Shown here: piece by piece, positions 1-64,000 of the stretch
Position numbering within the stretch: position 1 is the stretch's first letter
Layout: every line of letters starts with the position of its first letter
Assembly (NCBI RefSeq): GCF_000143685.1
Contig: NC_014328.1
Coordinates: forward strand, 4,566,066 to 4,630,065
Source: Clostridium ljungdahlii DSM 13528
GTDB lineage: Bacteria > Bacillota > Clostridia > Clostridiales > Clostridiaceae
Reading direction: 5' to 3'
Length of the DNA: 64,000 nt
Position numbers and translations under genes: made by a program
Notes under the pieces: model-generated
What the model was told of the DNA's origin: nothing
Databases searched by the model: none
Seen by the model: only the letters and a program-made list of their open reading frames with translations

Positions 1-201
1 TAAATCAAGTACATCTACTTTAAAAGGTATTTCACTTAAAGATTTGTATACCTTTCCGCTAGCATCTCTAGGATTCACTCCCTCTGCATTATACATTGCA
101 CCCTTAAGAGAACTTAATATTTTAAAAGCATATTTTTCTTCATTAGACACATCACCAACTACTACCCAGTTCTTATAGTATAGAAAATTAGCAGCTTCCA
201 T
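1..201 (-). CDS. CoA-binding (YccU-like) protein, 3' end outside window
   Basis: The first 67 codons of a minus-strand gene run off the left edge. The start ATG at 199-201 is preceded by GGAG at a normal distance. The visible protein starts MEAANFLYYKNWVVVGDVSN and continues through KILSSLKG and NPRDASGKVYKSLSEIP. The NWVVVGDVSN beta-turn and the Y-x-SL-x-EIP segment are the usual layout of the small Rossmann-like CoA-binding proteins (COG1832/YccU type), which bind CoA but have no settled physiological role. The gene is divergent from the flavoprotein gene at 405, so the intervening 200 bp must hold both promoters. The call rests on the N-terminal half only. Confidence 0.7.
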   Translation of the reverse strand, partial: MEAANFLYYKNWVVVGDVSNEEKYAFKILSSLKGAMYNAEGVNPRDASGKVYKSLSEIPFKVDVLDL

Positions 202-404
202 TTGGACAACACTCCTTTTTACAAAATATATAATATATAAGGTTATAGAAACGAATTTTTACTTCGTTCATGTTTATAATGTTGTTTTTATTATATTACA
301 AACTGCAGTTAAATATATATTTTTTTGCAAACTGTATTAAAAAAAGTACAAGTAAGTTAAAATATAGCTATAAATGAATTTTTTTAAATAGGAGATGTAT
401 CTAC

Positions 405-1634
405 ATGTTTCATGAAATCATAGTAATTGGTGCAGGTGCTTCTGGTATCATGGCTGCAATTACAGTAAAAGACAGAGGAAAAGACGTAGCAATTTTAGAA
501 TCTAAAAGTAGAATAGGTAATAAAATATTATCAACTGGAAATGGTAGATGTAATATAACTAATAAAAATATAGATTTTTGCAGATATCACAGTAAAAATA
601 CTCATTTTTTTGAAAGTGTCTTAAATAGTTTTTCCCTTGACGACACAATAAACTTTTTTAATTCACTAGGTCTTCCGATTACAACCTTGGAAAATGGAAG
701 GATGTATCCCCTTTCTCTTCAATCATCTTCCGTACTAGATATATTAAAAATGGCTATTGAAGATCGAAATATACCTGTTTATTTAAATTCAAAAGTCAGT
801 AATATAGCCTTTAATAAAAAATCCTTTAAAATATACTGTAATGATGAAATTTACGAATGTAATAAACTAATATTATGTACAGGTGGCAAATCTGCCCCTA
901 ATACAGGATCTGACGGTTCGGGATTTACTCTATGTAAAAACCTTGGCCACAGTATAATACCTCCCCTTCCTGGCCTTGTACAGTTGAAATTAAGCTATAA
1001 TCATTTAAAAGCCTTATCGGGAGTAAAATTCAATGGGTATGTATATATAATTGTGGATAATATAATACAAAAAAGGGAATATGGAGAAATATTATTTACA
1101 GACTATGGAATATCAGGGCCACCTATACTTGATATAAGTCGTATAGCCTCCTGTAATTTATTTAGTAAAAAGTCCGTTAAGATCAAAATTGACATGCTTC
1201 CAGATTTTGAAGAAAAGGATTTAATAGAATTCTTAGAAAATCGTTGGGGAACTTTTGGTTACAGAAGTATATTCGACTCCTTCATAGGAGTGATAAATAA
1301 AAAAATCATACCTATACTTTTAAAGGAATCATCCGTTGAAGATATTCACAAACCATGTAGTGAATTAAACTGGCAGGAAAAAAAGAATATATGTCGCTTG
1401 CTCAAATCCTGGCAATTTACAGTATATGATACTAATTCCTTCAAAAATTCTCAAGTTACCTGCGGAGGAGTCGACACCTCTCAAGTAAATAGCATTACTT
1501 TAGAATCAAAAAAAATAAAAAATTTATATCTTGCAGGAGAGATTTTGGATGTGGATGGTGACTGTGGTGGTTTTAATTTACAATGGGCCTGGAGTTCAGG
1601 ATTTACTGCAGGGAAAAGTGCTGCTGAAACATAA
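405..1634 (+). CDS. BaiN/HI0933-family FAD-dependent oxidoreductase
   Basis: A 409-residue flavoprotein of the HI0933/YhiN/BaiN family, usually annotated as NAD(P)/FAD-dependent oxidoreductase. The N-terminal dinucleotide fold is clear (VIGAGASGIMAA, residues 7-18). It is followed by the family segment STGNGRCNITN near residue 47, an internal CTGGKSAPNTGSDGSGF, and the C-terminal FAD-contact segment GEILDVDGDCGGFNLQWAW near residue 380. The length is typical. AGGAG lies upstream of the ATG. BaiN is known in bile-acid dehydroxylating clostridia, but most family members have no proven substrate, so no specific reaction is assigned. It stands alone and converges with the thioesterase gene 24 bp downstream. 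Confidence 0.85.
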   Translation: MFHEIIVIGAGASGIMAAITVKDRGKDVAILESKSRIGNKILSTGNGRCNITNKNIDFCRYHSKNTHFFESVLNSFSLDDTINFFNSLGLPITTLENGRMYPLSLQSSSVLDILKMAIEDRNIPVYLNSKVSNIAFNKKSFKIYCNDEIYECNKLILCTGGKSAPNTGSDGSGFTLCKNLGHSIIPPLPGLVQLKLSYNHLKALSGVKFNGYVYIIVDNIIQKREYGEILFTDYGISGPPILDISRIASCNLFSKKSVKIKIDMLPDFEEKDLIEFLENRWGTFGYRSIFDSFIGVINKKIIPILLKESSVEDIHKPCSELNWQEKKNICRLLKSWQFTVYDTNSFKNSQVTCGGVDTSQVNSITLESKKIKNLYLAGEILDVDGDCGGFNLQWAWSSGFTAGKSAAET

Positions 1635-1658
1635 TTCATCAGCCTTTCTCTCTGCTTT

Positions 1659-2414
1659 TTATTCTTCATTTTTATCCCAAACCGCTTCTATTACTGATAA
1701 TTCCTTTTCCTCTTGATCTACTATCTTATGCAGAGATATATAACTATTTTGTTTCTTTTGCAGTTTAGTATATATTTTTATTTTTTCTCCATATAATGCC
1801 TCTTTTTCATAAGTTATATTTAGATTTTTTATAGTAAAATTAAGCACTATATCAAGAGGTATAGTTTCCACAATCCAGTCTACATACTTAACATTATTGA
1901 CATGCCTGTTGGTATCTATATCACTGTATCTTACATTAAAACTTTTTTCTATGTCAAACTGTTCTGGTAACTTTATCTTTTTAATGATCAACGGTTTTAT
2001 CTCATTTTCAGCTACACCATACATTTTATACATATCTTCAGTTATCCTGATTACTTTACGTTTTTCCTTATCTATAAGAAGCCATATTGAATTGGCTGAT
2101 GCAATGACATTTCCCTTATCATCTAAAGCCTTAAAGGTCCTATATCCATAGAACTTTCTAAAGGAATATGCTTTAGTTTGAACTGCTATTTTTTCACCAT
2201 AATTAGGATGCCTATCAATATGTATATCCCATTTATATAGTACCCAAGCTACCCCTTTTCGTTTTAAGTAATCAAGTCCTCCTCCTATGTCTTCTGATTG
2301 TTTTGTAGATACATCTTCAAAATAATTCATAAGACTTGTTACAAGCAACTTCTTTCTAAAATCTATTTCATAGTATTGGACCTCGTATTCTTTTTCAGTA
2401 ACTAACTTTCCCAA
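1659..2414 (-). CDS. Acyl-ACP thioesterase
   Basis: A 251-residue protein of the bacterial FatA/FatB-like acyl-ACP thioesterase family (double hotdog fold), which releases free fatty acids from acyl carrier protein in the cytoplasm. The first hotdog domain shows YEVQYYEIDFRKKLLVTSL at the N-terminus and GVAWVLYKWDIHIDRHPNYGE near residue 55. The second carries VRYSDIDTNRHVNNVKYVDW near residue 165, containing the Asn and His of the family active site. A GGAGGG sequence lies upstream of the ATG. A terminator-like hairpin (2514-2555) separates it from the structured element and purA upstream. It could instead use a nearby acyl-CoA substrate; in vivo specificity cannot be read from the sequence. 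Confidence 0.85.
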   Translation of the reverse strand: MGKLVTEKEYEVQYYEIDFRKKLLVTSLMNYFEDVSTKQSEDIGGGLDYLKRKGVAWVLYKWDIHIDRHPNYGEKIAVQTKAYSFRKFYGYRTFKALDDKGNVIASANSIWLLIDKEKRKVIRITEDMYKMYGVAENEIKPLIIKKIKLPEQFDIEKSFNVRYSDIDTNRHVNNVKYVDWIVETIPLDIVLNFTIKNLNITYEKEALYGEKIKIYTKLQKKQNSYISLHKIVDQEEKELSVIEAVWDKNEE

Positions 2415-2513
2415 TTTTATTTACCCTCCTCACCTTATGCATTTTGATCACATCTATATTATAATATAATTTTCATTTTTTCTGTAGAATAAAATTGCTA
2501 AAGATAAAAAATT

Positions 2514-2555
2514 CACCCTTAAATAAACTTAATTTAATAAATTTATTTAAGGGTG
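2514..2555 (-). terminator. Rho-independent terminator
   Basis: A 14-bp stem (CACCCTTAAATAAA at 2514-2527 pairing with 2542-2555) is followed on the minus strand by a run of six T. It ends transcription coming from purA and the structured element at 2567-2744, about 100 bp before the thioesterase start. A terminator placed after a large folded RNA and before a gene is also a possible attenuator layout, but no alternative antiterminator pairing was identified. Confidence 0.8.
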
Positions 2556-2566
2556 ATAAATTTAAT

Positions 2567-2744
2567 TTATCCGATGACTACCTGCTCTAATCCTCCTTCT
2601 TCTCCAAGTAGGAGTAAAGAGCAGCTACGTCCCTGGATAACGATTTTCCCTAAAGGATAACGCCTTCTAAGTGCTGAAGCACTAAGAAGCCTGTTAATAA
2701 GCATCAGGTGGAGCCAAAACTCCATATGATGCCAAGAACTCTGT
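2567..2744 (-). ncRNA. Structured RNA or repeat element copy A, directly after purA
   Basis: On the minus strand this 178-nt segment starts immediately after the purA stop codon and folds into consecutive stems. First is GGCATCA/TGATGC with an inner GGAG/CTCC. Next is CTTCTTAGTGC/GCACTTAGAAG. Last is a 74-nt domain (2567-2640) closed by TTATCC/GGATAA that contains GCTGCTCT/AGAGCAG and ACTCCT/AGGAGG. The last domain is shared with copy C at 61179-61254, where the stem bases differ but still pair (ACAGTAG/CTACTGT). A terminator follows. It could be an independent small RNA, a leader of the thioesterase gene, or the end of a decayed IS200/IS605-type element. A 62-codon open frame here has no coding character. 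Confidence 0.5.
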
Positions 2745-4031
2745 TTATATTTCACTTACATCTATTGTCTGATCTCTTCTTGGTCCAACAGATACTATAG
2801 ATACTTTTGTTCCCGTAAATTCTTCTATTCTATTTAAATATTTTTTAGCATTCTGTGGTAACTCGTCATAAGTTTTGGCATTTTCTATTTCCCTGCCCCA
2901 ACCTTCAAATTCTTCATATACAGGTTCACATTTAGCTAAATCTTCTAAACTTGCAGGTACGTAGTCTATAACTTTTCCATTAAATTTATATCCTACACAT
3001 GCTTTTACCCTTTCAAGTCCTGCTAAAGTATCTATTTTTGTAATAGCAAAGCTTGTAAGTCCAGAAACTCTGCTGCTAGTCTTAAGTATTACTAGATCTA
3101 GCCATCCACATCTTCTAGCTCTTCCTGTAGTAACTCCATATTCATGACCATTTTCCCTAATCCATTCTCCTGTTTTGTCAAAAAGCTCTGTAGGGAAAGG
3201 TCCTTTTCCTACTCTTGTAGTATACGCCTTTGCAATACCTACTGCTCCTGTTATCATAGTAGGTCCTATTCCTGAACCAATACATACTCCACCAGCAATA
3301 GTGCTTGAAGATGTAACATAAGGATAAGTTCCATAATCTATATCTAGCAAAGTACCCTGTGCACCTTCAAATAATACCTTTTTTCCACCTTTTATACTAT
3401 TATATACTTCTACAGATATATCTTTAACATAAGGGGCTAATTTCTTTGCATAATCAATATATTCATTGTATATAGTATCAAAGTCAAGAGCCTTTTCTCC
3501 ATAAACCTTAGTTATTATGTCATTCTTTATTTTTAAATTTTCTTTTAGGTTTTCTTCAAATATGTTCTGGTGCATAAGGTCACAAACCCTTATGCCGCTT
3601 CTTTCCATTTTATCCGTATAGCACGGTCCAATTCCTTTTCCTGTAGTTCCTATATCTTTTTTACCTCTTGCTCTCTCTTTTATACCGTCTAATATCTTAT
3701 GGTACGGCATAATAAGTTGGGCTCTATCACTTATTATTAAATTTTCAGGTGATATGTCTACTCCTAGGTCTTTTAAATAATCCATTTCTTCAAATAATGC
3801 TTTTGGATCAAGCACTACTCCATTTCCAATTACATTCACCTTATCTTTATACAATATTCCAGATGGTACAAGATGAAGTTTATATTGCTTATCTCCTACT
3901 TCAACTGTATGACCTGCATTATTTCCACCTTGAAATCTGACAACAACATCTGCCCCTTTTGCAAGATAATCTGTCATCTTTCCTTTTCCTTCATCACCCC
4001 ATTGGGATCCTAAAACAATAAATGCTGACAT
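2745..4031 (-). CDS. purA: Adenylosuccinate synthetase
   Basis: A 428-residue GTP-dependent enzyme joining IMP and aspartate to form adenylosuccinate, the first committed step from IMP to AMP. The start at 4029-4031 gives [19 protein letters not shown] with GGGGAGG correctly placed upstream; an in-frame start 14 codons earlier lacks such a site. Visible signatures are the P-loop-like [11 protein letters not shown] near residue 8, [11 protein letters not shown] near residue 34, [11 protein letters not shown] near residue 127 and the C-terminal [11 protein letters not shown]. The length matches the family. The COG2509 flavoprotein gene lies just upstream on the same strand, 64 bp away, so co-transcription is plausible. 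A structured element follows the stop codon directly. Confidence 0.98.
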
Positions 4032-4095
4032 GAGAATTTCCTCCCCTTTTTTTGTATAACCCAAATCTTTCAAAATAATATATAATAATTTACAA

Positions 4096-5499
4096 TTACT
4101 TGCTAACTATGTCTCTTCCAACTACTACACCTGTTACTGATGCCTGCATAAGTCCTCTTGTAATACCTGCACCATCTCCTATGGCATATAAATTCTTTAT
4201 AGGAGTTTCAAACTTATCATTTGTATCAAATTTACTAGAATAGAATTTTACCTCCACTCCATACAAAAGTGTATTTTTACTATAAAGTCCTGGTGCAACA
4301 TTATTAAAAGCTTTTAGTGCCTCGACTATAGATGTAAGATATCTCTGAGGCAAAACATAACTTAAGTCTCCAGGCACTGCTGATTTTAAAGTTGGAATAG
4401 TAGTAGATTTTTTAAGTCTTGAATAATCAGTCCTTCTTCCATTTAATAAATCTCCCAGCCTTTGCACCATTATGCCATTTCCAGTAAGCATATTTCCAAG
4501 CTTTGCAATATACTTACCATAGGTTATAGGTTGGTTGAAGGGCTCCGTAAAGGATGTAGAAACGAGCATTGCAAAGTTTGTATTTTCTGTTCTCAATTCT
4601 TTTTCTTCATAACTATGCCCATTTACAACTGCTATGGTGCCATCATAGTGCTCTTCTGATACTACACCACCTGGATTCATGCAAAAAGTTCTAACCTTAT
4701 TATCAAAAGTATCAGAATAATATACAAGTTTGGCTTCATATAAGTCTTTAGTCAAATGATCCATTATTGAATTTGGTACTTCAACTCGAACACCTATATC
4801 TACAGCATTATTTGTAGTTCTTAATTTTAACTTTTTGGATTGATTTGAAAACCATTCTGCACCACCCCTGCCTGGAGCAACTACTACATTATCTGCTAAA
4901 ACCTTTTTCTTACCATCCTTGTTCTCCACACAAACTCCAATTACACTATCACCTTCTACCAATATCTCATCTACTGTAGTAAGTTCACTAAATTCAGTGT
5001 TTGTGTTATTCAAAAGATGGTAATACATTTTTTTCAGTACTTCATAGGCTAACTCTGTTCCCAGGTGCCTAACAGGACACTGTATAAGACGAATATTATA
5101 TTTGCTTGCTTCATATTTTATCTTATCTATATTTTCATTGTTTAATCCATATACAACCTTGTTAGCTCCAAAATTTAAATATATATCATCACAATATTTT
5201 ATTAACCTTTTACATTCATCTTCTGAAAAATACTCTAAAATTCTACCCCCGACTTCTGGGCTTAAAGAAAGCTTTCCATCAGAAAAAGCTCCTGCACCTG
5301 ACCAGCCAGAAGTGATACCACATGGATTGCAATTTACACACTTTCCATTTATCCTAGCCGGACACTTTCTATCCTCTATATTTCTGCCTTTATCAATTAT
5401 AAGTACACTTAGATTTTTGTTAAGCTTTGTAACTTCTAAAGCAGTAAATATTCCCGCAGGACCAGCTCCAACTATTATTACATCATATTTTTCTTTCAA
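4096..5499 (-). CDS. COG2509-family FAD-dependent dehydrogenase
   Basis: A 467-residue flavoprotein with an N-terminal FAD fold ([16 protein letters not shown], near residue 7). A cysteine-rich segment [15 protein letters not shown] follows near residue 46, then [17 protein letters not shown]. The C-terminal FAD segment is [20 protein letters not shown]. This arrangement fits the uncharacterised FAD-dependent dehydrogenases of COG2509, related to geranylgeranyl reductases. The four cysteines could hold a metal or redox centre, but this is not established. GGAGGG lies upstream of the ATG. Its substrate is unknown. Its position upstream of purA suggests a shared transcript, not necessarily a shared pathway. 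Confidence 0.8.
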
Positions 5500-5675
5500 A
5501 TAGCATCCCTCCTACAATATGGTATCAAAATTGTATGTTACAGTCAACAGAAAAGTACGAATAATTTTTATTAAAATAATAATAAAATTCGTAAAACTCC
5601 ATAGTTAAATTTTCTGTAACAAGTTTTTCCTTTCATCATACTATGATAATATAGTAAATCTTATGGAGGCATTAA

Positions 5676-5972
5676 ATGAATACCAGTCAAAATAACTCAA
5701 ATGATAAAGAAGAAAACATCCAGTATTATGATCGTGCTGATGAAGATACTTATACTTCTTCCCCTGCTTATTACTGCCCTGTATATAACTGCCCCTACAA
5801 TCCAGAAATGATGGATGAAGAGGATGATTTTGCTGAATCAGGAGATGATCTATACAGGCAACATGGAAGAAGGAGAAGAAGACACAGACGTAGACGTAGA
5901 CACAGAATGCCATATTCCCCATTCATATTCCCGATTGTATTCCCAATTGATTTTGATGACTGGGATTGGTAA
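5676..5972 (+). CDS. Hypothetical small protein with acidic and Arg-rich blocks
   Basis: A 98-residue protein of unknown function. A GGAGG sequence lies 6 nt before the ATG and a clear terminator follows (5997-6033), so it looks like a real single-gene unit. The N-terminal half is acidic and Tyr/Asn-rich with YYCPVYNCPYNPEMMDEEDD (residues 32-51). Residues 65-77 are almost all Arg and His, and the C-terminal tail is aromatic and acidic (FPIDFDDWDW). There is no signal peptide or membrane segment. Composition of this kind is common among clostridial spore-coat or exosporium proteins, but there is no motif that proves it. Confidence 0.7.
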   Translation: MNTSQNNSNDKEENIQYYDRADEDTYTSSPAYYCPVYNCPYNPEMMDEEDDFAESGDDLYRQHGRRRRRHRRRRRHRMPYSPFIFPIVFPIDFDDWDW

Positions 5973-5996
5973 ATCTTAATACTTCTATACCTCTTG

Positions 5997-6033
5997 AAAA
6001 TAAGTACTTAATTAAATTTAAGTGCTTATTTTT
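5997..6033 (+). terminator. Rho-independent terminator after the 98-residue gene
   Basis: A 14-bp stem AAAATAAGTACTTA/TAAGTGCTTATTTT with one G-T pair and an 8-nt loop, ending in T-rich sequence on the plus strand. Confidence 0.75.
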
Positions 6034-6132
6034 ATGTTTGTCTTCAAAATTGCATTCTATTTTATTTTTAGCTTTTTTGTTATAAAATATTAATAAGTTA
6101 AATTTTAGTTATTAACTTAAGGGGGATAAAAT

Positions 6133-7530
6133 GTGAACTTTAGAGTAGAAAAAGATTTACTTGGAGAAAAGGAAGTTGAAGCCTCTTCCTATTTTGGTAT
6201 TAATACTGAAAGAGCTTTAGAAAATTTTAATTTACAGAACAAAACTATTAATTTAAATTTAGTTAAAGAAATTGCACTCATAAAAAAAGCAGCTGCCCTA
6301 GTCAATAAAGATTTAGGAGAACTTAAAATTGAAAAAGCCGATGCCATAATTAAAGCTAGTGAAGAAGTTATCGGCGGCAAATTTGACAATCAATTTAAGT
6401 TAAGTGCATTTCAAGGTGGAGCCGGCACATCCACAAATATGAATGTAAATGAAGTCATAGCAAATAGAGCTATAGAAATACTTGGCGGCGAAAAGGGAAA
6501 CTATTCATTAGTACATCCTTTAAATGATGTTAATATGTCTCAATCCACAAATGACGTTTATCCTACTGCTCTTAGAATCGCAGCTATACGACGCATAAGA
6601 AAACTAAGCAGTTGCCTGTCCGATCTTCAGGAAGAACTTCAAGTTAAAGAAAACGATTTTTCAGATATATTGAAATTAGGTAGAACTCAGCTAATGGATG
6701 CGCTTCCCATGATGGTAGGACAAGGTTTTGGGGCTTACGCCAAAGCAATCGCTCGAGATAGATGGAGAATATATAAAGTAGAAGAAAGACTCAGGGAAAT
6801 CAACATAGGCGGTACCGCTATAGGTACAGGCCTTAATGCAACTAATAAATTTATATATAAGATAACCGATGTACTTCAAGACTTAACCGGTCTTGGAATT
6901 GCCCGTTCCGATTATCCTATGGATGTTACTCAAAATTGCGATGTATTTGTTGAGGTCTCAGGACTTTTAAAGTCCCTAGCCTGCAACCTTTTAAAAATCT
7001 CAAATGATTTAAGGCTTTTAAATTCAGGACCTTTTGGAGGAATAGGAGAAATCATTCTTCCAAAGGTACAAGCAGGTTCTACTATTATGCCAGGAAAAGT
7101 AAATCCAGTCATAGCTGAAATGGTGGCACAAGTAAGTATGAGAGTAATATCAAACGACACAGCAATTACTATGGCCAGCAGTTCAGGTCAATTGGAGTTA
7201 AATGCATTCACTCCTCTCATTGCAGAATGTCTACTTGAATCTCTAGAACTTTTAGAAAGAACAGTTACACTATTTAGAGAAAAGTGCATTAACGGAATCA
7301 AAGTAAATGAAGAAAATTGTAAAAAAAATCTTGAAAATTCCACAGCACTGGTAACTGCATTAGTACATTACATAGGTTATGATAAAGCTAGTGAGCTTGC
7401 AAAGAAAGCCTTAAAAAATCATAAAACTATAAGAGAAATTCTATATGAAGAAAAAATACTGCCTAAGGAAAAAATAGATGAAATAATAAATCCATATCAG
7501 CTGACAAAACCAGGTATACCTGGCAAATAA
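6133..7530 (+). CDS. aspA: Aspartate ammonia-lyase (class II fumarase/aspartase family)
   Basis: A 465-residue member of the fumarase/aspartase superfamily, predicted to convert L-aspartate reversibly to fumarate and ammonia as a cytosolic homotetramer. The family loop GSTIMPGKVNPV is at residues 315-326, with the flexible-loop serine region starting at GS. HPLNDVNMSQSTND near residue 133 and the early R-x-E-x-D-L-L-G-E-x-E-V segment support aspartase or fumarase. The start is GTG at 6133: the overlapping ATG at 6131 meets TGA immediately. GGGGG lies upstream. The stop is 19 bp before hydF, so they are probably one operon. Ammonia-lyase genes recur beside hydrogenase-maturation genes in anaerobes. 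Fumarase is the main alternative. Confidence 0.88.
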   Translation: MNFRVEKDLLGEKEVEASSYFGINTERALENFNLQNKTINLNLVKEIALIKKAAALVNKDLGELKIEKADAIIKASEEVIGGKFDNQFKLSAFQGGAGTSTNMNVNEVIANRAIEILGGEKGNYSLVHPLNDVNMSQSTNDVYPTALRIAAIRRIRKLSSCLSDLQEELQVKENDFSDILKLGRTQLMDALPMMVGQGFGAYAKAIARDRWRIYKVEERLREINIGGTAIGTGLNATNKFIYKITDVLQDLTGLGIARSDYPMDVTQNCDVFVEVSGLLKSLACNLLKISNDLRLLNSGPFGGIGEIILPKVQAGSTIMPGKVNPVIAEMVAQVSMRVISNDTAITMASSSGQLELNAFTPLIAECLLESLELLERTVTLFREKCINGIKVNEENCKKNLENSTALVTALVHYIGYDKASELAKKALKNHKTIREILYEEKILPKEKIDEIINPYQLTKPGIPGK

Positions 7531-7549
7531 ATATTGGAGGAGATTACTT

Positions 7550-8785
7550 ATGAGTTTAAATGAAACACCTCGCTCAGTAAGAACACATATAGCACTCTTT
7601 GGCAAAAGGAATGCAGGCAAATCAAGTATTATAAACGCCTTAACAGGACAAGATATAGCCATTGTATCAGATGTAAGGGGTACTACTACAGATCCAGTCT
7701 ATAAATCTATGGAGATACTTCCCATAGGCCCCTGTGTAATAATAGATACCGCAGGTCTTGATGATGAGGGCGAGCTCGGCGAACTTAGAAAAGAAAAAAC
7801 ATTAAGTGTTTTAAATAAAACTGACATATCAATAATTGTAATAGATTCAACTGTTGGAATTACAGATTATGACGAGTCTATAATAAATCAAATAAAAAAT
7901 AAAAAAATTCCCCTTATAGGAGTCTTAAACAAAATCGATGCTGCTGATATAAAAGATTTAGATGTAGAACATATGAAAAAAGAACTCAAAATACCAATTG
8001 TAAAAGTATCTGCACTTAAAAGAAAAGGTATACTTGAGTTAAAAAATCAAATAATAGCTGCGCAACCTCAAAGTGAAGATAAATTTAAAGTAATTGGTGA
8101 TTTAATAAACCCTGGAGACTTTGTGGTTCTTGTAACTCCAATAGATAAAGCAGCTCCTAAAGGAAGACTTATTCTCCCTCAGCAGCAAACCATAAGAGAT
8201 ATACTGGAAAGTGATGCTACTGCAGTGGTAACTAAAGAATTCGAACTTAGAGAAACCTTACAAAACCTAGGGAAAAAACCTAAAATAGTAGTTACAGATT
8301 CTCAGGCATTTTTAAAAGTAGCAGCAGATACCCCAAAAGATATATTGATGACTTCCTTCTCCATCCTATTTGCAAGATGCAAAGGAGACCTAGTAGAACT
8401 TATAAAAGGAGTAAAAGCTGTAAAAAAATTAGAAGATGGAGACAAAGTACTTATTGCAGAAGGCTGCACTCACCATAGACAATCTGATGATATAGGTAAA
8501 GTAAAAATTCCTAGATGGATACGACAAATTACCGGTAAAAAAATAGATTTCGAATTTTCATCTGGCGTTTCTTTTACAGAAGAAATAAAGAAATATGCCT
8601 TAGTAGTTCACTGCGGTGCTTGCATGTTAAATAGAGCCGCAATGCTTTATAGAATAAATACTGCAAAAGAGCTTAATGTCCCTATTGTAAACTATGGCAT
8701 ACTTATTGCATATGTCCAAGGTATACTAGATAGAGCTTTAAAACCATTTCCACTAGCTAAAATGGCATGGGATGATGAAAATTGA
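7550..8785 (+). CDS. hydF: [FeFe]-hydrogenase H-cluster maturation GTPase HydF
   Basis: A 411-residue protein that serves as scaffold and carrier for the 2Fe subcluster delivered to [FeFe] hydrogenase, acting with HydE and HydG in the cytosol. The N-terminal GTPase domain has the P-loop GKRNAGKS (18-25), RGTTTD for G2, DTAGLDD for G3 and NKID for G4. The C-terminal cluster-binding region has C306-T-H-H and the H-C-G-A-C motif with C355 and C358, as in the CxH...HCxxC pattern of HydF. GGAGGAG precedes the ATG. It follows aspA by 19 bp and ends at a shared terminator. HydE and HydG are not in the window. Confidence 0.96.
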   Translation: MSLNETPRSVRTHIALFGKRNAGKSSIINALTGQDIAIVSDVRGTTTDPVYKSMEILPIGPCVIIDTAGLDDEGELGELRKEKTLSVLNKTDISIIVIDSTVGITDYDESIINQIKNKKIPLIGVLNKIDAADIKDLDVEHMKKELKIPIVKVSALKRKGILELKNQIIAAQPQSEDKFKVIGDLINPGDFVVLVTPIDKAAPKGRLILPQQQTIRDILESDATAVVTKEFELRETLQNLGKKPKIVVTDSQAFLKVAADTPKDILMTSFSILFARCKGDLVELIKGVKAVKKLEDGDKVLIAEGCTHHRQSDDIGKVKIPRWIRQITGKKIDFEFSSGVSFTEEIKKYALVVHCGACMLNRAAMLYRINTAKELNVPIVNYGILIAYVQGILDRALKPFPLAKMAWDDEN

Positions 8786-8790
8786 CCTAA

Positions 8791-8827
8791 AAAAATCAGC
8801 GGCTGCAATTTTTACCGTTGATTTTTT
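8791..8827. terminator. Bidirectional terminator between hydF and the Nramp gene
   Basis: A 12-bp stem AAAAATCAGCGG/CCGTTGATTTTT with T-runs on the plus strand and A-runs on the opposite side. It lies between two convergent genes and can serve both. Confidence 0.75.
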
Positions 8828-8848
8828 ATTTCTAATTTTTTATATATA

Positions 8849-10078
8849 CTAAATTTTAATAAAAGGTGAAACAAAAAGAATTACTGAAAGAACAATTATA
8901 AATATTACTGTTACCCATATAATAATATTTTGTAATCCATTGTTAACATACTCACCCATAAGTTCTTTGTTATTAGTAAGTAATACCATAAATATTAATA
9001 TAATAGGACATAAAATTCCTGCAAGCTGTTGGGTAATAAGCATAACCCCTACTAATGATACATTAGGTATCAATACTATTATTGAACTAAATATTATCAT
9101 AAAAGTAAAAATACCATAAAAAGCAGGTGATTCCTTATACTTATGATCTAATCCGCTTTCAAGTCCAAAGCACTCGCATATTGCATATGAAGTAGACAAT
9201 GGAATAACCATACATGCAAGCACAGATGCTCCGAAAAGTCCAACTCCAAAGAGGATCGACGCATAGTTTCCTGCTAGCGGCTTAAGTGCCTGTGCAGCTT
9301 GGCTGGCACTATCTATTTTTATTCCTGCTTTGTATAAGGTAACAGCAGTACATATTATTATAAAAAATGCAACCAAATTTCCCCAAATGGAACCTAAATA
9401 TACATCTAATTTTTCATATTTATAGTCTTTTATTTGCAATCCCTTATCTACTACAGAAGATTGAAGATAAAACTGCATATATGGTGTAATTGTAGTACCT
9501 ATCATTCCTATAAATGCCAAAATAAATCCACTGTCAAATTTTAAAGTAGGAGTAAAAGTTGCTCTTATTACATGATTCCAATCTGGTTTTTCTATAAAAC
9601 AAGTTATTATATAAGAAAAAAACACAAATGTAAAAGCTAAAAATATCTTTTCTATATTTGAATAAGACCCTTTTGTAATAAGAAACCAAACAACAAACGC
9701 CATTATAGGAACAGAAATATATTTATTTATTCCAAACATATCCATGCTAGCAGCTATACCAGCAAAATCACCTACACAAACACCAAAATTAGCAACAAAT
9801 AAAATTATCATTGCAAAAAAAGCAAGCTTAACGCTAAAATTTTCTCTGATTAAATCAGAAAGTCCCTTTCCTGTCACAACAGCCATTCTAGCATTCATTT
9901 CCTGTATAACAGACAAGCTAAATGTTATTAATAACAATCCCCAAAGCATGTTGTAACCATAGGATGCTCCAACAGTCGCATAAGTAGTAATACCTCCTGC
10001 ATCATTTCCAGCATTTACTGTAATTAATCCAGGACCAATTATGCTTAATATCAATAAAAATTTATTTTTCTTTTTCAT
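8849..10078 (-). CDS. Nramp-family divalent metal transporter, NRMT-like metal site
   Basis: A 409-residue inner-membrane protein of the SLC11/Nramp fold with about eleven hydrophobic segments. TM1 reads GPGLITVNAGNDAGGITTYA, so the canonical Asp-Pro-Gly-Asn motif is Asp-Ala-Gly-Gly. TM6 reads GTTITPYMQFYLQSS, where canonical Mn/Fe transporters have M-P-H. The Met ligand is therefore Thr and the His is Tyr. Loss of that methionine is characteristic of the Nramp-related magnesium transporters (NRMT) described in actinobacteria, so Mg2+ or Mn2+ uptake is more likely than classical MntH function. The gene is divergent from apbE. A 121-bp AT-rich intergenic region holds both promoters; no metalloregulator box was recognised. 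Confidence 0.85.
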   Translation of the reverse strand: MKKKNKFLLILSIIGPGLITVNAGNDAGGITTYATVGASYGYNMLWGLLLITFSLSVIQEMNARMAVVTGKGLSDLIRENFSVKLAFFAMIILFVANFGVCVGDFAGIAASMDMFGINKYISVPIMAFVVWFLITKGSYSNIEKIFLAFTFVFFSYIITCFIEKPDWNHVIRATFTPTLKFDSGFILAFIGMIGTTITPYMQFYLQSSVVDKGLQIKDYKYEKLDVYLGSIWGNLVAFFIIICTAVTLYKAGIKIDSASQAAQALKPLAGNYASILFGVGLFGASVLACMVIPLSTSYAICECFGLESGLDHKYKESPAFYGIFTFMIIFSSIIVLIPNVSLVGVMLITQQLAGILCPIILIFMVLLTNNKELMGEYVNNGLQNIIIWVTVIFIIVLSVILFVSPFIKI

Positions 10079-10199
10079 ATTTTTATTCTCCTATTTTTAT
10101 ATATACATTACATTTATATATACATAAATTATACCTCTTTTCCTTTAGTTGATGTACAAACATGAGTCATATATAATATAACATATGAGGTGATGTAAA

Positions 10200-11279
10200 A
10201 TGTTACGAAATGGTGAAAAATACAGTTCACAGATAAAATTCCATGTTTTAAAACTAATAGTTTGTTTGTCATTCATTTTACTACTTAGTTCATGTTCTTA
10301 CAATAATACTTCTAATAATCAGCTTTATGAAAAAAACATAATAACGATGGATACGCCAATGGATTTAAAAGCCTATGGGCCTAATGCTCAAAAAGCAGTA
10401 GATGAAAGTGTTAAAAAATTGTATCAACTAAATGATATGGCAAGTACTACTGTAAATAGCAGCGATATTATGAAAATTAACAATGCTTCAGGCAAAAATT
10501 ATGTAAAGGTTCATCCTGAAATAATTAAAATGATAAACCTCTCACAAAAATATTCAAAAATAAGTAATAAATGGGATATTACAGTAGGTCCTCTAGTAAA
10601 TCTATGGGGAATAGGTACCGACAAAGCAAGACTACCATCTGATTCAGAAATTAAATCTAAATTACCACTGGTCGGATATGATAAGATTAAAGTTGATGAA
10701 AAAAATAAGAGTGTTATGCTAACACAGCCCGGCATGGCCTTAGATTTAGGCGGAATTGCCAAAGGTTTTGCTGCCGATGAAGTATTAAAGATTTACAAAA
10801 AATATAATATAAAAAACGGTTTTATAGATTTAGGTTCAAGTTCTATATATGCAGTTGGTAAAAATGAAAGTAATTCCCCTTGGGGAATAGGAATTAAAAA
10901 CCCTAGAGGTGATGATATGTTAGGTACAGTTAAACTATCAAACGAAGGATTATCTACCTCAGGTGATTATGAAAGATATTTTATAAAAAATGGTAAAAGA
11001 TATCACCATATACTTGATCCTTCAACAGGATATCCTGTAGATAATGGAGTTATGAGTGTAACTGTTATAGTTGACAATAATATCTCTGATAGTAATACCA
11101 TAGCCGACATCATGTCTCTTCTTGTATTTGAATTAGGCCCCAAAGATGGTGTGAACCTTGTAAACAAAATGCCTGGTATATCTTGTGAAGTAACTACTAA
11201 AGATACTAAAATTTACACATCATCAAAGTTTAAAGATAAATTTTCTGATTTAAATAAAAATTTTAAAATGGCAAACTAA
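10200..11279 (+). CDS. apbE: ApbE-type FAD:protein FMN transferase, lipoprotein
   Basis: A 359-residue lipoprotein that covalently attaches FMN to threonine of target flavoproteins, such as RnfG, on the outer face of the membrane. An N-terminal hydrophobic stretch ends in the lipobox LLSSC, with Cys32 as the expected lipidation site. Family signatures are MDTPMDLKAYG near residue 50, the KxxxxWDITVGPLVNLWG region near 120, ALDLGGIAKGFAADEV near 180 and HHILDPSTGYPVDNGV near 280, which supplies metal and FAD contacts. GAGGTG precedes the ATG. It is followed at 38 bp by the aminopeptidase gene, so co-transcription is likely. No flavoprotein target is encoded nearby. Confidence 0.95.
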   Translation: MLRNGEKYSSQIKFHVLKLIVCLSFILLLSSCSYNNTSNNQLYEKNIITMDTPMDLKAYGPNAQKAVDESVKKLYQLNDMASTTVNSSDIMKINNASGKNYVKVHPEIIKMINLSQKYSKISNKWDITVGPLVNLWGIGTDKARLPSDSEIKSKLPLVGYDKIKVDEKNKSVMLTQPGMALDLGGIAKGFAADEVLKIYKKYNIKNGFIDLGSSSIYAVGKNESNSPWGIGIKNPRGDDMLGTVKLSNEGLSTSGDYERYFIKNGKRYHHILDPSTGYPVDNGVMSVTVIVDNNISDSNTIADIMSLLVFELGPKDGVNLVNKMPGISCEVTTKDTKIYTSSKFKDKFSDLNKNFKMAN

Positions 11280-11317
11280 CATAGATAAATTATCTATTGA
11301 ATTTTAAGGAGGATATT

Positions 11318-12622
11318 ATGAAAAATTATGAAATTGAACAGGCAGAGGAACTTATAAATTATATTTATGAAAGTCCAACTTCCTTTCATGCAGTAAAAAA
11401 TGCTATATCTGAACTTAAAAAATTTGGATTTGTAGAAATTAAAGAGGAAGAAGCTTTAAAAATAAAAAAATGTGGTAAATATTTTGTAACTAAAAATCAA
11501 TCTGCCCTTATTGCTTTTACAGTTGGAAAAGGTGAACTTGAAAATGAGGGGTTTAGAATAATAGGAGCCCATACTGATTCACCCAGCTTTAGAGTAAAGC
11601 CAAATTCAGACATAGAAGTAGAAGGTGCTTATGTAAAGCTAAATACAGAAGTGTATGGAGGCCCTATATTAAATACATGGATGGACAGACCTCTTTCATT
11701 AGCAGGAAGGATTGTTCTAAAAGGTAAAGACTCCTTTCATCCTGAAATAAAACTTTTAAACATAAAAAGACCTCTCATGATAATACCAAACTTAGCAATA
11801 CATATGAATAGGAATATAAATTCAGGTGTTGAATTAAATAGACAAAAGCATATGCTCCCTCTTTTAGCACTAGTAAATGACAAATTCAAGCAGGGGCATT
11901 ACCTTACTCAAATTATAAGCGAAGAACTTTCAGTACCCGAAGAAGACATATTGGATTTTGACTTATTCCTATATGAATTTGAAAAAGGCAGCATAATAGG
12001 AGCTGACCAGGAATTTATATCCTCAGGAAGACTGGACGATTTAAGCATGGTTTATTCAGGAATAAAAGCAATTTCAAATAGCAAGATTAAAAATACTACA
12101 AATGTAATGGTATGCTTTGACAATGAAGAAGTAGGGAGCACCACAAAACAAGGTGCAAATTCACCTATGCTCTTGTCTATATTAGAAAGAATAGCTTTCA
12201 ATCTTGGTAAAAGCAAAGATGATTTTTACAGAGCTATATCAAAATCATTTATAATATCCTGTGATTTGGGTCACGCACTGCATCCAAATTATGGAGAGAA
12301 ATCTGATCCTGTAAACAGACCTATTATAAATAAAGGCCCTATTATAAAAATAAGTGCCAGCCAGAGCTATACTACAGACGCTGTATCCAGTGCCATATAT
12401 AAAAATATATGCTGCAAGGCTGGAGTTCCTGTTCAAGTATTTGTGAATCGGTCAGATGAAAGAGGAGGTTCAACTATAGGTCCAATATCTTCAAGTCATA
12501 TAAACATGATGTCCTTAGACATGGGCTTAGCTATATTATCTATGCATTCTGTAAGAGAATTAGGTGGCATAAAAGATTATGTGTATGCCTTAGAATCCTT
12601 TAATAAATTTTACGATCTATAA
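11318..12622 (+). CDS. apeB: M18 family aspartyl aminopeptidase
   Basis: A 434-residue cytosolic zinc metallopeptidase of family M18, removing N-terminal acidic or neutral residues from peptides. The start at 11318 is chosen because AGGAGG lies 7 nt upstream; an upstream in-frame start at 11297 has no such site. Metal-binding signatures appear in order: GAHTDSPSFRVKP near residue 83, GRLDDLSM near residue 237 (bridging Asp), DNEEVGS near residue 266 (catalytic Glu pair) and the late SSSHINMMSLDMG His. CDLGHALHPNY near residue 315 is also typical. It forms a probable operon with apbE and ends at a strong terminator. Confidence 0.93.
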   Translation: MKNYEIEQAEELINYIYESPTSFHAVKNAISELKKFGFVEIKEEEALKIKKCGKYFVTKNQSALIAFTVGKGELENEGFRIIGAHTDSPSFRVKPNSDIEVEGAYVKLNTEVYGGPILNTWMDRPLSLAGRIVLKGKDSFHPEIKLLNIKRPLMIIPNLAIHMNRNINSGVELNRQKHMLPLLALVNDKFKQGHYLTQIISEELSVPEEDILDFDLFLYEFEKGSIIGADQEFISSGRLDDLSMVYSGIKAISNSKIKNTTNVMVCFDNEEVGSTTKQGANSPMLLSILERIAFNLGKSKDDFYRAISKSFIISCDLGHALHPNYGEKSDPVNRPIINKGPIIKISASQSYTTDAVSSAIYKNICCKAGVPVQVFVNRSDERGGSTIGPISSSHINMMSLDMGLAILSMHSVRELGGIKDYVYALESFNKFYDL

Positions 12623-12632
12623 TATTTTATAT

Positions 12633-12667
12633 AAAAAAGGTTTTTAGATTTTCCAAAAACCTTTTTT
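12633..12667. terminator. Rho-independent terminator after apeB
   Basis: A 13-bp perfect stem AAAAAAGGTTTTT/AAAAACCTTTTTT with a 9-nt loop and flanking T- and A-runs. It can also terminate the convergent GtrA gene. Confidence 0.85.
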
Positions 12668-12710
12668 AGTTATCTATCTATTAATAAAGAAGCAAAATAT
12701 TAATATATGT

Positions 12711-13097
12711 TCAAGAAAATGTCCATAACTTATTTAATATATAGTTAACTATTCCAGTAATAATAGTTGCTATCACCTGAGCTAATATTTCATTGATATA
12801 TAAATTGTTGATCAGACAAAATAAAATTGCAGTACTAAAAATAAGTGAAATTAAATTTACAATAACAAATTTCGTAAGTAAAGCACTTACTCTCCCATCA
12901 GCTTTAAATACCCATATCTTATTTAAGACAAATCCATTGGCAACTCCAAAAATATACGCCATAGTGTTTGAAACTATATAATCAACATTAACCTTAATGA
13001 GTAAATTATAAATAACCAATGTTATAATCGTATTTAAAGTTCCTGAAGTAGCATATTTTATAAATTGTTTTTTTCTACCTAATAAACTTAGAATCAT
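12711..13097 (-). CDS. GtrA family membrane protein
   Basis: A 128-residue polytopic protein with four predicted membrane helices. The typical GtrA layout is seen: QFIKYATSGTLNTIITLVIYNLL at the start, then YIFGVANGFVLNKIWVF, and the closing QVIATIITGIVNYILNKLWTF with the repeated N-x-x-x-N-K-x-W-x-F motif after helices 2 and 4. GtrA-like proteins are thought to flip lipid-linked sugars for cell-surface glycan synthesis, but partner glycosyltransferases are absent here. It stands alone, convergent with apeB and divergent from the cupin gene. The lipid-linked substrate cannot be inferred. Confidence 0.85.
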   Translation of the reverse strand: MILSLLGRKKQFIKYATSGTLNTIITLVIYNLLIKVNVDYIVSNTMAYIFGVANGFVLNKIWVFKADGRVSALLTKFVIVNLISLIFSTAILFCLINNLYINEILAQVIATIITGIVNYILNKLWTFS

Positions 13098-13282
13098 CTT
13101 ATATCCCTACCATATTCATTATTGTTTAATTTTGAAACAAAATAAGTATTGATTATAGATGATTTTAGTCTATTAATCTTAATAATCCCTTAAAAAATAA
13201 TTATTATATATGGTATCTTATGGTACGTATTTTTACCAAAAACAAGCTTATACTATAATTAAAATTTCTAGGAGGTAACATT

Positions 13283-13618
13283 ATGAACAATTTAATGAGG
13301 AACATAGAATTTTCAAAAGTGCTTAATTTAAAAGATCTTATCTCTTATCAAGAAGGTCAGGTTATAAGCAAAACTATAGCACAAATTCCTACTTCAAATA
13401 TTACTTTATTTTCACTAGACAAAGGTGAAGGTATAAGCACGCATGTGACTTCTGGCGATGCTATGGTTCAAATACTAGATGGCACAGCTGAAATTACAAT
13501 AGGTGGTAATGTTTTTATTTTAAAATCAGGTGAAACTATAATAATGCCTTCTGACATCCCTCATGGACTAAAAGCTGTAGAAAAATTCAAAATGCTTTTA
13601 ACAGTAGTAAAATATTAA
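13283..13618 (+). CDS. Single-domain cupin protein
   Basis: A 111-residue cupin of unknown function. Cupin motif 1 is GEGISTHVTSGDAMVQILDGTAEITIGG and motif 2 is GETIIMPSDIPHGLKAVEKFKMLL, giving the usual small beta barrel with one domain. Motif 1 has a single His (THV) and motif 2 retains P-x-x-x-P-H, so a metal site with reduced ligands is possible. A TAGGAGG site lies 7 nt before the ATG. The gene ends 7 bp before the convergent LysR gene, with no room for an independent terminator. A role in stress response or sugar binding cannot be decided. Confidence 0.85.
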   Translation: MNNLMRNIEFSKVLNLKDLISYQEGQVISKTIAQIPTSNITLFSLDKGEGISTHVTSGDAMVQILDGTAEITIGGNVFILKSGETIIMPSDIPHGLKAVEKFKMLLTVVKY

Positions 13619-13624
13619 ATAATT

Positions 13625-14488
13625 TTACACCTTAAATGTTTTTAAAAAGTGTCTGGCTGCTGAAGACAAATATTGATTTTTCATCCATATTATAGCTGTC
13701 TGTGTTTCTACAGAAACTAGTTCAATTTTCTTATAATTCAAATTTGAATTGGGAATAAGTCCAATAGCAGCCTCAGGTACAATAGCTGTTCCTATTCCAG
13801 TACTTGCCCACAATAATATTGACCTGACATCATCTCCTCTGCAAATAATTTTAGGTTCAAATCCTTCCTTACGGCATGCCTTAACTATAAAATTTTCAAA
13901 TCTCCTGTCTATTACTAGAGATTTATTTGCAAGCTCAGTCATCTCCATATAATTCTGTTTTTCATTCCAATTTAAACTGCTACTAGCAGCTACCATTGAC
14001 TCCTTTGGTAAACATATAGATTCAAAAATTTCTCCATTAAATGGTGTTCGTATAATTCCAATTTCTATTATTCCACTCTTTAGTAAATCTAATATTCTAT
14101 GAGTATCTCCATCCCATATTTGAAAATCAATGCCTGGATATTTTTTATAAAATTTCTGAATTCTATCTGGTAAAAGTGCTGCTCCTGAAGATGGTACTGT
14201 ACCAATTGATAATGTTCCTTGGAGACCTTCATTTATATCTTTTAATTCTTTTTCAGTAGTTTCCATTAATTTTAACATTTGCTGGGCACGGTATTGTAAT
14301 CTCTTGCCTACATCTGTTAATTGTATTTTGTGAGTATTTCTCTCTATAAGCTTAACACCCAACTCCTCCTCAAGTAATTTCAATTGATAGCTAAGTGGAG
14401 GTTGAGCCATATATAGCTTTTCAGCAGCTTTCGTTATATTTTTCTCTTTTGCAATTGCAAGAAAATATTTTAACTGTTTGATGTCCAT
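13625..14488 (-). CDS. LysR-family transcriptional regulator
   Basis: A 287-residue LysR-type DNA-binding regulator. The start ATG gives MDIKQLKYFLAIAKEKNITK; GGGAAG lies 11 nt upstream, while an in-frame GTG four codons earlier would overlap that site. The winged helix-turn-helix occupies residues 1-60 (KAAEKLYMAQPPLSYQLKLLEEELG). The substrate-binding domain follows, with LSIGTVPSSGAALLPDRIQKF near residue 92. The gene is divergent from the TSUP permease gene, with 156 bp between, the usual layout for a LysR regulator and its target. The intergenic DNA contains T-N11-A type AT-rich dyads. The effector is unknown; a sulfur or organic anion is a guess from the permease family. Confidence 0.9.
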   Translation of the reverse strand: MDIKQLKYFLAIAKEKNITKAAEKLYMAQPPLSYQLKLLEEELGVKLIERNTHKIQLTDVGKRLQYRAQQMLKLMETTEKELKDINEGLQGTLSIGTVPSSGAALLPDRIQKFYKKYPGIDFQIWDGDTHRILDLLKSGIIEIGIIRTPFNGEIFESICLPKESMVAASSSLNWNEKQNYMEMTELANKSLVIDRRFENFIVKACRKEGFEPKIICRGDDVRSILLWASTGIGTAIVPEAAIGLIPNSNLNYKKIELVSVETQTAIIWMKNQYLSSAARHFLKTFKV

Positions 14489-14644
14489 ATAAATAATCAC
14501 TTCCCAAATTATAGTTATATTTTATTAATATAATTGTAATACTTTTTATATATTTTTTGTATGTAATCTTCTTTGTTATAATTACACATGAAAATTTAAC
14601 CACATTACATTCATAAAATATTTATTTATATTAGGGGGATATCA

Positions 14645-15400
14645 ATGACTAACAACCTAATTTTTTTATGTATAATATGCTTTTTTTCAGCTGTTGTAGA
14701 TTCTATATCTGGAGGTGGTGGAATAATAAGTTTGCCAGCTTTTTTACTAATGGGAATTCCTCCTCACCTAGCATTAGGTACAAATAAATTTACTTCTTGC
14801 TGCTCAACATTATCCAGTCCAATTAAATTTACTCAATCTAAAAAGGTAGACTTTAAAATACTAAAGTATTTACTTCCTTTTAGTTTTATCGGGGCTACTT
14901 TAGGGGCAAATGTTGTACTTAGCATAAAATCACATTACCTTAATGTAATAGTGCTTATATTATTACTATTTGTAGGGTTGTACAGCTTATTTTCTAAAAA
15001 TATAGGACTTGAAGATAAATTTAAGCATATATCACCAAAGAATATATGTTTAGGCATTATTCTTGCTTTATCTTTAGGATTTTACGATGGTTTTCTAGGT
15101 GCTGGTGTAGGTACTTTCTTAATTTTCGGACTTGTAAGCATATACAAATTTGATTTTGTAAGAGCCAGCGGAAATTGTAAAATAATGAACTTTATAGGGA
15201 ATGTTGCTTCTGTACTCGTATTTGCAATAAGGGGAGAAATTAATTATAAGATAGGTATCCCCATCGCACTATGCATGATAATAGGTGCAAATCTTGGGAC
15301 AAGGATCGCTTTAATGAAAGGTTCTAAACTCATAAAGCCTATTTTTATTACCATGTCTTTAACTGTAGCGGTTAAACTACTTTATAGTATGGTACTATAA
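14645..15400 (+). CDS. TSUP family (TauE/SafE-like) membrane permease
   Basis: A 251-residue inner-membrane protein with about eight hydrophobic segments in two homologous halves. Each half has the family glycine-rich motif: SAVVDSISGGGGIISLPAFLL near residue 14 and SLGFYDGFLGAGVGTFLIFGL near residue 139. TSUP proteins move sulfite, sulfonates, sulfoacetate or other small anions. AGGGGGA precedes the ATG. Its divergent placement from a LysR gene suggests substrate-responsive control. The degenerate receiver gene starts 12 bp after the stop and probably shares its transcript. The transported anion cannot be identified from the sequence. Confidence 0.88.
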   Translation: MTNNLIFLCIICFFSAVVDSISGGGGIISLPAFLLMGIPPHLALGTNKFTSCCSTLSSPIKFTQSKKVDFKILKYLLPFSFIGATLGANVVLSIKSHYLNVIVLILLLFVGLYSLFSKNIGLEDKFKHISPKNICLGIILALSLGFYDGFLGAGVGTFLIFGLVSIYKFDFVRASGNCKIMNFIGNVASVLVFAIRGEINYKIGIPIALCMIIGANLGTRIALMKGSKLIKPIFITMSLTVAVKLLYSMVL

Positions 15401-15411
15401 AAGGTGATGCT

Positions 15412-15807
15412 ATGAATTTTCTTATTGTAAGTAATAATAAAGAAGTTTATTGTCCATTAGCTGAAATTATTGAAAATAATGGCTTAGGTAAAATTATTCA
15501 AGGCAACCATTTGTTGAATTACGAAAAAGCAGATATACTTATTATGGAACTATCAAAGCCTGCTAACCGCAGCCTTGAAAGATTGTACAAATTAACTAAT
15601 TTGTTTAGCGGCGAAATCATCATAGTTTCACAAATAAAGGATAAAGAAGTTATTGCCAAATCATATTCTCTTGGAATTGAATATTACATTGTTAAACCGA
15701 TATATTCCTCTGAAGTAATAGAAATTCTAAAAAAAGTAATTAAACTTACACAATTTAAAAAATGTATAAAAAATGCTAAAAATATATTGAAGAATTTGAA
15801 ATTTTGA
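15412..15807 (+). CDS. Degenerate stand-alone receiver-domain protein
   Basis: A 131-residue protein that follows a CheY-like fold by alternating pattern. MNFLIVSNNKEVYCPLAEII stands where receivers begin with V-D-D. ADILIMELSKP stands where the phosphorylated Asp normally lies, and EYYIVKPIYSSEVIEIL retains the conserved K-P. The acidic pair near the N-terminus is replaced by Asn-Asn and the phospho-acceptor Asp is Glu. Conventional phosphorylation is therefore unlikely and the protein may mimic a constitutive state. A Lys/Asn-rich helix forms the C-terminus; there is no output domain. AAAGGTGATG lies upstream of the ATG, 12 bp after the TSUP gene. Function unknown. Confidence 0.75.
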   Translation: MNFLIVSNNKEVYCPLAEIIENNGLGKIIQGNHLLNYEKADILIMELSKPANRSLERLYKLTNLFSGEIIIVSQIKDKEVIAKSYSLGIEYYIVKPIYSSEVIEILKKVIKLTQFKKCIKNAKNILKNLKF

Positions 15808-15876
15808 TTATATACAAAGCGAAAATTCTTTTCTACTATTGTATACACTAAGTTAAAAATCATATATAAATTTATT

Positions 15877-16386
15877 TTATTGCAACTTAACTAACTTTAC
15901 AACGTAACTTAATAAGCTGGATGGTTTTTCTCCTTCATAAAAATAGTAAGATAAAACATCATCAAACCATATTACTACAATACTTAATACATACCAGTAA
16001 ATACTGTTCTTTAAACATATTTGTCCCATAAAGTTAAATTTCTCTTGTGAATAGTCCCACAAATTGAAATGCAAATATAAGTTAAAAAATACTCCTGTAA
16101 GTAGTTCCACTATACAAATTAAAGAACCTCCCATTATAACCTGCTGCCACATTTTCAAATTATAATATTCAGGTCTATCATTCAAACTTCCAATTAATGC
16201 AGCACATAATCCTCCTATAGGAAACATCCAAAGGGAAGTCCATCCGCATAAACTCCATTTACAGATACCACTAAAACCTGTTAATGCACCACAGCATGCT
16301 CTGGAAATTATTTCTACATTTAAATAAATACTTCCAAATATAAAAAAATGGATTATCTTGTTCTTTTTATATTTCAAACAAAACAC
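15877..16386 (-). CDS. CmpB-type putative ABC transporter permease (PF06541-like)
   Basis: A 169-residue integral membrane protein with about four hydrophobic segments. Features of the CmpB/type IV putative ABC-transporter permease family are GWTSLWMFPIGGLCAALIGSLND near residue 49, GGSLICIVELLTGVFFNLYL near residue 87, and the following LWDYS...FNFMGQICLKNSIYWY segment. Despite the family name, transport has not been shown for most members. No ATPase subunit is adjacent. It is a single gene, convergent with the receiver protein gene. GAGGTG precedes the ATG. Family membership is reasonably sure; function is not. Confidence 0.75.
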   Translation of the reverse strand: MFCLKYKKNKIIHFFIFGSIYLNVEIISRACCGALTGFSGICKWSLCGWTSLWMFPIGGLCAALIGSLNDRPEYYNLKMWQQVIMGGSLICIVELLTGVFFNLYLHFNLWDYSQEKFNFMGQICLKNSIYWYVLSIVVIWFDDVLSYYFYEGEKPSSLLSYVVKLVKLQ

Positions 16387-16457
16387 CTCTCATGTATAAG
16401 TCCATATACTAGTTTGTTCTATTTAATTTCTTATTATTACTTTTTGTGACACAAAAA

Positions 16458-16508
16458 AAACATCCCTAGCCTACTGTAAATATTGCTACAATAGACAAGT
16501 GGATGTTT
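16458..16508 (-). repeat. 51-bp terminator-like hairpin repeat, copy 1
   Basis: A 51-bp imperfect inverted repeat (AAACATCC/GGATGTTT outer stem, CTACTGTA/TACAATAG inner part) that recurs at 38791-38841 and 40214-40264. On the minus strand it is followed by eight T, so it terminates transcription of the chemotaxis gene ending at 16594. The outer stem differs from the other copies at paired positions (T-A here, C-G there), showing that pairing is maintained. Confidence 0.7.
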
Positions 16509-16593
16509 CTATATTTAAAACCTGTAATTTTTCTCTGTCAAATTACATCCTAGCTTTACATTGAAAATTTTATAAAACTGGGAATTTAATCTT

Positions 16594-18687
16594 TTAAACA
16601 ATTTTAAACCTCTGAACTATGCCATCTAAAGTTACTGCCAATGTATTTATTTTCTCTATAGATTCAACTATATTCTCAACAGCTGATTCTTGCTCCTCCA
16701 TTATTGCTGCAACTTCTTCTGTTGATGATGATGACTTTTCTATTATTGCAGATATTTCTTCATTAGACCTAATCAAATGATCTTTGCCTTCATTAACCTC
16801 ATTAATAGTACATTCTAAGTCTTCAATTTGAAGCATAGTATTAGAAATTGATTTACCGATAAATTGAAATGATTTCATGCATAATACCATTGACTTATTC
16901 ACTTCCCTACCAGTAATTTTAGCTTCATCCATATTATCCTTATTTAAAGCTATTTCTTCTTGTATCTCGTTCAATATCTTGCCTATTTTACGAGTTTCAT
17001 CAAGAGAACTATCTGCAAGTTTCTTAATTTCATCTGCAACAACTGCAAACCCCTTACCACTTTCTCCAGCCCTAGACGCCTCAATAGACGCATTTAAAGC
17101 TAAAAGATTTGTTTGCTCCGCAATAGAATTAATTGTAGACATAATTTCACCTATCAAATTTGATTTTTTGCATAACTTGTCTATATTACCGCCTAAATTT
17201 TTTGAGATCTTATCATTTTTGTTTAAATTCTCATTAAGTACTTCAATAGATTCACAACCTTGTGCCTGCATCTTTTTCATTTCTTCTGAATACTTTCCAA
17301 GATTAGAAATACTTAATACGGATTTTTCTATATTACTAGCAAGTAAATTTAGTTTGGAAAAGCTATTTTGTATTTTATCTACTTGTTCTCTAGTTCCTTT
17401 GGCTAGTTCATTAATAGTTTTCGTAATAACAGCAATAGAAGATGTTGTCTGTGATGAAGACACAGCCATACAATCCAAATATTGTACAATTTCTGTGGAA
17501 TGTTGCTTTATCGTTTGGACTGTTTCTAATAGTTCCTTCCTAAGTAGCTCCAAACTGTTTCCCATAATACCTATTTCATTTTTATTAGATATTATAATAT
17601 TTAAATTAGAACAATCATTTTTTGTTAAGTCTAACTTGGCCATTTTAGTAATAAAATCAGTTGCCACTTCTATTGGTTTAGATATTCTTTTTCCCATATA
17701 TAACGCAGCAACTGTTGAAAATATTATTCCTATTATAATAGCTCCTAAAATTGTATATATTGTATTATCTAAACTCTTAAGTACTTCTTTATTAGGAACA
17801 ATAAGCCCTACAATTTGCCCATTATATGCGGTATAATATGCAAATAACATTTTTTGCCCTTCAAAATTTATTTCAATAACCGATGACTTATTATTTTTTA
17901 TTTTACTTATTACACTTTTATACTTTCCGCCATTCATAGTACCTAAATTATATTTAGATGTTATGCTTTTATCAACTATAAAAGTATAGTCGCTACTTAA
18001 CAAAAATGCCCTGCCAGTATCATACACTCTTGTATTTAATATCAAGCTTTTTAGGCTCTCAAAAGACATATCTGCTCCTACTACCCCTACTAGTACATTA
18101 TTAAGATATATAGGTGCAGTATATGATATCACATTTATGTTTCTTAAAGAATCAACATAGGGCTTAGACCATAGTCCTTTCCTTGATTTAATAGGATCAT
18201 AATACCAGGACATCTTACTATCACCCTTTTTATAGTCTGCAAGTGTGTATAAATTTAATTTAATATTACCTTGATTTTTCACATTGTCATATTCATATCC
18301 TATATCATAAGTTTCATGTCCTCCTGTAAAATCTGGATCAAAATTCATATATAAATCTACTATATTTTTATTATTCTCACCTAAGCTTTTCATTAGTAGC
18401 CCTATATTATTTTCATATTCATTCATATAATTAGTATCATTTATCTTTGAAACATCCATACTCTGCAGAATTGCTTTTGACAATTCACTAACTGTGTTTT
18501 CCATTTTGGCAGGTTGTATAGAATACTCATTTCCTTTACTGGATGCTATATTCAACAGCTTGTCAATTGCTTCCGATTTAATTACCTGCGTTGATTTTAT
18601 AACGCTGACACCACCTACTATAATAGCAACTAAAATAAAACAAACTACTATAGTAGAAACTATTTTTGTTATGATTTTATTCTTCAA
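16594..18687 (-). CDS. Methyl-accepting chemotaxis protein with dCache sensor
   Basis: A 697-residue membrane chemoreceptor. TM1 is at about residues 10-30. A long extracytoplasmic region with dCache features ([22 protein letters not shown] near 155 and [16 protein letters not shown] near 200) follows, then TM2 near 312-332, HAMP ([16 protein letters not shown]) and the signalling coiled coil. The highly conserved hairpin tip appears as [35 protein letters not shown]. The start is TTG at 18687, supported by AAGGAGG 11 nt upstream and MKNKI followed by TM1. It is encoded next to agmatine deiminase, so an amine or amino-acid ligand of the Cache domain is a reasonable but unproven guess. The 51-bp hairpin terminates it. 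Confidence 0.93.
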
Positions 18688-18745
18688 CTCGAAACCTTCC
18701 TCCTTAACGGACTAAGTTCATTTCATGTACTTTTTTAAATTAATA

Positions 18746-18781
18746 CCCAGTGAAACTTTAAATTTAAATCATTCCACTGGG
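18746..18781 (-). terminator. Hairpin after aguA
   Basis: A 7-bp GC-rich stem CCCAGTG/CACTGGG plus AT pairs, located 75 bp after the aguA stop on the minus strand. The following sequence is AT-rich but not a continuous T-run, so termination may be partial and allow read-through to the chemoreceptor gene. Confidence 0.55.
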
Positions 18782-18855
18782 TCAATTTGAAAAGGTATTC
18801 TATTTTACATTTTCTCTACATTTGTGATTCTAGTATCATAAACTCTCAATACATT

Positions 18856-19953
18856 TTAAACTGCTGGCTGTTGTTGTGTAATGCAGTGAATATTTCCTCC
18901 ACCATATACTACTTCTCGAGTATTAACTCCAACTGCCTTACGTTCTGGGAACATAGCTTGAACCTGTTTCAATGCTAATGCATCATTTTCATCTCCATAC
19001 TGAGGAACAATAACTCCACCATTTACAATTAAGAAATTCATATATGAAGCAATGCAAATGTCTCCGTCTTCTCTTGGCATAGTTCCTTCAATGGCATCTA
19101 TAGCAAAATCACCTGAAATTGTAACTGGTTTTTCTGGTAAACACAATTTGTGAACCTTTAATTTACGTCCCTTTGCATCTGTTGCTTCACATAAAGTTTT
19201 ATATGCTGCCTGTGCCTCTTCGTAGAATGGATTTTTCTTATCGTCTGTATAAATACAAGCTACTTCTCCAGGGCGTATGAAACAAGCTACATCATCAATG
19301 TGTCCATTAGTTTCTTCTGGATCAATACCATCTTTAACCCAAATTACTTTTTCACAATTCAAGTAATCGCAAAGCTTTTTTTCTATTTCTTCTTTACTCA
19401 TGTGAGGGTTACGACCTTCACTTAACAAACACATTTCAGTTGTTATTACTGTACCTTCTCCATCTATATGGATTGAACCTCCTTCTAATACAAAACCTGT
19501 AGTTCTGTATGTATCAATTCCTTCAATTTCACATACCTTACGTGCTACTAAGTCATCTTGGTCCCAAGGGAAATAAAGTCCATCTACAAGGCCACCCCAT
19601 GCATTGAATTCCCAGTCACATCCTCTAATTCCACCCTTATCATTAATTACAAAAGAGGGACCGCAATCACGGATCCAAGAATCATTACTTGCTATTTCAA
19701 CTACTCTAATTTCTGATGGTAATTGCTCACGGCAATTTGCATATTGTTCTTTAGAAACACACATAGTAACTGGTTCAAACTTATTGATAGCTTTTGCTAC
19801 TTCAGCGTATGCTTTCTGTGCAGGTTTTGCTCCATCTCTCCAGTTATCTGGTCTTTCTGGCCATAACATCCAAGTCCTTGTATGTTTTTCAAATTCTCCA
19901 GGCATTCTGTATCCATCCTGTTTTGGTGTTGTTCCTTCAATTCTTTTTGTCAT
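18856..19953 (-). CDS. aguA: Agmatine deiminase
   Basis: A 365-residue enzyme hydrolysing agmatine to N-carbamoylputrescine and ammonia. The guanidine-modifying (pentein) fold motifs are present: MPGEFEKHTRTWMLWPERPDNW at residues 18-39, SNDSWIRDCGPSFVIN near residue 89, GGSIHIDGEGTV near residue 158, NGHIDDVACFIRPG near 217, and the C-terminal GGGNIHCITQQQP with catalytic Cys357, as in characterised agmatine deiminases. The length equals the family norm. GGAGG lies upstream. It follows the antiporter gene by 41 bp on the same strand, so both are read from the sigma-54-type promoter at 21562-21577. The remaining pathway genes (ptcA, arcC) are 8 kb away in the same island. Confidence 0.97.
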   Translation of the reverse strand: MTKRIEGTTPKQDGYRMPGEFEKHTRTWMLWPERPDNWRDGAKPAQKAYAEVAKAINKFEPVTMCVSKEQYANCREQLPSEIRVVEIASNDSWIRDCGPSFVINDKGGIRGCDWEFNAWGGLVDGLYFPWDQDDLVARKVCEIEGIDTYRTTGFVLEGGSIHIDGEGTVITTEMCLLSEGRNPHMSKEEIEKKLCDYLNCEKVIWVKDGIDPEETNGHIDDVACFIRPGEVACIYTDDKKNPFYEEAQAAYKTLCEATDAKGRKLKVHKLCLPEKPVTISGDFAIDAIEGTMPREDGDICIASYMNFLIVNGGVIVPQYGDENDALALKQVQAMFPERKAVGVNTREVVYGGGNIHCITQQQPAV

Positions 19954-19994
19954 AATTATAACCCTCCTAATTTTAGATCAATATTTTATGTTAA

Positions 19995-21374
19995 TTATTG
20001 GTTTTGCTTTACTAGTTCTTCATTTTTAATTTTTTTCACTCTTATAAAAATTTCTTCAACTACATAACCTATAATAGCTCCTATTGTAATTGGCAATTTT
20101 GATCCAATATCGTCTGCAGACAATGGTATAGCCGTCAAGATGATAGCTATTATAGCTATTGTCATTGGAGCATATGCAGCTAGTTTAATAACAAAATTAC
20201 TTCCACCAACCTTAAATGGTCTTTCCTTATCAGAATCAATTTTACGAAGCTTTAAGAAAGCTGGAAACATTGGTATATAGCTTGATAAAAACATAACTAA
20301 ATTTAAGGCAAAAAAGCTCCAAAATAAATCTTGATTAGGTATAAATGGTGCAATTACAACAACAACAGTTGCAACAATACCATTCATTATAGATACTCCT
20401 ATAGGCATACCATTTTTTTTACTTTTTCCAATAAATACTTTTGGCATATTTCCATCTTCTGCCGCATATTGAACTACATTATTAACACCTAATGACCATG
20501 AAATCATATTTCCAAACAATGTAAGCATAAATATAAAAGCCATAACTCCAATAAACATCCCAGTTTTTTGGCCCGTCAATATCTGAAGAGCATCAATCAT
20601 TCCACTGCTTGTACTAATTTGAGATGTAGGTATTGCAGCACTAATACCAAAACTTGAAAATATATAAATTGCAGCTATAACAATACCACCGATAATAATT
20701 GCCTGTGGAATTTGCTTTTTTGGGTTTTCCATGCTATCTGTAAAAGTACATACAACTTCAAATCCCAGCATATTAAATATTATTACTGAAATAAGTGATA
20801 TACTCTTCATATCCAAAGTTGGTAAAAAGGACCTTACTGTAAATGCATTAGCCACACCATGTGTCATAGCGCCATAAATTCCTAGGCCTCCAAGTGTGAG
20901 TGCCAAAAGCATTTTTAGAACTGCTGCTCCATTAAGAATCCATACACTATCACTTACTGGATAAAAACTAATAAATACAACAATCCAAATAAATGCAAGT
21001 TCTATTATAATTGTTGGCAATGTTGGTATTGAAGCCCCTGTAATTATTTGTAAAATTTGAGGTATCATAACGGCCAAAGAAGCCATCCACAGTGGGAAAT
21101 TAAGCCAGTAATACCAAGCTGTCCTAGATGCCATTCTATTTCCAAAAGCTCTCTTTACCCAATCATACATACCTCCTTGTCCCTCATAAGTCGTACCAAG
21201 TTCTACTGCTATTAATCCATAAGGTAATAAAAATGCCACTATAAGTAATATCCACCAAAAAAACTGCTGATTTCCAATTGCAGCTACAGGAGCAGCTGCT
21301 TCTGCTACAAATACTACACATATAACTGTTAAAATGACATCAAACATCCTAAACTTTTTTTTATCACTATCCAT
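19995..21374 (-). CDS. aguD: APC-family amino acid/amine antiporter, probably agmatine:putrescine
   Basis: A 459-residue inner-membrane transporter with about twelve helices. It opens with RMFDVILTVICVVFVAEAAAPVAAIGNQQFFWW and includes PYGLIAVELGTTYEGQGGMYDWVKRAFG, typical of the glutamate:GABA/agmatine antiporter branch of the APC superfamily. In agmatine deiminase loci such a permease exchanges external agmatine for the putrescine made inside. Its place directly before aguA supports this role. AGGAGA precedes the ATG. The transcript from the -24/-12 site at 21562-21577 would have a leader of about 175 nt. The specificity and symbol come from context, not from substrate-binding residues. Confidence 0.82.
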   Translation of the reverse strand: MDSDKKKFRMFDVILTVICVVFVAEAAAPVAAIGNQQFFWWILLIVAFLLPYGLIAVELGTTYEGQGGMYDWVKRAFGNRMASRTAWYYWLNFPLWMASLAVMIPQILQIITGASIPTLPTIIIELAFIWIVVFISFYPVSDSVWILNGAAVLKMLLALTLGGLGIYGAMTHGVANAFTVRSFLPTLDMKSISLISVIIFNMLGFEVVCTFTDSMENPKKQIPQAIIIGGIVIAAIYIFSSFGISAAIPTSQISTSSGMIDALQILTGQKTGMFIGVMAFIFMLTLFGNMISWSLGVNNVVQYAAEDGNMPKVFIGKSKKNGMPIGVSIMNGIVATVVVVIAPFIPNQDLFWSFFALNLVMFLSSYIPMFPAFLKLRKIDSDKERPFKVGGSNFVIKLAAYAPMTIAIIAIILTAIPLSADDIGSKLPITIGAIIGYVVEEIFIRVKKIKNEELVKQNQ

Positions 21375-21561
21375 TTTAAATTTCTCCTTTCCTACTTTAA
21401 TTTTCTCTTCACTTCTTGTTCTTATAAATTGTTTACATATTGTCTTACATAACCTTTATTCATTACACTACATTCCGGAAATAGCATAATCTAGATTATC
21501 TTTAGGTCCTAAATTTTATTTTTCATATTACTACATTTAAATGTTTACAATATTTTTATTA

Positions 21562-21577
21562 AGCAATCTTCGTGCCA
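21562..21577 (-). promoter_or_regulatory. Sigma-54 promoter for the antiporter-aguA pair
   Basis: The minus strand reads TGGCACGAAGATTGCT, an exact match to the TGGCAC-N5-TTGCW consensus with GG and GC ten bases apart. The predicted start site is near 21550, about 175 nt before the antiporter ATG. Two palindromic operator-like sites lie 61 and 126 bp upstream, where enhancer-binding proteins normally bind. The EBP1 terminator lies between. Confidence 0.85.
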
Positions 21578-21579
21578 AT

Positions 21580-21618
21580 AAAAAAAGGCTTGAATCGCGC
21601 CAATTCAAGCCTTTTTTT
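21580..21618 (-). terminator. Terminator of the first EBP gene
   Basis: A perfect 16-bp stem AAAAAAAGGCTTGAAT/ATTCAAGCCTTTTTTT with a 7-nt loop. On the minus strand its T-run abuts the -24 element of the sigma-54 promoter at 21577, insulating that promoter from EBP transcription. Confidence 0.88.
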
Positions 21619-21637
21619 TATACTAATTTAAAAAATC

Positions 21638-21652
21638 ATGTCAAAGTGACAT
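21638..21652. promoter_or_regulatory. Palindromic enhancer-like site (agu proximal)
   Basis: ATGTCA-AAG-TGACAT, a perfect 6+3+6 palindrome 61 bp upstream of the -24 element for the antiporter-aguA pair. It belongs to a family of six similar sites in the island and is inferred to be the binding site of the Fis-type HTH of the two EBPs. Confidence 0.65.
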
Positions 21653-21702
21653 AAAAATATATAAACACCGTATTATATCTAGGTTTCTGGATTTAAAAAT
21701 GC

Positions 21703-21717
21703 ATTTCATATTGAAAT
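21703..21717. promoter_or_regulatory. Palindromic enhancer-like site (agu distal)
   Basis: ATTTCA-TAT-TGAAAT, a perfect 6+3+6 palindrome, 126 bp upstream of the agu -24 element and centred 65 bp from the proximal site (about six helical turns), the same face of the DNA. Confidence 0.6.
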
Positions 21718-21850
21718 ATATGATAAAACTATATACTTTAAATATAAAATGAAACGTAATCTAATTGTATTTTACTGTACAAAAAATTAAAATTAGCATG
21801 TTATTATATTTTTCATACTAATTTTAAATATAATAACATACTAATCTTTA

Positions 21851-23188
21851 TCAAGAAATATTAATCATGTCGGGGGGCTCGAGATGATATTTAGCAATTT
21901 TTCTATAAACTGATGACCTGCTTATTCCAAGAGCCTCTGCAACTCTAATCTTTCCAGCTTCATCCCATCCAAACCAATCTAGTGTTTTTCTAAGCACCTC
22001 CTTCTCCATTTCCTCAATTGGCACAATACCCTCTGGCTTTATTCTTACTTCATTTTCTCCTATAAATTCATTTGGCAAACTTGCCTCAGTTATATACTTG
22101 CTGTTTTCAAAATTCATCGCATATTCAATTACATTTCTAAGTTCCCTTACATTACCCTCCCACTTATGAATATTAAATAATTTTTTAACTTTAGGACTTA
22201 AGCCAATTATATTTTTTTTAAACACCTTACAATACTTTTCAATTAAATAATCACTTATGAGAAAAATATCATCTTTTCTTTCTATCAAGCTGGGAATCTT
22301 AAAGCATATTACATTTAATCTATAATATAGATCCTTTCTGAATTTACCTTCCTCTACCATCTTTTTAAGCTCTATATTTGTTGCCCCTATTATTCTAACG
22401 TTTACACCGACTTCTTTATTTGAACCTATTTTGCATATTTTCCTGTCTTCTATAGCTCTTAATATTTTATTTTGCATAAACTGGCTCATATTTTCTATTT
22501 CATCTAAAAAAATTGTTCCTCCATCAGCTTCTTCAAACTTTCCAACTTTTCCATTGGAGTTTGCACCTGTAAAGGCTCCCTTTTCATAACCAAAGAGTTC
22601 ACTCTCAAGAAGTGAATCAGGTATAGCACCACAGTTAACTACTATAAACTTCTTATTCCTCCTTGGTGAAATATCATGAATAGCTTTTGCAAACAGTTCT
22701 TTTCCCGTACCTGTCTGTCCCAATAAAAGAATGGTAGAATCGTATCTCCCAACTATTTTAACTTTTTCCTTGAGATTTAACATAACATCACTCTCACCAA
22801 TAATTCTAGAAAGATACTTTCTTTCTTTACTATTTCCTGCATTTGCTTTTTTCTCAACAGTGCATAAAATATACTTTATTTTTTTTTCTTCTGTTAGATG
22901 TTTAATTGTATATGTAATACTGTCTTCTAGGTCAGTTAACTTCACTTCTTTATTTTTTTCGTCATCTTTATAAAAATCCTTTTCTATATCATCTATAAAC
23001 TTTTCAATTTTGCTCATATCACTATAAGTATCAAAAACATTTCCGCATTTTTCATTGAAGTAAGCTGCATTTTTAATTAGATCAAAAAATATTACGCCTC
23101 TATCATACATATCCATGATATTAATATACTTATCAAGAATACTGTTATCAAAAGTATTTTTTTTATCATAATATTTTAAAGTAAACAT
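21851..23188 (-). CDS. Sigma-54-dependent transcriptional activator (EBP1)
   Basis: A 445-residue enhancer-binding protein. The start MFTLKYYDKKN is favoured because AAAGGG lies 9 nt upstream; an earlier in-frame ATG overlaps that site. The N-terminal 120 residues resemble a PAS-like sensor (YDRGVIFFDLIKNAAYFNEKC). The AAA+ domain (about 130-360) has Walker A GQTGTGKE, the sigma-54 contact loop GAFTGA, Walker B GGTIFLDEIE and VRIIGATN. A Fis-type HTH (AGKIRVAEALGISRSSVYRKI) ends the protein. It lies between its paralogue and the antiporter gene and has its own sigma-54-type promoter and operator-like sites. Inferred role: activator of agmatine catabolism and of itself. The AAA+ DNA is nearly identical to EBP2. 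Confidence 0.93.
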   Translation of the reverse strand: MFTLKYYDKKNTFDNSILDKYINIMDMYDRGVIFFDLIKNAAYFNEKCGNVFDTYSDMSKIEKFIDDIEKDFYKDDEKNKEVKLTDLEDSITYTIKHLTEEKKIKYILCTVEKKANAGNSKERKYLSRIIGESDVMLNLKEKVKIVGRYDSTILLLGQTGTGKELFAKAIHDISPRRNKKFIVVNCGAIPDSLLESELFGYEKGAFTGANSNGKVGKFEEADGGTIFLDEIENMSQFMQNKILRAIEDRKICKIGSNKEVGVNVRIIGATNIELKKMVEEGKFRKDLYYRLNVICFKIPSLIERKDDIFLISDYLIEKYCKVFKKNIIGLSPKVKKLFNIHKWEGNVRELRNVIEYAMNFENSKYITEASLPNEFIGENEVRIKPEGIVPIEEMEKEVLRKTLDWFGWDEAGKIRVAEALGISRSSVYRKIAKYHLEPPDMINIS

Positions 23189-23245
23189 ATACAACATCCC
23201 TTTTTAACTTAATTTTTAATTTATAAACTTATAATACTTTTTATA

Positions 23246-23261
23246 AGCAACATTTATACCA
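23246..23261 (-). promoter_or_regulatory. Sigma-54-type promoter for EBP1
   Basis: The minus strand reads TGGTATAAATGTTGCT: invariant GG and GC with ten bases between and the full TTGCT -12 block; the -24 block is TGGTAT instead of TGGCAC. The predicted start is near 23234, 46 nt before the EBP1 ATG. Operator-like sites begin 63 bp upstream, matching the spacing at the other two promoters, which suggests autoregulation. Confidence 0.7.
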
Positions 23262-23266
23262 AATAA

Positions 23267-23301
23267 AAAAGCCCTATAAATATATGATTTATAAGGCTTT
23301 T
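23267..23301 (-). terminator. Terminator of the second EBP gene
   Basis: A 15-bp stem with one mismatch, AAAAGCCCTATAAAT/ATTTATAAGGCTTTT, with a T-run on the minus strand. It separates EBP2 from EBP1, so the two genes are not a simple operon. Confidence 0.8.
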
Positions 23302-23323
23302 CATTATATTAAATTATAAATTC

Positions 23324-23351
23324 ATCTCAATTTGACATATCAATTTGAAAT
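23324..23351. promoter_or_regulatory. Two overlapping enhancer-like sites upstream of EBP1
   Basis: ATCTCA-ATT-TGACAT at 23324-23338 and ATATCA-ATT-TGAAAT at 23337-23351 overlap by two bases. Both match the ATnTCA-N3-TGAnAT pattern. They lie 63 and 76 bp upstream of the EBP1 -24 element; the second overlaps the end of the EBP2 coding region. Confidence 0.6.
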
Positions 23352-24677
23352 ATCGTTTACACTATATTCAAGACCATACTTTATAACTTTTCTGTAAACT
23401 GATGATCTGCTTATTCCAAGAGCTTCTGCAGCTTTAATCTTTCCGGCTTCATCCCACCCAAACCAGTCTAATGTTTTTCTAAGTATTTCTTTTTCCATTT
23501 CCTCAATTGATATAATATCTTTTGGCTCTATTTTTACTTCATTTTCTCCTATAAATTCATCTGGCAAACTTGCCTCAGTTATATACTTGCTGTTTTCAAA
23601 ATTCATCGCATATTCAATTACATTTCTAAGTTCCCTTACATTACCCTCCCACTTATGAATATTAAATAACTTTTTAACTTTAGGACTTAAGCCAATTATA
23701 TTTTTTTTAAACACCTTACAATACTTTTCAATTAAATAATCACTTATGAGAAAAATATCATCTTTTCTTTCTATCAAGCTGGGAATCTTAAAGCATATTA
23801 CATTTAATCTATAATATAGATCCTTTCTGAATTTACCTTCCTCTACCATCTTTTTAAGCTCTATATTTGTTGCCCCTATTATTCTAACGTTTACACCGAC
23901 TTCTTTATTTGAACCTATTTTGCATATTTTCCTGTCTTCTATAGCTCTTAATATTTTATTTTGCATAAACTGGCTCATATTTTCTATTTCATCTAAAAAA
24001 ATTGTTCCTCCATCAGCTTCTTCAAACTTTCCAACTTTTCCATTGGAGTTTGCACCTGTAAAGGCTCCCTTTTCATAACCAAAGAGTTCACTCTCAAGAA
24101 GTGAATCAGGTATAGCACCACAGTTAACTACTATAAACTTCTTATTCCTCCTTGGTGAAATATCATGAATAGCTTTTGCAAACAGTTCTTTTCCCGTACC
24201 TGTCTGTCCCAATAAAAGAATGGTAGAATCGTATCTTCCAACTATTTTAACTTTCGCCTTGAGATTTAACATGACATCGCTTTCACCAATGATTTTAGAA
24301 ATATAATTACTTTTTCTGATGTTTCTTTTATTAGATTTCATTTCAATAGTACATAAAACATATTTTACTTTTTTTTCTTCTATTAAATGCTTAATCGTAT
24401 ATGTAATATCAGTTTCTAAACCTATCAAATTTACTTCTTTATTTTCTCTATCATCTTCATAAAAATCTTTTTCTATACCATTTATAAACTTTCCAATTTC
24501 GCTCATACCACTATTAGTATTAAAAATATTTCTGCATTTTTCATTGAAGTAAGCTGTATTTTTGATTAAATCAAAAAATATTACGCCTTTATCATACATA
24601 TTCATAATATTGATATATTTATCAAGAATACTGTTATTGAAAGCATTTTTTTCATCATAATACTTCAAAATGAACAT
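23340..24677 (-). CDS. Sigma-54-dependent transcriptional activator (EBP2), paralogue of EBP1
   Basis: A 445-residue enhancer-binding protein with the same plan as EBP1: PAS-like N-terminus (YDKGVIFFDLIKNTAYFNEKC), AAA+ domain with GQTGTGKE, GAFTGA and FLDEIE, and a C-terminal Fis-type HTH (AGKIKAAEALGISRSSVYRKV). The start MFILKYYDEKN is supported by AGAGTG 7 nt upstream. The N-terminal domain differs from EBP1 at about a third of positions, but from about residue 133 to 400 the two proteins are almost identical, as is their DNA, including silent positions. Different sensor domains with a shared AAA+ core suggest two input signals acting on the same promoters. No sigma-54 promoter was found upstream of this gene. 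Confidence 0.93.
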   Translation of the reverse strand: MFILKYYDEKNAFNNSILDKYINIMNMYDKGVIFFDLIKNTAYFNEKCRNIFNTNSGMSEIGKFINGIEKDFYEDDRENKEVNLIGLETDITYTIKHLIEEKKVKYVLCTIEMKSNKRNIRKSNYISKIIGESDVMLNLKAKVKIVGRYDSTILLLGQTGTGKELFAKAIHDISPRRNKKFIVVNCGAIPDSLLESELFGYEKGAFTGANSNGKVGKFEEADGGTIFLDEIENMSQFMQNKILRAIEDRKICKIGSNKEVGVNVRIIGATNIELKKMVEEGKFRKDLYYRLNVICFKIPSLIERKDDIFLISDYLIEKYCKVFKKNIIGLSPKVKKLFNIHKWEGNVRELRNVIEYAMNFENSKYITEASLPDEFIGENEVKIEPKDIISIEEMEKEILRKTLDWFGWDEAGKIKAAEALGISRSSVYRKVIKYGLEYSVNDISN

Positions 24678-24780
24678 ATACAATCACTCTTTTCTTCTAA
24701 TTAGCTTTATAATATCATAATTTTCTACAAATTTCTACAAACATTAAAATTCACTTTTAATTATACTTTACTTAATCATT

Positions 24781-24796
24781 TGGTATAGTTTATGCT
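24781..24796 (+). promoter_or_regulatory. Candidate sigma-54 promoter for the amidohydrolase gene
   Basis: The plus strand reads TGGTATAGTTTATGCT: GG and GC are ten bases apart, with two departures in the -24 block and ATGCT in place of TTGCT. The predicted start would be about 18 nt before the ATG, very close to the GGAG site. Upstream, only partial operator matches occur (ATATCA at 24712 and ACTTCAAAATGAACA at 24662), so this is weaker than the other three. Confidence 0.4.
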
Positions 24797-24825
24797 TTAT
24801 TATTTAATTTGAAGGAGTGATTTAA

Positions 24826-25695
24826 ATGAAAATAATTGATTCACATTTACATTTTTCAAATATTAATAGTTTTAAAGAAACAGCCTTAAACTTATCAAAC
24901 GTAAACTACTCCAGTACAGGATTAAAGGAGGAATTTCAAAAAAGCCACGTAATCATTGGCATAGGTATGGGATTAACAGAAAAAGAAATTGGAGGATTTC
25001 CAGATTTAAATTCTGATAATCCTATGGATTTAGATCTTGAAGAAAAAATACCCGATAATCTAGTTTACTGTTTAGGAATTAATCCACAAAAATTAAATGA
25101 TGAAGAACTATCAAAAATTGAAAAAAGAATTAAAAATAGTAAAGTAGTAGGATTAAAAATTTATCCGGGATATTATCCTTATTATGTTTGGGACAAAATA
25201 TACGACCCTATATATAAATTAGCTTCATCTTATAAAATACCAGTTGTCATCCATGGCGGTGACCCATATTCAAGCAAAGCCCTTGTAAAATATTCTCATC
25301 CAATACACATAGATGAACTTGCAGTAAGCCATAGAAATATAAATTTTGTTATTGCTCACTTTGGAAACCCCTGGATAATGAGTGCTGCTGAAGTGATATA
25401 TAAAAATTCCAATGTTTACACTGATCTTTCAGGACTTCTAGTAGGCAATCAAAATGATATTGAGGCATTTAAAAATGACCAGTATTTTATCCAGCATATT
25501 CAAAGAGGAATTACATTTATTAAAGTTATTCCAAATTGGTACGAAAAATTTCTATTTGGAACAGACTGGCCGTTGGTACCTATAAAAAATTATGTTGAAC
25601 TTATAAAGTCCCTTTTTGATGAAAAATTTTATGATTATATTTTTTATAAAAATGCTTTAAAAGTATTTCCTAGATTGAATAGCTTTTTTAAGTAA
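24826..25695 (+). CDS. Amidohydrolase-family (PF04909-like) metal-dependent hydrolase
   Basis: A 289-residue TIM-barrel hydrolase of the amidohydrolase-2 type. Metal-site motifs in order are DSHLHF (residues 5-10), GLKIYPGYYPYYV near residue 108, VVIHGGDP near 141, VIAHFGNP near 179 and FGTDWPL near 245. GAAGGAG precedes the ATG. The gene lies between the EBP genes and a Cache protein inside the agmatine island, possibly under a sigma-54 promoter. The substrate is unknown. An amide, guanidino or carbamoyl compound linked to polyamine use is an inference from context only; a decarboxylase of the same superfamily is an alternative. Confidence 0.78.
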   Translation: MKIIDSHLHFSNINSFKETALNLSNVNYSSTGLKEEFQKSHVIIGIGMGLTEKEIGGFPDLNSDNPMDLDLEEKIPDNLVYCLGINPQKLNDEELSKIEKRIKNSKVVGLKIYPGYYPYYVWDKIYDPIYKLASSYKIPVVIHGGDPYSSKALVKYSHPIHIDELAVSHRNINFVIAHFGNPWIMSAAEVIYKNSNVYTDLSGLLVGNQNDIEAFKNDQYFIQHIQRGITFIKVIPNWYEKFLFGTDWPLVPIKNYVELIKSLFDEKFYDYIFYKNALKVFPRLNSFFK

Positions 25696-25725
25696 ATGTT
25701 ATGAGTATTTAACTCATAACATTTA
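25693..25725. terminator. Hairpin overlapping the amidohydrolase stop codon
   Basis: A perfect 14-bp stem TAAATGTTATGAGT/ACTCATAACATTTA. Its first three bases are the TAA stop codon. The following sequence is not a T-run, so it may act as a weak terminator or an mRNA stabiliser. Confidence 0.5.
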
Positions 25726-25832
25726 CCTATTCTATTCTCAATGGGACTATATTCTTATTGAAAATAACTACATTTAACATTATTATAAGAGTATCACAAT
25801 ATTAAATACACTAGAAGATCCGGAGGGATAGA

Positions 25833-27275
25833 ATGAAAAAATCGAAGCTTAAATCTGACAAAGTAATAACATTTTATGAATACATAATAAAAAGATTCTT
25901 ATTTATAATAATTTTATGTGTAGCATTAACATCAGTAATTTATTATGTATATTGTACAAATATAATGATAAATGATACAAAAGATGCCCTAAAAAAAGTT
26001 GCAGTAGCATCTCAGTATATTATAAATGGAGACGAACACGAAAAAATAACTACTGATACCTCACAGCAATATAAAGATATGTGTAATATTCTTACAGATT
26101 TTAGACGTAAAAGTAATGTGTCTGATGTATATACTATGATAAAATCAGATAACTCACATACAAAGTTTGTACTTGCTTCCTATGATGCACAATCAACCTT
26201 TATGAAAGACTATATGTTTAATGATAAAATGAAGTCCGCATACTACAATGGAAAAATTACAGTTTTAGATACTCCTATTACTGACCTTGAGGGCACATTT
26301 TATTCAGCATATGCTCCTCTTTATAATTCCAAGGGAAAAGTAGTAGCTTTAATCGGAGTAGATATATCAGCACAGCAAATAATAAATTTAAAACATAAAA
26401 TATTTATAACATTTATTTTATTGTTTTTACTAACCTGTTTAATTGGAATATTTATTAGTTATTTCTCTGTTAAACCTATAAATAAGGTTATAAAATCATT
26501 GAATGGACTTGTATTAAAAGTTTCAAAGGGTGATTTCTCCTCAGACTTTGATGAATCTATTATTAAAATCAAGGAGATAAAAGATTTTACTCATACTATT
26601 AACACTATGAATAAGAACATAAGCTTTCTAATAAAAATAGTTTCTGAAAATTCCAGAGAAATTGAATTAAAAGCAGAGAAATTGAACTCTTTAGTAGATA
26701 AAGTAAATTTATCTGCTCAAGTAATTACATCAATAGTTGAGGAAATGGTTTATACCTATGAAAACATAAGAAATTTTACTATAGAAACTATAAGAAAAAA
26801 TAAAAATAATTATACAACAAACCTTGAAAAAACTTATACTGGTTTTAAAAACTTAGTTGACAATTTCAATGAAGAAATTAGAAAAGTTACTGACAATTTT
26901 AATAAGCTGAAACTTGTATGCTTAAATAATACAAAAAGCCCTGATACAAAACTTATTAAAAAGTATATGGATAATCTTGATAACGAATTAGAAGAGATAA
27001 ATAGTATGTTTAATCTGTCATTAGATATTTTACATGAACTAAATGCCAATGATATAAGAAATAATAAATTATCGGAAAACGAACTATTTAATTATAACAA
27101 TAAAATAATTGAAAAGTTTGACAAAGTCAACAGTGCTAATGTTTACATATCTGATGGCATAAACGATCAGGCAAAAGCAATTGAGGGAATCCTCGAAGAA
27201 ATAGTAAATTTAAAAGAGATTTCAAATAATTTAAATAAGAACCTTAAAAAGATTAACTACTATAAGAAAAACTAA
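25833..27275 (+). CDS. Cache/HAMP membrane sensor protein lacking an MCP signalling tip
   Basis: A 480-residue protein with TM1 near residues 20-42 and an extracytoplasmic Cache-like domain (VSDVYTMIKSDNSHTKFVLA near 105; FYSAYAPLYNSKGKVVALIGVDIS near 155). TM2 is near 190-212, followed by HAMP (VKPINKVIKSLNGLV). A long coiled coil follows to the end. The C-terminus (DQAKAIEGILEEIVNLKEISNNL) resembles the final methylation helix of chemoreceptors, but the conserved tip ([14 protein letters not shown]) is absent and replaced by Lys/Asn-rich helices. CGGAGGG precedes the ATG. It may be a chemoreceptor-derived sensor with another partner. The site in the agmatine island suggests a related ligand. 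Confidence 0.7.
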   Translation: MKKSKLKSDKVITFYEYIIKRFLFIIILCVALTSVIYYVYCTNIMINDTKDALKKVAVASQYIINGDEHEKITTDTSQQYKDMCNILTDFRRKSNVSDVYTMIKSDNSHTKFVLASYDAQSTFMKDYMFNDKMKSAYYNGKITVLDTPITDLEGTFYSAYAPLYNSKGKVVALIGVDISAQQIINLKHKIFITFILLFLLTCLIGIFISYFSVKPINKVIKSLNGLVLKVSKGDFSSDFDESIIKIKEIKDFTHTINTMNKNISFLIKIVSENSREIELKAEKLNSLVDKVNLSAQVITSIVEEMVYTYENIRNFTIETIRKNKNNYTTNLEKTYTGFKNLVDNFNEEIRKVTDNFNKLKLVCLNNTKSPDTKLIKKYMDNLDNELEEINSMFNLSLDILHELNANDIRNNKLSENELFNYNNKIIEKFDKVNSANVYISDGINDQAKAIEGILEEIVNLKEISNNLNKNLKKINYYKKN

Positions 27276-27296
27276 TAATTATATTTAGGCAGTATT

Positions 27297-27344
27297 AAAA
27301 AGTACCATATAAATTTCCAACCTGGAATTTTATATGGTACTTTT
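27297..27344. terminator. Bidirectional terminator between convergent genes
   Basis: A long stem AGTACCATATAAA/TTTATATGGTACT extended by TTCC/GGAA inside and A/T runs outside, serving the Cache protein gene and arcC. Confidence 0.85.
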
Positions 27345-27372
27345 AATCTAGCAAATGTTTTAATAGATCTTA

Positions 27373-28311
27373 TTACAAAGTAATTACTGTACCACTAAGG
27401 CCTTTCATAGCAAGTGGTGCCTTTTCTAAAGAAGCAATTACTGATTTTCTCCCGGCTTTACTAGTGGCAAACTGAACTGCAGCCTCTACCTTAGGCAGCA
27501 TACTTCCTGGTGCAAAATGGCCTTCACTAGCTAAATTTTTTGCCTCTTCTACGGATATTTCTTTTAGCTCCTTCTGATTTGGCTTTCCATAATTGATAGC
27601 AACACGATCAACTGCTGTTAAAATAAACAGATAATCTGCATCTACAAGTTCTGCCAATTTCGCAGAACCAAAATCTTTATCGACAACTGCTGGAATTCCT
27701 TCATAATCACCATTATCATTTAAGACAACAGGAATACCACCGCCGCCACAAGCAATTACTATAAATTCGTGGTCAAGCAAGTTTAATATAGAATCCTTTT
27801 CTACAATATCAACTGGCTTAGGGGATGCAACCATCTGCCTGTAACCCCTGCCTGCATCTTCTTTCATTACTAATTTAGGGTCTTCTTCCATCATCTTTAA
27901 TGCTTCTTCTTTTGAATAAAATCCTCCAATTGGTTTTGTAGGACATTTAAAAGCATTGTCATTCTTATCTACTAACATTTGTGTTACTACAGTTGCCACA
28001 TGCCATGGCATTCCCTGCTTCTTTAGTTCTTTTTTTAACCCCTTTTGCAAATGATACCCTATATATCCCTGACTCATAGCCGTACACTCTGGTAGCTCAA
28101 ACTTTGCAACTTTATCATTATTAGCTGAAGCAATATCAAGTGCCAGACTAATCATTCCTACTTGAGGGCCGTTGCCATGACTTATAATTATTTCATGCCC
28201 CTGTTTGATTAATCCAATTAAAGATGGAGCTGCATTATCTATCATTTTTTGTTGTTCTATTGGAGTTTTTCCTAAAGCGTTTCCCCCAAGGGCAATTACA
28301 ATTCTTGACAT
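27373..28311 (-). CDS. arcC: Carbamate kinase
   Basis: A 312-residue enzyme that transfers phosphate from carbamoyl phosphate to ADP, giving ATP, ammonia and CO2: the energy-yielding last step of agmatine (or arginine) fermentation. Amino acid kinase-fold signatures are IVIALGGNALGK (residues 4-15), IISHGNGPQVG near residue 43, VVAS-like PKPVDIVE, and FIVIACGGGGIPVV near residue 208. AGGAG lies upstream of the ATG. It lies 47 bp after ptcA on the same strand and shares its sigma-54 promoter. No arcA (arginine deiminase) is present, so agmatine is the likely source of carbamoyl phosphate here. Confidence 0.97.
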   Translation of the reverse strand: MSRIVIALGGNALGKTPIEQQKMIDNAAPSLIGLIKQGHEIIISHGNGPQVGMISLALDIASANNDKVAKFELPECTAMSQGYIGYHLQKGLKKELKKQGMPWHVATVVTQMLVDKNDNAFKCPTKPIGGFYSKEEALKMMEEDPKLVMKEDAGRGYRQMVASPKPVDIVEKDSILNLLDHEFIVIACGGGGIPVVLNDNGDYEGIPAVVDKDFGSAKLAELVDADYLFILTAVDRVAINYGKPNQKELKEISVEEAKNLASEGHFAPGSMLPKVEAAVQFATSKAGRKSVIASLEKAPLAMKGLSGTVITL

Positions 28312-28358
28312 ATTTTTTCTCCTTTATTTGTACAAATTTCTATAGATAATTATTCCTA

Positions 28359-29375
28359 CTAGCCAATAGAATTTAGAACTACTTCCAATTCAGCTCTAGC
28401 CTTCATTTGTGCAACTTTATCTTCTTTTTTTGCATTTTGGTTTAAGAAATATACAAGTAATCCTCTCATAGCTGTCAATCTGTTTTCGCCTTCATCAAAC
28501 ACGATAGAATAATCAGCATCTATTACTTCATCTACTACCTCTTCTCCTCTTGTTGCAGGTAGACAATGCATAAATTTTACATTAGGGCTTGCTTTTGCCA
28601 TCATCTCTTTAGTTACTTGATATTTAGGATAGAATATTGCCATTCTGTCTTCTTTAGAAAGTTCAGCATCATATAAACCATACCAAACATCAGTATAAAC
28701 AAAATCTGCATCCTTTAATGCTTCATCTTCATTATCTGTAATCAATAATGAACCACCAGATACTTTACAATTCTCTTCTCCAATCTTAGTAAGTTCTTTC
28801 TTTAATTGATAACCTTTTGGTCCATATTGAACGAAATGCATTCCTAATTTAGTTGTAATAAACATTAAGGAAGCACATACCTGAGTAGCATCTCCTACAA
28901 ATACAACTTTACAATCTTCTAATTTCTTTCCTTCTGGTAAATGTTCTGTCATAGTACAAATGTCTCCCATTTCCTGGGTTGGATGGTTGTAATCAGACAT
29001 ACCATTAATTACTGGTACTGTAGCATTTTTTGCAAGATCAACTACACTCTTATGTCTGTCTACACGTGCCATAAGAATATCTACTAATCTAGATAAAACA
29101 CGGCTTGTATCCTCGATAGTTTCATGTCCTCCCAATTGAATCTGACCTGGAGCTAAATACTGGGCATGTCCACCAAGTTGTTCCATTGCTGTCTCAAAAG
29201 ATACCCTTGTTCTAGTTGAACTCTGTTGAAAGATCATTCCTAATGTTTTATGTTTAAGTAACTGTGGATAATATCCATTCTTGATACATCTTTTCAACTT
29301 TAAGGATAAGTTAATAATATCCATCAATTCTTCCTTTGTAAAATCATTTGTGTCTATAAAATCTTTTACTGCCAT
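28359..29375 (-). CDS. ptcA: Putrescine carbamoyltransferase
   Basis: A 338-residue transcarbamylase that phosphorolyses N-carbamoylputrescine to putrescine and carbamoyl phosphate. The carbamoyl phosphate site [10 protein letters not shown] is near residue 52, with HPTQEMGDI near 132 and [11 protein letters not shown] near 268. Several stretches mark the putrescine rather than ornithine enzyme: [37 protein letters not shown], and the extended C-terminal helix after [16 protein letters not shown], which supports trimer formation in this subfamily. GGAGG lies upstream of the ATG. The gene is first in the ptcA-arcC pair behind the sigma-54 promoter at 29455-29470, giving a leader of about 70 nt. 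Confidence 0.96.
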
Positions 29376-29454
29376 TTTTTCTTCCTCCTAAAAATTAATG
29401 TTTTGTTATGAATTTTTTATTACTACTTGTAAAAGTTTTCTCACATAACTATTT

Positions 29455-29470
29455 AGCAATATCCATGCCA
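29455..29470 (-). promoter_or_regulatory. Sigma-54 promoter for ptcA-arcC
   Basis: The minus strand reads TGGCATGGATATTGCT, matching TGGCAC-N5-TTGCW at all but the last base of the -24 block, with the invariant GG and GC ten bases apart. The predicted start is near 29443, 68 nt before the ptcA ATG. Operator-like sites lie 64 and 117 bp upstream. Confidence 0.83.
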
Positions 29471-29533
29471 AAAATTAATTATAAGGAAATGGCTATTTTA
29501 CTGAAATACCATACTTGAAATATTAAATAATTT

Positions 29534-29548
29534 ATTTCAATTTGGGAT
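29534..29548. promoter_or_regulatory. Enhancer-like site (ptcA proximal)
   Basis: ATTTCA-ATT-TGGGAT, a diverged member of the island operator family (right half TGGGAT), 64 bp upstream of the ptcA -24 element; the spacing is nearly the same as at the agu and EBP1 promoters. Confidence 0.5.
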
Positions 29549-29586
29549 ATGTCACAAAAATTTACTGTGTTTAAATCAGTTTCTAT

Positions 29587-29601
29587 ATTTCAAAATGACA
29601 T
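29587..29601. promoter_or_regulatory. Enhancer-like site (ptcA distal)
   Basis: ATTTCA-AAA-TGACAT, a close match to the island operator pattern, 117 bp upstream of the ptcA -24 element. Between about 29602 and 29790 the DNA is AT-rich and I see no further feature. Confidence 0.58.
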
Positions 29602-29794
29602 ATACCTTTTATATATTAGAAATTGTACGCAAGTTTATTTGACATAACAAGAAAATCTATATCAAGTAAAAACTTTTTCGTGTTATTAAAAATAATTAAA
29701 ACATATTTAAAGATTTCATAAAGTTAAACTTCTATTATGAATAGCCTCACAAGCTAAAATGCTCCTTGTAAATAATTTCACTATACAAAAATAA

Positions 29795-29825
29795 AGCCTA
29801 GAATAACTTTTATGCTATCTAGGCT
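29795..29825 (-). terminator. Terminator of the rhamnose operon
   Basis: Stem AGCCTAGA/TCTAGGCT with a long AT loop, followed on the minus strand by TTTATTTTT. It lies 14 bp after the rhaM stop codon. Confidence 0.75.
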
Positions 29826-29838
29826 CAAAATATCACAT

Positions 29839-30153
29839 TTAAGGTAAATAAAATATTTTCTTCAAATCTACACTTTTAGGACTGTTATCTTCATTAGTTT
29901 CCATTATATCTTTCATATACTTCCACCACTTTTGACAAATCTCAGTATTTGCCATTTCATTGTATGATTTTTCATCTCTAGCTTCAACATATGAAAACAA
30001 ATATCCTGTTTCCTCATCTAAAAATATAGAATAATTATCATAGCCATGCTTTTTTAATTCTTCTTTCATTTCAAGCCATATTTCATCATGCCTTTTTTTA
30101 TATTCATCATAACAATTCTTATATAACTTCATTTTACAAACTTTTCTAATCAT
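29839..30153 (-). CDS. rhaM: L-rhamnose mutarotase
   Basis: A 104-residue enzyme interconverting alpha and beta anomers of L-rhamnose before isomerisation. The start [10 protein letters not shown] is chosen because GGTGGGGG lies 8 nt upstream and the length then equals the usual 104 residues. The family pattern [20 protein letters not shown] (residues 16-35) contains the active-site His, and the C-terminal half has YSIFLDE, LFSYVEA and the Trp pair [10 protein letters not shown]. It is the last gene of a five-gene minus-strand rhamnose operon and follows the MFS transporter by 34 bp. Confidence 0.93.
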
Positions 30154-30187
30154 ATAACAATCCCCCACCTATAATATTTACATTATA

Positions 30188-31453
30188 CTATATAGACATA
30201 TTCATTTCTTTTTCAATTTGTTTTAAGCTCTTACCAGATGTCTTAGGGGCAAATACTATGCCAACTATCATACTTACTAATAAGAAAGCAGTCATGGTTA
30301 AAGCTAATCCCTGAAATCCCAATGTTGCTAATGTTGGTACGAAGAAACTCCAAAATCCAAGTCCAATACGTACAATTGAGAACATAATTCCCTGTGCTGT
30401 AGATCTAAATCTTGTAGGGAAAAGTTCACTTGACCATAATTGAAAAAATGGCTGCTGTGCCATACCCTGTCCAATGCCCCAAAGTATAACGTATGATAGA
30501 GAAATAACAAAATTTAATTTGAAGAATGCAAACAACGCCATAGAGGTAACGTTTACTATAGCCCCTATAAAAAATGTCCACTTTCTACCTTTGGAACTAT
30601 CGCTAAAACGCATAAATATAGTTACTGTTGTAAATACAGATATTGCAAATTCCAGACATTGAAGTCCCACACTAGTTGCTTGGGATTGGGATCCAAAATT
30701 TTGAAGAATATATGGTAAGAAAAATCCTCCAGTTCCTGCTACCAAATTCCACAATCCATACATAGCTACAAGAAAAATAATTGACTTTAAATTTTGACCT
30801 TTAAATAAGCTGGATACACTAACTTTTTCACTTTTATCTATGTTCTTTAACTTTTTCTGTTCTTCTTCCCATGTCTGAGATTCTGACATATCATGACGCA
30901 TTAACCATGTTATAAATGCTATTACTATAAGATGTAAAAATACTATTCTAGCTCCCCATATACCCAAAGGAGTTAATATAAATGATAAAGCTAATGTGCA
31001 AACAGGTCCAAGTGACCACAAAGCTTGTGCCAAACCTCCATGTTTTCCTCTTGAATCTGCGGGTGCCTGCTCTGCAATTAATGTCCATGATGCTGGTATA
31101 TCTGCTCCAACAGCCAATCCAGCCACTATATATCCCAAAAACAACATCCATGGTTTTACAGCACAAACCAATATAAACATACCTATTATATATACTAAAA
31201 GATCATAAGCATATATCTTTTTTCTTCCAAACTTATCGCAGATTCTTCCTCCTATAAGTGCTCCTACCCCGGCAGATATTGCATTAGAACTTATAGCTCC
31301 TAATAGTCCAACAGTTGTATTACTCAAGTGAAATTGGGCTGCCCAAAGAGTCAATGCACTTGCGCCAGATACAATAGAGCCTGAATCCAAGTAATTAGCC
31401 AAAGCTGCTGATATGGTCCATCTCCAGTGTTTTCTTTTTTCAGAAACTTCCAT
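30188..31453 (-). CDS. MFS transporter, probable L-rhamnose permease
   Basis: A 421-residue major facilitator protein with twelve predicted helices. The loop 2-3 motif GGRICDKFGRKKIYAYD near residue 67 is typical. The TM4 segment VGADIPASWTLIAEQAPADSRGKHGG and the second-half ELFPTRFRSTAQGIMFS resemble sugar-porter and organic-acid symporters. The two classical E. coli RhaT features are absent: RhaT belongs to another family. Its placement between rhaM and rhaD points to rhamnose or rhamnose oligosaccharide uptake; this is inference from context. GGGGAGG lies upstream of the ATG. About 108 bp separate it from rhaD, including a long hairpin. Confidence 0.82.
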   Translation of the reverse strand: MEVSEKRKHWRWTISAALANYLDSGSIVSGASALTLWAAQFHLSNTTVGLLGAISSNAISAGVGALIGGRICDKFGRKKIYAYDLLVYIIGMFILVCAVKPWMLFLGYIVAGLAVGADIPASWTLIAEQAPADSRGKHGGLAQALWSLGPVCTLALSFILTPLGIWGARIVFLHLIVIAFITWLMRHDMSESQTWEEEQKKLKNIDKSEKVSVSSLFKGQNLKSIIFLVAMYGLWNLVAGTGGFFLPYILQNFGSQSQATSVGLQCLEFAISVFTTVTIFMRFSDSSKGRKWTFFIGAIVNVTSMALFAFFKLNFVISLSYVILWGIGQGMAQQPFFQLWSSELFPTRFRSTAQGIMFSIVRIGLGFWSFFVPTLATLGFQGLALTMTAFLLVSMIVGIVFAPKTSGKSLKQIEKEMNMSI

Positions 31454-31497
31454 TACATAACATCCTCCCCGTTTATTAAAATTATTGATTATTACAC

Positions 31498-31540
31498 TTT
31501 CATGAGAACATCTTCCAAAATAAAATATGTTCTCATGAAA
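31498..31540. other. Long hairpin between rhaD and the MFS gene
   Basis: A perfect 14-bp stem TTTCATGAGAACAT/ATGTTCTCATGAAA within the rhamnose operon. On the minus strand it lacks a T-run after the stem. It may be a processing or stability element that lowers or separates expression of the transporter from the enzymes. Confidence 0.5.
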
Positions 31541-31561
31541 TAATTTTTCTAAAAAACGTTT

Positions 31562-32413
31562 TTATTTTAATATTCCATCTCTCACGATAACTTTAAATTC
31601 CCTTGCAAGCTCTTTTAACTGTTCGTCAGTTAATTCTTGTTTAATCTGACCACATGAATGAACTTTAACGTAAACTTCTGCTGCCTTTTCTACAGTTTCA
31701 ATTAGTCCAAAAGCTTCATCTACAGTAGAACCTGTCCCAAATATGCCATGATAAGGCCATATAACTAGACGATATTCTTTCATTTTTTCAGCAGTTTTTC
31801 TTCCTATTTCATCACTTCCGGGCACCATCCACGGTAATATACCAACACCATCTGGGAATACAACAAGACACTCCGTACACATTTTCCATAATGTTTTAGT
31901 AAAAGTTGCTTCATCCAATTCATGAACAAATGTCATAGTTATAACATTTGTAGCATGTGTATGTATAACTACTCTATGATTTTTGTCAATTTTCAACCTT
32001 TCTATATGACTCATAAAATGGGCTGGCAGCTCACTTGTAGGACTTGATCCATCCTCATATCCCCAAAGAACGTATATACTATTTCCATTCTCTGAAACCT
32101 TTACTATTCCCAAATTTGTTTCTGGAGAATCAATCACATTTTTAAAATACTTACCTGTTCCTGTAACTAAAAATATCTTGTTTGCCAATTCTTTTACCGG
32201 GAAAGATAATTTGATTTCCCTTGTGAATTTATTTGTATCAATATATTTACTTACTTCATCATCATAAAGCAAATAGCTTATATTTCCTCCATTTCGTTCA
32301 TCCCATCCCATTCTCCACATATTATAAGTAACTTTCATCATTTCTTTTAAAAATGGAGCTTCTAATATTTTATTATTACAGCATTTGTTATCCAATGTAA
32401 TCATTCCTTTCAA
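31562..32413 (-). CDS. rhaD: Rhamnulose-1-phosphate aldolase
   Basis: A 283-residue class II (zinc) aldolase cleaving L-rhamnulose 1-phosphate to dihydroxyacetone phosphate and L-lactaldehyde. The aldolase/epimerase fold shows [14 protein letters not shown] near residue 35, the zinc region [12 protein letters not shown] with the catalytic Glu region, [15 protein letters not shown] (two His ligands) near residue 145, and [18 protein letters not shown] with the third His. The TTG at 32413, directly after the rhaA stop, has AGAGGA at good distance. A TTG seven codons farther downstream, with AAAGGA 9 nt before it, is an alternative. The internal ATG has no spacing from its purine run. Coupled to rhaA. 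Confidence 0.93.
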
Positions 32414-33673
32414 CTATTTCCTCTTAACTAATACATCCTTTTCATATTGTTTTACTTCATCAAACCATTCTTCACGTACAGGGACATCCATTTTTTCACA
32501 GTAATAATCCCATACATCGGAAAATGGATATGATTTAAATTCCTCTAATAACACAATTCTTGAAGTATAATCTTTTTCTAATTCCAATTTCTTTAATAAT
32601 TCTGTAGGTTCCAGCATAGCCTTAAGCAGTGCCTTTATCATATTTCTTGCTCCAATAACCCATGCTGCTATACGATTTACGCTTCCATCAAAGAAATCCA
32701 ATCCTATATGAGTTCTCTTTATTAAATCATTTCTAACAAGTTCATGAGCAATTTCTTCAAGTTCATCACTCATTATAACTATATGGTCACTATCCCATCT
32801 AACTGGTCTGCTTACATGTAATAACAGTTCATCAGTAAACATCAAAACTGATGATATTTTATTTGAGATAGTTTCTGTTGGGTGAAAATGTCCAGCATCC
32901 AGGCATATTGCCTTGTTATTTTTAATTGCGTATCCCATATAAAATTCATGAGAACCAACTACATAACTTTCTGATCCTATCCCAAATACTTTACTTTCAA
33001 CTGCATCCAAATTGTATTTTTCATCTACGTTCTGAGAAAATATTTCATCTAAAGAATCCTTCAATCTCTTTCTCGGTTCCAACCTATCTATTGGAGTATC
33101 CTTATATCCGTCTGGCACCCAAATATTAGTTACACATTTTTGTCCAAGTTCTTTTCCAAAATACTCTCCTATTTTCCTGCATGCCATACAATGTTTTATC
33201 CAAAAATCTCGAATTTTTTTATCAGGATTACTTAGTGTAAATCCATCTTCAGATTTTGGATGAGAAAAACATGTGGGATTAAAATCGAGTCCCAGTCCAT
33301 TTTCTTTAGCCCATTTAACCCAGCTTTCAAAATGCTTGGGTTCTAATTCATCTAGTTCAACTTTTTCATGGGTGTCTGCATATATTGCATGCAAATTTAC
33401 CTTATGCTTTCCAGGAATTAATGCAAGTGCCTTTTCTATATCATTTCTAAGTTCTAATACGTTTCTAGCTGCTCCAGGATAATTTCCTGTAACTGATATT
33501 CCTCCAGTTAATTCTTGGTCTTTGTTTAAAAATCCTCTGACATCATCTCCTTGCCAACAGTGCAGCGATATTTTTATTTTGGATAGCTTGTCCAAAACCT
33601 TATCCACATCAATGTCATATTTACCATATAATTTTCTAGCCTCACTATATCTCGTTAATATACTCTGATTCAT
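32414..33673 (-). CDS. rhaA: L-rhamnose isomerase
   Basis: A 419-residue metal-dependent isomerase converting L-rhamnose to L-rhamnulose. The start [23 protein letters not shown] is set by GGAGG 7 nt upstream, and the length then equals the E. coli enzyme; an in-frame start 11 codons earlier has no site. Family features are [15 protein letters not shown] near residue 37, [39 protein letters not shown] near residue 136, metal-binding [12 protein letters not shown] near residue 260 and RWDSDHIVI. It follows rhaB by 17 bp and abuts rhaD, so the three are translationally close. Confidence 0.97.
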
Positions 33674-33690
33674 ATTCTTACCTCCATAAA

Positions 33691-35145
33691 TTATTTTAAA
33701 ATACACAATTTTAAGAATTTTTCATATATACCACTTAAATTTTTAACTTTACAAGGATTATATTCATCTATCTTAAAAGATTGCCTAACTAATTTTCTGG
33801 CTTCGGTAATATTTTGAATTTCAAAACTTGATATCATTTGGACTATTATGTTTCCAAGTGCCGTCGATTCCACCGGACCTGCTATTACCTCTCTCTCTAT
33901 AACATCTGAGGTCGTCTGGCACAAAAGCTTATTTTGCACTCCACCACCAACTATATTCAAAGTATTAATTTTATTTCCGGTTACTTCTTCCAGCTCTTCA
34001 ATCGATCTTCTATAAGTAAGAGCTAAACTGTCGAAAATACACCTTGATATCTCACCTGCAGTATGAGGAACATTTTGTTCACTTTCTTTACAATACCTCT
34101 GAATTTCCTCTATCATGTTTTCAGGTTTTATAAATCTACAATCATTACAATTTATAATATATTTAAAAGCTTGCACTTTAAGAGCTTCGTCAACCAATTC
34201 CGAAAAACTGTATTTGTTATTATAATTTCTACGCACCTCCTGTATTAACCACAACCCAATTATATTTTTCAAAAATCTGTAGGTGCTAAAGGCTCCTCTT
34301 TCATTTGTATAATTATTTTCAAATGCAGCTTTATTATTTATCGGCTTATTCATTTCTACGCCAAGCAAAGACCAGGTTCCACTACTTAAATAAGCAAAAT
34401 TTTTATCACATCCTGGTACTCCAAGGACTGCCGATCCTGTATCATGCGTTGCAACCGATATAAGTGTACATTCTGGAAGGTTATACTTCTCTTTTAAACT
34501 TTGTTTTATACTGCCAACATTTTGTCCAGGCTGAATTAGTTTTGCAAATTGGCTTCTTTTAAGCCCTAAAATATTTAATAAGTCCCCATCATATTCTTTG
34601 GTCTCCAAATTCAATAATTGTGTTGTTGAGGCATTTGTAAGCTCATTTATATAATTTCCCGTAAGTAAATAGTATAAATAGTCTGGAATTAATAATATTT
34701 TTTCCACCTGTTTGAGTTCATCTTTATTATGTACATAAAGTTGATACAGTGTATTAAAATTTAAAAATTGAATCCCCGTTTTTTTATATATTTCTTCAAG
34801 TGACATGAATTTTGAAAATTCCTCTATAGCATTTTTTGTTCTTTCATCCCTATAAGAATAAACTTTTGATATTCTATTTCCATGTTTGTCAAGTAAAACA
34901 TAATCAACTGCCCAGGTATCTATTCCTAATGTACATTTATCTATTCCTAACTTAGCAGCTTTTTGAAGTCCTATTATTATATTGTTATATAAATTATTTA
35001 TATTCCAAAAATACTCTCCATCTTTTCTTATAATTTTATTTTCAAATCTGTGGATCTCTTCAATGACTATTTTACTATTTACCATTTTTCCTAATACTAA
35101 ACGTCCACTAGATGCCCCTATATCTACTGCTATGTGAAATCTCAT
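33691..35145 (-). CDS. rhaB: Rhamnulokinase
   Basis: A 484-residue FGGY-family kinase phosphorylating L-rhamnulose at position 1. The start [20 protein letters not shown] is favoured because AGAGG lies 11 nt upstream; a GTG four codons earlier overlaps that site. The two ATPase domains show VDIGASSGR at the N-terminus, [11 protein letters not shown] near residue 77, and the second-domain [22 protein letters not shown] near residue 395 with [37 protein letters not shown] near 220 contains the usual catalytic Asp region. It is the first gene of the rhamnose operon, 45 bp downstream of a cre-like site. Confidence 0.95.
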
Positions 35146-35189
35146 CTTATTTAACACCTCTTTTTAGAACTCCCAATAATTAAATGTTT

Positions 35190-35204
35190 TGTACTCGTTT
35201 ACAT
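35190..35204. promoter_or_regulatory. cre-like catabolite operator upstream of rhaB
   Basis: The minus strand reads ATGTAAACGAGTACA, which agrees with the CcpA cre pattern WTGNAANCGNWNNCW at all but one position and is palindromic (TGTA...TACA). It is 45 bp before the rhaB ATG, at or just downstream of the expected promoter, where CcpA would repress. A LacI-family regulator of another kind could use the same site. Confidence 0.5.
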
Positions 35205-35540
35205 ACATATTATATATTTGTCAGTGTTTGTTGTCAACATATTTTATTGTTATCTATTGTTTTTATCTTTTATTTTGTTGTATTTTATCTACATTCGTTA
35301 TTAAATCAACCTCTTATTTCAAATTTATTTACTATTTTAAAACCTTTGGAAATATTAATATTATATTTTTTACTACTTTATAAATATCTTAATAGATACT
35401 AGCTTTATTGGATAGACTATACCACAGTATTCACTAAAACCTTATTATCATTTGTTACTAAAATTGTACAACTAATAAGTAGATAAAAGATTAGTTATAT
35501 CTATTTTAGAATTATCTTTACTTAAGTCTCAAAACAACAT

Positions 35541-35563
35541 AAAGCAACATTTTGTATTGCTTT
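35541..35563. promoter_or_regulatory. Inverted repeat upstream of the DeoR gene
   Basis: AAAGCAA-N9-TTGCTTT, a perfect 7-bp dyad 80 bp before the DeoR-type gene and about 400 bp before rhaB. It may be the operator of the regulator. The rest of the 35205-35540 gap is very AT-rich and shows nothing I can name. Confidence 0.4.
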
Positions 35564-35642
35564 CTATAGATTTAAGGACTATATTCTGTTACAATAAATA
35601 ATATATTATAGTTTTATATACTAATGGGAGGTATTTTGTCCT

Positions 35643-36401
35643 ATGCTAGCAATAGAAAGAAAACAAAAGATAAAAGAAATTATTATGAACGAAAAAAAGA
35701 TTTATGTAAATAATTTAAGTAAACTATTTGAAGTTACAGAAGAAACTATTCGTCGAGATTTAGAAAAATTAGAACAGGAAGGCATCGTAACAAGAACTTA
35801 TGGAGGGGCTATATTAAATAGAGAACAGACTAATGATGATCAACCATTCTTGAAAAGAGCAACAAGAAATTTAGATGCAAAACAAAAACTTGCCCTAAAA
35901 GCACTTCCATTTATAAAAGAAAAATCTACAATTATGGCAGATTCAAGTTCTACTGTTCTAGAATTATTGAAACTATGCAAAGGAATTAAAGATATTACTG
36001 TTATGACCAATTCCATTGAAATATTAAATAGTTTATCAAGATCCTCCGTAAATGTTATTTCAACTGGAGGAATTTTTAATTACAATTCAATGTCATTAAC
36101 AGGTTCTATCTCCAAAGATGTTATAAAAAAATATAATGTTGACTTAGCTTTTATAAGTTGTAAGGGACTTGATAAAAATAAAGGTATTACTGATTCTAAT
36201 GAATCTGAAGTTGAACTTAAAAGAGCTATGGCTAGTCAATCTAGCAAAGTATTTCTATTAGTAGACAGTTCAAAGTTTACCAAAGTAGCTTTTATCCACT
36301 TGTTTGATTTTAATAATATAGACTATATAGTTACAGATATTAGTCCTTCTCAAGATTGGATAGATTTTTTACATAAACACAATATAGAACTTATCTTCTA
36401 A
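35643..36401 (+). CDS. DeoR-family sugar regulator, probably of the rhamnose operon
   Basis: A 252-residue regulator. The N-terminal DeoR HTH (RKQKIKEIIMNEKKIYVNNLSKLFEVTEETIRRDLEKLEQEG) is complete. The C-terminal DeoRC domain has NSIEILNSLS near residue 122, VISTGGIFNYNSMSLTG near residue 139, and the sugar-phosphate site region AFISCKGLDKNKGITDSNE near residue 176, ending with TDISPSQDWI. GGGAGG lies 11 nt before the ATG. It is divergent from rhaB with about 500 bp between. DeoR-type proteins usually repress and are relieved by a phosphorylated sugar; rhamnulose 1-phosphate is a plausible effector. Confidence 0.9.
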   Translation: MLAIERKQKIKEIIMNEKKIYVNNLSKLFEVTEETIRRDLEKLEQEGIVTRTYGGAILNREQTNDDQPFLKRATRNLDAKQKLALKALPFIKEKSTIMADSSSTVLELLKLCKGIKDITVMTNSIEILNSLSRSSVNVISTGGIFNYNSMSLTGSISKDVIKKYNVDLAFISCKGLDKNKGITDSNESEVELKRAMASQSSKVFLLVDSSKFTKVAFIHLFDFNNIDYIVTDISPSQDWIDFLHKHNIELIF

Positions 36402-36424
36402 ATCCTTACTCCATATATTTGGGG

Positions 36425-36465
36425 GATGAGCATAGATTTAATTTTTATATAAATCTATGTTCATC
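36425..36465 (+). terminator. Hairpin after the DeoR gene
   Basis: A 16-bp stem with one mismatch, GATGAGCATAGATTTA/TAAATCTATGTTCATC, with a T-rich loop. There is no long T-run after it, so it may be a weak terminator. Confidence 0.55.
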
Positions 36466-36499
36466 TCCATCCAAAAATTAACATCTGGTTCATTAAAGC

Positions 36500-36779
36500 C
36501 TATGTGCCCATTAGCTCCTATTCCTAATAAGTATGCCCAAGAAATTTATGATGTAGGAGTAAGAACTATAACAGTTACTGTAAACGCTGTGGATCCATGT
36601 ATTGGAAGTAAAATTATATATCCTATGTAAATAAGGTAAATTCGGTATTGATTCCAGGCATTAATAACCAACATATAGGTTCAATAGCTAAAACTGTTAA
36701 AGACGCAGGAATATTTCTATACAACATCATGCCATTTATACCTCAACACGACTTCAGCCATATTCCTGTTCCTACATAA
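36500..36779 (+). pseudogene. nifB: nifB remnant (FeMo-cofactor biosynthesis radical SAM protein)
   Basis: Two short pieces in different frames recall NifB. The first (frame of 36601) reads KYAQEIYDVGVRTITVTVNA followed by VDPCIGSKI and then a stop. The second (frame of 36636) reads VNSVLIPGINNQHIGSIAKT, then VKDAGIFLYNIMPFIPQHDF and SHIPVPT before a stop. In intact NifB these segments are separated by about 35 residues. The N-terminal CxxxCxxC cluster half and the C-terminal NifX-like part are missing. The fragment ends where the truncated lysR begins, so one deletion probably joined the two. It is non-functional but shows that the lineage once had, or acquired, nitrogen-fixation genes. Confidence 0.82.
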
Positions 36780-37608
36780 GAGTTTTTCAAAGGCTGCTAA
36801 AGAAATTTATATTACTCAACAGGGCTTAAGCAAGGCAATTAGTAATTTGGAAGAAGAACTTCAATATCCTTTACTTCATACTACACCTAAAGGAATCAAA
36901 ATAACAAAATATGGGCAATACTTGCAAAAACGATCGGAACATATTGTACAGGAGTTTGATTTGATTTTAGATGACATGAATAAAATGGCTAATATCAATG
37001 AGGGAACTCTAACCGTATGTTTTAGCTTTGGAGTTCTTAATGCTCTATCACCAGATATTATATCTGACTTTCAAAAAACTTATCCTAACATTAAGTTAGT
37101 TATAAAAACTTATCCTGATTCAATTTGTGAAGAAGTTGTTATGAATGAAAAAGCAGATCTAGCTGTTTCAATTGGCCCTATTAATGAAAAAACTTTTAAT
37201 TCTACTGCCATTAAATCTCAGTATCCTTGCATTTTAGTAAATAAAAAAAATCCATTGTCTAAAAAAACATCAGTGGATTTTAAAGAATTAAAAAACGAAA
37301 GATTTATTATTCTTAATGAAAAATTTCATTTTTATCACAACTTTATTAATAAATGCAGAGAATCAGGTTTTGAACCAAATATAGTCTTTACTACCTCAGA
37401 AATTATTACCGTTCATAAACTAAGTCATTTCAATAAAGGTATTGGAATAAGTATTGATTTCATGGCTAAAGATATTAACTATGAGGACATTTATCCGATT
37501 CCTTTTAAAGACCCTTCTTTCAAATGGGAAATTTGTTTAATAACTAAGAAACATCGATTTGAGCCCAATTTAGTGAAAATATTCACAAATTATATGCTAA
37601 ATTACTAA
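36778..37608 (+). pseudogene. lysR-family regulator lacking its first ~15 codons
   Basis: The reading frame from 36778 encodes SFSKAAKEIYITQQGLSKAI and onward through a complete LysR effector domain to 37608. The first helix of the HTH and the start codon are gone. The upstream sequence belongs to the nifB remnant in another frame. The only downstream in-frame start with coding continuity is a TTG at 36847, which would remove most of the HTH and has no ribosome binding site. The effector domain (LTVCFSFGVLNALSPDII, residues near 85 of a normal protein) is otherwise intact, so the truncation looks recent. DNA binding is very unlikely. Confidence 0.8.
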
Positions 37609-37640
37609 AACTACTATACATGCGCTATTTTTACTTACTA

Positions 37641-37772
37641 AGCTGCCGTAACCTCTGTACTATAATTAATTGGATTTCCAGTTGCACTCAAAAGCCAAAA
37701 GATAAGCAGTTGTAATTCCTATAACCATTCATTTTTTGGCAGTTATAGCAGCATTTGACCCTGCAGGCCTAC
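37641..37772 (-). pseudogene. Eroded coding remnant, unidentified
   Basis: On the minus strand three short protein-like stretches follow each other in different frames: RPAGSNAAITAKK, then MVIGITTAYLLAF, then ATGNPINYSTEVTAA. They look like parts of one protein broken by frameshifts and a stop. I cannot assign a family. It lies between the truncated lysR and a chemotaxis gene in the decay zone. Confidence 0.4.
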
Positions 37773-37780
37773 TGATTATC

Positions 37781-37807
37781 AATTAGCATTTTTATATTAT
37801 GCTAATT
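37781..37807. terminator. Terminator-like hairpin at the end of the soluble MCP gene
   Basis: A perfect 9-bp stem AATTAGCAT/ATGCTAATT followed by seven T on the plus strand. It overlaps the stop codon of the convergent chemotaxis gene by two bases. Confidence 0.6.
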
Positions 37808-38642
37808 AAATTTTTTTAGATACTTCTTCCAATACTTCAGCAGTTGAAGAAAGTTCTTGAATAGATGAAGTTATTTCCTCTATTGCACTACTTGCTGCCT
37901 CAAAATTGGAATTTGATTTATTTATGCTATTAGTAACAAGCTCCATAGAGCTAGTAATTTCTTTTAGAACAGAATCAATTTCTTTAACTGATTCACTACT
38001 TGATTTAGACAACTTTCTTATTTCTTGTGCAACTACACCAAATCCTTTTCCATTATCTCCTGCTCTTGAAGCTTCAATAGCTGCATTTAATCCTAAAAGA
38101 TTTGTCTGCTTTGAAATGCTTTGTATAAATTTCAAGATTTCATTTGTATCTTTAGCATTTTTATTAGCTTTATTTAATGCATTAGAAGTATCTTCATTTG
38201 AGTTAACTATGTTTTGGATTTGCTCACAAATATCACTGCTTGCCAAAGACATTTGTTTAAGAGAACCAGATACATTTTTAGATAGAGTCAGCACCTTATC
38301 CATATTTTCAAGACTTTGTGCTGCTAGCAAAAGACCTATCACCTTGTTATTGTTGTCTTTAATTGGAATTGAATATGATCTAAAACGTACTCCATACAAT
38401 TCTTTAGGAACAACTTCTATTACTGGTTTCCCAGTTTTTAATGCCTCAGCTGGAGGACCTACTTTAGGTATCGGATCTCCTTCCTTGTCTCCTAAACTTA
38501 GTTTATCGCTGTAAAGAATTTTCAAAATTTTTTCTGTATCAGTAATATATATAGTCATATGATGATAAAAAAGTATATCTATGTATTGCAGTGAATCATT
38601 TAAAGAATTGAATATTGTATTTTCAACTATTGGTGATAACAT
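37806..38642 (-). CDS. Soluble MCP-like chemotaxis/signal protein
   Basis: A 278-residue cytoplasmic chemoreceptor-like protein without membrane helices. The start [16 protein letters not shown] is set by a GGGGGG run 6 nt upstream. Residues 1-120 form a small sensor domain ([40 protein letters not shown]) resembling cytoplasmic Cache/PAS modules. Residues 130-278 carry a shortened signalling coiled coil with the conserved tip [39 protein letters not shown]. Similar short sensors are frequent in clostridia. It is flanked by decayed nitrogen genes and glnB; a role in sensing nitrogen status is only a suggestion. Confidence 0.88.
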
Positions 38643-38790
38643 ATCTTTCCCCCCAAGTAATTTACTATAAATACAACATATATTATACATCTTATTTATA
38701 TAAATTGAAATATATCCCTTACATTTGTATATAAGTAAATTTGTGTTGAATCCACCATATGTCTATTTTATGAAAAAACTACAAATAAGA

Positions 38791-38841
38791 AAACACCCAA
38801 TAGTCTCCTGCAATATTACTACAATAAACAAGTGGGTATTT
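38791..38841 (-). repeat. 51-bp terminator-like hairpin repeat, copy 2
   Basis: Same family as 16458-16508 and 40214-40264 (outer stem AAACACCCA/TGGGTATTT, inner TACTACAATAAACAAGTG). On the minus strand it follows glnB by 17 bp and ends in TTTTCTTATTT, so it probably terminates glnB. Confidence 0.7.
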
Positions 38842-38857
38842 CCATTTAATATTAAAT

Positions 38858-39223
38858 CTAAGGCTTACTATATTGTAAGGCTTTTCTCCCTTCATCACCA
38901 GTACTTATACGTATAACGTTTTCAATATCATAAACAAATATTTTTCCATCACCCATTTCTCCTGTATGAAGTACTTTTTTAGCAGTTTCAATAACAAGCT
39001 CTACGGGTACCTCACAGACTACCACTTCTAATTTTACTTTTGGTAGTAGATTAATATCCATGGTCAACCCACGATAATATTCCTTATAACCTTTTTGTAC
39101 TCCGCACCCTAAAACATTTGTAACAGTCATACCTGTAACACCAATGTCATTTAATGCTTCTCTTAATTCCTCTAATTTAGCTTTGTGAGTAATAATATCC
39201 ACCTTTTTAAGTTTATTACCCAT
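38858..39223 (-). CDS. glnB: PII-type nitrogen regulatory protein
   Basis: A 121-residue PII signal protein that senses ATP/ADP and 2-oxoglutarate and controls ammonium uptake and nitrogen metabolism as a trimer. LKKVDIITHKAKLEELREAL opens the ferredoxin-like fold. The T-loop lies at GCGVQKGYKEYYRGLT with a Tyr at the position often uridylylated. The nucleotide-binding TGEMGDGKIFVYDIENVIRISTGDEG closes the protein. GGGAGG lies upstream of the ATG. In most genomes such a gene is co-transcribed with amt, and here the adjacent amt is wrecked, so this PII has lost its usual membrane partner at this locus. It could equally be called glnK. Confidence 0.93.
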   Translation of the reverse strand: MGNKLKKVDIITHKAKLEELREALNDIGVTGMTVTNVLGCGVQKGYKEYYRGLTMDINLLPKVKLEVVVCEVPVELVIETAKKVLHTGEMGDGKIFVYDIENVIRISTGDEGRKALQYSKP

Positions 39224-39475
39224 TGTTTTACCTCCCTTATTAAATATATTTCAGTTTCTTTCATAATTCTACTAGCATTGATCTGGATACTTAAAATGTA
39301 CAAATCCGTAAATTAATCCTTTACATAATATTATATCAAGTACGATTTCAAAGGTTACCTACTCTTTTCAGATTTTAATTCCGAAATCACTTAAAATACA
39401 AATTTATATTATGTATTTAAATTTTATACTATTTTATAAAGACTTTTCAACTATATTTTTATATTTATATTAAAC

Positions 39476-40160
39476 TTACAATCCTCCATAGGCTTCTTCA
39501 CCATGTTCTGTAATATCTAAACCCATCTGTTCATCTTTTTCACTTGCTCTTATACTGCTTACGACATTAATTACTTTAATTATAATAAATGTAACTACTG
39601 CTACATATATAATACTAGATAAAATGCCTATAACCTGAATTCCAATCAATTTCGGATTTCCATGTATTAATCCATTTCCACCAGCTGAATTTACTGACTT
39701 CCATGCAAATATTCCAGTAGCGATTCCCCCCATATTCCTCCTACACCATGACATCCAAAGATATCTAATGCATCATCATATCCAAACTTAGCCTTAATAA
39801 AAGTAATAGATATATAACATATAACTCCTGCTACTAAACCAACAATCATTGAAGCTAGAGGGCTTACAAAACCTGCAGCTGGAGTTATAGCTACAAGACC
39901 TGCAACTATTCCACTAACAACTCCAAGAGAAGTTACTTTCTTTCTATAAGTAAATTCACAAACACTCCAACTTACTACCGAAACTGCTGCAGTTACTATG
40001 GCAAACATAAGCTGAAATAGCATAAATGCTTGCTGTGGAATTGTACTTCCATAATTGACGTTTGGCGCAAATTCTACTCCTTTTAAGCCAGCAAAATTAA
40101 GACCACCTATTAATCCTCCTATATCCTTTCCAAAACATAGTGTATACCCTAAAGGATATA
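39476..40160 (-). pseudogene. amt: amt ammonium transporter, truncated, internally deleted and frameshifted
   Basis: Minus-strand pieces of an Amt/AmtB channel: GYTLCFGKDIGGLIGGLNFA from TM2-3 at about 40080-40150, an in-frame stop just before it, then FQLMFAIVTAAVSVVSW, where roughly a hundred residues normally separate FAI-T from the second half. Next comes VAGLVAITPAAGFVSPLASM and DIFGCHGVGGIWG. A frameshift near 39720 follows, and in the next frame GIATGIFAWKSVNSAGG and the C-terminal tail DITEHGEEAYGGL. The N-terminus with the first helices is absent. Three separate lesions make function impossible. Together with the nifB remnant it indicates relaxed selection on nitrogen acquisition. 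Confidence 0.9.
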
Positions 40161-40213
40161 AATTTTAATTAAACACCCTATAGTGGTATTAAGTCCAATC
40201 AAAGAACACACAA

Positions 40214-40264
40214 AAACACCCACTAGTCTACTGTAATATCACTACAATAAACAAGTGAGTGTTT
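40214..40264 (-). repeat. 51-bp terminator-like hairpin repeat, copy 3
   Basis: Third copy (outer stem AAACACCCA/TGAGTGTTT). On the minus strand it lies 30 bp after tRNA-Thr and ends in five T, so it probably terminates the tRNA transcript. Confidence 0.7.
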
Positions 40265-40293
40265 CTGTATTTAGAACCTGTGAAATTCTTTCT

Positions 40294-40369
<76 letters not shown>

Positions 40370-40561
40370 AAAACACAATACTATTTTAATACAAAATTCT
40401 ATTTTAATCAAATATAAAAAAAATTTTTTTATATTGTTATCATAATCATCCAAATATGATTGATTTCTTAGCATATCTTGAAAATATATGGATAATACTA
40501 AATTATATAGTTAGCTCTAATAATAACTAATCATATCTATGCCATTCATTTATTTTTAGAC

Positions 40562-40578
40562 TTTGACTTTCTTTGACC
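40562..40578 (-). promoter_or_regulatory. CtsR-type operator upstream of the hsp20 pair
   Basis: The minus strand reads GGTCAAAGAAAGTCAAA, an exact match to the CtsR heptad repeat RGTCAAA-NAN-RGTCAAA. A TATAAT -10-like hexamer follows at 40589-40594, so the operator overlaps the -35 region of the hsp20 promoter. Heat relief of CtsR repression is the predicted control. Confidence 0.75.
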
Positions 40579-40671
40579 TTTATTGTACTATAATAACTGT
40601 AATAAGGATTTACAAAATATAAAAACAATTTAGAAAACATAGAAAATAAAATCTATAAGGAGGTATTCATT

Positions 40672-41118
40672 ATGTTTGATATGGTTCCATTTAGAAGAAA
40701 CAATTCTTTAAAAAGAGGTGATGCATTCGATAACTTTGTAGATTCATTCTTTAATAATGACTTTTTCGCACCTATGAACATGAATAGTTTTGACAATGGT
40801 TTTAAAGTTGATCTTAAGGAAAATGAAACTTCTTATGTAGTTTGTGCTGATCTACCAGGAATAAATAAAGATTCCATAGACTTAGATTTTAACAACAATT
40901 ATTTGACTATATGTGCAAAAAGAGATGATTCTATTGAAGATAAAAATGAAAACTTTGTAAGGCGTGAAAGAAGATACGGTGAATTCAAAAGAAGTTTTTA
41001 CATCGACAATGTAGATGATTCAAATATTACAGCTTCCTTTAAAGATGGAGTTTTAAGAGTTGATCTTCCAAAACTTAATAGAGAAAAAGGAAACGGCAAA
41101 AAAATAGATATACATTAA
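40672..41118 (+). CDS. Small heat shock protein Hsp20 (first of tandem pair)
   Basis: A 148-residue alpha-crystallin family holdase chaperone, binding unfolding proteins in large oligomers. The N-terminus is MFDMVPFRRNNSLKRGDAFD with Phe/Asn-rich FVDSFFNNDFFAPMNMN. The alpha-crystallin domain (about 48-135) starts FKVDLKENETSYVVCADLPG, contains RRERRYGEFKRSFYIDNVD and ends FKDGVLRVDLPKL, followed by a short basic tail. GGAGG lies upstream. A CtsR-type operator and promoter lie 80-110 bp upstream. The next gene is an almost exact copy of this one, including the ribosome binding site, so the pair arose by recent duplication. Confidence 0.95.
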   Translation: MFDMVPFRRNNSLKRGDAFDNFVDSFFNNDFFAPMNMNSFDNGFKVDLKENETSYVVCADLPGINKDSIDLDFNNNYLTICAKRDDSIEDKNENFVRRERRYGEFKRSFYIDNVDDSNITASFKDGVLRVDLPKLNREKGNGKKIDIH

Positions 41119-41172
41119 TAAAATTTGATAATTTTTAGAAAATAATAAAATTTTATTTAGGAGGTATTCATT

Positions 41173-41619
41173 ATGTTTGATATGGTTCCATTTAGAAAAA
41201 ACAATTCTTTAAAAAGAGGCGATGCATTCGATAACTTTGTAGATTCATTCTTTAATAATGACTTTTTTGCACCTATGAACATGAATGGTTTTGGCAATGG
41301 TTTTAAAGTTGATCTTAAGGAAAATGAAACTTCTTATATAGTTTGTGCTGATCTACCAGGAATAAATAAAGATTCTATAGACTTAGACTTTAATAATAAC
41401 TACTTGACCATATCTGCAAAAAGGGATGACTCTATAGAAGATAAAAACGAAAACTTTGTAAGACGTGAAAGAAGATATGGTGAATTCAGAAGAAGTTTTT
41501 ATATTGATAATGTAGATGACAAAAACATTACAGCTTCTTTTAATGATGGAGTTTTAAAAGTTATCCTTCCAAAACTTTCACAAGGTAAAAGACAAGGTAA
41601 GAAAATAGATATACAATAA
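41173..41619 (+). CDS. Small heat shock protein Hsp20 (second of tandem pair)
   Basis: A 148-residue copy of the preceding Hsp20 gene. The proteins differ at only about fifteen positions, mainly in the last third (for example LPKLSQGKRQGKKIDI against LPKLNREKGNGKKIDI) and at N48-like positions (NGFGNGF against NSFDNGF). The 5' untranslated GGAGGTATTCATT is identical in both. The 54-bp spacer contains no evident promoter or terminator, so both should be read from the CtsR-controlled promoter at about 40,590. The pair ends at the bidirectional terminator 41655-41689. Confidence 0.95.
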   Translation: MFDMVPFRKNNSLKRGDAFDNFVDSFFNNDFFAPMNMNGFGNGFKVDLKENETSYIVCADLPGINKDSIDLDFNNNYLTISAKRDDSIEDKNENFVRRERRYGEFRRSFYIDNVDDKNITASFNDGVLKVILPKLSQGKRQGKKIDIQ

Positions 41620-41654
41620 AAAATTACTTACTACGAAATCAATATAATCAGACT

Positions 41655-41689
41655 AAAAAGCACTGTAAATAAACTTTACAGTGCTTTTT
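41655..41689. terminator. Bidirectional terminator between hsp20 and dnaB
   Basis: A perfect 15-bp stem AAAAAGCACTGTAAA/TTTACAGTGCTTTTT with a 5-nt loop, 3 bp from the dnaB stop codon and 36 bp after the second hsp20 gene. Confidence 0.9.
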
Positions 41690-41691
41690 AG

Positions 41692-43026
41692 CTATTCCTG
41701 ATGTATAACATCTAAATTACCAAACTTACTGAACTGACCCATCCAGGCCAATTTTACAGTGCCTGTAGGACCATTTCTCTGTTTTGCAATAATACATTCC
41801 GCAACATTTTTATCTTCTGTATCCTTATCATAGTATTCATCCCTGTACAAAAACATAACTATATCTGCATCCTGCTCTATTGATCCGGATTCTCTTAAAT
41901 CTGACAGCATAGGTCTATGGTCCGTTCTAGCTTCAGGCGCACGTGATAATTGGGACAAGGCAATAACAGGACATTCCATTTCCTTTGCTAGTGCTTTTAT
42001 GGATCTGGATATCTCTGAAACTTCCTGCTGCCTATTCTCTGAGCCTTTACCTCCACTCATAAGCTGTAGGTAATCCACAACTATCATATCTATACCATGT
42101 TCCATCTTTAATCTTCTGCATTTAGACCTCATTTCCATAATGGTTATACCTGCAGTATCATCTATAAATATCTTTGCAGCAGCAAGAGGCCCTGAAGCTC
42201 TAGCTATATTTTCCCAGTCCTTATCTTCTAAATTTCCCGTTCTTAAATTAAGCATATCTACATGTGCCTCGGAACATAAAAGCTTATAAGCTAATTGTTC
42301 TTTTGACATTTCAAGAGAAAACATAGCTATTTTTTTACCTTCCCTTAAAGCCGCATATTCCGCTATATTTAAGGCAAAAGTTGTTTTACCCATAGAAGGC
42401 CTAGCCGCCACAAGTACCATATCTCCCTTTTGAAAACCTGACGTCTTAGCATCTAACTCTCTAAATCCAGAGGCTACTCCTGTAGTTTCACCTTTATTGT
42501 TAAATAACCTCTCTATTTCAGTAAATCCTCTTTCAAGTACAACATTCATAGGCTCAAAATCAGAAACTTTTCTATTACTTGACAAATCAAATATAGATTT
42601 TTCAGCCATATCAATGGTTCCTACAACATCATCCTGATTTTTATAACTTTCTTCTATTATCTTGGTAGAAGCCCTAATAAGTTTTCTCAGAACAGATTTA
42701 TCTTTTACAATTTTTATATAGGATTTTAAATTAGCAGTGGACACTATTGATCCGCTTAGTTCACTTATATAAGTTATACCACCTGCTGCTTCAAGTTTTG
42801 ATCTCGATTTTAAGTTTTCAGTCAAAGTTATTATGTCTACAGCTATATCTTTTTTATACAAATCAAGTATTGAATCAAAAATAACCTTATGTGAATCCTT
42901 ATAAAAATCCTCGGTGTTTAGAACTTCCATAGCTTCAGCTATGGAAGTTTTATCAATAAGCATAGATCCAATTACACCTTGTTCAGCCTCTATATTATGA
43001 GGTATGCTTCTAATAGATGTATCCAT
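41692..43026 (-). CDS. dnaB: Replicative DNA helicase DnaB
   Basis: A 444-residue hexameric helicase that unwinds DNA 5' to 3' at the replication fork. The N-terminal DnaG-interacting domain starts RSIPHNIEAEQGVIGSML. The RecA-like domain has Walker A ARPSMGKTTFALN near residue 207, the Walker B region IDMIVVDYLQLM near residue 303, the arginine-finger area SRSIKALAKEMECPVIALSQL and the closing DADIVMFLYRDEYYD. The length is normal. It stands as a single gene, 100 bp after lonC on the same strand. GGGAGTGAG precedes the ATG. Confidence 0.97.
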   Translation of the reverse strand: MDTSIRSIPHNIEAEQGVIGSMLIDKTSIAEAMEVLNTEDFYKDSHKVIFDSILDLYKKDIAVDIITLTENLKSRSKLEAAGGITYISELSGSIVSTANLKSYIKIVKDKSVLRKLIRASTKIIEESYKNQDDVVGTIDMAEKSIFDLSSNRKVSDFEPMNVVLERGFTEIERLFNNKGETTGVASGFRELDAKTSGFQKGDMVLVAARPSMGKTTFALNIAEYAALREGKKIAMFSLEMSKEQLAYKLLCSEAHVDMLNLRTGNLEDKDWENIARASGPLAAAKIFIDDTAGITIMEMRSKCRRLKMEHGIDMIVVDYLQLMSGGKGSENRQQEVSEISRSIKALAKEMECPVIALSQLSRAPEARTDHRPMLSDLRESGSIEQDADIVMFLYRDEYYDKDTEDKNVAECIIAKQRNGPTGTVKLAWMGQFSKFGNLDVIHQE

Positions 43027-43125
43027 ACAGATGTCTCACTCCCTAGAATTAAATGTTACCATTTGCTTAATTGATCTACAGGTGAAATAGAAATTGTTTC
43101 AAATTAACACTCTGTTTATTTAGAA

Positions 43126-45021
43126 TCAGAAGATCAATTCTATAAGTTCCTCAATATTTGATACAGCCTTAATTTCTATATCCTTAATATCAGTAGGTAC
43201 TTCTTTTAAATTTTCTACAGGTAGTAACATTGTCTTTATTCCCTTTCTCCTAGCACCATAAGCTTTTTCAAATATTCCACCTACAGGTTTTATCTTTCCT
43301 CTTAAAGATATCTCTCCTGTTACAGCTACATCTTGCCTTAAAGGTTTTTGTAAAAGGGCGCTTATAATACATACTGTAATAGCAGCTCCTGCTGAAGGAC
43401 CATCAATCCTTCCTCCGCCTATTACATTTACATGGATATCATAATCACTCATATCTTTATCTGTTATTTTTCTTATAACTGAAGCTGCATTAAATACAGA
43501 ATCTTTTGCCATACTTCCTGCTGTATCATTAAATCTTACAATTCCCTTGCCTTTTTCTTTAGCTTCAAATGTAACAGCTTCTATCTCTATAGTAGAGCCT
43601 ATATATCCACTTACTCCTAATCCATAAATATGGCCAATTTCATAGGTAGACTTTGAAGGCACTTCTTCAAAAGGTACAAATCTACTTATAGATATAACCT
43701 TCTTTAAATCCTCTACTGAAATTTTAACTTTATCATTTAAATCACTTATTCCATTATTATAAAGTACATACCCATAGACATCTGATAATATGTTAATAGC
43801 TTTTCTACCTTCAATTGTATATTTACTTATAAGTTCAGAAACCCCACTCTCAATTTCAATATTAAGTTTTTCAGCGGCATCTTCCACTATTCTCTGTATG
43901 TCCTTCACAGAAAGCGGCTCAAAATAAACCTCAGTACATCTTGATCTAAGGGCAGGATTTATTTCACTTGGCTCTCTAGTTGTAGCTCCTATAAGTAAAA
44001 AATCTGCAGGAGCTCCCTTTTCAAATAAATACTTTATATACTTAGGTATATTCTCATCATCTGGATCATAATATGAAGATGAAAACTCAACTCTTTTATC
44101 TTCCAGTACTTTTAGCAACTTATTCTGGAGCATTTCATCCAATTCTCCTATTTCATCAATGAAAAGAACTCCACCATGAGCTTCTGTAACAAGTCCAGGT
44201 TTTGGTTCTGGTACTCCTACTTCCGCTAAGTCTCTCTTAGTTCCTTGATATATAGGGTCATGTACAGATCCAAGAAGTGGATTTGTAATTTCCCTAGGAT
44301 CCCACCTTAAAGTACTTCCATCTACCTCTACAAACTTAGCATCTTTTCTAAAAGGTGTAAATTTTAACTTTTTTGCTTCTTCTAAAGCAATTCTAGCTGC
44401 TGTAGTTTTCCCTACTCCCGGCGGCCCATATAAAATTATATGCTGCGGATATGGTGATGCTATTTTAGACAGTATAGACTTTATAGCTCTCTCTTGGCCA
44501 ATTATTTCATCAAAAGTTTCTGGTCTTAGAAGTTTTTGAATGTTTTTGCTAAGCCCCTTAGAATCCAGTACCTCAAGTTGAGCATACTTTTTCAAGGTTT
44601 TTGCGTTTTCAGGTCCTTTTCGCTTTTTTATAATACTGAGTCTAACCTCATCCATATATTTGTCCTGATGTTCTGTAAGGTTTTTCTCTACTTCCTTTTC
44701 AATCTTAGTTCTTACATATCTTTCTGCTAATGTTTCTGCTATCCAATTGTTGGTGCTTTCTAGTGCATCATATACATTTGATTCATCTGGTATCTCAGTT
44801 AATCCTTTTCCATCACTAACTATTTTATTTAGAGCATATATTCTTTCAAATAAATTCTCACTATTCATATAGCCTTTTAAATTATACCTTACTACTCTGG
44901 CATTCACAGTACCTTTATCCATTATCTTTTTCAAAAGATCATATAAAACTTTTACTTGAGTATTTATTGGAATAGAATCATTTAATTCCCTATTTAATCC
45001 ATCAACAAATTGTAATTTCAC
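43126..45021 (-). CDS. lonC: Sporulation-associated Lon-family protease (LonC type)
   Basis: A 631-residue ATP-dependent serine protease. It lacks the long Lon N-domain and instead has a unique 180-residue N-terminal region (LNRELNDSIPINTQVKVLYD). The AAA module follows (Walker A ILYGPPGVGKTTAARIALEE, Walker B GGVLFIDEIGEL), then the Lon proteolytic domain with catalytic Ser in GGGRIDGPSAGAAI and Lys in GKIKPVGGIFEKAYGARRKG. This architecture fits the LonB-related LonC family, restricted to a subset of spore-forming Firmicutes, so a sporulation role is inferred. GGAGG lies upstream. It follows rplI by 12 bp. Confidence 0.9.
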   Translation of the reverse strand: MKLQFVDGLNRELNDSIPINTQVKVLYDLLKKIMDKGTVNARVVRYNLKGYMNSENLFERIYALNKIVSDGKGLTEIPDESNVYDALESTNNWIAETLAERYVRTKIEKEVEKNLTEHQDKYMDEVRLSIIKKRKGPENAKTLKKYAQLEVLDSKGLSKNIQKLLRPETFDEIIGQERAIKSILSKIASPYPQHIILYGPPGVGKTTAARIALEEAKKLKFTPFRKDAKFVEVDGSTLRWDPREITNPLLGSVHDPIYQGTKRDLAEVGVPEPKPGLVTEAHGGVLFIDEIGELDEMLQNKLLKVLEDKRVEFSSSYYDPDDENIPKYIKYLFEKGAPADFLLIGATTREPSEINPALRSRCTEVYFEPLSVKDIQRIVEDAAEKLNIEIESGVSELISKYTIEGRKAINILSDVYGYVLYNNGISDLNDKVKISVEDLKKVISISRFVPFEEVPSKSTYEIGHIYGLGVSGYIGSTIEIEAVTFEAKEKGKGIVRFNDTAGSMAKDSVFNAASVIRKITDKDMSDYDIHVNVIGGGRIDGPSAGAAITVCIISALLQKPLRQDVAVTGEISLRGKIKPVGGIFEKAYGARRKGIKTMLLPVENLKEVPTDIKDIEIKAVSNIEELIELIF

Positions 45022-45033
45022 AAATTTTCCTCC

Positions 45034-45477
45034 TTATTTCTCTGCAATAACTACTTTTATTTTAGTGGATATCTCAGGATACAATTTAACTTCTACATCA
45101 TAGGTACCAAGTTGTCTTATGTTGTTAACTGCTATTTTCTTTTTATCCACATTTATATGAAATTTTTTGTTTAATTCATCTGAAATGTCTTTTCCTGTTA
45201 TTGATCCAAACAACCTTCCATTTTCCCCTGATTTTACAGTTAGTTTTATCTCTTTGCCCTTTAAGCTAGCAGCAAGTTTTTGTGCTGCTTCTATTTCAGC
45301 AAGTTTTTCTTTTCTCTCTGCTTCCTTTTTGTTATTCAATATATGAAGATTTGACTGATTTGCTTCTTCTGCAACTCCCCTTGGTATTAAATAATTTCTA
45401 GCATATCCATCTGAAGCATTTATTACTTGCCCTTTTTTCCCTAAAGTTTTTACGTCCTTTAATAATATAACTTTCAT
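45034..45477 (-). CDS. rplI: 50S ribosomal protein L9
   Basis: A 147-residue ribosomal protein with the two-lobed L9 structure. The N-terminal RNA-binding lobe is [37 protein letters not shown] long connecting helix follows ([18 protein letters not shown]). The C-terminal lobe includes [16 protein letters not shown]. It begins immediately after the gdpP stop codon, so the two are translationally coupled, an order seen widely in Firmicutes (gdpP-rplI-lon/dnaB). Confidence 0.98.
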
Positions 45478-47463
45478 CTATTCTTCACTCTCCTCAGTAT
45501 ATTCATTTATAGCCTCATCTAATTTTTCTATAGCCTCATCTATGGTTACAGATTCTAATTTAGCTCCTGCCATAGTCATATGTCCTCCCCCTCCTAGGCC
45601 TTCAAGTATAATTTGAACATTTATATCCCCTAAGGATCTAGCACTAATAAATACTTCATCTTTTATTTTAACAAAAACAAAGGATGCTTGAATACCTGTA
45701 ATATTTAGTAGCTCATCTGCTGCTTGGGCAACTAATAATAAATTTGCCATTTCTGGGGGACATACTGCTATAGCAATACCATTATTTATCTTTGCTGATT
45801 TTATAATTTCAGCTCTCTTTAAATAAGTTTCAAAATCATAGGAAAAAAGCTTTTTTATATCTATGGTGTCTGCTCCCAATCTTCTTAAAAATGAAGCGGC
45901 TTCAAAAGTTCTTACACCAGTTTTAAAATAAAAATTCTTTGTATCCACACATATGCCTGCTAGAAGTGCTTCTGCCTCTATTGGCTTTATATTTGGTTTT
46001 TCTACCATATAAGGCAGCATTTCAGTAACCAATTCAGAGGTAGATGAAGCATAAGGTTCAATGTAACTTAAAAGAGAATTTTTAATGAGATCTGTAGTTC
46101 TTCTATGATGATCTATTATAACTATTCTATCAAACTTCTTAACTAATTGCATATTTTGTACATGTCCTTCACTATGTACATCTACAATTATAAGAAGGCT
46201 ATTTTCATCTATCTTATCTTCACAATTTTTGCTGTGTATAAAAACATTATCGTATTCCTTCTCTTCTTTTATCTTATCTAATATAACTTTTATGCTTTCA
46301 TTACTATCATCTAATATGATAAAGCATTCTTTATTCATTAAACTAACTACACTGCGAATTCCAACAGCAGATCCTAAACAATCTATATCTGGTTTCATGT
46401 GTCCAATTATAAATACATTTCTACTATCCTTTATTATATCTACAAGAGCCTGAGCTATTACCCTAGCCCTTACTTTTGTTCTTTTTTCAATTTCCTTAGT
46501 CTTTCCTCCATAAAACAAAAGTTTATCTCCATTTTTTACAACTGCCTGGTCTCCTCCACGTCCTAGTGCCAATTCCTTAGCCGATACTGCATATTTTTCA
46601 TTCTCCAAGGGAGTATCACCACCCCTGCCAATTCCAATACTTAAAGTTACTGCAAGTTTATTTCCCATATTTATTTCTCTAATAGTATCAAGTATTTCAA
46701 ATTTCTTTTCCATTTCTTTTTCTATGTACTTATTTTGTATGCAAAATACATATTTATTTGATTCATACTTTCTTATCATAGCATTTAAATTCTGAGCATA
46801 ACTATTTATAGTTCTTTCTATTTCAGCTATTATAAGTGGTCTATCATCTTCTTCCATAGGCTTTACTACATCATCAAAATTGTCCACTTCCATTAACATT
46901 ACTGCATCTTTGTTTGCATTTACTGAATTCATAATTTTAAAGGGTTTTGTTACATCATAGAAATATAAGAGCATAATTTTATCTTTAGAGTTTTCTGAAG
47001 TATCAACTATATTAGTATATATATCATAATATTTGTCCTTAATCTTTATATATCTAAATATAGTTTCCTTTCCATTTGCCACCTGCTTAACATTAAAATC
47101 TCTTACCACATTCTTAATATTTTGACCTAGTATATCCTTTCCTTCTAGTATGGAGGAAAAGTTTTGATTATACCAGAGTACATCACCGGTGATTTTTATT
47201 ATAACAAGTGGGAAAGGAAGCTTTACAAGTGTATTTCTGGTAGCTATATCAAGTTGAGATGAAAAATCTTCTATAAACTTTTTCCACTTACTCTTTTTAT
47301 ATTCGGTATTTTTTACATTGTAAATTACAAGAAATGCATATAGACAGATAGCTATAATTCCTACTATCATATGCCCATATGCCATCAATATTAAAATAAG
47401 AAGAGCAATTATCACCATGTACACTTTATTACCCTTTATAAAGTAATTGTACTTATTATCCAT
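45478..47463 (-). CDS. gdpP: Cyclic-di-AMP phosphodiesterase GdpP
   Basis: A 661-residue membrane phosphodiesterase that hydrolyses c-di-AMP and so tunes potassium and wall homeostasis. Two N-terminal membrane helices (about 13-50) are followed by a PAS-like domain ([21 protein letters not shown]). A degenerate GGDEF domain comes next, its active site altered ([23 protein letters not shown]). The DHH/DHHA1 catalytic part has [36 protein letters not shown] and the terminal [15 protein letters not shown]. The length matches GdpP. It follows the DUF2232 protein gene by 18 bp and abuts rplI. Confidence 0.95.
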
Positions 47464-47481
47464 TAAATGAGCCCCCAGTTA

Positions 47482-48468
47482 CTATTTTTTCAATTTTCTA
47501 TAAGGGTCTAGTTTTCTAAAGTCAAATACCATGTCTATAAATCCAGCCAAGCCATACACTAGGGACAGCTTAGTCATAACTGTAAATACTATAATCAAAA
47601 CAATAATTTTTTTAGATACCTTATACCTATTCATAAGATAGTATGTAATCAATGATACTCCATCTAGTAAAAATACAAGTTCAAGTATAAGTCCTGAAGA
47701 ATTAATTAAATACTGTCCAATTGCCATGTTGTTTCTGTTAAATAATATTCCTAAAACAAGTATAACACCAACTAATGTTCCTATTCTTGTATTCATATAC
47801 CATTGATTAAAAGGTTTTGCTTCATTAACTTCATATTTTAACTTTTTAAGCACAACCCTTGTTATTGTGTAATTTAGATATGCCAAAATAACTGAACTAG
47901 CTATAATTACTCCTGGAATAAGTCTCATAATATATTCTGGTGTAAACATCTTAATTAAATCTTCTATAGGTGCCAGTTGACTGCTGGATACGCCTGCCTG
48001 CTGATAAATACTTTTACTTATTTCCATGGACTGGTTGAAATTTTTCACTATTTTACTTACAAAACCATATATTCCATCATTACTCATTAAAGTTATGTAT
48101 ATAGTGGTATAGATTGTTGTTCCTAAAGCCATTGCTATGGAAAGAAAGATAATTGTAGTTCCAAAATTTTTTTTATTTTTCACACAATATCCTAGTACAA
48201 CTCCCGTAAATCCAACCATTATCATTGAAGATATTGCATATATAGGATTGTAAAACATTGCTATAAATATACCACTAGCTATTACAGAAATCAAAGTAAC
48301 CTTATAATTATGCCTAATATACAAAATCGTTATAGGTATTGGTACTATAAAATTAGCAACTAAGGAAGCTATAGGTACATATATGTTTACAAGCATTATT
48401 ATTACTGTAAGTGCTATGGTAAGCCCTGCTTCTGCTAAGGCTCTTGTGTTATATGTCTTATTCTGCAT
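47482..48468 (-). CDS. YybS-like membrane protein (DUF2232)
   Basis: A 328-residue polytopic membrane protein with about eight hydrophobic segments. The start MQNKTYNTRALAEAGLTIAL is chosen because GGAGG lies 5 nt upstream; the ATG four codons earlier overlaps the preceding gene stop. The pattern of repeated transport-like helices and its place immediately before gdpP and rplI correspond to YybS of Bacillus subtilis, which lies in the same neighbourhood. The function of YybS is not established. No catalytic motif is visible. Confidence 0.82.
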   Translation of the reverse strand: MQNKTYNTRALAEAGLTIALTVIIMLVNIYVPIASLVANFIVPIPITILYIRHNYKVTLISVIASGIFIAMFYNPIYAISSMIMVGFTGVVLGYCVKNKKNFGTTIIFLSIAMALGTTIYTTIYITLMSNDGIYGFVSKIVKNFNQSMEISKSIYQQAGVSSSQLAPIEDLIKMFTPEYIMRLIPGVIIASSVILAYLNYTITRVVLKKLKYEVNEAKPFNQWYMNTRIGTLVGVILVLGILFNRNNMAIGQYLINSSGLILELVFLLDGVSLITYYLMNRYKVSKKIIVLIIVFTVMTKLSLVYGLAGFIDMVFDFRKLDPYRKLKK

Positions 48469-48479
48469 TTTTACCTCCA

Positions 48480-48797
48480 TTATTCCCTTTCTTTGAGATA
48501 ACTATATAGTTTACTTAAATCTTTGCCATCCTTTTCTATTTTGTCTTCTTCAATTATACCAATTTTCAATTTCTTTTTCATAGTTTGATCTACTGATTTA
48601 TGTGAATAACCAAGCCTCTCTGCAAGTAAATATAATACTATTATTCCCCCGGAAATACAGTCTAGTATGGATTCTTGTGCTACATTACTGCCTCTTGTAA
48701 GCAATTTAAAAAAATCTGCTACTATACATAAAAGATTAGCCTTTAAATCTTCTATTATCTTAACATTATACATTATGTTGAAATTTTCTTTTTTCAT
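48480..48797 (-). CDS. MazG-like family protein
   Basis: A 105-residue helical protein. The NVKIIEDLKANLLCIVADFF segment and SILDCISGGIIVLYLLAERLGYSHKSVDQTM correspond to the MazG-like family found in clostridia near rpsR and gdpP. The acidic metal-binding E-x-x-E...E-x-x-D pattern of true MazG pyrophosphatases is incomplete (D-x-x-S-G-G), so nucleotide hydrolysis is uncertain. GGAGGA lies upstream. The stop codon overlaps the region of the DUF2232 start, suggesting coupling. Confidence 0.75.
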   Translation of the reverse strand: MKKENFNIMYNVKIIEDLKANLLCIVADFFKLLTRGSNVAQESILDCISGGIIVLYLLAERLGYSHKSVDQTMKKKLKIGIIEEDKIEKDGKDLSKLYSYLKERE

Positions 48798-48928
48798 ACA
48801 ATCATCCTCCTAGCCTTTAATTATATTTTAGTTGCTTTCATAGCTTTATGCAATAAATTAACATTGATTATGCTGCCAAATCATACATAAATTAAATCTA
48901 TAGTAAAAAAACTAAATATAATTTAAAA

Positions 48929-48956
48929 AAAGTGAAGAATAAAAATTCTTCACTTT
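48929..48956 (-). terminator. Terminator of the rpsF-ssb-rpsR operon
   Basis: A perfect 12-bp stem AAAGTGAAGAAT/ATTCTTCACTTT with a four-base loop, followed by T-run on the minus strand, 6 bp after the rpsR stop. Confidence 0.9.
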
Positions 48957-48961
48957 ATAAA

Positions 48962-49219
48962 CTACTCTGTTGTAAATGGCAGTAAAGCTATGTTTCTAGC
49001 TCTCTTTATAGCTACTGTAAGTTCTCTTTGATGTTTTGCACAGTTTCCAGAAATTCTCCTTGGAAGGATTTTTCCTCTTTCTGTAACATATTTTCTTAAT
49101 TTATTTATATCTTTATAATCTATAAATTCAGATTTGTCCATACAAAAAGCACAAACTTTTCTCTTAGCTCTTCTCATTTTGCCGGAATTTCTTCTTCCGC
49201 CTTCTCTATTATTTGCCAT
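48962..49219 (-). CDS. rpsR: 30S ribosomal protein S18
   Basis: An 85-residue ribosomal protein with the conserved core [20 protein letters not shown] and [20 protein letters not shown]. The N-terminus is an Arg/Gly-rich extension. It retains the Cys pair CAFC of the zinc-associated S18 form. It is the last gene of the rpsF-ssb-rpsR operon and ends at a strong terminator. Confidence 0.98.
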
Positions 49220-49240
49220 AATGCTTTCCCCTCCTTACTT

Positions 49241-49681
49241 TTAAAAAGGTATATCTCCATCATCTACTGGAGTAATATCCTCTCCATAAATATTCTCATC
49301 AAAGTTTTGAGTTTTTCCAAAATTTTCAGATGAAGTTTGATTATATGAGTTCTTTGCAGATTTCTCTCCCCATTCTAGGAATTGAACTTCTTCTGCAATA
49401 ACCTCAGTAACATATCTTCTAGTACCGTCTTTAGCTTCATAATTTCTAGTCTGGATTCTACCACTAATACCTATAAGTTTTCCTTTACTCATATAATTTG
49501 CAGTAGATTCAGCTTGTTTTCCCCATACAACTATAGGGATAAAATCTGCCTCTTTTTGCCCATCTTTAGAAAATCTCCTATCAACGGCTATAGTAAAAGT
49601 GGTAACTGCTGTACCATTTCCTGGTGTAAATCTCAATTCTGGATCTTTGGTTAATCTTCCAATTAAAACAACCTTATTCAA
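49241..49681 (-). CDS. ssb: Single-stranded DNA-binding protein
   Basis: A 146-residue SSB with an N-terminal OB fold ([43 protein letters not shown]). A flexible Asn/Ser-rich linker follows, and the acidic tip [11 protein letters not shown] binds partner proteins. It lies between rpsF and rpsR, 12 bp after rpsF, the conserved order in Firmicutes. GGTGGTG precedes the start. Confidence 0.98.
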
Positions 49682-49693
49682 TCAAAACACCAC

Positions 49694-49981
49694 CTATTTT
49701 TCATCCTTTACTATTATATGTCTTATAACTGTATCTGTAATCCTGAATACTCTGTCTAACTCTTTTGGTAATTTAGGATCAGCATTAAAATTTATTAAGG
49801 TATAATATCCTTCGTTAACTTTGTTTATTTCATAGGCAAGTTTTCTCTTACCCCAAACATCAACGTTTTCTATTACTCCTCCACCATTTTCTATTACACC
49901 CTTAAACTTTTCTATGTTAGCTTTGCAAGCTTCTTCATCTAATGATGGTTGTAATATAAATATAGTTTCATACTTACTCAT
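49694..49981 (-). CDS. rpsF: 30S ribosomal protein S6
   Basis: A 95-residue ribosomal protein. The start MSKYETIFILQPSLDEEACK is set by GGAGGTGG 5 nt upstream; the longer frame upstream is not translated from a usable site. The S6 fold shows NVDVWGKRKLAYEINKVNEG and the C-terminal RVFRITDTVIRHIIVK. It is the first gene of the rpsF-ssb-rpsR operon. Confidence 0.97.
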   Translation of the reverse strand: MSKYETIFILQPSLDEEACKANIEKFKGVIENGGGVIENVDVWGKRKLAYEINKVNEGYYTLINFNADPKLPKELDRVFRITDTVIRHIIVKDEK

Positions 49982-50085
49982 TGATTCCACCTCCTCCCTT
50001 TGGGCTAATGGCTGTGATTTCACAGCAGGGACTACAGTTATTCATTTTACTACTTTTTTAACATTAAATCAATTAATTTTTTTAA

Positions 50086-50298
50086 TTATTGTGTCTCTTT
50101 TTCATCAGGTGAATTTTGCTTAATTATTTTTTTTACACTTTTCTCAAATTTATTTCTTGGAAGCATAACTATTCTTCCACATCCACAGCACTTAATCTTT
50201 ATATCTGCCCCAAGTCTTATTACTTCCCACTCATTACTACCGCAAGGATGTCCTTTCTTCATTTCAACTACATCACCAATGTAATAAACTTTTTTCAT
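50086..50298 (-). CDS. DUF951 protein, possible zinc-binding
   Basis: A 70-residue protein of the DUF951 family. MKKVYYIGDVVEMKKGHPCG, NEWEVIRLGADIKIKCCGCG and RIVMLPRNKFEKSVKKI make up nearly the whole domain. The His-Pro-Cys-Gly and Cys-Cys-Gly-Cys-Gly groups form a likely zinc knuckle. It lies 3 bp after mscS and is probably co-transcribed with it, followed by rpsF. A nucleic-acid role is possible but not shown. Confidence 0.85.
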   Translation of the reverse strand: MKKVYYIGDVVEMKKGHPCGSNEWEVIRLGADIKIKCCGCGRIVMLPRNKFEKSVKKIIKQNSPDEKETQ

Positions 50299-50301
50299 GT
50301 A

Positions 50302-51192
50302 CTATTCCCCCTTTAAATTTTTTATTACTAAATAAGGAGTTTTTATGTTTTCCTTTTTTAAAGTTTCTCCTATTTCTCTTCTAAGTTTCATCTCCATATC
50401 CCACTGTGTCATAGCCTTAGCCTTACCAGCTACTCTAATGGTTACTCTGTTATCTTTTATATTTGTTATTCCCTGAACAGTAGGTGCTTGGGTAATTGAA
50501 CTATTTTCTTTGGCAAAATTCTCACACAATTGTGTCATTATTTCTATGACTTTTTGAATATCCTCATCATAAGAAATTTCCACATCTACTGTAATTCTTA
50601 TGCTCCCCTTAGAATGATTGGTTACTTTTGAAATGAGTCCATTAGGTATTATATGAAGATCTCCATTAAAATCCCTTACTTTAGTAACTCTAAGCTCCAT
50701 ACTTTCTACGATGCCACTTTTATCATCTATACTTATGTAATCCCCTACGGAAAATTGATCCTCAAATAATATAAAAAATCCATTTATAATGTCTTTTATA
50801 ATGCTTTGAGCACCTAATCCAACAGCCACACCTCCTATTCCTGCAAAAGTTAAACCAGTTACACCTACTTTAGGTGATATGACTGTAATTATTGTAAATA
50901 TTCCAAAAAAGTATACTGAATACCTTAATACACTTTTTAAAATAGCTCCTATAGTTTTAGCTCTTTTATCATTCAATGAAATTCTAAAATCTTTCTGCCT
51001 TGAAACATATCTATTTATTATTTTGTTTCCTAGTTTAACGATGAGATACATAACTATAAGTATAAATATCACTTTAATAATTATCCAAACAAAATTATAC
51101 ATAGCTTGTGTGGATATGGATAATTTACCTATACTAATATTATCTCCATACATACTAACTTTAAGAAAAGAAAAAACACCACTTTCTTTCAT
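50302..51192 (-). CDS. mscS: MscS-family mechanosensitive ion channel
   Basis: A 296-residue small-conductance mechanosensitive channel. Three N-terminal helices end in the pore-lining TM3 (GVTGLTFAGIGGVAVGLGAQSIIKDIINGFFILFEDQFSVGDYIS) with the Gly/Ala packing pattern. The beta domain (DKSGIVESMELRVTKVRDFNGDLHIIPNG) and the C-terminal alpha-beta domain follow, with WDMEMKLRREIGETLKKENI. GGAGG lies upstream of the ATG. It is downstream of the DUF3343 gene by 15 bp. It protects against hypo-osmotic shock. Confidence 0.94.
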   Translation of the reverse strand: MKESGVFSFLKVSMYGDNISIGKLSISTQAMYNFVWIIIKVIFILIVMYLIVKLGNKIINRYVSRQKDFRISLNDKRAKTIGAILKSVLRYSVYFFGIFTIITVISPKVGVTGLTFAGIGGVAVGLGAQSIIKDIINGFFILFEDQFSVGDYISIDDKSGIVESMELRVTKVRDFNGDLHIIPNGLISKVTNHSKGSIRITVDVEISYDEDIQKVIEIMTQLCENFAKENSSITQAPTVQGITNIKDNRVTIRVAGKAKAMTQWDMEMKLRREIGETLKKENIKTPYLVIKNLKGE

Positions 51193-51207
51193 GTTTTACC
51201 TCCAGAA

Positions 51208-51459
51208 TTATAAGCAAATTTGCTTATATCCTAAACTACTTCTTTCATAAATATTTTTAATAGTTAACTTTTCTTCATTTATCAAACTTTTTACTGTATC
51301 TATATCCTTACTGTCAATTTTTATACTTATACCACAGCTTTTAGTTATAACTATTGGTGTAGGCATTATATTTACGTCTATTCCCTGTTCTTTTAAAATT
51401 TTTTCCCCATTTATAGCTCCGTGAGTATTTTTAAAAGTTACTACATAATATTCTTTCAT
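51208..51459 (-). CDS. DUF3343 protein (putative Se/S carrier-like)
   Basis: An 83-residue protein beginning MKEYYVVTFKNTHGAINGEK, with ILKEQGIDVNIMPTPIVITKSCGISIKID. The P-x-P-x-x-I-x-x-S-C-G-I-S segment with one conserved cysteine matches DUF3343, sometimes described as a putative Se/S carrier. It precedes mscS by 15 bp on the same strand. No selenium gene is adjacent, so the name is tentative. Confidence 0.82.
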   Translation of the reverse strand: MKEYYVVTFKNTHGAINGEKILKEQGIDVNIMPTPIVITKSCGISIKIDSKDIDTVKSLINEEKLTIKNIYERSSLGYKQICL

Positions 51460-51675
51460 AATTATAATCTCAGTTTATTAAAGCTGAACCTCCTTGTAAA
51501 ATTTTACTATTATTTTATATACAACAACTCTAGATTACTTTATAATTATTGTATAAAGATTTACTTTTAGTGCATAATTTTAATAAAATTCTTTAAAACC
51601 AATACTTATTTTTTATATACTATTATATCAGAAATATGTTTTTTACGGATATATCATATAAACTTAACTAATAAT

Positions 51676-51783
51676 TTATCTGATAATTGCCTACTTACTA
51701 CCACGAACTCTGTGCAAGCAACTATCACCAAATCAAAGATTTGGGAATATCTGCTTTCCCCAATAAGTAGAATTTATTGATAA
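51676..51783 (-). repeat. Structured repeat element copy B (short form)
   Basis: A 108-bp element in an otherwise empty 450-bp gap between the DUF3343 and ytvI genes. In minus orientation it shares with copy C the left end TTATCAATAAAT, CTTA-TGGG-AAAGCA, the hairpin AAATC-TTT-GATTT, GTGATAGTTGCTT and the right end TATCAGATAA. It shares ACAGAGTTC and GTGG or TTGG with copy A. Stems CTACTTA/TAAGTAG, AAGCA/TGCTT and CCAAATC/GATTTGG pair here with base changes relative to copy C. The large stem-loop domain of copies A and C has been deleted. The rest of the gap (51460-51675, 51784-51915) is AT-rich and shows nothing else. Confidence 0.6.
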
Positions 51784-51915
51784 TCTAAATTGTAAAATCT
51801 ATATATCTAACAATATAATTATATAACAAAACACATTTTATTTTTATATAAACATAAAAAATATGTTTTATTTAATTTATTAATTAGAGAAAATCAAGAA
51901 GGGAGCTTTTAAATC

Positions 51916-52971
51916 GTGAATGAATTTATAAATAAAATAAATAGAATTAGTTTATTTATTATACTTTATACTATAATTTTCTTAGTATTCTTCAGTACAC
52001 TTAATTACACATTGCCATTTGTTTTAGCTTTTGCTTTTGCTCTAATACTAAAAAGGCCTACTATTTTTATTTCGAGAAAACTTAGAATCAACCATGCTCT
52101 ATCCTCTTTAATTACTACTATAATATTTTTTACCGTAATAATAACAGTACTATCATTTGGAATAACGGTAGTTACACAAGAAACTATACAATTAGGTAAA
52201 AACACTCAGCTATACATTTCTAGGAATTCTGATAACGTTTATAACTCTTTTTACAAATTACAAAAATACTATAATAACTTAGACCCTTATATAATAAATG
52301 CTTTAGAAAAAAACTTTACAAGTTTTATTACTAAATTATCAAATATAGCAGTAACTGTTTCAGGTAAATTAGTTTCTTCTTTAATAAACCTATTGACTAC
52401 AATTCCTTACATATTAATGGTAATATTTTTCACACTACTTGCCACATATTTTTTTACTAGAGATATGACTTCTTCTAAAATAAGTATGAATACTTTGATA
52501 CCGCAAAACAAAACAGATAAGATATTAAAAATATATAATGAAAGTAAACGGATGTTGGAAAATTACATACTATCCTATCTTATAATAATTTTAATAACTT
52601 TTTTGGAAACACTCATAGTATTTTCACTGTTTAAAATTAAATATGCCTTAATCCTCAGTATAATTTGTGCTATAGCAGACTTACTTCCTATTATAGGAAT
52701 TGGCGCTATATATTTACCTCTTGCTATTATTTATCTTGCAATATTTAATAATTACATCACATGCACGGGATTAATTATATCTTACATTTTGGTTTCAGTT
52801 ATAAGACAAATTATAGAACCTAAAATAGTTTCTTCATCTCTTGGTGTACATCCTGTAGCCGTATTAGCAGCGTTATTTATAGGCTTAAAAGCAGACGGAT
52901 TTATAGGCATAATATTTTGCATATTTTTAGTTGTATTTTTTAATATATTTCATAAATTAGACATGCTGTAA
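51916..52971 (+). CDS. ytvI: Sporulation membrane protein YtvI (AI-2E family permease)
   Basis: A 351-residue integral membrane protein with about eight helices arranged as in the AI-2E transporter superfamily: an N-terminal pair (LPFVLAFAFALILKRPTIFISRKLRINHALS), a soluble region (RNSDNVYNSFYKLQKYYNNL) and a C-terminal block (IICAIADLLPIIGIGAIYLP; RQIIEPKIVSSSLGVHPVAVLAALFIGLKADG). These match sporulation integral membrane protein YtvI. The start is GTG at 51916 with GGGAGC 9 nt upstream. It precedes yyaC by 78 bp with a 22-bp palindrome between. Its substrate is unknown. Confidence 0.88.
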   Translation: MNEFINKINRISLFIILYTIIFLVFFSTLNYTLPFVLAFAFALILKRPTIFISRKLRINHALSSLITTIIFFTVIITVLSFGITVVTQETIQLGKNTQLYISRNSDNVYNSFYKLQKYYNNLDPYIINALEKNFTSFITKLSNIAVTVSGKLVSSLINLLTTIPYILMVIFFTLLATYFFTRDMTSSKISMNTLIPQNKTDKILKIYNESKRMLENYILSYLIIILITFLETLIVFSLFKIKYALILSIICAIADLLPIIGIGAIYLPLAIIYLAIFNNYITCTGLIISYILVSVIRQIIEPKIVSSSLGVHPVAVLAALFIGLKADGFIGIIFCIFLVVFFNIFHKLDML

Positions 52972-52989
52972 AATTTTATAATAAAAAAT

Positions 52990-53011
52990 GTTAATTATAC
53001 GTATAATTAAC
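52990..53011. promoter_or_regulatory. 22-bp perfect palindrome between ytvI and yyaC
   Basis: GTTAATTATAC followed by GTATAATTAAC, with no spacer. With no T-run it is a poor terminator; it could be an operator in front of yyaC, whose AGGAGG site lies about 25 bp downstream. Confidence 0.4.
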
Positions 53012-53049
53012 CTCCATATGGCAAAAATCATAATATAGGAGGTTTTCTT

Positions 53050-53637
53050 ATGATTAAAAAATTAACGTTAGATTCCACATGTAGAAATTCCGTATACACT
53101 TTAAGAGATAAAATAAGTGATGAAATATATCCCGTTGTTAAATCAGGTAGAACTATAGTAATACTTTGTATAGGAACAGATCGGTCTACTGGAGATAGTT
53201 TAGGTCCAATAGTAGGAGATAAATTGAAGTTTCTAATGAGGAATAAAGTTGAACTATATGGTAATTTACAGTATCCAGTGCATGCAAAAAATCTTAAAAA
53301 TATTATAACTGAAATAAATTCTAAATACAACAAACCTTTTATAATAGCAATTGATGCTTGCCTTGGCACTATTCAAGATGTAGGCAAAATAATAATAGAA
53401 ACAAAGCCTCTTACCCCCGGATCTGCAATGAAAAAATCATTACCTCAAGTAGGAGATTTAAGTATAACAGGCATCGTAAATATCTGTGGAGCCATGGAAT
53501 TTATGGTATTACAAAATACTCGATTGTTTACTGTTATGCAACTTGCAGACACAATTTCTAGAGGGTTATATCATTCCATATTAAAGACTATAGGTGGTAA
53601 AAAGAATACAAGTTTTTTTCAAAATATAGAAGCTTAA
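53050..53637 (+). CDS. yyaC: Sporulation protein YyaC (GPR-like fold)
   Basis: A 195-residue protein related to the germination protease fold and found in endospore formers. The N-terminal ILCIGTDRSTGDSLGPIVGDKL (about residues 38-59) and IIAIDACLGTIQDVGKI near residue 97 hold the conserved Asp residues of the GPR/HybD-like active region. LPQVGDLSITGIVNICGAMEFMVLQNTR follows. GGAGG lies upstream of the ATG. It is adjacent to oriC-side sporulation genes in many clostridia. Protease activity has not been assigned to YyaC with certainty. Confidence 0.88.
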   Translation: MIKKLTLDSTCRNSVYTLRDKISDEIYPVVKSGRTIVILCIGTDRSTGDSLGPIVGDKLKFLMRNKVELYGNLQYPVHAKNLKNIITEINSKYNKPFIIAIDACLGTIQDVGKIIIETKPLTPGSAMKKSLPQVGDLSITGIVNICGAMEFMVLQNTRLFTVMQLADTISRGLYHSILKTIGGKKNTSFFQNIEA

Positions 53638-53650
53638 TGTTTTACTTATA

Positions 53651-53881
53651 CTAAAATACTCTATCTCTAAGTATATACTCTATTTCTTCTATATTCTTTT
53701 TTCCTAAATCAATTATTAGAATATCCTTGTTCTTTATATTTAAGTTTGCAAGTCCATCATCTTTTAGCTTGCAAATTATAACATTATATTTAGTATCTGA
53801 ATCATCTGTTACTATTATATATCCTCTTTTTTGCAATTCATAACTTATATAACTTAGATTCTTAGTAACATATATTTTCAT
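53651..53881 (-). CDS. YkuS-family protein (UPF0180-like)
   Basis: A 76-residue small protein. MKIYVTKNLSYISYELQKRG, YIIVTDDSDTKYNVIICKLK and NKDILIIDLGKKNIEEIEYI correspond to the YkuS/UPF0180 family of unknown function. The ribosome binding site AAGGAGGT forms the 3' arm of the upstream terminator hairpin (53888-53923), an unusual arrangement that should limit its translation from read-through transcripts. It converges with yyaC. Confidence 0.75.
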   Translation of the reverse strand: MKIYVTKNLSYISYELQKRGYIIVTDDSDTKYNVIICKLKDDGLANLNIKNKDILIIDLGKKNIEEIEYILRDRVF

Positions 53882-53887
53882 ATAAAA

Positions 53888-53923
53888 AACCTCCTTAAAA
53901 GATAATTTTCCCTTAAGGAGGTT
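53888..53923 (-). terminator. Terminator of the parA-parB-DUF4446 unit that contains the ykuS-like SD
   Basis: An 11-bp perfect stem AACCTCCTTAA/TTAAGGAGGTT followed by six T on the minus strand. The 3' arm TTAAGGAGGTT is also the Shine-Dalgarno sequence of the YkuS-like gene starting at 53881. Confidence 0.8.
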
Positions 53924-53937
53924 CTTTATGTAAGTTA

Positions 53938-54441
53938 TTATATTTTCTTATTTACACATTCTTCTAAAACTTGTTTTTCTTCTTGAGATAACTCATATCT
54001 TGACATTCCGCTATCAATAGGTTTTGCATAAGTAGTACTCTCATCTCTTCCATATATTCCTGTAATTATTACACCATCATTTTTCCCATCTAGTAGTGCA
54101 ACTGAAAAACTCAAGTCACTTCCTACATCCTCAAAAGCCCTGTATCTTATAATGGATATTTTTTGAATGCAGTCTTTTATTTTTAAATTTAAGCTATTAT
54201 AAAGTTCTTTCATGTCTTTAGATTGTTCTTTTACATCATCTATATTATCTAAGTAACCTACAATAAGTTCTTCTAAATTCTTATTGTTTGAACCTCTCAT
54301 GATTTTTCTATACCTTTTTTCCAATCTACTTAAAGATGTAAAAATCACCATATTCATAATTAACAATATCAATACTAATACAGCTAATCCAATTATAATA
54401 TAAGGTTGTAAACTTCCTATTAAGCTAATAATATTTTGCAT
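53938..54441 (-). CDS. DUF4446 membrane-anchored protein
   Basis: A 167-residue protein with one N-terminal membrane helix (about 13-33, YIIIGLAVLVLILLIMNMVI). A coiled stretch follows (RLEKRYRKIMRGSNNKNLEE), then a globular tail with IRYRAFEDVGSDLSFSVALLD and DGVIITGIYGRDESTTYAKP, which is the core of DUF4446. This family is often found directly downstream of parB, as here (52 bp). Its function is unknown. A parS site lies in the spacer between parB and this gene. Confidence 0.85.
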   Translation of the reverse strand: MQNIISLIGSLQPYIIIGLAVLVLILLIMNMVIFTSLSRLEKRYRKIMRGSNNKNLEELIVGYLDNIDDVKEQSKDMKELYNSLNLKIKDCIQKISIIRYRAFEDVGSDLSFSVALLDGKNDGVIITGIYGRDESTTYAKPIDSGMSRYELSQEEKQVLEECVNKKI

Positions 54442-54462
54442 ATCTTTCTCCTTTCATAAAAA

Positions 54463-54478
54463 TGTTTCACATGAAACA
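54463..54478. promoter_or_regulatory. parS centromere site
   Basis: TGTTTCACATGAAACA matches the parS consensus TGTTTCACGTGAAACA with one change at the centre. It lies just downstream of parB and should nucleate ParB. Confidence 0.88.
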
Positions 54479-54493
54479 TTTAAACAAGACGTA

Positions 54494-55354
54494 TTAAATT
54501 TTTAGTATATCTAATATTCTCTGCAAATCTTCTTGAGAATAATATTCTATTTGTATTTTTCCTTTATTTTTTTTATCCATTAGTGAAACCTTAGTACCAA
54601 ATAAATCCTCTAGTTTTTCTCTTATATCTACATAATAGGGATTTGCTTTTTTTATATTATCATTCTTAGCTGCCTTACTAGAATTTAGATTTTTAATAAT
54701 TTTTTCTATATCTCTAACTGTTAAATTTTCATCTATTATATTTTGTGCTAATTTATATTGTAGTTCTCCATCGTCCACACCCAGGAGTGCTCTACCATGC
54801 CCTTCTGTAATAACTCCATCTATTATATATTCTTGAACTCTACTGTCTAAATTCAAAAGTCTCATACAATTAGTAATTGCAGTCCTCGATTTACCTATCT
54901 TTACACTTAATTCTTCTTGAGTTAAATTAAAATCATTAATTAATCTCTTATAAGCTAAAGCCTCTTCTATTGGATTTAAATCCTGTCTCTGTATATTTTC
55001 TATAAGGGAAATTTCTAGGATTTCCTTATCAGATAAATTCATTATGATTGCAGGCACTTCTTTAATATTAGCTAATTTTGCAGCTCTCCATCTTCTCTCA
55101 CCTGCAACTATGCTATATGCATCATCTCCTATTTTATTAAGTATAAGTGGTTGTATTATACCATGCTCTTGTATTGACTGAGAAAGTTGTAATATTTTTT
55201 GTTCATCAAAGTTTTTCCTAGGTTGAGTTTTATTTGCACTTATTAAGTCAATATCAATAAGTATTGTATCCTTTTTGCTTTCTTCCTTCTCTTCTAACGC
55301 ACTTTCAGGTATCAATGCTCTAAGTCCTTTACCTAATCCATATTTTTTATTCAA
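54494..55354 (-). CDS. parB: Chromosome-partitioning protein ParB (Spo0J)
   Basis: A 286-residue CTPase clamp that loads at parS and spreads on DNA for chromosome segregation. The N-terminus MNKKYGLGKGLRALIPE is typical. The N-terminal CTP-binding part has GIIQPLILNKIGDDAYSIVAGERRWRAAKLA (residues 65-95). The central HTH follows (LTQEELSVKIGKSRTAITNCMRLLNLD), with a C-terminal dimerisation domain. It is 7 bp after parA and co-transcribed with it. Two parS sites flank the parA-parB pair. In endospore formers it also affects sporulation initiation through ParA. Confidence 0.97.
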   Translation of the reverse strand: MNKKYGLGKGLRALIPESALEEKEESKKDTILIDIDLISANKTQPRKNFDEQKILQLSQSIQEHGIIQPLILNKIGDDAYSIVAGERRWRAAKLANIKEVPAIIMNLSDKEILEISLIENIQRQDLNPIEEALAYKRLINDFNLTQEELSVKIGKSRTAITNCMRLLNLDSRVQEYIIDGVITEGHGRALLGVDDGELQYKLAQNIIDENLTVRDIEKIIKNLNSSKAAKNDNIKKANPYYVDIREKLEDLFGTKVSLMDKKNKGKIQIEYYSQEDLQRILDILKI

Positions 55355-55361
55355 ATCTCAC

Positions 55362-56129
55362 TCACTCCTTTTGCCTATGCAAAAATTCTTTAGTTAATCT
55401 TTCATAAGCTTTAGCACCTTTACATTTATCATCATAAAGTACTATAGGTAGTCCAAAACTAGGAGCTTCAGCTAATCTTATATTTCTAGGTATGGTACTT
55501 TTATATACTTTATCTTTAAAATATTTTTTTACTTCTGAAATCACTTGAGTAGACAGATTAGTTCTCCCATCACACATACTCATAATAACCCCCTCAATTT
55601 TTAAGTCTTTATTTAAGGATTCTGTTATCAATTGTACTGTGTTAACTAGTTGTCCAACACCTTCCAAAGCATAAAATTCACATTGGATAGGTATAATCAC
55701 ACTATTTGATGCTGTAAGTGCGTTTATAGTCAAAAGTCCCAAAGACGGAGGACAATCTATAAATATAAAATCAAATTTAGCTTTTAACTTTTTTAAATTA
55801 TTCTTTAATATATTTTCTCTGTTTTCTTTATTTATTAATTCCACTTCAGCTCCAGCTAGTTCTATAGTTGATGGCACTATAGAAAAATTATCTATCAATT
55901 CACATTTTTTTATAACATTATCTATCTCAACATCTGAAGTTAATATATCATATATAGAAGCATCTAATTTTTCCTTATCAATTCCCAATCCGCTAGTAGT
56001 ATTACCTTGAGGATCAATATCTATATTCAATATTTTATATCCTTGCATAGCCAAATAAGCACTTAAATTGATACAAGTAGTAGTTTTACCAACCCCACCC
56101 TTTTGATTAAATATGGATATTACCTTCAT
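55362..56129 (-). CDS. parA: Chromosome-partitioning ATPase ParA (Soj)
   Basis: A 255-residue Walker-type ATPase. The deviant Walker A KGGVGKTTTCINLSAYLA is at residues 10-27, the A-prime region is IDIDPQGNTTSGLG, Walker B is FIFIDCPPSLGLLT near residue 117, and SMCDGRTNLSTQVI follows near 168. It has no N-terminal HTH, as usual for chromosomal Soj. It dimerises on DNA with ATP and is stimulated by ParB. GGAGGGA lies upstream of the ATG. Confidence 0.97.
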   Translation of the reverse strand: MKVISIFNQKGGVGKTTTCINLSAYLAMQGYKILNIDIDPQGNTTSGLGIDKEKLDASIYDILTSDVEIDNVIKKCELIDNFSIVPSTIELAGAEVELINKENRENILKNNLKKLKAKFDFIFIDCPPSLGLLTINALTASNSVIIPIQCEFYALEGVGQLVNTVQLITESLNKDLKIEGVIMSMCDGRTNLSTQVISEVKKYFKDKVYKSTIPRNIRLAEAPSFGLPIVLYDDKCKGAKAYERLTKEFLHRQKE

Positions 56130-56246
56130 TTAAATTCCCTCCTTCCAGCTTTATATATTCATCTTTTCTAATTATATATTTTTATTTAAAAGAATAAAAG
56201 AGTTTTTATTGTTAATTAACATTTAAATTTTTATAAAAAAATAAAA

Positions 56247-56262
56247 TGTTTCATGTGAAACA
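56247..56262. promoter_or_regulatory. parS centromere site
   Basis: TGTTTCATGTGAAACA matches the parS consensus with one central change (the mirror image of the change at 54463). It lies between noc and parA, a few bases after the noc stop codon. Confidence 0.88.
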
Positions 56263-56264
56263 TT

Positions 56265-57038
56265 TTATTTTTTAGGAATAGTAATTATAATCTGAACCTC
56301 TTCGTCTGAATCCTCTGAAGTATACTTTGCATTCAACCCATATTTATCAAAAATCTGCTTAATTGTATTTATATATACTTTAGGAGAAAATATTCCTTTT
56401 ATTTTCTTTCTTTTATTTTTTTTATTACTGGTGAGCTTGTCCAATTCTTTATTGATAAGTTCTTCTGTTTTCTTTACATTCAAAGATTTCTTAATTACGA
56501 TCTTTAATATTTTTTTCTGAATCTCCAATGTTGGAAGTTTTAATAAGGCTCTCGCATGCCTTTCAGTTAAGTTATTCTCTAGTAACATAATTCTAATTTC
56601 TTTATCAAGTCTAAGAAGTCTAATCTTATTTGCAATAGTAGATTGCTTTTTTCCTATAGTTTCAGCTAGTTTCTCTTGAGTATAAGAATGATCCTTTATT
56701 AAATTATAGTATGCTTCTGCTTCTTCCAAAAAATTTAAATTTTCCCTCTGCAAATTTTCTAAAAGTGCAATTGCAGCAGATTCTTTATCACTTATGTCTA
56801 CTATTATTACAGGAACTTCAGTAAGTCCTGCCTTTTTTGCTGCTCTCAGTCTTCTTTCCCCAGCAACTAATTCGTACTTATTTTCACCTAATTTTCTTAC
56901 TGACAGTGGTTGAACTATTCCATATGAACTTATAGATTGAGCTAACTCTTCTAAACTTTCTTCATTAAAATATTTTCTCGGTTGATATACATTAGGTAAA
57001 ATTAAATCTACGGGTATATAATTAACGTTCTTTTGCAT
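56265..57038 (-). CDS. noc: Nucleoid occlusion protein (ParB-like)
   Basis: A 257-residue ParB paralogue that blocks division over the nucleoid. The N-terminal part has VDLILPNVYQPRKYFNEESL and QPLSVRKLGENKYELVAGERRLRAAKKAGL, and the HTH is YTQEKLAETIGKKQSTIANKIRLLRL. The N-terminus MQKNVNYIPVD is the short amphipathic membrane-targeting type rather than the parB-like GLGKGL. Its position between rsmG and parA is that of Noc in Firmicutes. No canonical Noc-binding sequence was seen in the window. A second ParB with standard function is the alternative. Confidence 0.9.
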   Translation of the reverse strand: MQKNVNYIPVDLILPNVYQPRKYFNEESLEELAQSISSYGIVQPLSVRKLGENKYELVAGERRLRAAKKAGLTEVPVIIVDISDKESAAIALLENLQRENLNFLEEAEAYYNLIKDHSYTQEKLAETIGKKQSTIANKIRLLRLDKEIRIMLLENNLTERHARALLKLPTLEIQKKILKIVIKKSLNVKKTEELINKELDKLTSNKKNKRKKIKGIFSPKVYINTIKQIFDKYGLNAKYTSEDSDEEVQIIITIPKK

Positions 57039-57137
57039 ATTTAACCATCCCTCTTATGTTTCCTATTGTTAACATTTCTTCACGGTTTTATAAAATCCTT
57101 CTAATTTATATAATTTTTATCCGACAAATTGTTACAT

Positions 57138-57851
57138 TTATTTTAGTGGTTTTTTAGAAACTATACCTGCCTTTCTTGGATACATATTTGGTGTTCTCCT
57201 AATTTTTTTTATTACGACTAAATTATGATTAAGATCATCATTTTCTATTTTTATTATATCCTCTATTTTCCCACCTAAAATACTAACAGCTTTTTTACTT
57301 TCCTTAATTTCATCCTCAACAGATGGACCTTTCATAGCCACAAAATATCCACCTAATTTTATATAAGGAATACAAAACTCACTTAGAACAGTTAAATTTG
57401 CTACAGCCCTTGAAACTGCTGCATCAAATTTTTCTCTATACTCAATATCTTTAGAAAAATCTTCTGCTCTTCCATGTATACATTTTATATCATTTAATTC
57501 AATATCTGATATAACTTGATTCAGAAAGTTTATCCTCTTATTTAACGAATCTAAAAGCACTACTTTTATTTGAGGATTAACTATCTTCATAGGTATACCT
57601 GGAAATCCAGCTCCTGTTCCTATGTCAATAACATTAGAAATATCTCTTAATGGTGAAAATTTAAATATTTTTACACAATCTATAAAGTGTTTTTTTATTA
57701 TATCTTCATCTTCTACTATAGTAGTAAGATTGATTTTGTTGTTCCAAAATTTTAATATATCCTTATATTTTATAAATTTACTATACTTTTTTTCATCAAA
57801 TTCTAGTCCTACATCTTTACACGCAGTATCTATAATTTTAAAATATTGCAT
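57138..57851 (-). CDS. rsmG: 16S rRNA (guanine-N7)-methyltransferase RsmG
   Basis: A 237-residue AdoMet-dependent methyltransferase modifying G527 of 16S rRNA. The SAM-binding motif is [20 protein letters not shown] near residue 72, preceded by FWNKKINLTTI-like [45 protein letters not shown] and [16 protein letters not shown] complete the family pattern. It lies 25 bp after mnmG and forms part of the mnmE-mnmG-rsmG operon. Confidence 0.96.
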
Positions 57852-57876
57852 ATTTAGTTCTCCAATCTACCTTCAT

Positions 57877-59763
57877 TTACAGATCCTTTTCTCTATATTT
57901 TTTCTCCATATAAATTAGTAAAACAGAAATATCTGCTGGAGAAACCCCTGAAATTCTAGAAGCCTGACCTACACTCATAGGTCTTATCTTTTTCAACTTT
58001 TGGGTAGCTTCTATTCTCAGTCCATTTATCTTATCATAGTTTATGTCTTCAGGTATAATTTTATTTTCAAATTTTTTAAATTGACTTACTTGTTCTAATT
58101 GTTTCTCAATATACCCCTCGTATTTGGAAATAATGTTAACTTCTTCTTGAATATCTTCCCCAAGCTCTGGTCTATCTACATCAAGTGGTTGTACCTTAAA
58201 ATAGTCAAGCTCTGGTCTTTTAATAAGCTCATATAAGCTTGTAGTTTTCTTTAATTCAGAAGAACCTATAGAATTTAAAAAATCAACTACTTCTTTTTTA
58301 GGCGTTATGTGAATATCTTTTATTCTTTCAACCTCTTTCTCAATGTCACTTTTTCTTTTTAAATACTTTCCATATCTTTCTTCGCTAACAAGTCCTATTT
58401 TATGTCCAAGTTCCGTAAGTCTCAAATCTGCATTATCTTGTCTCAGTATCAACCTATACTCTGCTCGTGATGTCATCATTCTGTAAGGCTCCTGAGTTCC
58501 CTTTGTAACTAAGTCATCTACTAAAACGCCTATATATCCATCTGATCTCTTTAAAATAAGAGGTGGATTGCCTTGTGATTTAAGCGCAGCATTTATACCT
58601 GCAATTATTCCCTGAGAAGCAGCTTCCTCATATCCTGAACTTCCATTTAGCTGACCTGCACCAAACAATCCTTCAACTTTCTTAAATTCTAGTGAAAGTT
58701 TTAGTTGTGTTGGATTTATACAATCATATTCAATAGCATAACCTGTTCTTAAAAACTCTACATTTTCAAGTCCAGCTATAGTTCTATACATAGCAATCTG
58801 CACATCTTCTGGCATAGAAGTAGATGCCCCATCTACATATAGTTCGTCCGTATTTTCACCTTCAGGCTCTATAAATATCTGATGCTTTTCCTTATCTGGA
58901 AATCTCATTACTTTATCTTCTATTGAAGGGCAGTACCTAGGACCTACAGATTTAATAGAACCATTATAAAGTGGAGATCTATTTATATTATCTCTTATTA
59001 CCTTTAAAGTATTCTCTGTAGTATACGTTAAATAACAAGATATTTGGCTTCTATCTAAACTTCCACTCATAAAAGAAAAAGGAACTATTTTCTTATCACC
59101 TGGTTGTTCTATCATTTTTGAAAAATCAACACTTCGCTTATTTACTCTAGCTGGTGTACCAGTTTTAAACCTTCTAAGTTCTATACCAAGATCAAGTAAA
59201 CTTTGAGAAAGGTCATTAGCAGGCATAAATCCATTTGGCCCCGAACTATAACTTACGTCTCCTATGATAACTTTACCCTTTAGATAAGTTCCTGTAGCCA
59301 AAACAACAGTTTTCGTCTCAAAATATGCTCCATTTTTAGTTAATACACCACATACTTTTCCTTTATCATCTGTTCTTATACTTAGTACTTCTATTTGTCT
59401 TAAAGACAAGTTATTTTGTTTTTCAAGTACTTCTTTCATTCTAACTGAATAGTTTTTCTTATCAGCCTGAGCCCTAAGTGAATGTACTGCTGGCCCTTTA
59501 GAAGTATTAAGCATTCTTGACTGTATAAAAGTATGATCAATGTTTACACCCATCTCTCCACCTAAAGCATCTATTTCCCTTACTAAATGCCCTTTAGCAG
59601 TTCCACCAACATTAGGATTACAAGGCATAAATCCTACACTATCTAAATTCATTGTACACACTAAAGTCTTACAACCCATTCTAGCAGCTGCAAGTCCTGC
59701 TTCACAACCTGCATGACCTGCTCCTACAACTATTACATCATATTTTTCTGAAAAATACTCCAA
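57877..59763 (-). CDS. mnmG: tRNA uridine-5-carboxymethylaminomethyl enzyme MnmG (GidA)
   Basis: A 628-residue FAD protein which, with MnmE, adds carboxymethylaminomethyl to the wobble uridine of several tRNAs. The FAD fold [21 protein letters not shown] (residues 10-30) is followed by [26 protein letters not shown] near 47. The signatures [29 protein letters not shown] and [29 protein letters not shown] are present. The C-terminal MnmE-binding domain ends with [20 protein letters not shown]. It is 11 bp after mnmE. Confidence 0.98.
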
Positions 59764-59774
59764 TTTTTAACTAC

Positions 59775-61157
59775 CTACTTTCCTAAACAAAATTGTGAAA
59801 ATATTTTATCAATTATATCTTCTTCTAAGGTGTCTCCAGTTATCTTGCCAAGATTATCCCATGCATTTCTTATATCTATAGATGCCAAATCTATAGCAGA
59901 TGTATTCTTTAATGCTCCTAAAGCTTCAATACAACTTTCCTTAGCTCTTATAAGTCCTTCCTTATGTCTAGCATTAGTTATAAATAAATCTCCCGGTTTA
60001 ACCTCACCTTTAAAAAACAAGTCTTTAATACATGTTTTTATCTTATCCAATCCTTTACCTGTCTTTATTGAAGTTTTTATTATACAACTGGAATCTAAAT
60101 TACAAATATCGTCTAAATTTATTTTATCATTTATATCAATTTTATTTAATAGAATTATATATTTTTTATCTTTTACATAATTCATAATCTCTTTATCTTC
60201 ATCATCCAATTCTTCACTTGAATCCAGCATTAATATGACTAAATCAGCTTCATCTATCTTTTGTTTAGATCTTTCTACGCCAATTTTTTCTACCAAATCC
60301 TCCGTTTCCCTTATCCCTGCAGTATCAATTACCTTTATAGGAATTCCATCTATATTCATATATTCCTCTATAACATCCCTTGTTGTACCTGGTACATCTG
60401 TAACTATTGCCCTATTTTCTCTAATTAAAGAATTTAAAAGTGAGGACTTACCTACATTAGGTTTTCCTACAATTACTGTATTCAATCCATCTCTGACTAT
60501 CTTACCTTCTTCCGCAGTGCTTAATATATGATTTATTTCGTCTAATATTTCCTGTAATCTCATGGAAACCTTATCTGATGTCATTTCTTCTAAGTCTTCT
60601 TCAGGATAGTCCACTGTAGCCTCTATATGTGCAATTACCTCTAAAAGCTTTTCTCTAAGTGCGTTAATTTCTTTAGAAATCTTACCAGTAGATTGCTGTA
60701 CAGCTGACTTCATCGAAAGTTCAGTTTTTGCTCTAATTATATCAATTACCGCTTCCGCCTGACTTAAATCTATCCTTCCATTTAAAAATGCCCTTTTTGT
60801 AAACTCTCCTGGCTCTGCAATTCTAGCTCCAGATTTAATAACTTCCTCGAGTACTTTCTTAGTTGCCACAACTCCACCGTGACAATTTATTTCAACTGTA
60901 TCTTCTGAAGTATAACTTTTAGGGGACTTCATAAAACTAACAAGTACTTCATCTAGTAATTCACCAGTACTTTTTTCTACTATATAACCATATCTCATAG
61001 AATAAGGCTTCATATCAATCAAATTTTTATTACTTTTTCCTTTAAATATACTATTAACTATTTTAAGTGAATCACAGCCTGAAATTCTTATAATCGATAT
61101 GCCACCTTCACCTAAAACCGTAGCTACAGCTGCTATTGTATCAAACTCTTTCATCAT
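59775..61157 (-). CDS. mnmE: tRNA modification GTPase MnmE (TrmE)
   Basis: A 460-residue GTPase and partner of MnmG. The N-terminal folate-binding domain starts [20 protein letters not shown]. The helical domain is interrupted by the G domain with P-loop [17 protein letters not shown] near residue 223, [19 protein letters not shown] and NKIDI. The C-terminal F-C-L-G-K matches the C-(I/L/V)-G-K end that carries the reactive Cys. The start may be either of two adjacent ATG codons after GAGGAAG. The structured element copy C lies directly upstream, so it may sit in the mnmE leader. Confidence 0.98.
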
Positions 61158-61178
61158 TTCACTTCCTCAAAATATAAT

Positions 61179-61361
61179 TTATCTGATGGCTACCTACTGT
61201 AACACTCCCACTTCTATCAAAGTGGGAGCTAACAGTAGCTAAGCCCCTAGATAATTCATCTAAACTTAGTGAGAGAAACAAAACTCTAAAGAGAAAGCAA
61301 CTATCAGCAAATCAAAGATTTGGAACATTTGCTTTTCCCACTAAGTAAGATTTATTGATAA
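61179..61361 (-). repeat. Structured repeat element copy C, in front of mnmE
   Basis: A 183-bp element ending 22 bp before the mnmE start. In minus orientation it opens with TTATCAATAAAT. It contains the stems ACTTAGTG/CACTAAGT enclosing AAGCAA/TTGCTT and CAAATC/GATTTG. It ends in the domain 61179-61254 (TTATCT/AGATAA, CTACTGTTA/AACAGTAG-type and CTCCCACTT/AGTGGGAG). The ends and first half match copy B; the last domain matches copy A with compensatory changes. It fills nearly the whole gap between the jag terminator and mnmE. Confidence 0.6.
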
Positions 61362-61445
61362 ATATACTTCTACACATAAGATAATCTAAATCTAGCTAAC
61401 GTTTAAAATTATTTTGTATCTCTCATTTATTTTTCTAAATGTAAA

Positions 61446-61469
61446 AAAGAAAGCCTTTAGGCTTTCTTT
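61446..61469 (-). terminator. Terminator overlapping the end of jag
   Basis: A perfect 10-bp stem AAAGAAAGCC/GGCTTTCTTT with a 4-nt loop, followed by T-run on the minus strand. The 5' arm encodes the last residues of Jag (Lys-Lys-Ala) and the loop contains the stop codon. It ends the rpmH-rnpA-yidD-yidC-jag transcript. Confidence 0.85.
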
Positions 61470-62083
61470 AAATCCACTACAACTCTTCTAAAGGGTTCCT
61501 GACCTTCGCTATATGTATTCACATAAATATTATTTTGAAGGGCAGAATGAATTATTCTTCTCTCGTAAGGATTCATTGGTTCTAACTTAATTATTCTACC
61601 TGTCCTCTTAACCTTCTCAGCTACTCTTCTAGCAAGTCTCTTTAGAGTTTCTTCTCTTTTAAATCTATAATTTTCTGTGTCTAAAACAACTCTCTTATAT
61701 TCTGTATCATGATTTTTATTTATTACAAGACTTACAAGATACTGAAGTGCATCTAACGTTTCTCCCCTATATCCTATAAGTATTCCCATTTCTTGACCAG
61801 TTAAATATATTTTTATGCCATTTTTGTCTTCTTTTATTTCTATTTCAGCCTCTACCTTAATTTTATCTAAAATACTTCTCAAAAATGTTTTAGCTTCATT
61901 TATATAATCTCTCTTAACCGTAACTCTTATTTTGGCTGGCCTCGTTCCTATAATATTAAAAAAACCTTTATTGCCTTCATCTAAAACTTCCATTTCCACT
62001 TTATCTTCTTCAACTTTTAATTCAGAAAGTGCAGTTTTAAATGCATCCTCTACTGTCTTCCCAGTCGTTTCTATAAAATCCAT
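61457..62083 (-). CDS. jag: RNA-binding protein Jag/KhpB (SpoIIIJ-associated)
   Basis: A 208-residue RNA-binding protein. The N-terminal Jag domain is MDFIETTGKTVEDAFKTALS with GNKGFFNIIGTRPAKIRV. The KH domain follows near 80-150 (KIYLTGQEMGILIGYRGETLDALQYLVSLV), and the R3H domain at the C-terminus contains ARRVAEKVKRTGRIIKLEPMNPYERRIIHSAL. The order yidC-jag is the conserved SpoIIIJ-Jag pair. It is 16 bp after yidC. The terminator overlaps its last codons. Confidence 0.96.
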   Translation of the reverse strand: MDFIETTGKTVEDAFKTALSELKVEEDKVEMEVLDEGNKGFFNIIGTRPAKIRVTVKRDYINEAKTFLRSILDKIKVEAEIEIKEDKNGIKIYLTGQEMGILIGYRGETLDALQYLVSLVINKNHDTEYKRVVLDTENYRFKREETLKRLARRVAEKVKRTGRIIKLEPMNPYERRIIHSALQNNIYVNTYSEGQEPFRRVVVDLKKA

Positions 62084-62099
62084 AACACATGGCCACCCC

Positions 62100-62756
62100 C
62101 TAAGCCTTAATATTTCCTTTTTTCATTTCAATCTTTTTCAAAACAACAGTTTGTGCTATTTGAATTAAATTACTAACAACCCAATAAAGTACTAAAGCTG
62201 CTTTAAACTTTATACTCATAAATACCATGACTGCAGACATTGCTATATTCATTGTCTTTGCCTGCTTTGCTTGCTCGCTATTACCTGACATCATCAAATA
62301 TCCTGATAAGAAAGTAGTTACGCCCGATAAAATAGCAAGGAATATATCTGTTTTAGCTAAATCCCCTATCCACAAAAAACTAACGCCATTTATTCCTGAT
62401 AGATTATTAAAAACATAATAGAGAGCTATTAGAATAGGCCATTGAATTAGAAGTGGTAAACATCCACTAAAAGGACTTGCTCCTTTTTCTTTATATAATT
62501 TCATCATTTCTTGCTGTGCTTTCTGAGGATCTTTTTTATATTTCTCTTGTAGCTTTTTTACCTCTGGCTGAATTTCATTCATTATAAGTGAAGATCTTGC
62601 TTGTTTTATACCTAGTGGAAGTATTATAATTCTAATTATTATAGTCATTAAAATTATTGCGATACCATAAGACATATTCTGATTAGGTATGACGGAAGTT
62701 ACACTATGATGTAAAAACTCAAAAAACTGAACAAAAGCATTATTTAGATATTGCAA
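62100..62756 (-). CDS. yidC: Membrane protein insertase YidC (SpoIIIJ/OxaA)
   Basis: A 218-residue insertase for integral membrane proteins. The short Gram-positive form has about five helices. The positively charged substrate-groove segment LPLGIKQARSSLIMNEIQPEVKKLQEKYKKDPQKAQQEMMKLYKE contains the conserved Arg. The core helices are SPFSGCLPLLIQWPILIALYYVF and FLAILSGVTTFLSGYLMM, ending VLYWVVSNLIQIAQTVVLKK. There is no evident lipobox. GGGAGG lies upstream. It lies 20 bp after yidD in the rpmH operon. Confidence 0.96.
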   Translation of the reverse strand: MQYLNNAFVQFFEFLHHSVTSVIPNQNMSYGIAIILMTIIIRIIILPLGIKQARSSLIMNEIQPEVKKLQEKYKKDPQKAQQEMMKLYKEKGASPFSGCLPLLIQWPILIALYYVFNNLSGINGVSFLWIGDLAKTDIFLAILSGVTTFLSGYLMMSGNSEQAKQAKTMNIAMSAVMVFMSIKFKAALVLYWVVSNLIQIAQTVVLKKIEMKKGNIKA

Positions 62757-62776
62757 AATATTAAACCTCCCGAAAT

Positions 62777-62986
62777 TTATTTAACTGGGTCATATCCTCC
62801 CTTGCAAAATGGATTACACCTCAATATTCTCTTTATAGACATAAATCCACCTTTTATAGTACCATATTTTTGCAATGCTTCTACTGTATATTGTGAACAA
62901 GTAGGGTAAAATCTACAACATGGACCCTTCAAAGGTGATATATATTTCATATACAATTTAACTAAAAAAATTAAAAATTTTTTCAT
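62777..62986 (-). CDS. yidD: Membrane protein insertion efficiency factor YidD
   Basis: A 69-residue protein with an N-terminal amphipathic helix ([20 protein letters not shown]). The conserved Cys-rich core [20 protein letters not shown] follows, and the tail is [17 protein letters not shown]. It overlaps the rnpA stop codon by four bases, so translation is coupled, and it precedes yidC as in most bacteria. Confidence 0.96.
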
Positions 62987-63318
62987 TTATTATACAAACC
63001 TGCTTTTTTAATTAAATTTTTCATGGAATTCTCTATTTCTATATAACTTTTACCATTTGACAAATTCCTAGCTATAAATACTAAATCATATCCAACTTTT
63101 ATGTCTTCAATATTCAACCTAAAATTTTCTTTAATTAATCGTTTAATTCTATTTCTAATAACACTCTTTCCTACCTTCTTACTCACTGATATACCTAATC
63201 TATTTATACCCTTTTTATTTCTGTAGATATATAATACTAATAGATTATTAGAAAAAGATTTTCCTCTTCTATACACAGCTCTAAATTCTGCATTCTTTTT
63301 TATTCTGTAAACATCCAT
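62983..63318 (-). CDS. rnpA: Ribonuclease P protein component
   Basis: A 111-residue protein subunit of RNase P, which matures the 5' ends of tRNAs. The start [20 protein letters not shown] is set by AAGGAG 9 nt upstream; the longer frame upstream begins inside the spacer after rpmH. The RNR signature [21 protein letters not shown] is near residue 52. The end of the gene overlaps yidD by 4 bp. Confidence 0.96.
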
Positions 63319-63368
63319 ATGTTTTGCTCCTTTTTTCTGCTTGCAGAAAAAGGCCACAAAAGCGGCCC

Positions 63369-63503
63369 TTATGCTGTTAATCTCTTTCTACCTTTTTGTC
63401 TTCTTCTTCTAATAACATTTCTTCCTGACAAAGTTCTCATTCTTTTTCTAAAGCCATGCTCTCTTTTTCTTTGTTTCTTTTTTGGTTGATAAGTCATCCA
63501 CAT
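63369..63503 (-). CDS. rpmH: 50S ribosomal protein L34
   Basis: A 44-residue ribosomal protein: [20 protein letters not shown], then [20 protein letters not shown] and RLTA. The start ATG at 63503 is 12 nt after AAAGGAG; a second ATG two codons later is the alternative. It is the first gene of the rpmH-rnpA-yidD-yidC-jag operon and lies beside oriC, its universal place in Firmicutes. Confidence 0.97.
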
Positions 63504-63743
63504 ACTATAACACAACTCCTTTCCAATTTAGCATTTATTTTTTCTTTACTTATTATATATAGAGCGCAACAAATACATTACTCTCATGTAAACTAACATT
63601 TATAAAAGCAATCAATTCACCTAATTATAAATCCTAAAGTTTTACTATTAAATTATATATTCACTAAGTTACAATGTCAATACAAAATGAAGACTACAAA
63701 AATGGATAAAAAACATTACCTGTTAATATTTTTTATCGGTTTT

Positions 63744-63752
63744 TGTGGATAA
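63744..63752 (-). promoter_or_regulatory. DnaA box
   Basis: TGTGGATAA on the plus strand, a perfect TTATCCACA box in minus orientation. Confidence 0.85.
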
Positions 63753-63822
63753 CTTCTTGAATAGGTAGTTAGGTTTTGATATTATAAATAGAGACCTGTT
63801 AATAACTTTAAAAATATATAAC

Positions 63823-63854
63823 TTATCCACAACTGTGGATAAAAATGTGCATAA
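63823..63854. promoter_or_regulatory. Cluster of three DnaA boxes
   Basis: TTATCCACA at 63823-63831 (plus), TGTGGATAA at 63834-63842 (minus) and TGTGCATAA at 63846-63854 (minus, one mismatch). The first two form an inverted pair separated by two bases. Confidence 0.85.
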
Positions 63855-64000
63855 GTTGTTTTATTTTATATAAACTTCCTATTCATTTATACATTTTTAA
63901 CTATTTTACTAACATTATTCATTGTAGATAATGTTAATATTTATTTTACGGTTATTGTTTATAACTTTTTTTATTTAAAAGATATAAACATATTTATAAA

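Follow-up and report, generated by a model that had tools for sequence, protein, structure and literature searches.

Gene content

The window analysed here, a 64-kb stretch of the Clostridium ljungdahlii genome, contains on its minus strand the enzymes of the agmatine deiminase pathway, that is, agmatine deiminase, putrescine carbamoyltransferase and carbamate kinase, together with a permease gene and two activator genes, EBP1 and EBP2 (Table 1). The names aguA, ptcA and arcC and the identity of the two EBPs, as given in the first-pass annotation, agree with protein family models. The product called an antiporter could be placed in the amino-acid/amine permease family only, no NCBIfam antiporter model reaching its cut-off. 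The carbamate kinase also scores 356.6 bits against TIGR00746 (cut-off 358.25), that is, 1.7 bits short. Both activators possess Sigma54_activat and Fis-type HTH domains, which bears out the earlier view that two sigma-54 activators are encoded in this cluster. No LuxR-family gene was found among the ORFs of at least 100 amino acids between positions 14000 and 36000 in a domain scan of the adjacent genes.

Table 1. Genes and predicted regulatory features of the agmatine cluster (positions in the window; distances are from site centre to -12 element; L007 is the corresponding locus of a close relative, see text)
Feature	Position	Strand	Remarks
aguA, agmatine deiminase	18856..19953	-	TIGR03380, 590.8 bits (cut-off 381.8)
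aguD, probable agmatine/putrescine antiporter (permease)	19995..21374	-	PF13520, E 2.4e-46; role from context
aguDA -24/-12 promoter TTGGCACGAAGATTGCT	21562..21578	-	motif matches; L007 retains the motif with two spacer bases changed
Terminator-like hairpin, ends one base before aguDA -24	21580..21618	-	z -6.85; 0/200 shuffles as good
Activator-site candidate ATGTCACTTTGACAT, perfect palindrome	21638..21652	-	82 bp from -12 (aguDA); same in L007
Activator-site candidate ATTTCAATATGAAAT	21703..21717	-	147 bp from -12 (aguDA); same in L007
EBP1, likely AguQ; sigma-54 activator, GAFTGA loop and Fis-type HTH	21851..23197	-	
EBP1 -24/-12 promoter TTGGTATAAATGTTGCT	23246..23262	-	motif matches; identical in L007
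Terminator-like hairpin, ends three bases before EBP1 -24	23266..23302	-	z -5.21; 0/200 shuffles as good
Activator-site candidate ATGTCAAATTGAGAT	23324..23338	-	84 bp from -12 (EBP1); same in L007
Activator-site candidate ATTTCAAATTGATAT	23337..23351	-	97 bp from -12 (EBP1); overlaps EBP2 end
EBP2, EBP1 paralogue (88% identical)	23340..24683	-	without -24/-12 site before it
arcC/aguC, carbamate kinase	27373..28311	-	NF009007, 346.2 bits (cut-off 266)
ptcA/aguB, putrescine carbamoyltransferase	28359..29375	-	TIGR04384, 614.6 bits (cut-off 500)
ptcA-arcC -24/-12 promoter TTGGCATGGATATTGCT	29455..29471	-	motif matches; identical in L007
Looser activator-site candidate ATATCCCAAATTGAAAT	29534..29550	-	85.5 bp from -12 (ptcA); same in L007
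Activator-site candidate ATGTCATTTTGAAAT	29587..29601	-	138 bp from -12 (ptcA); same in L007

Predicted sigma-54 promoters

Three -24/-12 sites, TGGCACGAAGATTGCT (21562–21577), TGGTATAAATGTTGCT (23246–23261) and TGGCATGGATATTGCT (29455–29470), had been assigned on the minus strand to the antiporter-aguA pair, EBP1 and ptcA-arcC, respectively. All three lie at these coordinates and precede these genes, and in each the GG and GC are ten bases apart, as had been claimed. The pattern TGGYAYN5TTGCW is matched four times in the 64-kb window versus 0.30 expected, and at least four matches occurred in none of 100 shuffles; the fourth match (8695, plus strand), inside ORF 7550–8785, is probably due to chance. 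With up to two mismatches the window contains 27 matches against 18.2 expected, and 3 of 100 shuffles reach 27. Since the relaxed matches barely exceed chance, the case rests on the exact ones. The stricter pattern TTGGYAYN5TTGCT occurs 20 times in the genome (4,630,065 bases, one contig), which possesses one sigma-54 gene, while the reversed pattern used as a control does not occur. Three of these 20 are the agmatine promoters; the probability that at least three of 20 would fall by chance in these 8.2 kb is 6e-6.

Activator-site candidates and hairpins

A common candidate activator-site motif precedes all three targets (aguDA, aguBC and EBP1). The palindromic pattern ATNTCANNNTGANAT, derived from these same upstream regions, is matched six times in the window (0.21 expected) and five of the matches are in the three upstream regions, an enrichment which, because of this derivation, is partly by construction. 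The sixth match (47246–47260) lies within an ORF and was set aside. Each promoter has one candidate at 82, 84 or 85.5 bp from its -12 element, the one at 85.5 bp being of a loose form only (ATATCCCAAATTGAAAT), to which the strict pattern does not fit. Genome-wide the pattern was found at 25 places versus 18 for the reversed pattern; since this is only slightly above the control, the pattern taken alone is weak.

Both terminator-like hairpins are stable, possess T runs and are situated between the activator-site candidates and the promoter. A scan with a terminator consensus listed the EBP1 hairpin but not that of aguDA, and its yield (4 found, 3.7 expected) was at chance level. Inspection of the sequence directly before the ptcA promoter revealed no hairpin there. 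The two hairpins are probably terminators of the upstream unit, which would insulate each promoter.

Related loci

The locus recorded as C. ljungdahlii ERI-2 (L007) is 95.5% identical to that of the window over 11.1 kb and retains all three promoters and all five strict activator-site candidates. In 21 kb of L007 sequence ATNTCANNNTGANAT is matched exactly five times, at the five corresponding places; four of these sites are identical, and in the remaining one (ATTTCAAATTGATAT) a single base is changed, at a position which the pattern leaves free, so that the match is preserved. Both hairpins also keep their fold; each has one base pair in which both partners are changed, and the EBP1 hairpin has in addition one broken pair. 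Homology to the window ends at position 29621, just past the ptcA activator-site candidate. As this is a single close relative, the footprint constitutes modest evidence.

In the family, 3 of 206 genomes (counting that of the window) encode a putrescine carbamoyltransferase scoring above the curated cut-off. Conservation of the promoter blocks, which had been proposed as a check on the sigma-54 assignment, was sought in the best 80 of 88 named-genome stretches encoding a relative of this enzyme; L087–L089, in which the orientation is opposite, were left out of the upstream-site count. The outcome was mostly negative, the exception being L007, the closest relative (1/80): no other locus has, in the 450 bases preceding ptcA, a site with at most two mismatches in which GG and GC are both preserved. 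Three-mismatch sites precede ptcA in seven others (L012, L031, L036, L039, L042, L044 and L063), and L021 has a one-mismatch site without the GG at about -370. This negative is not absolute, because many of the loci run into a contig end and ptcA is not necessarily the first gene of its operon. EBP-like ATPases were detected in three loci (L007, L030 and L064); in L030 and L064 the EBP stands beside other genes, and these were rejected as further cases. As far as can be judged from these sequences, the sigma-54 arrangement is limited to a small group of strains among those sampled. Sigma-54 matches with at most one mismatch number 74 across the 80 loci versus 15 for the reversed pattern. Several of these recur at one place within the coding sequence of ptcA or aguD.

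Comparison with published regulons

The first-pass annotation regarded an RpoN-controlled agmatine regulon with its own activators as an undescribed arrangement. This was wrong, because the reconstruction of sigma-54 regulons in 57 Clostridiales species by Nie, Dong and Yang (2019; PMC6615313) lists in its Table 1 the activator AguQ with targets aguDA, aguBC and aguQT, assigned to agmatine metabolism in Clostridium; the species covered include C. ljungdahlii and C. autoethanogenum, as the legend of its Fig. 5 shows. The AguQ regulon is a prediction in that paper, in which EMSA was carried out on six other promoters, the agmatine promoters not being among them. Within the literature searched, which most subscription papers lie outside, the name AguQ was found in no other paper, and no experimental test of the regulon was found.

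An EBP with an AAA+ domain, GAFTGA and a Fis-type HTH lies beside its presumptive targets in the window, and -24/-12 sites precede the counterparts of aguDA, aguBC and aguQ; in the published regulon an EBP likewise has aguDA, aguBC and its own operon as targets, with the sigma-54 consensus TTGGCATNNNNNTTGCT, so that operon split and self-regulation agree. Unlike the published aguQ, which is paired with aguT, EBP1 is followed by aguD with a promoter of its own. Two EBP paralogues are present here, a pair that is not mentioned in the text of PMC6615313. The PrdR, OrdR, LeuR and HiaR regulons (Table 1 of the same paper) are similar in being clostridial sigma-54 systems of amino-acid catabolism with the EBP mostly encoded nearby, but they differ in substrate. 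The aguBDAC genes of Enterococcus faecalis (PMC3796520) specify the same pathway enzymes with an adjoining regulator gene; there, however, one operon is accompanied by a divergent gene for AguR, of the LuxR family, whereas two operons and sigma-54 activators are found here.

Outside the cluster, two of the strict genomic -24/-12 sites have a match to the activator pattern within 300 bp upstream. By our own reading of the translations, one stands before a gene for a cbiM-like transporter and the second adjoins ferredoxin/hydrogenase-like genes and another EBP gene. Both were taken as targets of other activators and a wider AguQ regulon was rejected; the matches at these promoters indicate that the pattern does not belong to AguQ alone.

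The agmatine cluster opens no new class of control. Confirmation at the bench would turn an entry in the 2019 table into a tested regulon. The two activators, the hairpins and the difference in regulator described below are still of modest interest. The text of PMC6615313 was not found to mention gene conversion between the EBPs, the conserved terminator-like hairpins adjoining two of the promoters or the swap of regulators at ptcA.

Regulatory model and alternatives

The genes, the promoters, the site pattern and their footprint in one relative can be read directly from the DNA, and the promoters, the activator-site candidates and the L007 footprint support the earlier proposal of sigma-54 control with locally encoded activators. 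We assign a probability of about 0.85 to the reading that this cluster is a sigma-54-controlled agmatine deiminase pathway with EBP1 and/or EBP2 as activator, and that it corresponds to the AguQ regulon of Nie et al. (2019), either as that regulon itself or as a direct counterpart. The fermentative pathway of this type of acetogen would be encoded in two operons, antiporter-aguA and ptcA-arcC, both presumably transcribed by RNA polymerase carrying sigma-54. EBP1 and/or EBP2 would activate from the palindromic upstream sites, to which they are presumed to bind, with their N-terminal domain presumably sensing agmatine or one of its derivatives as inducer. Since the same type of promoter and site precedes the EBP1 gene, EBP1 would exert positive feedback on its own expression, and EBP2, which is without such a promoter or sites, may supply a basal level of activator. 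The hairpins before the aguDA and EBP1 -24 elements probably end upstream transcripts, and each of these units would consequently depend on its own promoter.

One might alternatively suppose that the two activators have separate roles, one serving the agmatine operons and the other responding to a different signal or acting on different targets, for example the neighbouring amidohydrolase gene. The sensor and DNA-binding ends of the EBPs have indeed diverged, and a weak site (24780–24796, plus strand) faces the amidohydrolase gene, with GG-N10-GC kept, two mismatches and a similar sequence in L007. Sites of this class are, however, no commoner than chance, and a single pattern covers all of the strict activator-site candidates; we consider such a division of labour rather unlikely. 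Less probable still is that sigma-54 serves only part of the cluster, the expression of aguDA or ptcA-arcC coming chiefly from a different promoter or from read-through. While sigma-70-like sites do exist in the upstream regions, and the ptcA promoter has no hairpin directly before it, such sites are at chance level (75 versus 71.7 expected), L007 retains the -24/-12 motifs and two of the three promoters have a hairpin before them. That the -24/-12 matches are fortuitous and the EBPs regulate something else appears very improbable: relaxed matches are near chance and one match to the shorter pattern falls inside a coding region, but the strict pattern is found 20 times against none for the genome-wide control, with three matches here that are all kept in L007.

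The two activators

The EBP1 and EBP2 genes differ at 110 of 1317 bases, yet no difference falls within 566 bases spanning the ATPase core. When the differences were placed at random 20,000 times, no such gap arose; this null ignores selection on the protein, but in the core differences at third codon positions disappear as well. The differences lie almost entirely (101/110) outside codons 128–342, and those at third positions, counted per 50 codons, run 8, 10, 15, 0, 0, 0, 1, 6 and 10; the sensor domains are 70% identical. The longest identical run between the two EBPs of L007 is 158. Between alignment bases 500 and 1000, EBP2 of the window has 2, 3, 4, 6 and 4 differences per 100 bases from L007 EBP1, and 2, 1, 8, 9 and 10 from L007 EBP2. 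On this comparison EBP1 probably overwrote the ATPase core of EBP2, by gene conversion between the paralogues.

Among NCBIfam models, PrdR matches both EBPs best; the match spans the ATPase and HTH regions and does not reach the model's cut-off. PAS domains are present in 357 of 387 one-component EBPs according to PMC6615313; in contrast to most of these, no Pfam model reaches its cut-off on the sensor domain here (searched up to E 10). The predicted structure of sensor residues 1–128 is poor (mean pLDDT 41.9), and judged by eye this might possibly be a degenerate PAS domain. Using EBP1 residues 1–125 as query, a search which reaches only relatives with common short exact words, three protein clusters were obtained among 136 candidates: the window's own, that of L007 and one almost completely matching window EBP2 by eye.

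A different regulator at ptcA in C. ragsdalei

In C. ragsdalei P11 (L008) the DNA of ptcA is 97.4% identical to that of the window, starting 34 bases before the start codon. The region upstream of it is unrelated to the window's, and no sigma-54 site was found in it. No activator-site match lies near ptcA either, the one match in 21 kb of this locus being at base 384. A divergent gene whose product has a GerE domain (LuxR-type) stands before ptcA, the layout being the LuxR-type one described for E. faecalis (PMC3796520). The aguA product is 58% identical to that of the window, and arcC is near-identical to the window's over roughly 480 bases from its start, beyond which the two diverge, and is thus a mosaic. 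The homology breaks off just ahead of the ptcA ribosome-binding site; together with the mosaic arcC, this suggests an exchange of control around the shared enzyme gene, possibly by recombination.

A wider scheme, which we offer tentatively and think more likely wrong than right, would link these observations. ptcA would be governed by sigma-54 and a lineage-restricted EBP pair in the C. ljungdahlii group and by a LuxR-type regulator in C. ragsdalei, the two having been swapped by recombination; the ATPase cores of EBP1 and EBP2 would be kept identical by gene conversion while the sensor and DNA-reading ends diverge. With cores alike and ends diverging, the EBPs might in this scheme form mixed oligomers that respond to two signals. 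Sister acetogens with a near-identical ptcA, under sigma-54 in one and LuxR-type control in the other, would offer a natural comparison of the two modes of regulation; in these bacteria gas fermentation can be supported by ATP gained from the breakdown of amines or amino acids. A relative of the L008 LuxR-type regulator is present in 37 of the 80 loci (L008 included); the match covers the DNA-binding end only in eight of these and is longer in the other 29.

The tandem sigma-54 activators EBP1 and EBP2 (window 21851–24683) share an ATPase core which is identical over 566 bp, whereas their ends have diverged. This pattern in the sequence indicates gene conversion between the two genes, the direction of which was probably from EBP1 to EBP2.

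In a comparison of window 27373–29409 with L008:8741–16223 of Clostridium ragsdalei P11, the putrescine carbamoyltransferase gene ptcA and the first half of the carbamate kinase gene arcC are nearly identical to their counterparts. In C. ragsdalei they lie in a locus unlike that of the window, with a divergent LuxR-type regulator, MatE transporter and amidohydrolase genes, and an agmatine deiminase gene (aguA) only distantly related to the window's. It looks as if the control region has been swapped by recombination.

Further features of the agmatine cluster and its flanks
Feature	Position	Strand	Remark
Chemoreceptor, Cache-type sensor domain	16594–18687	-	domain scan
Weak -24/-12-like candidate, TTGGTATAGTTTATGCT	24780–24796	+	two mismatches, GG-N10-GC intact
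480-aa protein gene, between EBP2 and arcC	25833–27275	+	
Rhamnose mutarotase and MFS transporter genes	29839–31453		adjoin ptcA

The weak candidate lies approximately 30 bases upstream of an amidohydrolase gene (24826–25695), and is similar in the related locus of C. ljungdahlii ERI-2. Homology to the latter stops short of the mutarotase and transporter genes; the MFS transporter is without a close homolog in genomes G004 or G005 (best match, 29% identity).

The 480-aa protein gave no matches in Pfam or NCBIfam; judged by eye, it resembles a chemoreceptor-type membrane sensor without the signalling domain. The Cache-type chemoreceptor gene adjoins aguA. Its product could bind agmatine or related amines.
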